From positions 1-27,053 of IMG/VR virus record IMGVR_UViG_3300027784_000031: 27,053 nucleotides of DNA; one strand, written 5' to 3'. How positions within the stretch are numbered: the first letter of the stretch is position 1; each line of letters starts with the position of its first letter. This document shows positions 1 through 27,053 of this stretch, in pieces. The DNA is from a virus. The translations under genes were made by a program, and so were the position numbers. The notes beneath the pieces were generated by a model, which did not search any database, had not been told where the DNA came from, and was given only the letters and a program-made list of their open reading frames with translations.

Positions 1-18
1 CCCGCCGTATTGTTTTAT
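1..18 (-). repeat. Intergenic hairpin H0 (cut by window edge)
   Basis: The window opens inside a copy of the intergenic hairpin described at 208-231. The loop CCGCCGT and one arm (ATTGTTTTAT) are visible and the other arm lies outside. The loop resembles that of the copy at 4038-4061. The TAA stop of the adjoining gene lies in the arm. Confidence 0.6.
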
Positions 19-188
19 ATATTATCTAATTGATTAATCAAGTCTAAAACAAAACTCATTTCTTCAGCAAACTCATCTTCTGTTTCATTTTCCTGAATAC
101 TATTTTTAGTCTTCCATAAAACTTTGCTTAACATATTAATTTCATCAATTGTTAAATACAACGAATAAGTTTTAGGCTTTATATCCAT
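15..188 (-). CDS. Small hypothetical protein (57 aa), last visible gene of the leftward operon
   Basis: I do not recognise this protein. It is acidic at its C-terminal end (run ENETEDEFAEE) and has no Cys pairs or membrane segment. I start it at MDIKPK because AAAGGAG lies 8 bases upstream; a longer reading from MKGVKN would place the start inside the ribosome site. It is separated from the upstream gene by hairpin H1, and its stop lies in hairpin H0, so it has the same cassette layout as its neighbours. Confidence 0.7.
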   Translation of the reverse strand: MDIKPKTYSLYLTIDEINMLSKVLWKTKNSIQENETEDEFAEEMSFVLDLINQLDNI

Positions 189-207
189 ATTTTTCACTCC
201 TTTCAAT

Positions 208-231
208 AAAACAATCCTTGATTATTGTTTT
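208..231 (-). repeat. Intergenic hairpin H1 (loop type A)
   Basis: Perfect 8-bp arms AAAACAAT / ATTGTTTT flank the loop CCTTGATT (plus strand). In the leftward transcript it sits between the stop of the gene at 241-633 and the ribosome site of the gene at 15-188. There is no U-tract after the stem, so it does not look like an ordinary terminator. Confidence 0.85.
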
Positions 232-240
232 ACTTTTTAT

Positions 241-633
241 CTAAACACCTATCTCAAAACTATAATGTCTCAGCTCCTGCCTCATTTTTTCTATTTCTTT
301 AAAATCCACAACCATTTTGGGATGATTAATAATATATTTTTTGCCTTCTTCCGAATTAACTTTTAGTAAATATTCCTTTTTAATTAAAAATGTTCTACCT
401 TTAGGGTATTCTTCAATTATTGTATTATTGAATCTTTTAGTATCATATATATGCCAATCTTGTTTAGCAGGTAGTATGTTATCTCCTGTCCAAATTACTC
501 TAAAAACTGGCGATAAATTAAACATACATTTTCCAGGTATAGCCATTTTAAACTGTATTCCACTTTCTGTAACTTCTAAAGAACCACTATTATCATTTAC
601 CAATACTAAATCATCTTTTTTTATGTTGCTCAT
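241..633 (-). CDS. Hypothetical phage protein (130 aa)
   Basis: Not recognised. The start ATG has GGAGGTG about 9 bases upstream. The sequence mixes predicted beta strands (MAIPGKCMFNLSPVFRVIW) with a charged C-terminal helix (KEIEKMRQELRH) and has no nuclease, kinase or zinc motif. The region MIWTGD...EEYPKGRTFLIKKEYLLKV could be a small beta domain. Hairpin H2 precedes it and H1 follows. Confidence 0.75.
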   Translation of the reverse strand: MSNIKKDDLVLVNDNSGSLEVTESGIQFKMAIPGKCMFNLSPVFRVIWTGDNILPAKQDWHIYDTKRFNNTIIEEYPKGRTFLIKKEYLLKVNSEEGKKYIINHPKMVVDFKEIEKMRQELRHYSFEIGV

Positions 634-649
634 TTTTTTTTACACCTCC

Positions 650-667
650 ACAACACTTGATTATTGT
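650..667 (-). repeat. Intergenic hairpin H2 (loop type A, G-U closed)
   Basis: Plus strand ACAAC - ACTTGATT - ATTGT. The DNA arms mismatch at one base, but in the leftward RNA this becomes a G-U pair (ACAAU with GUUGU). The retained pairing suggests selection on RNA structure. Confidence 0.65.
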
Positions 668-689
668 TTTACTTTAAAATAATTACTCA

Positions 690-878
690 TTAATGATCAA
701 ATTCATATCCTAAATTTACTTCCTCCGCTTCCACTTTTGTTGGAAAATATAAAGTTGTAATGCCTAACCCTCCTATATCCTCATACTCAACCTCCACAAC
801 CCAATTATCAATACCTGCAACCACTCTCTTTTTAGGTTTAGTTATAATATCAGTAACAATTGCTTTAATTTTATTCAT
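690..878 (-). CDS. Small conserved phage protein (62 aa)
   Basis: Unknown function. Motif VVEVEYEDIGG-GITTLYFPTKVEAEEV looks like a compact beta-beta-alpha fold; I recall similar short proteins in clostridial phages but cannot name a family. The start is supported by GGAGGTG upstream. It lies between hairpins H3 and H2. Confidence 0.7.
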   Translation of the reverse strand: MNKIKAIVTDIITKPKKRVVAGIDNWVVEVEYEDIGGLGITTLYFPTKVEAEEVNLGYEFDH

Positions 879-890
879 CTTTTCACCTCC

Positions 891-908
891 ACAATATCAC
901 TGTATTGT
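891..908 (-). repeat. Intergenic hairpin H3 (loop type B)
   Basis: Perfect arms ACAATA / TATTGT with loop TCACTG. The stop codon of the gene at 910-1140 is embedded in the flanking AATAAAACAAT context. The loop is nearly identical to that of H10 (3608-3625). Confidence 0.85.
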
Positions 909-909
909 T

Positions 910-1140
910 TTATTCTTTTTCACTTTCAATTATCGACTGAACATTAAACGGACAATCTACCTCATATAAACCTTGCTTTTCTGGTTCACCTGTGCTTTGG
1001 TTAACTTCATACAAAACACCTTTTAGTGTTAACCAATTTTTCAATATGTCAATTTCATAACAACTAACTACCATAAAACATCCAACACCATAATCTGGTA
1101 AAGGTACAATTTGTTTATATTCTGGGAATATTCTATTCAT
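910..1140 (-). CDS. Small hypothetical protein (76 aa)
   Basis: Not recognised. It contains GVGCFMVVSCYEIDILKNWLTLKGVLYEV and ends in an acidic tail (ESEKE). Tandem ATGs occur; I prefer the second (MNRIF) because AAGGTG is then correctly spaced. Its start overlaps the end of the gene at 1133-1369 by 8 bases, which suggests translational coupling. There is no hairpin at this junction, unlike most others in the operon. Confidence 0.65.
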   Translation of the reverse strand: MNRIFPEYKQIVPLPDYGVGCFMVVSCYEIDILKNWLTLKGVLYEVNQSTGEPEKQGLYEVDCPFNVQSIIESEKE

Positions 1141-1369
1141 CATTATCACCTTCACATTGTTGGATTACTTTTTCCCATTTATCTCTAAATTCGTTATACT
1201 TTTTAATAGACATTTTTTTGCCTGAGGGGATGCTTATATTATAACCATTATAGTCTATTACCCTCTTCATTTTTTTAGCAGCTTCCAGCAATTCCTGTTT
1301 TTCTTCTTTTAATCTTTCATTTTCCTTTGACAATTGTCCTATCATTTCAGCAGCTTTTTTTTCACTCAC
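1133..1369 (-). CDS. Small coiled-coil protein (78 aa)
   Basis: GTG start preceded by AGGGGGATTAGA. Residues 5-37 form a likely coiled coil rich in K and E (SKENERLKEEKQELLEAAKK). The C-terminal part has NGYNISIPSGKKMSIKKYNEF. Function unknown; small phage coiled-coil proteins are often adaptors. It overlaps the next gene by 8 bases. Confidence 0.65.
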   Translation of the reverse strand: MSEKKAAEMIGQLSKENERLKEEKQELLEAAKKMKRVIDYNGYNISIPSGKKMSIKKYNEFRDKWEKVIQQCEGDNDE

Positions 1370-1394
1370 TCTAATCCCCCTCTTTTTTATGAAT

Positions 1395-1410
1395 CAATTC
1401 TTGATTATTG
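1395..1410 (-). repeat. Intergenic hairpin H4 (degenerate, loop type A)
   Basis: CAAT - TCTTGATT - ATTG: only 4 bp of arm remain, but the loop is the same family as H1, H2 and H5. It follows the broken gene at 1418-1494. Confidence 0.55.
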
Positions 1411-1417
1411 TTTTATT

Positions 1418-1494
1418 GCATACAATCTTTAATTTCACCTTTTTATTCAAAATATCACATCATTATTCTTAATTCCTGTAACTTACTTACTCAT
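1418..1494 (-). pseudogene. Remnant of a tiny gene with early stop codons
   Basis: A good ribosome site (AAGGGGGGAAAT) precedes ATG AGT AAG TAA, so translation stops after three residues. The frame then reads VTGIKNNDVIF before a TGA, and a shifted frame reads KGEIKDCMQ up to the TAA that abuts hairpin H4. The hairpin boundary marks where the ancestral gene ended, so this looks like a decayed cassette rather than spacer. Confidence 0.4.
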
Positions 1495-1509
1495 TATTTA
1501 TTTCCCCCC

Positions 1510-1665
1510 TTAATTAAAAGTCACTGAATGACCACACTCTTGACAATTAATATTTTTTTCTGAACTAAAATCAACAGTTCCACTAATTAATATTTTATTG
1601 AGCCGGTTATTGTTTTCTAATTTAACTTCGGTACTACAATTATCACATTTTAAAGTAAAACTCAT
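1510..1665 (-). CDS. Small zinc-ribbon protein (51 aa)
   Basis: Two Cys knuckles, CDNC near the N-terminus and CQEC-GH near the C-terminus (C7, C10, C41, C44), are the only recognisable features and suggest one structural zinc. The start ATG shares a base with the upstream stop (TAATG), with AAGGGGG upstream. Function unknown; possibly nucleic-acid or protein contact. Confidence 0.7.
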   Translation of the reverse strand: MSFTLKCDNCSTEVKLENNNRLNKILISGTVDFSSEKNINCQECGHSVTFN

Positions 1666-1830
1666 TATTTATTCCCCCTTGAGTGCTTTTCTTTTGTCAA
1701 AAGCAATTCTTCCATATCATCCTTTAAATCTATATTATATTCATCGCAATATTCTTCCACCCCAGTTATTATTGTTCTATTAATTTGAATAAGTCTATTC
1801 CAATGCATCTTTAGTTAATTTTATTTTCAT
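1665..1830 (-). pseudogene. Frameshifted small gene
   Basis: ATG at 1830 (behind AAAGGAG) opens MKIKLTKDALE and stops at TAG (1795-1797). Moving one base to the next frame restores RLIQINRTIITGVEEY and continues to a TAA that overlaps the next ATG. The join LTKDALE/RLIQINR reads like a single helix, so one extra T near 1797 probably split the gene. Alternatively, the second frame is translated alone from ATG at 1808 (47 aa, MHWNRL), but that start has no good ribosome site. Confidence 0.5.
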
Positions 1831-1840
1831 TCTCCTTTCT

Positions 1841-1858
1841 ACAATACTTGATTATTGT
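1841..1858 (-). repeat. Intergenic hairpin H5 (loop type A)
   Basis: ACAAT - ACTTGATT - ATTGT. The loop matches H2 exactly. The adjoining gene's stop is TAG instead of TAA because the flank reads GAATAGAACAAT. Confidence 0.8.
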
Positions 1859-1859
1859 T

Positions 1860-2186
1860 CTATTCTTTAATAATAATCTCGTTGTAATCTATACCTTCAT
1901 GTTCATTTATTTTAATTTGATTATTTTCGAAAGCATCCATAACTTTTTCGTGACCTTTTTTAGCTTCTTCTCTAGTGGTATATCTGCTGCAATACATTTC
2001 ACCCCAGTCAATATTGTCATTTTTATCCATTGCAAAAATCATAGTTTCATACCACAGGGGTGGGCCATCACCAAATTGATGATTTATGCCTAAGTCAACT
2101 GTGGAAACAAAATACTTATCACTTTTGAAAGTAACTTTATCTTGCCTAACTATTCTGTTTTCTTCATCAAAATCTTCTCTTACCAT
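1860..2186 (-). CDS. Conserved phage protein of unknown function (108 aa)
   Basis: The segment YFVSTVDLGINHQFGDGPPL followed by WYETMIFA resembles a short protein I recall from Firmicute phages; no activity is known to me. It is acidic at the N-terminus (EDFDEEN) and mixed alpha/beta, with no signal or membrane segment. The start ATG follows AGGAGGGGTTAAAG. It lies between hairpins H6 and H5. Confidence 0.75.
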   Translation of the reverse strand: MVREDFDEENRIVRQDKVTFKSDKYFVSTVDLGINHQFGDGPPLWYETMIFAMDKNDNIDWGEMYCSRYTTREEAKKGHEKVMDAFENNQIKINEHEGIDYNEIIIKE

Positions 2187-2213
2187 CTTTAACCCCTCCT
2201 TTTATTAATGCAA

Positions 2214-2229
2214 CAATAACACTCTATTG
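2214..2229 (-). repeat. Intergenic hairpin H6 (unique loop)
   Basis: CAATA - ACACTC - TATTG, 5-bp arms. The loop does not fall in the three recurring loop types. Confidence 0.7.
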
Positions 2230-2231
2230 CT

Positions 2232-2822
2232 TTATACGGTTATTGAAGTTGGACTTAACTCTTTGGTCCTATCCCCAATTTTTAATTTAACCTTATTCTC
2301 ACTTTTACCTATAACTTCTGCTATTTCACCTTTATCCTTACCTCTTTTAATTTTAACCTCGGTCCCATTATTAATATCTCTCATTTTGCAATACTTTTTA
2401 CACATTCTTCTAATTTTACTCCATCCTGCACCAGTTAATCCCAACTCAACCCATTTTGGATAAGACATATGCTCAATGATTTCTTGATAAGGGCCGCTTT
2501 CTAATATCGATTTCGTTACATTCCCTTCTTGAAATTGCCTCCAATATCCAGTCATTACAAAAGTAGATATTAAAGCGTTCCAAAATTGCTGTTTATTACA
2601 CGGTCCTTTATAAACAAAATTATAATAAGTTTCTCTAATTAAGCCCCCAAAATGACTAGCTGTAAGTATTATTTCTTCCATTTCTTCTTTATTAGGCAAT
2701 CCTTCCCCATATATAGCTTTTTGAATATAAGATAAATAAGTGTGCAGCATATCTGGTATTGATGGTTCTATTCTACTAAGAATATGATTTTCCATTACTT
2801 CTGTTTGGTTTAATTCATTCAT
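2232..2822 (-). CDS. Hypothetical protein with C-terminal KOW-like domain (196 aa)
   Basis: The first ~145 residues are helical, with aromatic-rich segments (FVMTGYWRQFQEG) and a small Cys cluster (RMCKKYCKM). From about residue 152 the pattern NGTEVKIKRGKDKGEIAEVI resembles a KOW/SH3-like small barrel, as found in ribosomal L24/L26 and transcription factors, which contacts RNA or proteins. The start is supported by AAGGGGGG. The function is open; an RNA-linked role is inference only. Confidence 0.7.
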   Translation of the reverse strand: MNELNQTEVMENHILSRIEPSIPDMLHTYLSYIQKAIYGEGLPNKEEMEEIILTASHFGGLIRETYYNFVYKGPCNKQQFWNALISTFVMTGYWRQFQEGNVTKSILESGPYQEIIEHMSYPKWVELGLTGAGWSKIRRMCKKYCKMRDINNGTEVKIKRGKDKGEIAEVIGKSENKVKLKIGDRTKELSPTSITV

Positions 2823-2843
2823 ACTTAACCCCCCTTATTTATA

Positions 2844-2863
2844 AAACAATGCCCCTATTTTGT
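2844..2863 (-). repeat. Intergenic hairpin H7 (imperfect)
   Basis: AAACAAT - GCCCCT - ATTTTGT, a bulged version of the common stem with a GC-rich unique loop. It holds the TAG that would end the broken gene at 2855-2917. Confidence 0.5.
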
Positions 2864-2917
2864 ATCTTCCTCAAATATTTTTTATTTTTCAGTTGTAATA
2901 TTAATTTTCCAACTCAT
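2855..2917 (-). pseudogene. Tiny gene interrupted by an in-frame TAA
   Basis: AAGGAGGC precedes ATG, then MSWKINITTEK, then TAA (2882-2884). The same frame continues KIFEEDTK to a TAG that lies in hairpin H7, exactly where intact genes of this operon end. Either an 11-residue peptide is made or this is a nonsense-mutated 20-codon cassette. Confidence 0.35.
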
Positions 2918-2937
2918 TTTTAGCCTCCTTTTTAATG

Positions 2938-2962
2938 AAACAATAATACGCCGATATTGTTT
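2938..2962 (-). repeat. Intergenic hairpin H8 (loop type C)
   Basis: Perfect 8-bp arms AAACAATA / TATTGTTT with loop ATACGCCGA. The loop shares CGCCGA with H11. Confidence 0.85.
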
Positions 2963-3099
2963 TATAATTTATGGTTATTCTCTGCAACTGGCTCCATTTC
3001 TTTACCGCATTCAGGACATTCAGGTGTTTTGTTTTTGGTTGCTAGTTTATAATCATTATTATTACATTTTTTATTGTAGCAGTATGCTTTACAGTACAT
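2962..3099 (-). CDS. Small zinc-ribbon protein (45 aa)
   Basis: MYCKAYCYNKKC at the start and PECPECGKEME near the end supply at least four Cys for one zinc site. The stop TAA overlaps hairpin H8. Ribosome site GGTGGAG. Function unknown; it is one of about eight micro zinc-ribbon proteins in the window. Confidence 0.65.
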   Translation of the reverse strand: MYCKAYCYNKKCNNNDYKLATKNKTPECPECGKEMEPVAENNHKL

Positions 3100-3111
3100 T
3101 ATTCATCTCCA

Positions 3112-3135
3112 CCTTTCTTGATTATTGTTTTATTT
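3112..3135 (-). repeat. Half hairpin H9 (loop type A, one arm lost)
   Basis: CTTGATTATTGTTTTATT is identical to the loop plus one arm of H1, but the partner arm is replaced by the ribosome site of the next gene. It is probably a decayed copy. Confidence 0.55.
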
Positions 3136-3139
3136 AATA

Positions 3140-3310
3140 TTATTTTTTTAATATGGCTTTTATTTTTCCATCTTCGTTTACTAATTTAATATCAAATTTA
3201 CTTGTGTCCATAACTTTATGTTCTACAGCGTAATAATATATAGCATCTTTTATCACTTCTTCACCTAACCAAACTTCCTCTTTACCTTTTTTAAATTTTC
3301 TTATAGTCAT
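3140..3310 (-). CDS. Small hypothetical protein (56 aa)
   Basis: Basic N-terminus (TIRKFKKGKEEVW), a middle helix and an EDGKIKAILKK tail. No family recognised. The start is supported by AGAAGGTG. It follows a start-less ORF (3315-3425) without a hairpin between. Confidence 0.6.
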   Translation of the reverse strand: MTIRKFKKGKEEVWLGEEVIKDAIYYYAVEHKVMDTSKFDIKLVNEDGKIKAILKK

Positions 3311-3314
3311 TTTT

Positions 3315-3425
3315 TCACCTTCTTTCTTTTTCTAGTTCTTTTTCATGCGGACAATCTTCAGGAACTACCAATATTTCAGATTCTTTTGCATATCTTTCTA
3401 AGTGGACCTCATAACCGCATATTTC
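3315..3425 (-). pseudogene. Start-less ORF remnant with Cys/His motif
   Basis: The reading frame directly after the TAA at 3426-3428 continues for about 36 codons (EICGYEVHLERYAKESEILV, then a CPHEKELEKER tail) to a TGA just upstream of the next ribosome site. It has no start of its own and no hairpin separates it from the gene before it, although nearly all other junctions have one. A deletion removing a hairpin plus the gene start would explain this; stop readthrough is the alternative. Confidence 0.4.
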
Positions 3426-3587
3426 TTAATTTAATATTAGTTGAAGAACCTTGTTTTTTGGAAACTTCAAAAGCAATTCACTTGCATTATTTTTAAGTAT
3501 GTTATCCTCAATTTCATAATAAGTTTCACACATAAATATCAACAAATTCTCTAATGATTGAATATATTCTTTATTATTTTCACTCAT
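3426..3587 (-). CDS. Small hypothetical protein (53 aa)
   Basis: Helical and acidic at first (ENNKEYIQSLENLLIF), more hydrophobic later (NKVLQLILN). The start ATG has GAGGAGGTGG upstream. The frame stays open beyond its TAA (see 3315-3425), so its present C-terminus may be a fusion scar. Confidence 0.55.
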   Translation of the reverse strand: MSENNKEYIQSLENLLIFMCETYYEIEDNILKNNASELLLKFPKNKVLQLILN

Positions 3588-3607
3588 CAAACCACCTCCT
3601 CATTACC

Positions 3608-3625
3608 ACAATACCACTGTATTGT
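3608..3625 (-). repeat. Intergenic hairpin H10 (loop type B)
   Basis: Perfect arms ACAATA / TATTGT, loop CCACTG, one base different from H3. Confidence 0.85.
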
Positions 3626-3626
3626 T

Positions 3627-4022
3627 TTATTCTTTGACTTCATTTAAAAATTTTATGAAACTATCTTTCGCAGGCTTCCAGTGTTCATTCTGTTTAGCTC
3701 TGACTTCAAGATAAAAATTATCATTATCAAAAGCAATTAGACCTATTCCTCTTCGTTTTAAACCCTTAATAAAATCATCAACAAACCCCATAGTAGGTAC
3801 AGGCATACAGATATAAGATTTATCAGCTCCTATTTGATGTGTTCTTGCTTGTTCTAATGCTTTTCTCCAATTATGCAATTTATGTTCTACGCTTCTATAT
3901 TTCCCATTTTTGATTAATACTGCATCTATACACCTTGACATAAAAGGTACTTCTCTAACTACTTCATATCCTAAATTTTCTATATGTTTTTTAAATTTTG
4001 TTGCTAATTCATTTTCTGTCAC
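3627..4022 (-). CDS. PD-(D/E)XK-like nuclease candidate (131 aa)
   Basis: Residues 23-48 fit the core of the PD-(D/E)XK fold: R23, R30, D33 in IDAVLI, then a turn and VEHK (E46, K48), followed by W52 and the helix ALEQAR with Q58. This is the usual order D...ExK...Q. Metal-dependent DNA cleavage is inferred from the motif only. GTG start behind AAGGAGGGAG. It lies directly downstream of the methyltransferase gene, separated by hairpin H11, so a modification/cleavage pair or a replication/recombination nuclease are both possible. Confidence 0.6.
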   Translation of the reverse strand: MTENELATKFKKHIENLGYEVVREVPFMSRCIDAVLIKNGKYRSVEHKLHNWRKALEQARTHQIGADKSYICMPVPTMGFVDDFIKGLKRRGIGLIAFDNDNFYLEVRAKQNEHWKPAKDSFIKFLNEVKE

Positions 4023-4037
4023 AACAACTCCCTCCTT

Positions 4038-4061
4038 AAAACAATCCGCCGATATTGTTTT
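4038..4061 (-). repeat. Intergenic hairpin H11 (loop type C)
   Basis: Perfect 8-bp arms AAAACAAT / ATTGTTTT, loop CCGCCGAT. It is the first copy in transcription order; no copies were found right of here. Confidence 0.85.
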
Positions 4062-4067
4062 ATTCTT

Positions 4068-4733
4068 TTATTCCTGTTTTTCACATAAACTGACTATATG
4101 TCGACATAATTCTTGTGGTATTCTTGACCTTTGTATATTATTTTTTAACCCTTGAGTGCCTGTTGTACTTCCTCTTGGTGCTGCTGCATGACAAGGGTCA
4201 CCATTCTTGCATATAGGTTTAAAATTAGGATATGGGTGATTTGTCCATATATCAGTAGGTTTCATACGTTCGTCACCATACTGACAATAAGTGACTGTGT
4301 ATCTACCAACCCCATTCATATCCTTCATCAATTCCGATTTTCTCATCCCTCCTCTTGGATTTTCTATAAAATAGTATTTAGGGTTTAATTTCTCTATTAA
4401 TTTCAACATTTTAATTAAATATTCATCATGTAACTCAGCTTTTTCACTTTTAGCTGTTAAAAATCCGCTCTCTAATTTTTTTCTATGATGTGAAATTGCT
4501 GCTATTGAATAAGTGGTGCAAGGAGGGCTAGCCCATACAATATCAGGCTTATCGCCTAATCTTTTTATTACTTCTTCGCTAGTCACATTTAAAATATCAG
4601 TTGTCCATTGATTTAATTTAAAAGGTCTTTTTGTAAATTCATCATTATACTCAACACATAAAGTTTTATGCCCTTTTTTTCTAAATTCATTGCTGATGCT
4701 TTGTGTCCCCGAAAACAATTCTAAAACTTTCAT
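4068..4733 (-). CDS. DNA (cytosine-5) methyltransferase-like protein (221 aa)
   Basis: Residues 3-17 (LELFSGTQSISNEF) are the SAM-binding motif I of cytosine-5 methyltransferases. WASPPCTTYS carries the PC motif with catalytic Cys72, and IENPRGGMRK (E124) corresponds to the ENV/ENP motif. At 221 residues it is much shorter than cellular Dcm enzymes and has little room for a target recognition domain, as in several phage versions; the target is unknown. It would methylate phage or host DNA, perhaps to escape restriction. ATG follows GGGGAGGGG, which is encoded within an 11-codon leader. It stands early in the operon driven by the promoter at 5029-5057. Confidence 0.8.
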   Translation of the reverse strand: MKVLELFSGTQSISNEFRKKGHKTLCVEYNDEFTKRPFKLNQWTTDILNVTSEEVIKRLGDKPDIVWASPPCTTYSIAAISHHRKKLESGFLTAKSEKAELHDEYLIKMLKLIEKLNPKYYFIENPRGGMRKSELMKDMNGVGRYTVTYCQYGDERMKPTDIWTNHPYPNFKPICKNGDPCHAAAPRGSTTGTQGLKNNIQRSRIPQELCRHIVSLCEKQE

Positions 4734-4735
4734 AA

Positions 4736-4771
4736 TTAACCCCTCCCCGTTTCTATTTCTGTTAATTTCAT
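4736..4771 (-). CDS. Eleven-residue leader peptide upstream of the methyltransferase
   Basis: Opens by ATGA overlap with the stop of the membrane protein gene and reads MKLTEIETGRG. Its last codons (GGG AGG GGT) form the ribosome site of the methyltransferase, so it probably couples translation across the junction rather than making a working protein. Confidence 0.35.
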   Translation of the reverse strand: MKLTEIETGRG

Positions 4772-4866
4772 TTTAACTTCCTTATAAATGTATGTACTAA
4801 ATACCAGATAAAAACTATAGTTGCCACTATACTACCACCACCTAATAATGTTTGCCAGGTATCCAT
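4768..4866 (-). CDS. Small membrane protein (32 aa)
   Basis: MDTWQTLLGGG is followed by a single hydrophobic helix (SIVATIVFIWYLVHTF) and a basic tail (IRKLK), which predicts one membrane pass. GAGGGGG precedes the ATG. Function unknown; it is too small for a canonical holin. Confidence 0.65.
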   Translation of the reverse strand: MDTWQTLLGGGSIVATIVFIWYLVHTFIRKLK

Positions 4867-5004
4867 TTAATCCCCCTCAATTTGATTACTTCTTTTTATA
4901 GAGTGTTTTAACTTTCCACTACAAGCACTACATTCATAATTATTGTGTTCAGCAACCTTTTTTATATACACTTTTTGACATTTATTACATAAATATTTTT
5001 TAAT
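4867..5004 (-). CDS. Zinc-ribbon protein with apparent ATT start (45 aa)
   Basis: The first gene after the consensus promoter at 5029-5057. CNKC and CSAC knuckles (residues 6-9 and 25-28) suggest one zinc. GGAGGTGA lies 5 to 8 bases before ATT AAA AAA TAT TTA, which would read (M)KKYLCNKCQKVY, a normal-looking N-terminus. No ATG exists in frame. GTG and TTG codons in frame upstream sit inside the ribosome site. I infer ATT initiation, a rare start known from genes such as infC. Confidence 0.6.
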   Translation of the reverse strand: MKKYLCNKCQKVYIKKVAEHNNYECSACSGKLKHSIKRSNQIEGD

Positions 5005-5028
5005 AATTATCACCTCCAACTTAAATAT

Positions 5029-5057
5029 ATTATACCATAACTGATAGATATTGTCAA
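5029..5057 (-). promoter_or_regulatory. Leftward sigma-A promoter P4, perfect consensus
   Basis: TTGACA (5052-5057) and TATAAT (5029-5034), read on the minus strand, are spaced by exactly 17 bases. The -35 box overlaps the 3' end of the gene at 5054-5293. It should be a strong promoter for the hairpin-punctuated operon to the left. Confidence 0.85.
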
Positions 5058-5293
5058 GTATTATTTGCCATTTCTTTTATTTTATCTAAACGGAATTCTA
5101 AATGATAATATATAAAATCTTCTAATTTATGTCTGCTGGGGAACTTTTTAGAGAAAAACTTTTCTCTATTTTCTAAAATTATTTCTGCCTGCCAATTATT
5201 ACCCCTTAAATGCGGATTATTAATTAAAGAAATGCTAGATACTTTATCAATGTCAATATAGGTGTCTTTGTTAATACGATATAAGTTATTCAT
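5054..5293 (-). CDS. Small hypothetical protein (79 aa)
   Basis: Not recognised. Segments TYIDIDKVSSISLI and WQAEIILENREKFF suggest a beta-rich N-terminal half with a C-terminal helix (HKLEDFIYYHLEFRL). I start it at MNNLYR because GGGAGGGGG lies correctly upstream; the longer reading from MQQQLN has no ribosome site and runs through the end of the preceding small gene. Confidence 0.7.
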   Translation of the reverse strand: MNNLYRINKDTYIDIDKVSSISLINNPHLRGNNWQAEIILENREKFFSKKFPSRHKLEDFIYYHLEFRLDKIKEMANNT

Positions 5294-5345
5294 TTGATAC
5301 CCCCTCCCTTCATACCATATAGATATGTCTGCTGTGCCGGGCCCC

Positions 5346-5414
5346 TTAATATTTAGCTGTTGCTGCAAACAGAAGTAACAGGACTATTGCTATTATATGT
5401 GTTAATAGTTCCAT
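5346..5414 (-). CDS. Tiny membrane peptide (22 aa)
   Basis: AGGAGGTAAAT precedes ATG. The product is almost entirely one hydrophobic helix (LLTHIIAIVLLLLFAATA). Many phages carry such peptides; the role is unknown. It follows the helicase gene. Confidence 0.55.
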   Translation of the reverse strand: MELLTHIIAIVLLLLFAATAKY

Positions 5415-5423
5415 ATTTACCTC

Positions 5424-6686
5424 CTAAAATAATTCACTTGTACTCTTATCCACCTCAACATTACCATCCTGGTCTTTGGTTAAATAAGGTTTAAGTAAAC
5501 CTATATCCATATCCCATAGTAATAATATTTCACCTGTTTGACCATAGTTATTCTTTTTAACTACTATTTTAGTCATTTTATCTACTTTTTTGAAAGTTAA
5601 AATTCTTCGGGAATTGTGTGCAATGCCATCAGAACCAAACACTTCCTTTATTTTAGGCACTTCTATATCATTAATACTTTCTATATCATCTCCATCTTCT
5701 GCATTTCTATTAGCTTGATGTGGTGCAATAATAGGCAACTTATACTTTTGGGACATCTGGTTTAAATCTTCTGATATATTTTCATATTTAGTATGCTTTC
5801 TTCTAGCCCCTCTTTCATCTTTCATAAGAGTTATTTGGTCAATACCTACAATATCGGGGCTATATTTTTCTAGTAAACTCTCTAATTTAGTGGCAGTAAG
5901 TTTACCATTAATATCATTAGGAGTTATAACTGTAAAAGGGGTGTCTTTGTTCTTTAATTGTTCTATATATTCCTTATAGTCTTTTTCTACTTCTTCGTCC
6001 CCTCTGCTTAACTTAGTATTTGAAAAGTTTTTGTAAAGAGTATCAAACCGATAACCAATTACACTAGAAGGTAACTCACCATTAAACATCAAAACCTTTT
6101 TACCTTGTTTCCAGGCTTGAACTAAGAAAAATAACAATAACCAAGTCTTACCTTGTGATGTCCTAGCAATTATAGTTACTAAATCTTCTTCCTGCCAACC
6201 ATTAGTAATTCTATCCAGTTCCTCTATTCCTGTACCTATCCCGGTTTTCATCCCCTTCTGTCTTTGTTTAAACTCTTCCAATCTTTTATTAGCGTCCTGC
6301 ACTAAATCCTCACCCTCATAATATGTACCTATTTCGTTAAATTCCTCTATCTTTTGTTTTAGAAACGTATAGGCTTCCCAGCTATCTTTTTCTGCTAATT
6401 TAGTTAATTTTTTTATTGATTTACACATTTTACGAAACAGGTATTGTTCTTTTAGCTCTTCTACCAAATATCTATTACTTTCCTCTATCTGAATTAACTC
6501 AAAATCTTCAAATTTATCAAGAAAAGTAGCTTCATCAGGAACATTACCATATTTATCATAGTGGTCTAATATATATTTATACTCGTTTTTATAACTCTTA
6601 AAATGATTAAGGTCTACATCATTTTGTCGGGCTAAAGTTAATGCCTGTTCTTCTAGAACTTTATTAATGAACTGTAATTCAATCAT
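5424..6686 (-). CDS. DnaB-like replicative DNA helicase (420 aa)
   Basis: The C-terminal RecA-type motor has Walker A ARTSQGKT (174-181), the GELP segment with the likely catalytic Glu204, Walker B DIVGIDQITL (D283) and an APHQANRNAED motif (H3-like sensor). GTGIEELDRITNGW just before Walker A is the usual DnaB/phage helicase lead-in. The first 140 residues are a helical N-terminal domain. It would unwind DNA at the phage fork as a ring. Its start overlaps the helicase loader by 8 bases, the common loader-helicase pairing. No primase or polymerase gene lies in the window. Confidence 0.88.
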   Translation of the reverse strand: MIELQFINKVLEEQALTLARQNDVDLNHFKSYKNEYKYILDHYDKYGNVPDEATFLDKFEDFELIQIEESNRYLVEELKEQYLFRKMCKSIKKLTKLAEKDSWEAYTFLKQKIEEFNEIGTYYEGEDLVQDANKRLEEFKQRQKGMKTGIGTGIEELDRITNGWQEEDLVTIIARTSQGKTWLLLFFLVQAWKQGKKVLMFNGELPSSVIGYRFDTLYKNFSNTKLSRGDEEVEKDYKEYIEQLKNKDTPFTVITPNDINGKLTATKLESLLEKYSPDIVGIDQITLMKDERGARRKHTKYENISEDLNQMSQKYKLPIIAPHQANRNAEDGDDIESINDIEVPKIKEVFGSDGIAHNSRRILTFKKVDKMTKIVVKKNNYGQTGEILLLWDMDIGLLKPYLTKDQDGNVEVDKSTSELF

Positions 6687-7347
6687 CTGACCACCTCTGG
6701 TCGGGGCCGAAGAAAGTTATACCATCACACTGACCCCGTATCCTGCTGTATATTCTATCATCTAGGTGTTCTTCTAGTTCATTTTTAGTTCTGTTACTCG
6801 TATATATTTGACTCAGGTTATTACTAATCCTGTAGTTTATGAAATTATATAAAGTTTCTCTGACCCACTTTGATTCCATTTCTGCCCCTATATCATCCCA
6901 TATTACTAAATCAGCTGTCTTTAGGTGTTTTTTGGTCTTCTCCATTTGTTTTTCTGACCTATCAAAATCATCTTTTAAATTATTTAAAAATTCTGGGACA
7001 TTAATAAACTTACCTCTAACCTTTAAATTATTGGTCAGGGCAATTTTTTTAAAGTATTCATTCATTATAATACAAGCCCAAGTAGTTTTACCGTTACCTT
7101 TAGTTTTACTTACTAGTAATAACCCCTTCCCTTTCTCCATATATCTTTTAATGTTATTTTTCCATTTAATAAGTAATTGTTTCACTTCTTGTGGTTCTTT
7201 GTTCAATCGTAAAGAATGTATGTATTGATATTTTTGTGGCATATTCGATGTTTGGTATAAAAATTTCAATTGGTGGTAGCCTACACAATTAGTATTGCAC
7301 TGTTCAGTATCATATTTACTGCAATACTGGTCTGCCCAACATTTCAT
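6679..7347 (-). CDS. DnaC/DnaI-like helicase loader, AAA+ ATPase (222 aa)
   Basis: Walker A SKTKGNGKTT (80-89), Walker B LVIWDDIG (D151, D152) and a sensor-like YTSNRT with the arginine-rich DDRIYSRIRG fit the DnaC/DnaI/IstB class. The N-terminus has four Cys (C3, C9, C17, C21) that may bind zinc, as in DnaI-type loaders that contact the helicase. AAAGGAG lies before the ATG. It probably loads the helicase encoded immediately downstream. Confidence 0.87.
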   Translation of the reverse strand: MKCWADQYCSKYDTEQCNTNCVGYHQLKFLYQTSNMPQKYQYIHSLRLNKEPQEVKQLLIKWKNNIKRYMEKGKGLLLVSKTKGNGKTTWACIIMNEYFKKIALTNNLKVRGKFINVPEFLNNLKDDFDRSEKQMEKTKKHLKTADLVIWDDIGAEMESKWVRETLYNFINYRISNNLSQIYTSNRTKNELEEHLDDRIYSRIRGQCDGITFFGPDQRWSDD

Positions 7348-7360
7348 TTAATCAACTCCT

Positions 7361-7537
7361 TTATTTATCCTTTAGTTGATTTATTAGTTTTTCAATTTGG
7401 TAATTTGATTATCTCTTTTTAACGACTAAGGGTTCAAGTTCTCCTCCACAATAAGTACACTCTACATCTGTAGTAGTGCCTTTAAAGCGTATCCTCCCAC
7501 ACTCTAAACAATAATAATATTTAGGTTCCTGTTTCAT
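7361..7537 (-). CDS. Small zinc-ribbon protein (42 aa) with in-frame extension past TAA
   Basis: CLEC and CTYC knuckles in MKQEPKYYYCLECGRIRF and TDVECTYCGGELEP form a classic zinc ribbon. The TAA at 7409-7411 ends it after VVKKR, but the same frame continues SNYQIEKLINQLKDK to a TAA (7361-7363) right before the ribosome site of the loader. The operon is tight elsewhere, so either the gene once ran to 7361 or the stop is sometimes read through. The certain coding part is 7409-7537. Confidence 0.65.
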
Positions 7538-7538
7538 T

Positions 7539-7745
7539 TTAATCCCCCCTTTTTTCTACATTCTTTGTGAAATTTTTCCCTTTAAAATGAAGATTAGGTT
7601 TACCAAATATTCTTTTGGTCATATACCCACACTCAGGGCAAAAGTGATTTTCTCTTAAAACTATATCCCCACAATCTATATCCATACTACTTAATTTTTC
7701 AAATTCATAATCACACTCTTCACATTTATATTTATAAATTGGCAT
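7539..7745 (-). CDS. FmdB-like zinc-ribbon protein (68 aa)
   Basis: MPIYKYKCEECDYEFEKL is the signature start of the FmdB/CxxC_CxxC regulatory-protein family. A second knuckle, CPEC, follows within 40 residues, then the usual KRIFGKP tail. The family is linked to regulation in some bacteria but the biochemical role is unknown. I start it at MPIYKY (GAGGAGG upstream), inside the end of the membrane-protein gene, with a 14-base overlap. Confidence 0.8.
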   Translation of the reverse strand: MPIYKYKCEECDYEFEKLSSMDIDCGDIVLRENHFCPECGYMTKRIFGKPNLHFKGKNFTKNVEKRGD

Positions 7746-7869
7746 CGTCTTCCTCCTCATCATTATTGACAAATAAATCTGCAATAAAAATACCAGACGC
7801 AACTAAAATAACAAGTATTAGACCTAATAAAAAGGGAGATAGAAAAGCTAAAAACAATAAAATTTCCAT
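7732..7869 (-). CDS. Small membrane protein with acidic tail (45 aa)
   Basis: One long hydrophobic helix (LLFLAFLSPFLLGLILVILV) is followed by a strongly acidic tail (NNDEEEDDANL). AAAGGATGG precedes the ATG. The end of the gene encodes the ribosome site of the FmdB-like gene. Function unknown. Confidence 0.6.
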   Translation of the reverse strand: MEILLFLAFLSPFLLGLILVILVASGIFIADLFVNNDEEEDDANL

Positions 7870-7983
7870 AAATACCCATCCTTTCTACACTATAAGTATT
7901 ATTTGTAAATCTTAATAATTTTAACTTAAAATGTAAACTTTTGTGTTAATTGGTAAACCTAACCTCACCATATTAATATTTAT

Positions 7984-8008
7984 ACCCCTAGAACAGATAT
8001 AAAGGGGT
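7984..8008 (-). repeat. Leader hairpin downstream of promoter B
   Basis: ACCCCT / AGGGGT arms with a 13-base loop, in the untranslated leader between promoter B and the first gene (7732-7869). The leader of about 160 bases holds no convincing gene; a 16-codon ORF (MVRLGLPIN) lacks a ribosome site. Confidence 0.4.
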
Positions 8009-8032
8009 GTGTGTTGATTTATACTCTTTAAA

Positions 8033-8069
8033 GGTATTATACCCTTCCTAGAGGTTAAAACCTCTTAAA
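8033..8069 (-). promoter_or_regulatory. Leftward promoter/operator B
   Basis: The minus strand carries TATAAT (8036-8041) inside the palindrome GGTAT-T-ATACC. Just upstream is a 23-base block (8047-8069) that matches promoter A at 19 of 23 positions, including AAAACCTCTTAAA. Here the block also forms a dyad, AGAGGTT-AA-AACCTCT. No TTGACA is present, so activation or repression by a phage factor is likely. Confidence 0.55.
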
Positions 8070-8091
8070 AGAGCGTGTAAGCCGTTTATAA

Positions 8092-8550
8092 TTAAAATAA
8101 TGCTTTTTGAGGTTTAATGTCTTTGACTGCTTGTTCTAAAATATGCTGTCTTTGATAGTTTTTATCTAAAAATCCCCAGTTAAGTCCTTTACCTTGTTTT
8201 TTCTCATAGATTATAATAAATTTTCTAGCAAAGGTTAAGAAGTTTCCTTTGTTTACCTGAGAAACGAATAAATTATCTCTTACCACTCTCCTAGCATACT
8301 GTAGTCTATCCTGGGAATAAATCCTTAATCCCTGATGTAGTATCCCACACCAGGAGAATACACCTGCTAAATCCCTGAAAGTTATGTTAGAATAATCACC
8401 ATTCACTTTAGCTTTAATATATTTTTTTAAGCTGTAATCTAGGAAATCTCTGTTACCCTTTACCACATAAGGTAATCCTAGAACCGGGTCTTTGGAGAAA
8501 TTTAACTCTACAGGTTTACTGGTAACATTAGGTATTAACTCCTTTTTCAC
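8092..8550 (-). CDS. Hypothetical protein, possible replication-region factor (152 aa)
   Basis: Not recognised. It is basic with aromatic residues (GKGLNWGFLDKNYQRQHI), and the middle part YSQDRLQYARRVVRDNLF is helical and Arg-rich, which fits nucleic-acid binding but proves nothing. GTG start behind AAGGAGGTAACTAA. It lies between the repeat-rich gap at 8.55-9.0 kb and promoter B, upstream of the loader/helicase genes, so an origin-binding role is a guess from location. Confidence 0.65.
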   Translation of the reverse strand: MKKELIPNVTSKPVELNFSKDPVLGLPYVVKGNRDFLDYSLKKYIKAKVNGDYSNITFRDLAGVFSWCGILHQGLRIYSQDRLQYARRVVRDNLFVSQVNKGNFLTFARKFIIIYEKKQGKGLNWGFLDKNYQRQHILEQAVKDIKPQKALF

Positions 8551-9016
8551 TTAGTTACCTCCTTGTTTAGCTGGTATTTATCTGTTAACTTTTATTTATC
8601 TCTGGTATTTATCTGTGTTGTACTGATAGTTCACTTTCAAATTTTAACTAAACTGACCCTTATTACTAAATAATTTAATCGGTTTTTGATTAAATACGAG
8701 ATTTTTTTTGTTTACTTTTTTTCATCGAAGTACTTAATGATTTTCGGTTTTTGAACTGGAAAAAAAGTGAAAATCCTAGTTTTTTTTATCTTACTTTTTT
8801 TTTCTCAAAAAAAAGTAAGAAATTACTTGATTTATTTTCTTTTTTTTTTATTTTTATTTCTTTTTCTTTTGTGTTAAAATTAATTTCTCTTTTTCTTTAC
8901 TTGTTTTCTTTTTAAAAGAGTGTGAGAAATGTTTTTCTTTTATTGTTTTCTTTTTCTCTTTATTAAATTTTATATTTTCTTTGTCTTTCTTTTTTTTTCT
9001 TTTCTTTTAGTTAACT
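8551..9016 (-). other. Gene-free AT-rich tract, candidate replication origin
   Basis: No credible gene. From about 8690 to 9010 the plus strand is overwhelmingly T/C and the minus strand A/G. At 8575-8615 TATTTATCT occurs three times as a direct repeat (starts 8575, 8593, 8606). CGGTTTTTGA is repeated at 8680 and 8745. Inverted repeats are ATTTAATC/GATTAAAT (8673-8695), a long A/T-tract palindrome CTTAC-T9-CTC-A8-GTAAG (8790-8819), and ACTTTTTTTC near 8713 with GAAAAAAAGT near 8759. Iterons, easily melted DNA and closeness to the helicase genes suggest an origin; an untranslated leader is the alternative. Confidence 0.4.
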
Positions 9017-9379
9017 TTAATTAGTTTCTTTCACTCTCACATAGTCCCATTTTTTTGTATTTATACACTCATTAATATCTTTCAGTATATCCTGGGACAG
9101 TTCATTATTGTCAATCATCTTTTCTAGTTGTTCAATATCAGGTGATTTTTTCACAGCATTAATATTATGGTCTTTGATAACTTCTAGCAGTTTTTCTTCA
9201 TCTATTTCTTTTTTAGAGTTTTCTACTTTATAGATGGAGTAGTTATCAGTATTAATCTTATCAACACCCTTTACCCCCAGCTGCTCGTCAATCTTATCAG
9301 CTATTTCTTTTCTCTTATTGTCAAATTTCTTTTTCTTGTTGTTGTATTCAGTATACTGTTGTGCTAAACTATCAATCAT
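9017..9379 (-). CDS. Coiled-coil hypothetical protein (120 aa)
   Basis: The first 35 residues form a lysine-rich coiled coil (QYTEYNNKKKKFDNKRKEIA). A middle strand reads INTDNYSIYKVENSKKEID, and a helical end (DIEQLEKMIDNNELSQDIL) closes with YVRVKETN. AGGAGGTATTAATT precedes the ATG. No family assigned; small phage accessory proteins for recombination or replication can look like this. Confidence 0.65.
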   Translation of the reverse strand: MIDSLAQQYTEYNNKKKKFDNKRKEIADKIDEQLGVKGVDKINTDNYSIYKVENSKKEIDEEKLLEVIKDHNINAVKKSPDIEQLEKMIDNNELSQDILKDINECINTKKWDYVRVKETN

Positions 9380-9438
9380 AATTAATACCTCCTATGTAAA
9401 TTATTGGTGTCTTTGAGCCTTTTTATTGTTCACTTTAC

Positions 9439-9467
9439 AGTATAACATACTTGTCAAGTTTTGTTTA
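9439..9467 (-). promoter_or_regulatory. Leftward promoter P5
   Basis: Minus strand TAAACA - 17 bases - TATACT (9439-9444). The spacer contains TTGACA and the dyad AGTAT-GTT-ATACT, so the site resembles the other ACTTGACA promoters after a shortening of the spacer. It precedes the gene at 9017-9379. Confidence 0.45.
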
Positions 9468-9495
9468 AATATTCATACATTTACCTAATATGGAT

Positions 9496-9543
9496 AAGAC
9501 CCCCTTAAAGCATATACGCTTACAATCCATTTTAGGGGGTCTT
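9496..9543. repeat. Large GC-rich hairpin
   Basis: Arms AAGACCCCCTTAAA (9496-9509) and TTTTAGGGGGTCTT (9530-9543) pair with one mismatch. The 20-base loop has its own small stem (AAGC/GCTT). There is no T-run on either strand, so it is not a textbook terminator. It closes the gene-poor stretch that follows promoter P3. Confidence 0.65.
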
Positions 9544-9740
9544 TAGGGGGGAGGTGTGCTATACCTTCTTAACCCATATAAACCTGTCTATCAGCCTGTG
9601 AGGGGTTGTGAGAGGTCTTTAAATTATAATTAGGTCCTTGTTTTTACATTTTCAATGTATTTACACAAATTGAGGTAGTTTGTCCAATAGCTGCTGATTC
9701 TATAATCGCATATTATCCCTCCTTTTAATTTTCAATTATT
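9496..9740 (-). ncRNA. Candidate small RNA downstream of promoter P3
   Basis: This stretch follows a promoter with a perfect -35 and ends in a stable hairpin, with no normal gene inside. A ribosome site AGGAGGG leads only to ATG CGA TTA TAG (9711-9700). A neighbouring frame opens for 27 codons (CDYRISSYWTNYLNLCKYIE...) but only from ATA. The RNA would expose CCTCCCCCC (9546-9554), which can pair with Shine-Dalgarno sequences, followed by the AAAGACC motif. A degraded small gene is the alternative. Confidence 0.35.
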
Positions 9741-9769
9741 ATGGTAGCACAACTATAATTAAATGTCAA
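9741..9769 (-). promoter_or_regulatory. Leftward promoter P3
   Basis: TTGACA (9764-9769), 17-base spacer, TACCAT (9741-9746). The block 9748-9778 (A-run, TTGACA and spacer) is a copy of 14215-14245 in promoter P2 with one mismatch in 31 bases. Confidence 0.65.
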
Positions 9770-9776
9770 GTTTTTT

Positions 9777-10193
9777 TTAGGTATTTTTTTCATTTTGCCA
9801 AATTTTAACCAATTTCAAGGCGTCTTTGAAGTTATTTACCTTTTCTCTTAACATCCCTTTAGGTTTATCTCCAGCAGGGGAATAATTGATTATATAGTTC
9901 AGAAAGTAGTGGTCTTTGTTAGTTATTAAGATGATGTCTTTGAAGGTCATATGGGCTTCCTGGAGTTCCATTGAAGTCCCAATATAAGGTGTATTTAACA
10001 TTAATTCAGCTACAATTAAATCACAGGTCTTTACACTTTCCATATCTGTTTCATAAATGTAATCTACACTATAGGTATCATTGAGGTCTTTGTCTTTAAT
10101 AGGGTCAATAACTTCAAACTTATAAAATAATTTTCTCCATTGTCTGCAGTATATTTCATATGTCTTATTAATGGCTCCAGCTAAATATATCAT
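9777..10193 (-). CDS. Nucleoside 2-deoxyribosyltransferase-like protein (138 aa)
   Basis: IYLAGAI at the N-terminus, VIDPIKDKD (29-35), CDLIVAEL and above all YIGTSMELQEA (70-80, Glu76 as the expected nucleophile) match the nucleoside 2-deoxyribosyltransferase fold. Members swap bases on deoxyribose or hydrolyse deoxynucleoside monophosphates. In a phage it would reshape the nucleotide pool during DNA synthesis. Related folds include TIR-like NAD-cleaving proteins, so the substrate is not certain. The start overlaps the previous stop by one base (TAATG). Confidence 0.75.
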   Translation of the reverse strand: MIYLAGAINKTYEIYCRQWRKLFYKFEVIDPIKDKDLNDTYSVDYIYETDMESVKTCDLIVAELMLNTPYIGTSMELQEAHMTFKDIILITNKDHYFLNYIINYSPAGDKPKGMLREKVNNFKDALKLVKIWQNEKNT

Positions 10194-10522
10194 TAGTCAC
10201 CCCCTTTTTGTAAGTATTCCTTAATTTCCCAAAAAGATAATATATCCTGATTATCCAATTGTTTTTTAATTGTTGTGTGTATTTGTTTAGCTATTTCATA
10301 TTCAGCTGCATCCATAATGCCAATTAGAGGAAAGGAAGTATAAGATGTTTCTGTTTTAATAGGTACTCCCATAAGTGTAGTTACAGGGGCCGAGTCTTGA
10401 AGGTCTTTAGTGGGTTTAGTAAGGTCTTTAGTAAGGTCTTTGTACCCTTCCTGGTTAACTACTACCACTTTGTTGTCTTTACGGGTCTTTGTTAGTTGTT
10501 CTATAAGTTGGTTTATGTTCAT
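10193..10522 (-). CDS. Hypothetical protein with KDLTK repeats (109 aa)
   Basis: Unknown. It starts with a short helix and a strand (NKVVVVNQEGY), then has the repetitive GYKDLTKDLTKPTKDLQD, whose DNA is three close copies of the GTCTTT motif, so the protein repeat may follow from the DNA motif. The C-terminal half contains EYEIAKQIHTTIKKQL and ends in KGGD. It is coupled to the deoxyribosyltransferase gene by a one-base overlap. Confidence 0.65.
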   Translation of the reverse strand: MNINQLIEQLTKTRKDNKVVVVNQEGYKDLTKDLTKPTKDLQDSAPVTTLMGVPIKTETSYTSFPLIGIMDAAEYEIAKQIHTTIKKQLDNQDILSFWEIKEYLQKGGD

Positions 10523-10524
10523 AA

Positions 10525-10884
10525 TTACACCACCTTTTTAAATGATTGGCAGCCTAATGTCTTTGTTCCTTTTTTCACATAATTATCAGGAACCAGAAGG
10601 TCTGGTCTTTGTGCATATTCAGCTACAATTCTACTCACAAGAAAAAAAGTGTTGTCTTTAGGTGAAGGAATATTAATTATGTTGTTATTCTTTACTTTGT
10701 AGATTGGTATTTCCTTGCAGTATATTGCAAGGGTTTCTTGTCCTCTTATTTGTTCTACAACCCTTGCTGGATTATTGGCAGGAGACAGAGTAAATATAGG
10801 GTCTTTGTTACGGTCTAATAGTGTTACAGTATGTGGAGTCTTATTAATAATGTTTATCTTTCCTTTATCGGTTATAAACTCCAT
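10525..10884 (-). CDS. Conserved protein of unknown function (119 aa)
   Basis: The pattern INKTPHTVTLLD ... FLVSRIVAEYAQRPDLLVPD ... GTKTLGCQSF resembles a widespread small family in phages and bacterial genomes (general form NLTPH-V...VS.LVA...R.DL..P). I know of no established function. It is beta-rich with a conserved Ser-Arg pair and a C-terminal GC. The ATG follows AAAGGAGGGC; promoter A lies about 30 bases upstream. Confidence 0.75.
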   Translation of the reverse strand: MEFITDKGKINIINKTPHTVTLLDRNKDPIFTLSPANNPARVVEQIRGQETLAIYCKEIPIYKVKNNNIINIPSPKDNTFFLVSRIVAEYAQRPDLLVPDNYVKKGTKTLGCQSFKKVV

Positions 10885-10910
10885 TTTAAGCCCTCCTTTG
10901 TATTGTTAAT

Positions 10911-10944
10911 GGTATAGTATACCTAGGATATAAAACCTCTTAAA
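10911..10944 (-). promoter_or_regulatory. Leftward promoter/operator A
   Basis: TATACT (10916-10921) lies inside the perfect palindrome GGTATA-G-TATACC. A 17-base spacer separates it from TTTAAG (10939-10944), and the block from 10922 contains AAAACCTCTTAAA, shared with promoter B. The -35 is poor against consensus, which points to a regulator. Confidence 0.6.
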
Positions 10945-10978
10945 GTCCAATCTAAGCTGTTCTAAATGAAGACATAAT

Positions 10979-11006
10979 AAAAAGGGCAGCCAATTAAGAC
11001 TGCCCC
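10979..11006 (-). terminator. Rho-independent terminator, leftward
   Basis: GGGCAG (10984-10989) pairs with CTGCCC (11000-11005), followed on the leftward transcript by TTTTTATT. It ends the small-gene operon that comes down from 12-14 kb. Confidence 0.8.
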
Positions 11007-11050
11007 TGGAGTTGCTCTCTCAAGGATTACTTTATTTAATTTTGTTTAGT

Positions 11051-11194
11051 TTATTCTGTTAGTTGTTCTACTGGTATTATTTTCTTGCAGCTGTTACATT
11101 GCTTTAATTCCGCTTTTTTGTTTGTGATTGTTATCTGCCCGCAACTGCATGCTTTCCGGTAATGGTTATTATAATAACCTATAATTGTTTTCAT
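11051..11194 (-). CDS. Small zinc-ribbon protein (47 aa)
   Basis: CSC (residues 16-18) and CNSC (33-36) probably bind one zinc. The N-terminus MKTIIGYYNNHYRK is aromatic and basic. The ATG overlaps the previous stop (ATGA) with AAGGAGG upstream. It is the last gene before a terminator. Confidence 0.7.
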   Translation of the reverse strand: MKTIIGYYNNHYRKACSCGQITITNKKAELKQCNSCKKIIPVEQLTE

Positions 11195-11325
11195 TTTTTA
11201 TCCTCCTTTATTTTTTCTGTTTCCTTTTTTTCAATTAAATAAGGTTTCCCACCTTGTATTTTTATTTTAATGTGTCCATATTCAATACTATCTATATATT
11301 TTTTAATTGTATTAATAACTTCCAT
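11191..11325 (-). CDS. DUF2292/YezD-like small protein (44 aa)
   Basis: INTIKKYIDSIEYGHIKIKI, then QGGKPYLIEKKETEK, matches the short YezD/DUF2292 pattern (helix, then SI-yG-i-i-i-qdGk-v-iek). The family is found in Firmicutes, sometimes near sulfur-metabolism genes, without a proven activity. A paralogue is at 14444-14575. One-base overlaps at both ends show tight coupling. Confidence 0.65.
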   Translation of the reverse strand: MEVINTIKKYIDSIEYGHIKIKIQGGKPYLIEKKETEKIKEDKK

Positions 11326-11411
11326 TATTTCCCTCCTTTTGTATAAATATATCCATATAAAAAACCAAACAGCCCTCCTAAAATAACAGCTACCAATAGT
11401 AATAAAATCAA
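11325..11411 (-). CDS. Tiny membrane protein (28 aa)
   Basis: TTG start behind AAGGAGGTGG. A single hydrophobic helix (ILLLLVAVILGGLFGFLYGY) with a lysine/glycine tail (TKGGK), whose codons also provide the ribosome site of the next gene. Confidence 0.6.
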   Translation of the reverse strand: MILLLLVAVILGGLFGFLYGYIYTKGGK

Positions 11412-11424
11412 TGTAACCACCTCC

Positions 11425-11520
11425 TTATAATTCGTCCAATTCTTCAAGCAGCACATATATAAAAACACAAAAAACAAAACTAGCCCCAAACGTGATTAAT
11501 AGTATTGTTAGGTTTCCCAA
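11425..11520 (-). CDS. Tiny membrane protein (31 aa)
   Basis: TTG start behind AAGGAGGTATAA. One hydrophobic helix (LTILLITFGASFVFCVFIYV) and an acidic end (EELDEL). It forms a pair with the next tiny membrane gene 13 bases downstream; two-component membrane peptides are possible, but function is unknown. Confidence 0.6.
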   Translation of the reverse strand: MGNLTILLITFGASFVFCVFIYVLLEELDEL

Positions 11521-11548
11521 TATTATACCTCCTTTTTAACCTGTATTG

Positions 11549-11740
11549 TTACCCGTCCAATTCGATTAGGTAGATATCATTGATATTGTTGGTTCTTCGG
11601 TAACCCCGATAAATTCCAGTTTTATTATAATATTTACTGTCTGGATTAACTATTTTAACTTTTTCACCTTCATGATAAAATTTCTGCCCCTGATAGTCCT
11701 GATCAATACTTTTAAAGTCCTCCAATTTACACTTTAGCAT
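11549..11740 (-). CDS. SH3/KOW-like small protein (63 aa)
   Basis: FYHEGEKVKIVNPDSKYYNK, then TGIYRGYRR and a strand IYLIELDG, reads like a small barrel of the KOW/SH3 type that recognises RNA or protein. I start it at MLKCKL since AAGGAG is 8 bases upstream; the GTG further out overlaps the ribosome site. A second KOW-like domain occurs at 2232-2822. Confidence 0.65.
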   Translation of the reverse strand: MLKCKLEDFKSIDQDYQGQKFYHEGEKVKIVNPDSKYYNKTGIYRGYRRTNNINDIYLIELDG

Positions 11741-11754
11741 AAATTTCACTCCTT

Positions 11755-11886
11755 TTAATTTCCTAATTTAATTTGTTTTAACTTCTTATTCCACTTAATC
11801 TGGTAATGTTTAATCTCATTTTCAGTGAATTTTTCGCTGCTAACTTTGCGGATATAACCTAATACGTCTTTAAGTGCATATTTCAT
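11755..11886 (-). CDS. Small basic protein (43 aa)
   Basis: Sequence begins MKYALKDVLGYIRKVSSEKF and ends basic (WNKKLKQIKLGN). No family recognised; probably helical. The ATG overlaps the previous stop (ATGA), and AGGAGGTGG sits in the end of the upstream frame. Confidence 0.6.
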   Translation of the reverse strand: MKYALKDVLGYIRKVSSEKFTENEIKHYQIKWNKKLKQIKLGN

Positions 11887-12056
11887 TTTTCCACCTCCTG
11901 TACGTACTCTTCAATTTTTTGATAATCAACTTCTACTCCACTTGGGCCTAGTGTTTCCTGAGGTAAGTAAGCAACTCTTTCATTCAATCCCGGCCCTTCT
12001 ACTTCATAATACCAGTAACGACCCCCTTTCTTTGAGTAATAGGGTAAATTATACCC
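11883..12056 (-). pseudogene. Start-less ORF (57 codons), probably 5'-truncated gene
   Basis: The frame reads GRYWYYEVEGPGLNERVAYL, then PQETLGPSG and an acidic helix, ending in ATGA overlap with the next gene, so it behaves like real coding sequence. It has no ATG, GTG or TTG with a ribosome site. The best fallback is TTG at 11987 (34 aa). The 5' end runs into promoter C, so the promoter appears to have replaced the gene start. Confidence 0.45.
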
Positions 12057-12084
12057 TTATCTCTGCCCACCTTAATTAAGGTGG
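12048..12084 (-). promoter_or_regulatory. Leftward promoter/operator C
   Basis: TATAAT (12048-12053) within GGGTA-TAATT-TACCC, then a 17-base spacer and ATTAAG (12071-12076). The -35 sits in the perfect palindrome CCACCTTAA/TTAAGGTGG (12067-12084). The layout, a palindrome over the -10 and a second at the -35, is like promoters A and B, with a different second element. Confidence 0.5.
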
Positions 12085-12119
12085 ACAGGATAAAGATATA
12101 ATTAATTACATTTTAACTA

Positions 12120-12707
12120 TTATCGGGCTGAATCAAGTGCTGCAACTAATTCTTTAGCTTTTTTAGGAAGATGTTCATAAAGACCATTGTCTTTAAATTC
12201 CCCTCCATAGAATCCAAAACAACTATCAATAGTTTCTAAACTAATATGGCCACAGTCTTTACATTTATTCTTTTTTTCTAAAACAAATCCGTAAACTTCT
12301 CCTCTTAAATACATCTCATAAGTTTCAACTTCTTGTTTCAAAACTTCCTTAATTTCTTTAGCTGTTTTTTCTTTTACTTTTTCCTTTTCAGCATAGATAA
12401 ACCCGACCTGACCCCAGTCCCAACCTTGAGGGTCCACACCAGAAAAACCAGTAGTATTCATATAAAGCTGTGTATGGTCTAAAAGATATAAAGGTAAATA
12501 AATACAATCACTAACAATAATTTTATGCTGCAACATGTCATACCAACTGTTATAGTTCTTTGCGTTAAAATTCTTATCACCTAAATCATAAGAACCATGA
12601 CTACAAATCATTGTACCTAAGTTGTCCCAGTTTCTAGGGTCTTCTGGGTGCATGTCTCTAACAATTTTTAAAACAAACTCTTCATTTTCTGCTACCTTAA
12701 CTACCAT
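12120..12707 (-). CDS. Conserved phage protein with Cys pair, unknown function (195 aa)
   Basis: Motifs YLPLYLLDHTQLYMNTTGFS, DPQGWDWGQVGFIYAEKEK, ETYEMYLRGEVYGFVLEKK and a CKDCGH knuckle, then DSCFGFYGG, form a pattern I have seen in phage proteins of unknown function. It is not membrane-bound. I start it at MVVKVAEN because AAGGAGGAG lies upstream; the longer reading MIMYK would overlap the previous gene. Zinc binding by CKDC plus the later DSCFG is plausible. Confidence 0.75.
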   Translation of the reverse strand: MVVKVAENEEFVLKIVRDMHPEDPRNWDNLGTMICSHGSYDLGDKNFNAKNYNSWYDMLQHKIIVSDCIYLPLYLLDHTQLYMNTTGFSGVDPQGWDWGQVGFIYAEKEKVKEKTAKEIKEVLKQEVETYEMYLRGEVYGFVLEKKNKCKDCGHISLETIDSCFGFYGGEFKDNGLYEHLPKKAKELVAALDSAR

Positions 12708-12750
12708 TTTAACTCCTCCTTTTATTTTTGTTGTTATGAAATGCAAAGTC

Positions 12751-13071
12751 TTATACATTATCATATAATAATATATTATCTTTTGTGTATACTTTATATT
12801 TTTGTAAGGTAAATCCTTTGTTTTCTGCTGTTTTTTGGATGTCTTTGATTACCTTATCAAAACTATTATATTTGTTTTTGCTGCATCCTGTGTCTGTTCT
12901 AAACCAATGATTCTTGGCAAAGTTACCAATTTTACAGTCTGGATTACCGTCAATTAGATTTAAGAGCTCTACCGTATACCAAACATTATCCAGCATAACT
13001 TCAAACTTAAGTCTGTCCTGTAATACTTTCTGTTTGTTGTAGAGTGCTTTTAGTAATTGGTCTTTATTCAT
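12751..13071 (-). CDS. Hypothetical protein (106 aa)
   Basis: A lysine-rich alpha/beta protein (MNKDQLLKALYNKQKVLQDR, then FEVMLDNVWYTVELL, and KVYTKDNILLYDNV at the end). No family known to me. AAAAGGAGG precedes the ATG, with a GC-rich hairpin in its leader (13097-13121). Confidence 0.65.
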   Translation of the reverse strand: MNKDQLLKALYNKQKVLQDRLKFEVMLDNVWYTVELLNLIDGNPDCKIGNFAKNHWFRTDTGCSKNKYNSFDKVIKDIQKTAENKGFTLQKYKVYTKDNILLYDNV

Positions 13072-13096
13072 TTTTAGTCCTCCTTTTAATTTATTG

Positions 13097-13121
13097 TTCC
13101 GGTTTAAGGCTGGAACCGGAA
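13097..13121. repeat. Perfect GC-rich hairpin between two leftward genes
   Basis: TTCCGGTT / AACCGGAA arms (8 bp) with loop TAAGGCTGG. It lies between the stop of the gene at 13188-13907 and the ribosome site of the gene at 12751-13071. It has the same position as the 0-4 kb hairpins but an unrelated sequence. Confidence 0.65.
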
Positions 13122-13187
13122 ACCAGAAACAATCAAACTTTACTTTAATTCACCCCCTTTAATTTTTGTAAATATAATTGGATGTCT

Positions 13188-13907
13188 TTACGCAAAAACA
13201 GGATTAAATTTTATCTTTTTTCCCGGGGGGTAGTGTACTTCATTCTGGTCTGGTAGATAAATGAACTTATCAGGGTTAATTCCCTCCCAATAATCTTTAT
13301 AACCTCCTAATTCGTTAAAACCATTAATTGTTTCATTATTGACTGTTACTGCTGCATATACCTGATGCATAGCCGATAGAAAATATTCCATAACATATTC
13401 ATTAAATGTAAACAGATAGGGTTTTGTATATCCTCCTCTTACATCGCATCCATTATGGATTTGTAATGCAATATATACATCACCCGTACTGTATATCCAG
13501 TCTTTTTCTTGACTGTATATAGTATATTGTAAGGTTTGAGATAATATATTCTCTGTATTATAGGTATTGATTGTTTGGGTAGAAAATCCTTGTTCTCTTC
13601 CAAAGTCTTCTATATCTGCTAAATATGAATTTTCTGATTGTTTCATAAAGTTATTTAACTTCTTATTTAATTTTTCTGTATTTCTGTTTGTTGTTAAATA
13701 AGCTGTTAAATAATGAAAAACTGGGAGAATAAACGACACATCATCTGTATACACTTCAGTTATTAATTTTGGGAGGTCTTTGTAGTCTTGTAAGGTTTTT
13801 TCTTGGTTTTTTTCCCAATGCCTTCCATATACCGACCCGCTATCCAAAAAATGTTTCCCTGTATTTTCTGTTAACATATTATATATTTGTTGTTCTGTAT
13901 CCTTCAT
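13188..13907 (-). CDS. Conserved phage protein of unknown function (239 aa)
   Basis: The N-terminal segment MLTENTGKHFLDSGSVYGRH is a strong signature of a protein family common in tailed phages; no function is established that I know. The rest is alpha/beta with NGCDVRGGYTKPYLF and a C-terminal YPPGKKIKFNP. One-base overlap with the gene at 13907-14182 indicates coupled translation. Confidence 0.75.
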   Translation of the reverse strand: MKDTEQQIYNMLTENTGKHFLDSGSVYGRHWEKNQEKTLQDYKDLPKLITEVYTDDVSFILPVFHYLTAYLTTNRNTEKLNKKLNNFMKQSENSYLADIEDFGREQGFSTQTINTYNTENILSQTLQYTIYSQEKDWIYSTGDVYIALQIHNGCDVRGGYTKPYLFTFNEYVMEYFLSAMHQVYAAVTVNNETINGFNELGGYKDYWEGINPDKFIYLPDQNEVHYPPGKKIKFNPVFA

Positions 13908-14182
13908 TATTTTTCCTCCTTTGCTAAGTCTTTGCCTTTTATTGCTTTAACTAATGTATTGATTTCTGTGTCAGTTAGTGTTAATGTTTTGTAATCTGCT
14001 GCTCCATCCAATCTTACGGGCTGGGTCAGTGTTATACTATCTGCAAGATTCTGATTTGCTTTTTTACATTTTTCTTCAATTTCTTTTGTGGTGGTATGAA
14101 TTGTAAGATAATTTTTTGTCAGAAGAATCCAACCATTGTTATATATTTCGGCTGTTACATTGTTACTTAATTTTGTAACCAT
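13907..14182 (-). CDS. Small hypothetical protein (91 aa)
   Basis: First gene behind promoter P2. A beta hairpin (NVTAEIYNNGWILLTKNYLT) is followed by helices and an acidic/lysine end (KGKDLAKEEK). I start it at MVTKLS, which has AAAGGAGGG upstream; the longer frame to 14236 would run through the promoter. Confidence 0.65.
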   Translation of the reverse strand: MVTKLSNNVTAEIYNNGWILLTKNYLTIHTTTKEIEEKCKKANQNLADSITLTQPVRLDGAADYKTLTLTDTEINTLVKAIKGKDLAKEEK

Positions 14183-14207
14183 TGTTTTCCCTCCTTTCTT
14201 TAAGTTT

Positions 14208-14236
14208 AGTATATCATAACTATAATTAAATGTCAA
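14208..14236 (-). promoter_or_regulatory. Leftward promoter P2
   Basis: TTGACA (14231-14236), 17-base spacer, TATACT (14208-14213). An A-run precedes it. It shares a 31-base block (14215-14245) with promoter P3. Confidence 0.8.
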
Positions 14237-14258
14237 GTTTTTTTTGTTTTTTTTCTTG

Positions 14259-14301
14259 GTCTTTAGTGGTCTTTAGTGTTTTTCTGGGTCTTTAGGTCTT
14301 T
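14259..14301 (+). repeat. Four clustered GTCTTT motifs
   Basis: GTCTTT starts at 14259, 14269, 14288 and 14296, all in the same orientation and all in non-coding DNA just upstream of promoter P2. It is the densest non-coding cluster of the motif found from 5.2 to 14.3 kb. Confidence 0.75.
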
Positions 14302-14385
14302 ACCATCTTTTACCAATATACCTATATCTTGGATTGTTATTTTTTGGTAATATATGTTATTTTATGTGAATATATGATATTTCAA

Positions 14386-14420
14386 TAAAAAAAGCAGAAT
14401 CTGATTAATCAGATTCTGCT
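14386..14420 (-). terminator. Strong Rho-independent terminator, leftward
   Basis: A perfect 28-base palindrome (14393-14420; arm AGCAGAATCTGA, loop TTAA), followed on the leftward transcript by seven T. It closes the three-gene unit that starts at promoter P1. Confidence 0.9.
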
Positions 14421-14443
14421 GGTATTTTTTACCTTGCAGCAAA

Positions 14444-14575
14444 TTAGTTATTCAATTTTATTGATTTAACTTTCTTAATATGTGTTATATTATCATTTTG
14501 TTTATGAATGATTATTTTACCAAAATCAATTGACTTTATTATTTTTAATATTTCTTTTTTTTGTGTTGTATTCAT
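14444..14575 (-). CDS. DUF2292/YezD-like small protein (43 aa)
   Basis: ILKIIKSIDFGKIIIHKQND followed by ITHIKKVKSIKL fits the YezD/DUF2292 pattern closely. Basic, 43 residues, the usual family length. It starts four bases after the upstream stop, with GGATGTGAT as a weak ribosome site. It is a paralogue of 11191-11325, with only distant similarity. Confidence 0.65.
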   Translation of the reverse strand: MNTTQKKEILKIIKSIDFGKIIIHKQNDNITHIKKVKSIKLNN

Positions 14576-14579
14576 TTTA

Positions 14580-14987
14580 TCACATCCGGATCAAAAAGTG
14601 GTAGGATATCTCAATGTTATTATTCTTCATTTGAGTGATGAATATATCGATATAATTATTTTTGTCAATAAATATGGTTATATCATTGTCCGGATTAAAT
14701 TGTATTTTTTTATATTCCCCTGCAATGTACAAGGTATTATTATAATCATAACTTAGCATTTTTATATCATTGTTAAGGTGAAACCTGATTTCGGATATTA
14801 CTTTTTTTTCTTCGTTATTTAAAATTTTATAGATGCGTTGAGTTATATTAACTATATGGTGTTTATTCATCCAGTTGGTTAATGATTTTATGCTTGTTCT
14901 TTTTAATTTTAACTCCAGTTTATATTCCTTTAGCTGTTTATTATTTAATATACCTTTTTTTCTGATGTTTTTTTTAGTTAATCTCAT
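14580..14987 (-). CDS. Basic hypothetical protein (135 aa)
   Basis: Very lysine-rich N-terminal 50 residues (MRLTKKNIRKKGILNNKQLK) suggest nucleic-acid contact. The rest has beta segments (DITIFIDKNNYIDIFI). No family identified. AAAGGGAGATG precedes the ATG. Confidence 0.6.
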   Translation of the reverse strand: MRLTKKNIRKKGILNNKQLKEYKLELKLKRTSIKSLTNWMNKHHIVNITQRIYKILNNEEKKVISEIRFHLNNDIKMLSYDYNNTLYIAGEYKKIQFNPDNDITIFIDKNNYIDIFITQMKNNNIEISYHFLIRM

Positions 14988-15008
14988 TTATAACATCTCC
15001 CTTTATTT

Positions 15009-15245
15009 TTATTGATATAAATCTTGTATGCTAAATTCTTCAACAAAATTGATAAAATCTTGTCTAGTTGCTTTATCTTCCCTAAAATCCCCGATAGAGT
15101 AACAAGTGATATTATTACCTGCTGCATCATATATATTTACTGAGTGTCCACCATTCCAACAGAATAAATAATTATTTTTCTCTATGGTTTTATTACTAAT
15201 TAATACTTGTTGCCTGATGATATCATTGTTATATAATTCGTTCAT
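15009..15245 (-). CDS. Small hypothetical protein (78 aa)
   Basis: First gene behind promoter P1, therefore probably the earliest expressed leftward gene. The central segment NYLFCWNGGHSVNIYDAAGN resembles a compact beta domain, and the C-terminus is an acidic helix. Unknown; first early genes are often host-takeover factors, but nothing here proves it. AAGGGAGGTG precedes the ATG. Confidence 0.65.
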   Translation of the reverse strand: MNELYNNDIIRQQVLISNKTIEKNNYLFCWNGGHSVNIYDAAGNNITCYSIGDFREDKATRQDFINFVEEFSIQDLYQ

Positions 15246-15299
15246 TGTTTCACCTCCCTTCTATAAATTATTATGGTGCTTTTTCTTGATTACAATTTT

Positions 15300-15328
15300 A
15301 GTATATCATTTATTATAATAATTGTCAA
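15300..15328 (-). promoter_or_regulatory. Leftward promoter P1
   Basis: TTGACA (15323-15328), 17-base spacer, TATACT (15300-15305). It is the right-most leftward promoter, facing away from the late genes. Confidence 0.8.
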
Positions 15329-15982
15329 GTTTATAGCAAAAAAAAACAACAAAAAAAGAATTTATTTTATTAACAATAAAAACCAATAATTCCAGGTAAA
15401 CCCATAAATGTCAATAAATAACAATTAAATAAATAAACAGTAATTAAACCAATAATATACAAAAAAACAAAAAAACGGCAACAATGGTAAAGTATATAAG
15501 TTATACTATTTAATGTAAAATACATATTATATGTAATATATACTTAATCCCTGTTTATAACCATAAATATAATTAATATAGTTATTAATACTAATAAAGT
15601 AATAGTATAAATAATACTAAGGTTAATAATATTATATGTCTATTCACATTATTGATATATCAAGCTCAAAAAAGTAAATAGAAAAATAAGTACAGCAGCA
15701 GTAACTTTCTATCGTGCCTGTCATTATAGTTATGTAACCGATTACATAAATATATGCGTAAAACAGTTCTTTTGCGAAACTTTATGCCTATTTATACCTG
15801 TAAACTTTACCATATATGTAAAATACCCCCCGCCCTGGAAATATATGGTAATAGGTCGTGCTTACCCCTTCGACAAAACGTCATATTTTTAAACCCGGGG
15901 TCCCTCTATGTCAGTAATCATAGGCCACTCTAGTATTAAGAACTATTTTCATTTAAAAATGTAAATATATAGTTAACTTTTG
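15329..15982. promoter_or_regulatory. Divergent control region with palindromes
   Basis: No gene on either strand. Perfect dyads: AGTATA/TATACT (15491-15507), TACATA/TATGTA (15521-15535), TTATTA/TAATAA (15582-15597), AGTAT/ATACT (15604-15618) and TATGTAA-CCGA-TTACATA (15731-15748). There is also an 11-bp inverted repeat, TTACCATATAT (15807-15817) with ATATATGGTAA (15841-15851), enclosing a C-rich segment. They fit binding sites for a lysis/lysogeny or early/late switch protein, or an origin. Confidence 0.5.
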
Positions 15983-15988
15983 TATAAT
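15960..15988 (+). promoter_or_regulatory. Candidate rightward late promoter
   Basis: TATAAT (15983-15988) with a 17-base spacer to a weak -35 (TGTAAA, 15960-15965). It is the only clear -10 before the rightward genes. The poor -35 would suit an activator-dependent late promoter. Confidence 0.45.
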
Positions 15989-16037
15989 AGTAGTGAGGAA
16001 GGGGTGAGTACAATACCGCTTATTAGGGGGTATCAAC

Positions 16038-16181
16038 ATGATTCATCAGGGCACAGTTAGAGCATCCAAGAAGAAAAATGCTGTATTGAAATTAAAAAGT
16101 CAATTTAGAGGTCAAGAAGTTAAGTTAACGATAGAAAAAGTTGATACTAACACGTATGAGTACCTTATCGTAGAAAAATGA
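16038..16181 (+). CDS. AbrB-like or DUF2080-like small protein (47 aa)
   Basis: MIHQGTVRASKKKNAVLKLK, then FRGQEVKLTIEKV, resembles the short swapped-hairpin DNA-binding pattern (kv-kfGNsahv-lPk-w-GkeV-v-l) of AbrB-related proteins such as DUF2080, but the match is loose. TAGGGGG precedes the ATG. As first gene of the rightward operon it could regulate the divergent region. Confidence 0.5.
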   Translation: MIHQGTVRASKKKNAVLKLKSQFRGQEVKLTIEKVDTNTYEYLIVEK

Positions 16182-16222
16182 GTCCTACTATGACGGGGTT
16201 CGCACCACCTCTAGGGGGGTAA
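16178..16222 (+). CDS. Possible 14-residue coupling peptide
   Basis: ATGA overlap with the previous stop opens MSPTMTGFAPPLGG. Its last codons (CTA GGG GGG) form the ribosome site for the transglycosylase. Likely a translational link, or chance. Confidence 0.25.
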   Translation: MSPTMTGFAPPLGG

Positions 16223-16233
16223 ACACTAAAAAA

Positions 16234-16779
16234 ATGGCAAAAAACAGGCTAATTCGGATGATTAAAAACACACTTTCCTATACTGAAGGGGAGCAGCATC
16301 GATTTTACCCCTGGTATAACCACGTAGAAGCTATTAGTAGTAAATATGATATTGACCCTAAACTAGTTAAAGCTATTATAGAGGTTGAATCCAGTAATGA
16401 GGTATATGCAGTTAGGCATGAGCCATATTTTAGGTGGTTATATAATGTGGAAGACTACACCGGGCTGCAGACTACAGCTACCGAAGAAACAATGCAGAAG
16501 ACTTCCTGGGGTTTGATGCAGATAATGGGTGCAACTGCTCGTGAGTTAGGGTTTGAGGGGCGTTTCTTAGTTGAACTTATTAATCCTGAAACCAATATAG
16601 AGTATGGGTGTAAATACTTAGCAGGATTAAGAGATAGATTTCAGCATCTTGATAGTCAGATTGCTATTTTTGATGATAATAAGGTAGCAGCCTATAATGC
16701 TGGTAGCCCTCGCAGAGAAAATGGGGAGTTTGTTAACCAGGACTATGTAGATAAGATAATTCAAGCATGGGAGAGCTGA
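16234..16779 (+). CDS. Lytic transglycosylase (SLT domain, 181 aa)
   Basis: The goose-type/SLT fold is clear: AIIEVESS with catalytic Glu52, SWGLMQIMGATARELG (91-106) and VAAYNAGSP (151-159). It cleaves the glycan strands of peptidoglycan between MurNAc and GlcNAc. There is no signal peptide, so it is either a cytoplasmic endolysin needing a holin or a virion enzyme for DNA entry. Its place before the terminase, at the head of the late operon, is unusual for a lysis gene. The ribosome site is 15 bases from the ATG, longer than normal. Confidence 0.85.
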   Translation: MAKNRLIRMIKNTLSYTEGEQHRFYPWYNHVEAISSKYDIDPKLVKAIIEVESSNEVYAVRHEPYFRWLYNVEDYTGLQTTATEETMQKTSWGLMQIMGATARELGFEGRFLVELINPETNIEYGCKYLAGLRDRFQHLDSQIAIFDDNKVAAYNAGSPRRENGEFVNQDYVDKIIQAWES

Positions 16780-16815
16780 GGGGCCTAATTCAGCAAATTT
16801 CAGCTGACAGAAAAC

Positions 16816-16846
16816 AGGAAACCCACCATAGTTTTCCTACCTTTTT
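16816..16846 (+). terminator. Possible rightward terminator
   Basis: AGGAAAC (16816-16822) and GTTTTCCT (16831-16838) pair with a one-base bulge and are followed by ACCTTTTTATTTT. It would separate the transglycosylase from the terminase genes or attenuate read-through. Confidence 0.5.
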
Positions 16847-16898
16847 ATTTTCAGGCAATATTTTTTATTTTATGTAAGTATAAGAAGAGGTGATGTAA

Positions 16899-17462
16899 TT
16901 GGCTCGTACAGTAGAATATCCCTGGGCTGAAATAAAACATAAATATCAGACCGGTGCCTACACTATGTCAGAGTTGGCAGACGAGTATGGTTTTTCTCCC
17001 ACCACAGGCTATAAGAAATCCAGTGCTGAGGAATGGAACAAAGGGGAGACGGGTTCCCACCTGCAAAATCAATTGGAAGAAAAGATACTGGATAATGAAG
17101 CCCAGAAAAGAAAAGATACCCGCATTGAATACTATGTTATTTTCTCTCATTTAAGGGACAGGATAGCCAATGAAGTGTTAAATGGTGACCCTGATAAAAG
17201 TAAGATACGGGCTTATGAAACAGCAGTAAAAGCCCTTAAAGGTTGTAAGGACGCTGAGTGGGACATATTAATGTTAGACCAGAACCTCAAGAATTGGTCA
17301 GCAAAGTATCGTATTGAGAAAAAAGAAGTTTTAGAATTAATTAAAGAAGATGATAATGCTAGAGATGTGCTTAAAAAGTTGTATCGTAAATCCAGAGGAG
17401 AAGATAAACCTATAGATATTACTCCTGAAGAAATGGAAGAGAAAGACGAGGGGGAAGACTAA
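16899..17462 (+). CDS. Terminase small subunit-like protein (187 aa)
   Basis: The N-terminal YPWAEIKHKYQTGAYTMSEL, followed by ADEYGFSPTTGYKKSS, is the helix-turn-helix start typical of Firmicute phage small terminases, which bind the packaging site. The rest is helical with a Lys/Glu-rich tail. TTG start behind AGAGGTGATG. Position near the large terminase supports the call, although about 3.4 kb of cargo now lies between them. Confidence 0.75.
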   Translation: MARTVEYPWAEIKHKYQTGAYTMSELADEYGFSPTTGYKKSSAEEWNKGETGSHLQNQLEEKILDNEAQKRKDTRIEYYVIFSHLRDRIANEVLNGDPDKSKIRAYETAVKALKGCKDAEWDILMLDQNLKNWSAKYRIEKKEVLELIKEDDNARDVLKKLYRKSRGEDKPIDITPEEMEEKDEGED

Positions 17463-17668
17463 TGGATATGGAAGAATTGGAAAGGGAACTGGTAGAACAG
17501 AGAAATTTAACTAAATTTGAAGAAAAGGCCGATAGTCTGCTTAAAACTATGGATAAGATAGTGGAGATAGAAAGAGCCCACTTTACTAAATGTATAGAAC
17601 AGGGTTTTGATGTCGAAACAGCGATGTATTTAACAAGTCAATATTTAAAAACTGTTCTGGGCGGTTAA
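17462..17668 (+). CDS. Small helical hypothetical protein (68 aa)
   Basis: Coupled to the small terminase by a one-base overlap. Acidic helices (MEELERELVEQRNLTKFEEK), then EQGFDVETAMYLTSQYLKTV, a pattern often seen in tiny phage head-region proteins. No function known. Confidence 0.65.
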   Translation: MDMEELERELVEQRNLTKFEEKADSLLKTMDKIVEIERAHFTKCIEQGFDVETAMYLTSQYLKTVLGG

Positions 17669-17670
17669 TC

Positions 17671-17796
17671 GTGAAGAAATGTGAAAACTATGGTAAAGTA
17701 GGTTATTATGAGTTTGAATTTCCTACAGTACCTACAGATTTGCAGAGTAAATTTTATATATGTAAAGATTGCATACTTGGCTTAATAGGGGGCTAA
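17671..17796 (+). CDS. Tiny Cys-containing protein (41 aa)
   Basis: GTG start two bases after the previous stop. It contains an N-terminal Cys and a CKDC near the end (YICKDCILG), so a partial zinc knuckle. No strong ribosome site is seen apart from GGGCGG; translation is probably coupled. Confidence 0.5.
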   Translation: MKKCENYGKVGYYEFEFPTVPTDLQSKFYICKDCILGLIGG

Positions 17797-17823
17797 AGAG
17801 CCGTAACGGGTTGTGGTTATTGC

Positions 17824-17898
17824 GCAGGAGTAAGGTAATGGCTATCCGGCTGGACTCCAAATCCAGTTATGCAGGTTCAAGTCCTGTCTCCTGCACCA
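17824..17898 (+). tRNA. tRNA-Trp (anticodon CCA)
   Basis: Acceptor GCAGGAG pairs with CTCCTGC, the anticodon stem CTGGA/TCCAG holds the loop CTCCAAA (anticodon CCA), and the T arm GCAGG-TTCAAGT-CCTGT is intact. Discriminator A and encoded CCA follow. The D stem is weak (only two firm G-C pairs in AGGT...TCCG), so activity is likely but unproven. GATAGA/TCTATC (17912-17930) downstream may be a processing hairpin. It lies in the cargo segment between the terminase genes. Confidence 0.85.
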
Positions 17899-17996
17899 TT
17901 AATCATGAGAGGATAGAACAGGCATCTATCACGCCAAATTAATGTTTTTATAATCTATAATCCCATAAGTCTATAATACTATAAGGAGGGATTATT

Positions 17997-18131
17997 ATTT
18001 TTAGAAAAATACTGGGAATTAATAATGACCGTTTTGGCCATGAAAAAACAGATACTAAAAAAAATGGCACTATGAGTCTTAATGAGTTTAAAAGAATGTA
18101 TGATGAACAAACAGATTATTTCATTCAGTAA
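17997..18131 (+). CDS. Small ORF with apparent ATT start (44 aa)
   Basis: AAGGAGGG lies 7 bases before ATT TTT AGA AAA ATA CTG, which reads (M)FRKILGINNDRFGHEK and ends ...RMYDEQTDYFIQ. No ATG, GTG or TTG occurs in frame before the ATG in GTMSLNEF. With the gene at 4867-5004 this is the second gene with a good ribosome site and ATT in the start position. Function unknown. Confidence 0.45.
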   Translation: MFRKILGINNDRFGHEKTDTKKNGTMSLNEFKRMYDEQTDYFIQ

Positions 18132-18166
18132 CCCCTAGAACCTAGAGGTAGGCAAAAAGGGAGAAT

Positions 18167-18208
18167 ATGAGGATAGAAAAACTTATCAAAACTAATAAAA
18201 GAGAGTGA
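18167..18208 (+). CDS. Possible 13-residue peptide
   Basis: AAAGGGAG leads to ATG and MRIEKLIKTNKRE; its last codons provide the ribosome site of the next fragment. It may be a remnant of a larger gene or a coupling peptide. Confidence 0.25.
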   Translation: MRIEKLIKTNKRE

Positions 18209-18215
18209 TTTAATA

Positions 18216-18337
18216 ATGGCAGTAACTGCAGAACTTTATGCTCAATTTTTTCAAAATGCTTTGAATGGAAATTTGGATAATTAGAAGGTGTTGATACTCT
18301 GGGAAGTCTTCCCTTTGATTTATATTATAAAAGATAG
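18216..18337 (+). pseudogene. Broken start of a phage structural-type gene
   Basis: MAVTAELYAQFFQNALNGNL resembles the N-terminus of a phage protein group that begins MAVTAKLYG...S..N.EID. A TAG follows after 22 codons. Another frame then reads LEGVDTLGSLPFDLYYKR up to a TAG right before the ribosome site of the protease. A one-base shift would join the two. The rest of the gene is missing and replaced by the protease gene. Confidence 0.4.
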
Positions 18338-18346
18338 GAGGAAAAA

Positions 18347-20767
18347 TTGAAAAAATTAATTATACTAGTCTTTGTATTAATTTTAATTCTTGTAGGTTGT
18401 GAACCCTTTTCTCGGTCTATAGAAGAGAATGATACAGGTACTTTAGAGTTGAGTATTGAGACAGGAGATATGTTTCAAAGTATAGGTTCTCAGTCTGTTA
18501 TAGATAATAGATTTAAAAATTACAAGTTATCTATTGTTGTACAGCAAGGCGACGTAGTGTATGAAGATGTATTAGAATTGGACAATATAAGCAATACAGT
18601 AGATGTTAGATTTAACGAATTACCTGAAGGGGAGTGGGATATAGGAATAACTTTAATAGCAGATTTTGTTGGTGAAGATGGAAGTGAAGTGATTAAATCT
18701 GATGTAGAAATTGCTTCTGGGGAAGGTGTAGCTGAAGTTGTTAAGGAAGAAACTACTGAAAAGAGTATTGAGATAATACCTCATTCAGGTGATATAGCAA
18801 TTACTATTAATGAATTGCCTAAGGATGAGGATGTAGAAGTTACAATTGAAGATGAGTCAAAGATATTTACAGAAAATGGTCAGACAGCGGTTTGGAAAGA
18901 GTTGACTTCTAATAAACTAACAACTGCAATTTTTCAATGGAAAGGTAATGAAGTTCTTCGAGAGCAGGAGTTTATAGTGGTTCCTGGTATTCAAAAGTTG
19001 ATTGAAGTTGAACATTTTAATTTAGTAGATGGTGATTTGGTATTAACAGTTTTGTGGGATTTCCCTCCTCTAACTCCTGAGAATATTAGCACTGAACAGG
19101 TTGAAGAAGGATTTAATATTTCTTGGGAAAATGAAGGTTATTCTAATATTATCCTAAAGAGGGAAATTAATAGAGATGATTATTGGCAACGAGTAGGTGA
19201 GGTAATAGAGACTGAATCTGAGTTTTATTACGACGCAGAGTGGGGTATTGAATATCAGTTTGCAATAGTAGCAAAGAATAGTGGTGGTTTTGTTAGTGAT
19301 TTTGGGAAAACTGATATAGTAGAATTAATAGAAGATGAAACTGTGAATATAACAGGCTCTTTATCAATTCAACATAATTTTCCCGAGTCAAAAGTAGAAA
19401 CTTCTCAAAAATCTATAAATCAATTTGATAATAGAATGGGAACTATGGATGAATTAATTGTAAGATATCATTATGGAGAAAAAAGTAATGCTATATCATC
19501 TTTAGAAGATGCTGGATTTAATATTATTGATGAATTAGATGAACTTAATGCAATTCTAGTAGAAGGAGAGGAAATACAAAGTGCGTCTAAGCTAGAGGAG
19601 GTAAGGCATGTAGAACAGAATAAAAGAGTATCGACCTTTGATTATATAATCCCAGATGATCCAAAATATGAGGATCAGTGGGTTTCTGGAGTAATGAGAT
19701 TACCTCAAACTTGGAGAGATAATCAGGGAGGAGATACTAGAGTAGCTGTTTTAGATACAGGAGTTGATTATAATCACATTGAATTAGAAAAGTTTGTAGA
19801 CCATGATGCTAGTATTAATCTTACTGATGATGAAGGAGATTATATGGATGAACATGGGCATGGAACACATGTAGCTGGAAGTGTCGGAGCTGAAGCAAAT
19901 AATCAAGCGGGTATTGCAGGGGTTCTTTGGGATTGGGATTTAATGGCTGTACAAGTATTAACTAAAAGCGGCAGTGGAACTTATTATGGTATTGCAAAAG
20001 GAATATTATATGCATCTAATCTTTTAGATGAACATGAAGTTGTTCCCGCAGATATTATTAATATGTCTCTTGGAGGTTCTGGGTATTCTGAAACTTTACA
20101 TGATGCTGTTAAAGAGGTAAATCATGCGGGGGTATTAATGATAGCTGCTGCAGGGAATACTTATGATGACAATGTTAGTTACCCTGCTAAATTTCCAGAA
20201 GTTGTAGCTGTCAGTGCTTTGGAATATGTAGAAGGAGAACCTCCTACTTTAGCATCTTTCTCTAGTTATGGAGATGAGATTGATTTAGCTGCTCCTGGTA
20301 GGGATGTTTTAAGTACCTATCCTGGAGATTATGTGAGTCGGCTCAGTGGAACATCAATGGCATCTCCTCAAGTAGCTGGATTAGCAGGATTACTAATTGC
20401 AAACGGTGTGCCTCCCAGAGATGTGTTAGAAACAATGCAAAGAACAGCTATAGATTTAGGTGACGAATATTATTATGGTGCTGGAATGATTAATACCTAT
20501 TGGGCAACTCAAGATGTAAATGAAATTAAAATTATTGTTGGAGAGAGATTAGATAGAAATTTTGAAATAATAGAAGAAATAGAAGTTCCAATAGATGCTG
20601 ACAAGTTTGAAATAGAAGCCCCTACAGGAGAGTATGAGGTTATGGCTTGGATAGATGTTCGTGGTAGCGGTCATCTGGAAAATGGAGATTATTTTAAAAG
20701 TTCTGGAGAAATAAGTGTTCAAGATAACATTAATATAAATATAGAGTTAGAAGAATATTATCAATAA
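18347..20767 (+). CDS. Secreted subtilisin-like (S8) lipoprotein protease (806 aa)
   Basis: TTG start behind ATAGGAGG. The signal peptide MKKLIILVFVLILILVGC ends in a lipobox, so lipid anchoring at Cys18 is predicted. Residues 30-235 are beta-rich modules, and 243-325 look like a fibronectin-III-type domain. Residues 365-430 resemble an I9 propeptide inhibitor. The S8 core then shows Asp470 (VAVLDTG), His505 (HGHGTHVAG), the oxyanion Asn604 (AAAGN) and Ser670 (SGTSMASP), all intact. A beta domain closes the protein. It would act on the host surface. A cellular-type exoprotease between the two terminase genes is foreign to head assembly, so it is probably cargo (a moron). It is not a capsid maturation protease, which lacks signal peptides. 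Confidence 0.88.
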   Translation: MKKLIILVFVLILILVGCEPFSRSIEENDTGTLELSIETGDMFQSIGSQSVIDNRFKNYKLSIVVQQGDVVYEDVLELDNISNTVDVRFNELPEGEWDIGITLIADFVGEDGSEVIKSDVEIASGEGVAEVVKEETTEKSIEIIPHSGDIAITINELPKDEDVEVTIEDESKIFTENGQTAVWKELTSNKLTTAIFQWKGNEVLREQEFIVVPGIQKLIEVEHFNLVDGDLVLTVLWDFPPLTPENISTEQVEEGFNISWENEGYSNIILKREINRDDYWQRVGEVIETESEFYYDAEWGIEYQFAIVAKNSGGFVSDFGKTDIVELIEDETVNITGSLSIQHNFPESKVETSQKSINQFDNRMGTMDELIVRYHYGEKSNAISSLEDAGFNIIDELDELNAILVEGEEIQSASKLEEVRHVEQNKRVSTFDYIIPDDPKYEDQWVSGVMRLPQTWRDNQGGDTRVAVLDTGVDYNHIELEKFVDHDASINLTDDEGDYMDEHGHGTHVAGSVGAEANNQAGIAGVLWDWDLMAVQVLTKSGSGTYYGIAKGILYASNLLDEHEVVPADIINMSLGGSGYSETLHDAVKEVNHAGVLMIAAAGNTYDDNVSYPAKFPEVVAVSALEYVEGEPPTLASFSSYGDEIDLAAPGRDVLSTYPGDYVSRLSGTSMASPQVAGLAGLLIANGVPPRDVLETMQRTAIDLGDEYYYGAGMINTYWATQDVNEIKIIVGERLDRNFEIIEEIEVPIDADKFEIEAPTGEYEVMAWIDVRGSGHLENGDYFKSSGEISVQDNININIELEEYYQ

Positions 20768-20783
20768 AAAAGGAGAGTGATTA

Positions 20784-20831
20784 ATGAAATTTAAGCTAAC
20801 CTATAAGCCTATAACTAAAATAAGAAGGTGA
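20784..20831 (+). CDS. Possible 15-residue basic peptide
   Basis: AAAAAGGAGAGTGATTA precedes ATG and MKFKLTYKPITKIRR. The ribosome site is good, but the product is tiny and unrecognised. Its end supplies AAGGTGA for the next gene. Confidence 0.3.
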   Translation: MKFKLTYKPITKIRR

Positions 20832-20839
20832 GTGTTAAC

Positions 20840-20980
20840 ATGAAGTGTAAAGACTGCAAGACTAACAACAATGTAGGTAGAGTATATTGTTTAAACTGTG
20901 GTAAACATCTGTATGGGGATGATAGATATGGAAAATCTTACAAACGAAGAACAGAAAATGTTTTTCGATTCTTTGGCTGA
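20840..20980 (+). CDS. Small zinc-ribbon protein overlapping the large terminase start (46 aa)
   Basis: CKDC (3-6) and CLNC (17-20) give a compact zinc ribbon at the N-terminus, followed by a basic tail (RYGKSYKRRTENVFRF). AAGGTGAG precedes the ATG. Its last 53 bases overlap the terminase gene in another frame. HNH or terminase-linked zinc proteins can sit here, but no catalytic motif is seen. Confidence 0.55.
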   Translation: MKCKDCKTNNNVGRVYCLNCGKHLYGDDRYGKSYKRRTENVFRFFG

Positions 20981-22367
20981 AGTTGATTATGAATTTTATG
21001 CTGAATATGTTAATCCTGAATATGTACATGGGCAGCATACTAAATATGTTTGTAATTTACTGTCTGACATTGTAGAGAACGATAGGGGTGGCAAGTATAT
21101 AATTACTATGCCGCCTCAACATTCTAAATCCTATACCATTACTGAAACTTTTCCTTCTTTTTATTTAGGAAACTTTCCCACAAGAAGTGTAATTACAGTT
21201 GGCTATAGTGGGAATTTTGCTGAAAAGTTTGGGCGTAAGAATCTAAACAAGATAAGAGAGTATGGCTCTGATGTCTTTGGAGTGCAAACAGGGGAGAAAG
21301 AAACCTATAAGGACTGGACATTAGAACACGGGGGTAGAATGTTATCTAGTGGTATAGGGGGTCAAATTACTGGTGAGAGAGCAGATTGTTTGTTGATAGA
21401 TGACCCGGTGAAAAATAGACAAGATGCTAATAACAAAAGGTATAGAGATAGATTATGGGACGAATGGGAAAATACTTTAAGTACTCGATTAGCAGAAAAT
21501 TCATTAGTTATTTTAATTCAGACCTTATGGCATGAAGATGGTTTAGCAGGCAGACTTATGGAAAGAGAAGCAGAAAAATGGAATGTTCTTAAATTTCCAG
21601 CTTTAAGCCCAGGTAAAGAGCAAGATATTCTTGGGAGGGAGAAGGATGAACCTCTTTGGCCTTTTCAATATAGTAAAGAATATTTAGAAGAAAGACGTAG
21701 AGATTTAGATTCTAAAACTTGGAACAGTTTATATATGTGTGCACCAAATATTGAACAGGGCAATCAATTTAAATCAATCTATTTTAGATACTTTAGAGAA
21801 AATGATGATAAGAGTGCATTTATACTAGAAGATAATGAAAAAAGGGTTATTTTGAAAAGCAGATGTGTTCCTTTTCAGACTGTTGATAGTTCCTTTAAGA
21901 AAAAGAACAGGCATGACCCAACTGTTATTAGTACTTGGTACTTAACCCCAAATAATGATATTTTACTTTACAATGTTTATAAAGATAGAATATCGGTGCC
22001 GGATTTATTCCCCACTTTAGAAAGTTTAATGGATAGATACAAACCTGTTAAGGTTTTTGTAGAAGATAAGGCCAGTGGTACTGGGATAATTCAAACAGCA
22101 AAAAGAAAAGGTCGACCAGTAATAGCGGTACCTTCACAAAATGATAAAGTTACAAAAAGTTTTGAAATAAGTAGTTTTTATGAGAACAGGGCGGTATATC
22201 ATAAACAGGACACAGAGTGGGTAGCAGATTATGAGGATGAATTAACTAAATTTCCCGAAACTGCCCATGATGACCAGGTTGATACAGCTAGTATTGCAGG
22301 TATGGTTGTTTCCCGAAACTTCTTGAGAGCAGGAGAATCTAGTGGTGGATTTGTAACTTCAATATAA
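20928..22367 (+). CDS. terL: Terminase large subunit (479 aa)
   Basis: The motor that pumps DNA into the procapsid. N-terminal ATPase: MPPQHSKS (61-68) as the variant Walker A, and DCLLIDDP as Walker B. C-terminal RNase H-type nuclease: TVDSSFKKKNRHDPTVI, VFVEDKASGTGII and HDDQVDTAS give the acidic triad. Length is normal for the family. I start it at MENLTN with GGGG nine bases upstream; three earlier in-frame starts (from 20898) overlap the zinc-ribbon gene. Confidence 0.93.
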   Translation: MENLTNEEQKMFFDSLAEVDYEFYAEYVNPEYVHGQHTKYVCNLLSDIVENDRGGKYIITMPPQHSKSYTITETFPSFYLGNFPTRSVITVGYSGNFAEKFGRKNLNKIREYGSDVFGVQTGEKETYKDWTLEHGGRMLSSGIGGQITGERADCLLIDDPVKNRQDANNKRYRDRLWDEWENTLSTRLAENSLVILIQTLWHEDGLAGRLMEREAEKWNVLKFPALSPGKEQDILGREKDEPLWPFQYSKEYLEERRRDLDSKTWNSLYMCAPNIEQGNQFKSIYFRYFRENDDKSAFILEDNEKRVILKSRCVPFQTVDSSFKKKNRHDPTVISTWYLTPNNDILLYNVYKDRISVPDLFPTLESLMDRYKPVKVFVEDKASGTGIIQTAKRKGRPVIAVPSQNDKVTKSFEISSFYENRAVYHKQDTEWVADYEDELTKFPETAHDDQVDTASIAGMVVSRNFLRAGESSGGFVTSI

Positions 22368-22379
22368 GGAGGTGAGCTA

Positions 22380-23840
22380 GTGGTAAAAAAAGAATTTGTT
22401 GGGACAGTTAACGATACAGGAGAAATTGTTTCTAAAAATATATATGATAAATTTACAATTAATAAAGAACAGAACCCGACTAACCAAATAACAGAAGAAC
22501 AGTTTTCTTTACAAAAATCTTATAATTTAATTCAACCACCTTATCCTCCTGAACATCTTGCTAAATTATTAGAAATAAATACTTTTCACTATCGCTGTAC
22601 CCACACTAAAGCCCAAGATGTTGCTGGTAATGGTTACGAAATAAAGAAAGTAGAAGAAAATGCAAATGAAGACAATAAACAGCTTATAAAGGAGTTTATT
22701 AATAGACAGTTCCCTACTATAGAGGAAATACTGACTAAAGTTGAAATTGATTATAATAGTATAGGATATGGTGCTCTTGAGTTGGTTAAAGAGGGCAATA
22801 TGCATAATACAGTGTATAGATATATGAACCATATACCTGCACATACTATTAGAGTGCTTAAAGATAATGATAGATATGTTCAAAAAAGAGGGACTAACTA
22901 CAGGTATTTTAAGTCACCCACTTTAGAAAAAGATGTTAATAAACATAATGGGGAAATTAGTGAGTTAGGTGAACTTAATGAAGAGGACAGGGCATCAGAT
23001 TTAATAATGCTAAAAGATTATAGTCCTCGTTCAGATTATTATGGGATACCAGGTATTGTCACTGCTCTTAATGCTATTTGGGGTAATCTTGCTCAACAGC
23101 AGTACAATAGTGAATTTTTCAAAAATCATGGGATTCCTCAATATGCTGTTTATATAACGGGCGATTATAATTTAGAACAAGATGATGAGGGTAATTATAC
23201 AGTAATTGAATCTATAAAAGAACATTTATCTAAGGTTAGACAAAACCCACACAGTTCTCTTGTGTTTGGTATTCCTTCTAACACTAGTGGTATGGGAGAT
23301 ACTGTTCAAGTAGAGTTTGAAAAATTAGCAGTAGAAACAAAAGATGCTAGCTTTAGAATGTATAGAAAGGATAATAGAGATGAGATAGTTGTTAATCACG
23401 GTGTGCCGGGCAGTAGGATTGGATTGTCAGAAGCTGGTAGTCTTGGTGGTGATGGTGCTTATGAAACTAATAGGGTATATAAAGAAAGTACCATTAATCC
23501 CCGACAAAGAGAATTAGAAGAATATATTAATACTTATATAACCCGAAGTAATTTCAATATTGATGGTTGGCGTTTTAAATTAAAGACTATTGATATTGAT
23601 AGTAAAGAAAAAGATAAAGAAATGTTGGGGTTTTTGTTTGATAACGGTGCTGCTACACCTAATGATTTGATTCGTAATTTAGGTGAAGATTATGGTATTG
23701 AGCCTGATGAGAATGACCCAGCATTAAGTTCTCACTATATACAGGGTCAACCCATAGATATGTTAGGTATGGGAATGTCCCAACAAGAAATAGATACTAC
23801 TTTAAACTCTATTAAATCTAAATTGGAGATGGAAAAATGA
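22380..23840 (+). CDS. Portal protein (486 aa)
   Basis: Directly behind terL with GTG start and GGAGGTG. The core NTFHYRCTHTKAQDVAGNGY, LIMLKDYSPRSDYYGIPGIV and QYNSEFFKNHGIPQ are typical of PBSX/HK97-type portals, the dodecameric ring at the packaging vertex. The C-terminus is a helix (QEIDTTLNSIKSKLEMEK). The stop overlaps the next ATG (ATGA). Confidence 0.88.
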   Translation: MVKKEFVGTVNDTGEIVSKNIYDKFTINKEQNPTNQITEEQFSLQKSYNLIQPPYPPEHLAKLLEINTFHYRCTHTKAQDVAGNGYEIKKVEENANEDNKQLIKEFINRQFPTIEEILTKVEIDYNSIGYGALELVKEGNMHNTVYRYMNHIPAHTIRVLKDNDRYVQKRGTNYRYFKSPTLEKDVNKHNGEISELGELNEEDRASDLIMLKDYSPRSDYYGIPGIVTALNAIWGNLAQQQYNSEFFKNHGIPQYAVYITGDYNLEQDDEGNYTVIESIKEHLSKVRQNPHSSLVFGIPSNTSGMGDTVQVEFEKLAVETKDASFRMYRKDNRDEIVVNHGVPGSRIGLSEAGSLGGDGAYETNRVYKESTINPRQRELEEYINTYITRSNFNIDGWRFKLKTIDIDSKEKDKEMLGFLFDNGAATPNDLIRNLGEDYGIEPDENDPALSSHYIQGQPIDMLGMGMSQQEIDTTLNSIKSKLEMEK

Positions 23841-24658
23841 ATTACTTATACTTCCTTCAAAAATCAACTCAAAGACAAAGGGAAGCCGAAAGGGCTGTTA
23901 GGGAAAGATTAAGAAATTTATTTGCTCCTGTCTTTGCTCAATTTCCAGAAGAATTATCTAATGCTAGAAATAGAAGAGAGATAGCAAGTAGAGTTGAAGA
24001 TGAAATGTTAGACCTTGAGGAAGAATATGCGGATATATTGTGGGAGGAAGGTCAGCCAATTGCTGAATATGGGGCAAACCGAACGGTTCATCATCTCCAA
24101 GCAGCAGGGGTATCTATAGCCATAGGAGTTATAGGCTCTGGTGTCTTTGATAGGTTGGAAGAAATGACTATCGAAACCACACAACAAACATTAGCCCGAA
24201 TGTCAGATGATATAGTTGAGTATGCTTCTCAATTAGTGAGGGACGACTTAGATGAAAGTGAAATAGTTGAAAGATTGAATGATAAGTTTAATACTATGGA
24301 ACAGTATGAAACAGAAAGAATTGCTCGAACTGAAATGACTTCTTACAATAATATGGCAGCTTATGAAACCGAAAGGGAACTGGGTGTAGATTTTCACCAG
24401 TGGATAACTGCTGATGATGAAAATGTTAGAGGTCTTGAAGACTGGGATACTGCAAACCATGTTATAATGCACGAACAAATAGTTAGAGTAGGCGAACAAT
24501 TTTCTAATGGACTATTGTATCCAGGTGATAAGTCTGGGCCACTGAACGAAATTATTAATTGTAGATGTTGGGAAATCCCTTTTATTATACCAGAAGATTA
24601 TTCTGCTCCTCCAGCACAAAGATATTTTTATGAAGATGATTTAATTGAGGTGGTATAG
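23837..24658 (+). CDS. Head morphogenesis protein, Mu F/SPP1 gp7-like (273 aa)
   Basis: The C-terminal stretch IARTEMTSYNNMAAYETERE ... WITADDENVRGLEDW ... GPLNEIINCRCWEIPFI is the Mu F-like minor head domain with its conserved RTE, DxxVR and NCRC motifs. The N-terminal half is helical. Such proteins bind the portal and help early head assembly or DNA ejection. Four-base overlap with the portal gene. Confidence 0.88.
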   Translation: MNYLYFLQKSTQRQREAERAVRERLRNLFAPVFAQFPEELSNARNRREIASRVEDEMLDLEEEYADILWEEGQPIAEYGANRTVHHLQAAGVSIAIGVIGSGVFDRLEEMTIETTQQTLARMSDDIVEYASQLVRDDLDESEIVERLNDKFNTMEQYETERIARTEMTSYNNMAAYETERELGVDFHQWITADDENVRGLEDWDTANHVIMHEQIVRVGEQFSNGLLYPGDKSGPLNEIINCRCWEIPFIIPEDYSAPPAQRYFYEDDLIEVV

Positions 24659-26076
24659 TGAACTGGAATGAAATAAAACAAAACCCAGAAGAGTTAGCTA
24701 ATCTCACTAATGAGATAGGCACACGAGGAGTCGGGGACAGATTCCAGAAAAATAAAGATACTGTAGTTCATTGGTTGAAAAAACATGGTTATGAATATAC
24801 TAATAAAAAATGGGAAAAAGATGATGATACCTTTGAGAAATATTTACAGGAAATATCTGATGAAAATATTAAGGTTAAAAAAGATAATGATACCTACACA
24901 ATTTATTATCAAGAACAGAGTGCAACAGTCAGTCAGGATAAATTACAACAGCTGTATTATGATTATTGTGAACTAAACCTTACTATAGAAGAAACAGCAG
25001 TAAAGAATAATATGGTTACTGATGATTTTAAAATAATTAAAAAAGCATTTGATATTATTCATGACACTCTCCCGTTAACTGATAAAGAAATTTTAGAAAA
25101 ATCACCAGAAGAAAATATTAAAGAAATTATTGATAAGAAAAAGAGAAAAATAAAAGAACAGAAACCTGTAGAAGAATTAAGAGAATTAAGAAAGATTGCT
25201 GATAAATATTATGAACAGTATTATCAAGCAGAGAGAATATTAGACAATATAGAAAATAAAATACCTAGTATCAATTATAAACCTCAACAAATTGATTATG
25301 AACCTCAACCTAAAGATTTAATGATAACATTATCTGACCTGCATTACGGTAAACTTGTTTTAAGTGAACATGTTTTAGGTATTGATGAGGATTATAATAA
25401 ACAAACCTTTAAAGTTAGATTAAATAAGTATAAAGAAAAAATAATAGAAAAAATTAATCAACTACAACCAGAAACTATATATGTAGTTTATTTAGGTGAT
25501 TTATCAGATGACCCGACAGCAAAAACTTACCCCAACCAACATTTTCATCAAGATGTGTCTCAAGAATCACAAATATTTGAATGCGCTGATTTATTAAATA
25601 AGTTTATTTTAGATATTTCTACATATAATCCTAATATACAAATTGTAATTTTACCAGGTAATCATGGGGATGAAATTGTTAATCCTGATATAGTTATTGG
25701 GGGTATAGTAGAGAGGGTTTTAGATTTTAATGTAGATGTAGTGAAAAGCCCTTATCAAGTGTTAAAAATAAGAGATAATAATTTTATATTTTCTCACGGT
25801 CATTTTTTAAGAAATGGGAAGAATACTAAAGAAAATGACATATTAAATATAATTCACTCTCTTAATTTACATAGAAGTAATACTTATTTAATAACGGCAC
25901 ACACACATCATGAAGAGGGGGAAGGTTCTGGGTATGAACATAAACAAGTACCTTCATTAGTGGGCGCTGATGGTTATGCTGCTAATAAATTAAATAAATT
26001 TGCTAGAGCAGCACAAATGGGGTTTGCAGTAGAGGAAGATGGATTAACAGATAGATTTAAAGTTTATTTTAATTAG
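24658..26076 (+). CDS. Metallophosphoesterase with N-terminal HTH (472 aa)
   Basis: All calcineurin-like motifs are present: SDLHYG (D227, H229), YLGDLSDD (D281), LPGNHGDE (N335, H336), FSHGHF (H380, H382) and TAHTHHEE (H415, H417). Residues 1-220 have HTH-like segments (GVGDRFQKNKDTVVHWLKKH; LTIEETAVKNNM) and a coiled coil. The two-metal centre could cut DNA (Mre11-like), cyclic nucleotides or proteins. It stands inside the head operon, joined by TAGTG overlap to the Mu F-like gene, so a role in packaged-DNA processing is plausible but inferred. Confidence 0.85.
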   Translation: MNWNEIKQNPEELANLTNEIGTRGVGDRFQKNKDTVVHWLKKHGYEYTNKKWEKDDDTFEKYLQEISDENIKVKKDNDTYTIYYQEQSATVSQDKLQQLYYDYCELNLTIEETAVKNNMVTDDFKIIKKAFDIIHDTLPLTDKEILEKSPEENIKEIIDKKKRKIKEQKPVEELRELRKIADKYYEQYYQAERILDNIENKIPSINYKPQQIDYEPQPKDLMITLSDLHYGKLVLSEHVLGIDEDYNKQTFKVRLNKYKEKIIEKINQLQPETIYVVYLGDLSDDPTAKTYPNQHFHQDVSQESQIFECADLLNKFILDISTYNPNIQIVILPGNHGDEIVNPDIVIGGIVERVLDFNVDVVKSPYQVLKIRDNNFIFSHGHFLRNGKNTKENDILNIIHSLNLHRSNTYLITAHTHHEEGEGSGYEHKQVPSLVGADGYAANKLNKFARAAQMGFAVEEDGLTDRFKVYFN

Positions 26077-26088
26077 GAGAGGAGTAAT

Positions 26089-26706
26089 ATGAAACCAGAA
26101 GTAAGACATCCATTAATACAAGTTAAATGTTTAGAAGTTGAAGAACCAGTATTTGTAAAAGGTACAAAGACAGGATTATTAGGGACTATTGATTACAAAA
26201 GTTTTTATATAACTATGGGGTATATGTTTGCGGTAAGTGATAAAATAACTATTGGGTCTGAAGATAAGCATATTATAGGAATAAAAACTAATGATGAGAT
26301 ACTCAGAATTGATAATATAAGGGTAGGTACTGATAGTCAAGAATTGGATATAATCATGCATAAAGATATAGAATTAGAAACTAATGAAAATAATGGAGAA
26401 TTAGTTGGAGATGAGTTATATATAAGAAATCAGAATTTTAATTTTGATGTAGATATAGATACAAAATTTATTAAGAATGCTGGTATTGAAAGTGAAGAAA
26501 TTGATTTTCATGTAGATACCTTATATGGAGAACAAGGTGTAGGAGGTAGAAGGATTGGAGTATCAGGAGAAGCCCCGATAAACTGGGAATTAGAACCAAA
26601 TACTGAATATGCATTAGAATTTGATAACAAAGAAGGAGCAGAAGTAAAATTAACCTTTGGAATTAGTTTTAGTAAACTAATTAATGAAGATAATTTATCA
26701 TTGTAA
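26089..26706 (+). CDS. Presumed structural protein, beta-rich (205 aa)
   Basis: AGGAGAGGAGT precedes the ATG. Almost entirely predicted beta strands with Asp/Asn turns (FDVDIDTKFIKNAGIESEEI, NWELEPNTEYALEF). No family named. Position between head-assembly genes and the next virion-type gene suggests a decoration or fibre-like part. Confidence 0.65.
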   Translation: MKPEVRHPLIQVKCLEVEEPVFVKGTKTGLLGTIDYKSFYITMGYMFAVSDKITIGSEDKHIIGIKTNDEILRIDNIRVGTDSQELDIIMHKDIELETNENNGELVGDELYIRNQNFNFDVDIDTKFIKNAGIESEEIDFHVDTLYGEQGVGGRRIGVSGEAPINWELEPNTEYALEFDNKEGAEVKLTFGISFSKLINEDNLSL

Positions 26707-26736
26707 ACTAATTTCTCAAATCACGTTACAATAGTT

Positions 26737-26742
26737 TATAAT
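26737..26742 (+). promoter_or_regulatory. Possible -10 box upstream of the last gene
   Basis: TATAAT in the 91-base gap before the right-edge gene, without a recognisable -35. It could give extra transcription of abundant virion genes. Confidence 0.2.
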
Positions 26743-26797
26743 ATATGTCAAAATATAATTAACAAGAAAGTAAATATAAGTGAGAGGGTGATTATAT

Positions 26798-27053
26798 ATG
26801 ATTAATGTTCCTAAAAGGGGAGATATTAATACTAGAATAGGTGTAGGTGGGGGAGGACAAAATTTAAGTCGGTTAGGCCATGTGTTAAAAAGATTTGCAG
26901 TTGGATTTGAAGGTATTGTTGGAGGTTCTGCTACTTTAAATGGGGAAACAGTAACTCCTGTAGTTTTTGGAGAAAATGAGTATGGAGAATTATTTAGTGA
27001 TGAAGTTGGTGCGGGAGAATCTTTTGATTTGTCCGCTGACACTACTGTTCGTT
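26798..27053 (+). CDS. Glycine-rich virion-type protein, N-terminal part only
   Basis: ATG behind AGAGGGTGA opens MINVPKRGDINTRIGVGGGG and continues in frame to the window edge (85 codons seen). It includes FGENEYGELFSDEVGAGESF. It is probably a structural protein from its location. The long opposite-strand ORF here is a shadow. Confidence 0.6.
   Translation, partial: MINVPKRGDINTRIGVGGGGQNLSRLGHVLKRFAVGFEGIVGGSATLNGETVTPVVFGENEYGELFSDEVGAGESFDLSADTTVR

What the first reader, a model, noticed from the sequence alone, without database searches (positions are those of the whole stretch)
1..4061. Tiny gene cassettes punctuated by a repeated hairpin with interchangeable loops
At about 11 junctions in 4.1 kb, plus one at the edge, the leftward transcript has: stop codon inside AATAAAACAAT, a short loop, the complementary arm, then the ribosome site. 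Stems are conserved (AAAACAAT/ATTGTTTT or shorter), while loops fall in recurring types: A (CCTTGATT, ACTTGATT, TCTTGATT), B (TCACTG, CCACTG), C (CCGCCGAT, ACGCCGA), plus two unique ones. H2 keeps pairing by a G-U change. Loop types reappear at distant junctions, as if cassettes were shuffled. None has a U-tract. This recalls the start-associated inverted repeats (SAS/ESAS) of cluster K mycobacteriophages and, more loosely, integron cassettes. Possible roles are RNase processing sites, binding sites for a phage RNA- or DNA-binding protein, or recombination sites for gene gain.
Basis: partly seen in the sequence, partly recalled or inferred. Interest (0 to 1): 0.85.

Follow-up and report, generated by a model that had tools for sequence, protein, structure and literature searches.

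The report
Repeated junction signals between phage genes
A bacterial virus carries a run of tiny, mostly unknown genes, inserted at a place where its relatives have none, and separates nearly all of them with the same short mirror-image DNA signal whose middle comes in a few interchangeable versions; it may mark where such genes are gained, lost or switched, but this has not been tested.

Summary
The repeat is real. On the minus strand of 1-4062 there are 10 complete sites plus one cut by the contig edge: TAAAACAAT-N8-ATTGT(TTTA). All lie outside coding sequence, between tiny genes, in one orientation. The spacer is 8 nt at most sites although its sequence falls into discrete types. Three more sites lie at the start of a second IMG/VR contig (G001) that looks like the other half of the same phage. 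No other phage searched has the array. In relatives dnaB and the primase gene are adjacent (58, 3 and 3 bp apart); here at least 8.9 kb of small genes lies between them, and the sites are confined to it.

As an RNA hairpin the element is weak. No pair shows a compensatory change, the right arm decays (absent at 3132), and the stop codon is inside the arm at only 6 of 11 sites. There is no terminator, no promoter in the element and no tyrosine or serine recombinase.

Best reading: an inverted-repeat gene-junction module, like the ESAS and Cluster O repeats of mycobacteriophages, that also serves as a homology patch where accessory genes are swapped, probably by the phage's Erf/Rad52 annealase. 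Recombination is inferred, not shown. A DNA operator or RNA signal remain serious rivals.

The parts
4037..4062 (-). junction element H10, spacer type C (ATCGGCGG), full right arm ATTGTTTTA
   Evidence: 45.3 bits
3604..3629 (-). junction element H9, spacer type B (ACAGTGGT)
   Evidence: 46.7 bits
3107..3132 (-). junction element H8, spacer type A (AATCAAGA), right arm lost
   Evidence: 34.9 bits
2936..2964 (-). junction element H7, spacer type C (ATCGGCGT) with about 3 extra nt before the right arm
   Evidence: 33.6 bits
2209..2234 (-). junction element H6, spacer type B variant (AGAGTGTT), left arm TAAAGCAAT
   Evidence: 35.2 bits
1837..1862 (-). junction element H5, spacer type A, left arm TAGAACAAT (stop TAG)
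   Evidence: 45.6 bits
1390..1415 (-). junction element H4, spacer type A, right arm imperfect (ATTGATTCA)
   Evidence: 36.2 bits
887..912 (-). junction element H3, spacer type B (ACAGTGAT); 30 bp 97% identical to H9 with its flanks
   Evidence: 42.8 bits
646..671 (-). junction element H2, spacer type A, right arm GTTGT (one-sided G-U change)
   Evidence: 36.9 bits
207..232 (-). junction element H1, spacer type A, full 9-bp arms
   Evidence: -7.9 kcal/mol, z -3.8; 44.5 bits
1..17 (-). junction element H0, cut by the contig edge exactly after its spacer ACGGCGGG; the same spacer occurs in G001 at 299
1770..1779 (-). left-arm half-site (TAGAACAATA) without spacer type or right arm, inside a small ORF; doubtful
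   Evidence: 19.5 bits
2842..2851 (-). right-arm-like half-site (CATTGTTTTA) after a truncated ORF remnant; doubtful
5029..5057 (-). perfect sigma-70-type promoter match (TTGACA-17-TATAAT with TG) that could drive the leftward array
4068..4733 (-). C5 cytosine DNA methyltransferase gene, upstream neighbour of the first element
15..4022 (-). 13 small genes (45-196 aa; two pairs overlap without an element) plus two truncated gene remnants at about 2917-2882 and 1495
5424..6686 (-). DnaB-type replicative helicase gene; in relatives it is followed directly by the primase gene

Best explanation
The elements are a repeated gene-junction module in an accessory-gene array of a tailed phage whose nearest cultured relatives by DnaB and terminase infect Bacillota. 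Shown: an inverted repeat (TAAAACAAT, 8-nt spacer of a few discrete types, ATTGT...) sits between a gene's end and the next ribosome-binding site, always in the direction of transcription, in a block of small genes inserted between dnaB and the primase gene. Inferred: every copy carries the same 10-nt left arm, and copies of one spacer type share about 16-30 bp, so two copies can recombine by homology. The phage's Erf/Rad52-type annealase and RecA-like protein would be the likely agents. A crossover inside the element leaves a stop on one side and a ribosome site on the other, so genes can be lost, gained or re-paired without damaging neighbours. The arms are probably kept by a second role, as a protein-recognition or expression signal, that I could not identify.
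For: Four relatives (G002 and L272-L274) keep DnaC-DnaB-primase together, with the DnaB and primase matches 58, 3, 3 and 3 bp apart; here at least 8.9 kb of small genes lies at that point, and the elements are confined to it. Window and G001 look like one genome: no shared genes, complementary colinear gene order, tetranucleotide correlation 0.84 (higher than between the window's own halves, 0.73), and a shared 39-bp promoter-like sequence. Spacer type is strongly clustered (84% identity within types, 29% between) but is not associated with the left flank (p 0.19) or right flank (p 0.92). Similar right flanks occur with different spacer types: only 0.4% (H4/H7) and 1% (H6/H7) of background pairs score as high. 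Truncated ORF remnants lie beside elements. Erf/Rad52 and RecA-like genes are present. In Cluster O phages, recombination between comparable repeats explains gene gain or loss (PMC4351075).
Against: No two versions of the array were available to show an exchange directly. Homology alone does not explain the inverted arms or the fixed 8-nt spacing. The decoupling of flank and spacer would also arise if flanks drifted freely while the left arm and spacer stayed under selection. The flank similarity is only modestly significant after correcting for six pairs. That window and G001 are one phage is inferred; the gap between them is unsequenced.
Confidence: 0.42

Rival explanations
1. The elements are DNA binding sites for a dimeric phage or host protein, acting as operators or stoperator-like roadblocks that silence or meter the accessory operon.
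For: Fixed spacing between inverted half-sites whatever the spacer sequence; one orientation; a single strong promoter ahead of the array. SPbeta's repeated element SPBRE proved to be the site of the repressor MrpR (PMC10516654).
Against: Sites are not at promoters; the right half-site decays or is missing; the spacer falls into discrete types, which a plain operator does not need; no candidate binding protein was identified.
Confidence: 0.25
2. The elements act in the mRNA: a small hairpin between stop codon and ribosome site that insulates translation of neighbouring genes, or marks processing or stability.
For: Position between stop and Shine-Dalgarno in one orientation; several copies fold better than shuffles (H1 z -3.8, H3 z -3.1).
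Against: Weak A-U stems; H4 and H8 do not form the hairpin and several others are no better than shuffles. No pair with changes on both sides, and pairing equals the shuffled expectation.
Confidence: 0.22
3. The elements are recombination sites of a tyrosine recombinase, lox-like (inverted arms around an 8-bp asymmetric spacer), and only sites with the same spacer type recombine.
For: 9-11 bp inverted arms and an 8-bp spacer in the best copies (H1, H10); discrete spacer types; same orientation; accessory genes between sites.
Against: No tyrosine or serine recombinase by Pfam profile in window, G001 or G002, although the genome is incomplete; most right arms are degenerate.
Confidence: 0.07
4. 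The elements are a passive dispersed repeat (MITE- or REP-like) that spread among intergenic regions.
For: A look-alike 22-bp palindrome recurs in the Fuchsiella alkaliacetigena genome, often as pairs about 400-600 bp apart.
Against: The phage copies are single, never paired as element ends, all in one orientation at gene junctions, and confined to one array; the Fuchsiella match came from scanning a huge collection with an AT-rich pattern.
Confidence: 0.04

Closest known systems
Extended start-associated sequences (ESAS) of cluster K mycobacteriophages (PMC3203893, PMC11373665)
   Same: Imperfect inverted repeats in short intergenic regions of non-structural genes; left arm closer to consensus than right; mostly one orientation; repeat specific to the phage group
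   Different: ESAS arms are 17 bp with a 4-13 bp variable spacer, lie just upstream of a 13-bp SAS, and contain putative SigA-like promoters; here arms are 5-9 bp, the spacer is 8 nt in discrete types, and there is no SAS or promoter
17-bp inverted repeats of Cluster O mycobacteriophages (PMC4351075)
   Same: Short inverted repeat in many copies, denser in one operon; recombination between copies inferred to have added or removed genes
   Different: 7-bp invariant arms with a 3-bp spacer, no meaningful orientation, about a third inside genes, spread through the genome; here one orientation, no copy inside a gene except a doubtful half-site, one array only
SPBRE of phage SPbeta, bound by MrpR (PMC10516654)
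   Same: Repeated intergenic element in a Bacillota phage
   Different: 15-bp repressor site controlling promoters such as that of aimR; here no promoter at the sites and no binding protein known
Stoperators of cluster A mycobacteriophages (from general knowledge and PMC4351075)
   Same: Many copies in short intergenic regions, oriented with transcription
   Different: 13-bp asymmetric sites for the immunity repressor; here an inverted repeat with typed spacers
T4-type early stem-loop cassettes (PeSL), recalled from memory, paper not in the library
   Same: Small intergenic modules proposed to mediate gene shuffling
   Different: As I recall they combine an early promoter with a stem-loop; neither a promoter nor a stable stem-loop is present here

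Membership tests
ESAS/SAS of cluster K phages | 13-bp SAS (GGGATAGGAGCCC) overlapping the ribosome site | tested here: not met
   No such sequence at the junctions listed
ESAS/SAS of cluster K phages | 17-bp imperfect inverted repeat with variable spacer | tested here: not met
   Arms 5-9 bp, spacer 8 nt
ESAS/SAS of cluster K phages | SigA-like promoter inside the element | tested here: not met
   promoter-like matches in 1-6000 are fewer than in shuffles, and the only strong one is at 5057-5029, outside the elements
Cluster O type repeats | Invariant arms, 3-bp spacer, no orientation bias, about one third inside genes | tested here: not met
Integron cassette array | Tyrosine recombinase (IntI) gene | tested here: not met
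   no PF00589 match in the available 54.8 kb; genome incomplete
lox-like site-specific recombination | Two inverted arms around a fixed asymmetric spacer | tested here: met
   for most copies; right arms often degenerate
lox-like site-specific recombination | Cognate recombinase | tested here: inconclusive
   negative, but the genome has gaps
Intrinsic terminator | GC-rich stem followed by a U-tract | tested here: not met
   0 terminator-like sites
Conserved RNA hairpin | Compensatory base changes | tested here: not met
   0 pairs with changes on both sides; limited power because the left arm hardly varies
Rfam RNA family | Match at gathering score | tested here: not met
   only a tRNA in the window
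SPBRE/stoperator-like operator | Binding by a repressor | not testable with these tools
   Needs a binding assay

The most novel reading that the evidence does not exclude
A phage-borne cassette platform: accessory genes are exchanged at short inverted-repeat junction sites whose 8-nt spacer acts as a compatibility code, so that only sites of one spacer type recombine, using either an unseen recombinase in the missing part of the genome or the phage annealase.
Probability: 0.08. Interest if true: 0.88.

Novelty: new variant of a known kind. Interest (0 to 1): 0.52.

Why it matters
How phages add and drop their many small accessory genes without breaking neighbours is an old question, and the repeats reported at such junctions (SAS/ESAS, Cluster O) still lack a proven function. 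This case offers a dense, compact array with constant arms, constant spacing and typed spacers at a defined insertion point between two core genes, so crossover, operator and RNA models make different and testable predictions.

Tried and rejected
Fuchsiella alkaliacetigena genome hits looked like the same element but are often paired 400-600 bp apart and look like ends of a MITE-like repeat; other genomes of its class are at control level. Viral-contig hits to the single patterns, other than G001, are isolated chance matches, most without hairpin or array; L293 from the same sample as G001 is an unrelated coding match. Cultured-phage searches with two elements gave nothing significant. Homologue searches with a 196-aa, a 131-aa and a 62-aa array protein found none. 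Relatives G002, L070-L072 and L272-L274 were scanned for junction repeats of their own; none was found. A structure model of the 131-aa nuclease-like protein had pLDDT 52 and was not used. A search for other contigs sharing the window's edge found none.

Full report
What was checked. The window is an IMG/VR virus record of 27,053 bases. Its minus strand from 5,424 leftwards carries small genes. A pattern search, a positional list and a covariance model agree on 10 complete elements and one cut by the contig edge, all on the minus strand between 1 and 4,062. No other place in 79 kb of window, contig G001 and relative G002 scores above 18.6 bits except a half-site at 1779-1770 (19.5 bits), while the complete sites score 32-47 bits. 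All 11 lie wholly outside coding sequence although only a fifth of the region is non-coding.

Anatomy. The consensus is TAAAACAAT-N8-ATTGT(TTTA). The left arm plus a following A is nearly invariant. The spacer between CAAT and ATTG is exactly 8 nt at 9 left-arm sites and a tenth has GTTG there; 20,000 shuffles never gave more than 4 at one offset. The spacers fall into types: A AATCAAG (6 copies), B ACAGTG/AGAGTG (3), C ATCGGCG/ACGGCGG (4), D ATCAGGC (1), counted over window and G001. The right arm is weaker: full in H1 and H10, five bases in several, broken in H4, absent in H8. The stop codon is inside the left arm at 6 of 11 window sites. The Shine-Dalgarno sequence follows directly or within about 20 nt.

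RNA or DNA. Folding energies run from 0 to -8 kcal/mol; H1, H3, H5 and H10 beat most shuffles, while H4, H7, H8, G1a and G1c do not. On the alignment no pair has changes on both sides, and the fraction paired equals that of shuffles. The left arm barely varies, so this test has little power, but the broken right arms show that a perfect stem is not required. There is no terminator and no promoter in the elements; a perfect sigma-70-type promoter lies ahead of the array at 5057-5029.

The second contig. Pattern searches of IMG/VR found one other contig with several elements, 3300027784_000026 (G001, 27,760 bases), with elements at 83, 299 and 1067. Element 299 has the same spacer, ACGGCGGG, as the site cut by the window edge. 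Window and G001 share no homologous genes by translated search, have a tetranucleotide correlation of 0.84 and share a 39-bp promoter-like sequence at 95% identity. Relatives G002 and L272-L274 carry, in one line, DnaC, DnaB and primase, and the longer ones also sigma factor, PolI, clamp and RecB-like genes; window supplies DnaC-DnaB and G001 supplies primase onwards in the same order. I infer that the two contigs are parts of one phage, or of two very close ones. By DnaB and terminase the nearest cultured relatives infect Bacillota (Streptococcus phage Dp-1, Staphylococcus, Bacillus and Faecalibacterium phages), at 35-38% identity; the host itself is unknown.

An insertion point. In G002 the DnaB and primase matches are 58 bp apart; in L272, L273 and L274 they are 3 bp apart. 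Here at least 5.4 kb follows DnaB and 3.5 kb precedes the primase gene before the contigs end. The elements are confined to the inner part of this insertion, and G002 has none. The array proteins are mostly without relatives: few and mostly weak PHROG matches, and no homologue by three searches.

Signs of exchange. If each spacer type were one lineage copied whole, sites of one type should share flanks. They do not: left-flank p 0.19, right-flank p 0.92, against 84% versus 29% identity for the spacers themselves. Some right flanks are alike across types beyond the arm (H4/H7 and H6/H7), though this is modest after correction. Short ORF remnants with a ribosome site lie beside elements at about 2917-2882 and 1495. 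The phage encodes an Erf/Rad52-type annealing protein and a RecA-like protein. None of this is a direct observation of recombination; free drift of flanks around a selected core could give the same decoupling.

What it works like. ESAS of cluster K mycobacteriophages are the closest in anatomy and Cluster O repeats in inferred evolution (PMC3203893, PMC4351075). Both fail membership tests: arm length, spacer, SAS core, promoter, orientation. ESAS now appear to hold promoters (PMC11373665), and SPbeta's repeated element is a repressor site (PMC10516654), so an operator reading must stay open. Integron membership is not supported, and a lox-like reading has the right geometry but no recombinase in the available sequence.

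Verdict. A real, compact and unusual family of gene-junction elements, a new variant of a known kind. Its role as crossover patch is my leading inference at 0.42; operator and RNA roles together are about as likely.

Noticed in passing
window 18347-20767 +: 806-aa subtilase (Peptidase_S8, 2.7e-48) with a lipoprotein-like N-terminus, sitting just before the terminase gene; unusual cargo for a phage late region.
   Followed up: partly
L081 518-3610 + (G001 19518-22610): Ribonucleotide reductase gene interrupted by an intein with a LAGLIDADG domain.
   Followed up: partly
window 17824-17898 +: tRNA-Trp (cca) gene.
   Followed up: no
G002 (L069) 1194 and 3366; G002 16803: Palindrome AACTAGTT repeated just after TTGACA-like hexamers of promoter-like sequences in the relative; looks like an operator.
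   Followed up: no
window 15972-16010 + and G001 5015-5053 +: 39-bp promoter-like sequence shared at 95% identity between the two contigs.
   Followed up: partly
window 9751-9778 and 14218-14245: Identical 28-bp promoter-like sequence (CTTGACATTTAATTATAGTT) upstream of two leftward gene groups.
   Followed up: no
G005, Fuchsiella alkaliacetigena: A 22-bp palindrome close to AAACAATATYGKTMTATTGTTT recurs (22 forward and 28 reverse matches with up to 2 mismatches, 0 in controls), often in pairs 400-600 bp apart: a MITE-like repeat.
   Followed up: partly
window 14393-14420: 28-bp perfect palindrome in the leftward early region.
   Followed up: no
window 3587-3320 and 1827-1665: Two small genes that look frame-broken (reading continues in another frame): decayed genes or assembly errors.
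   Followed up: no
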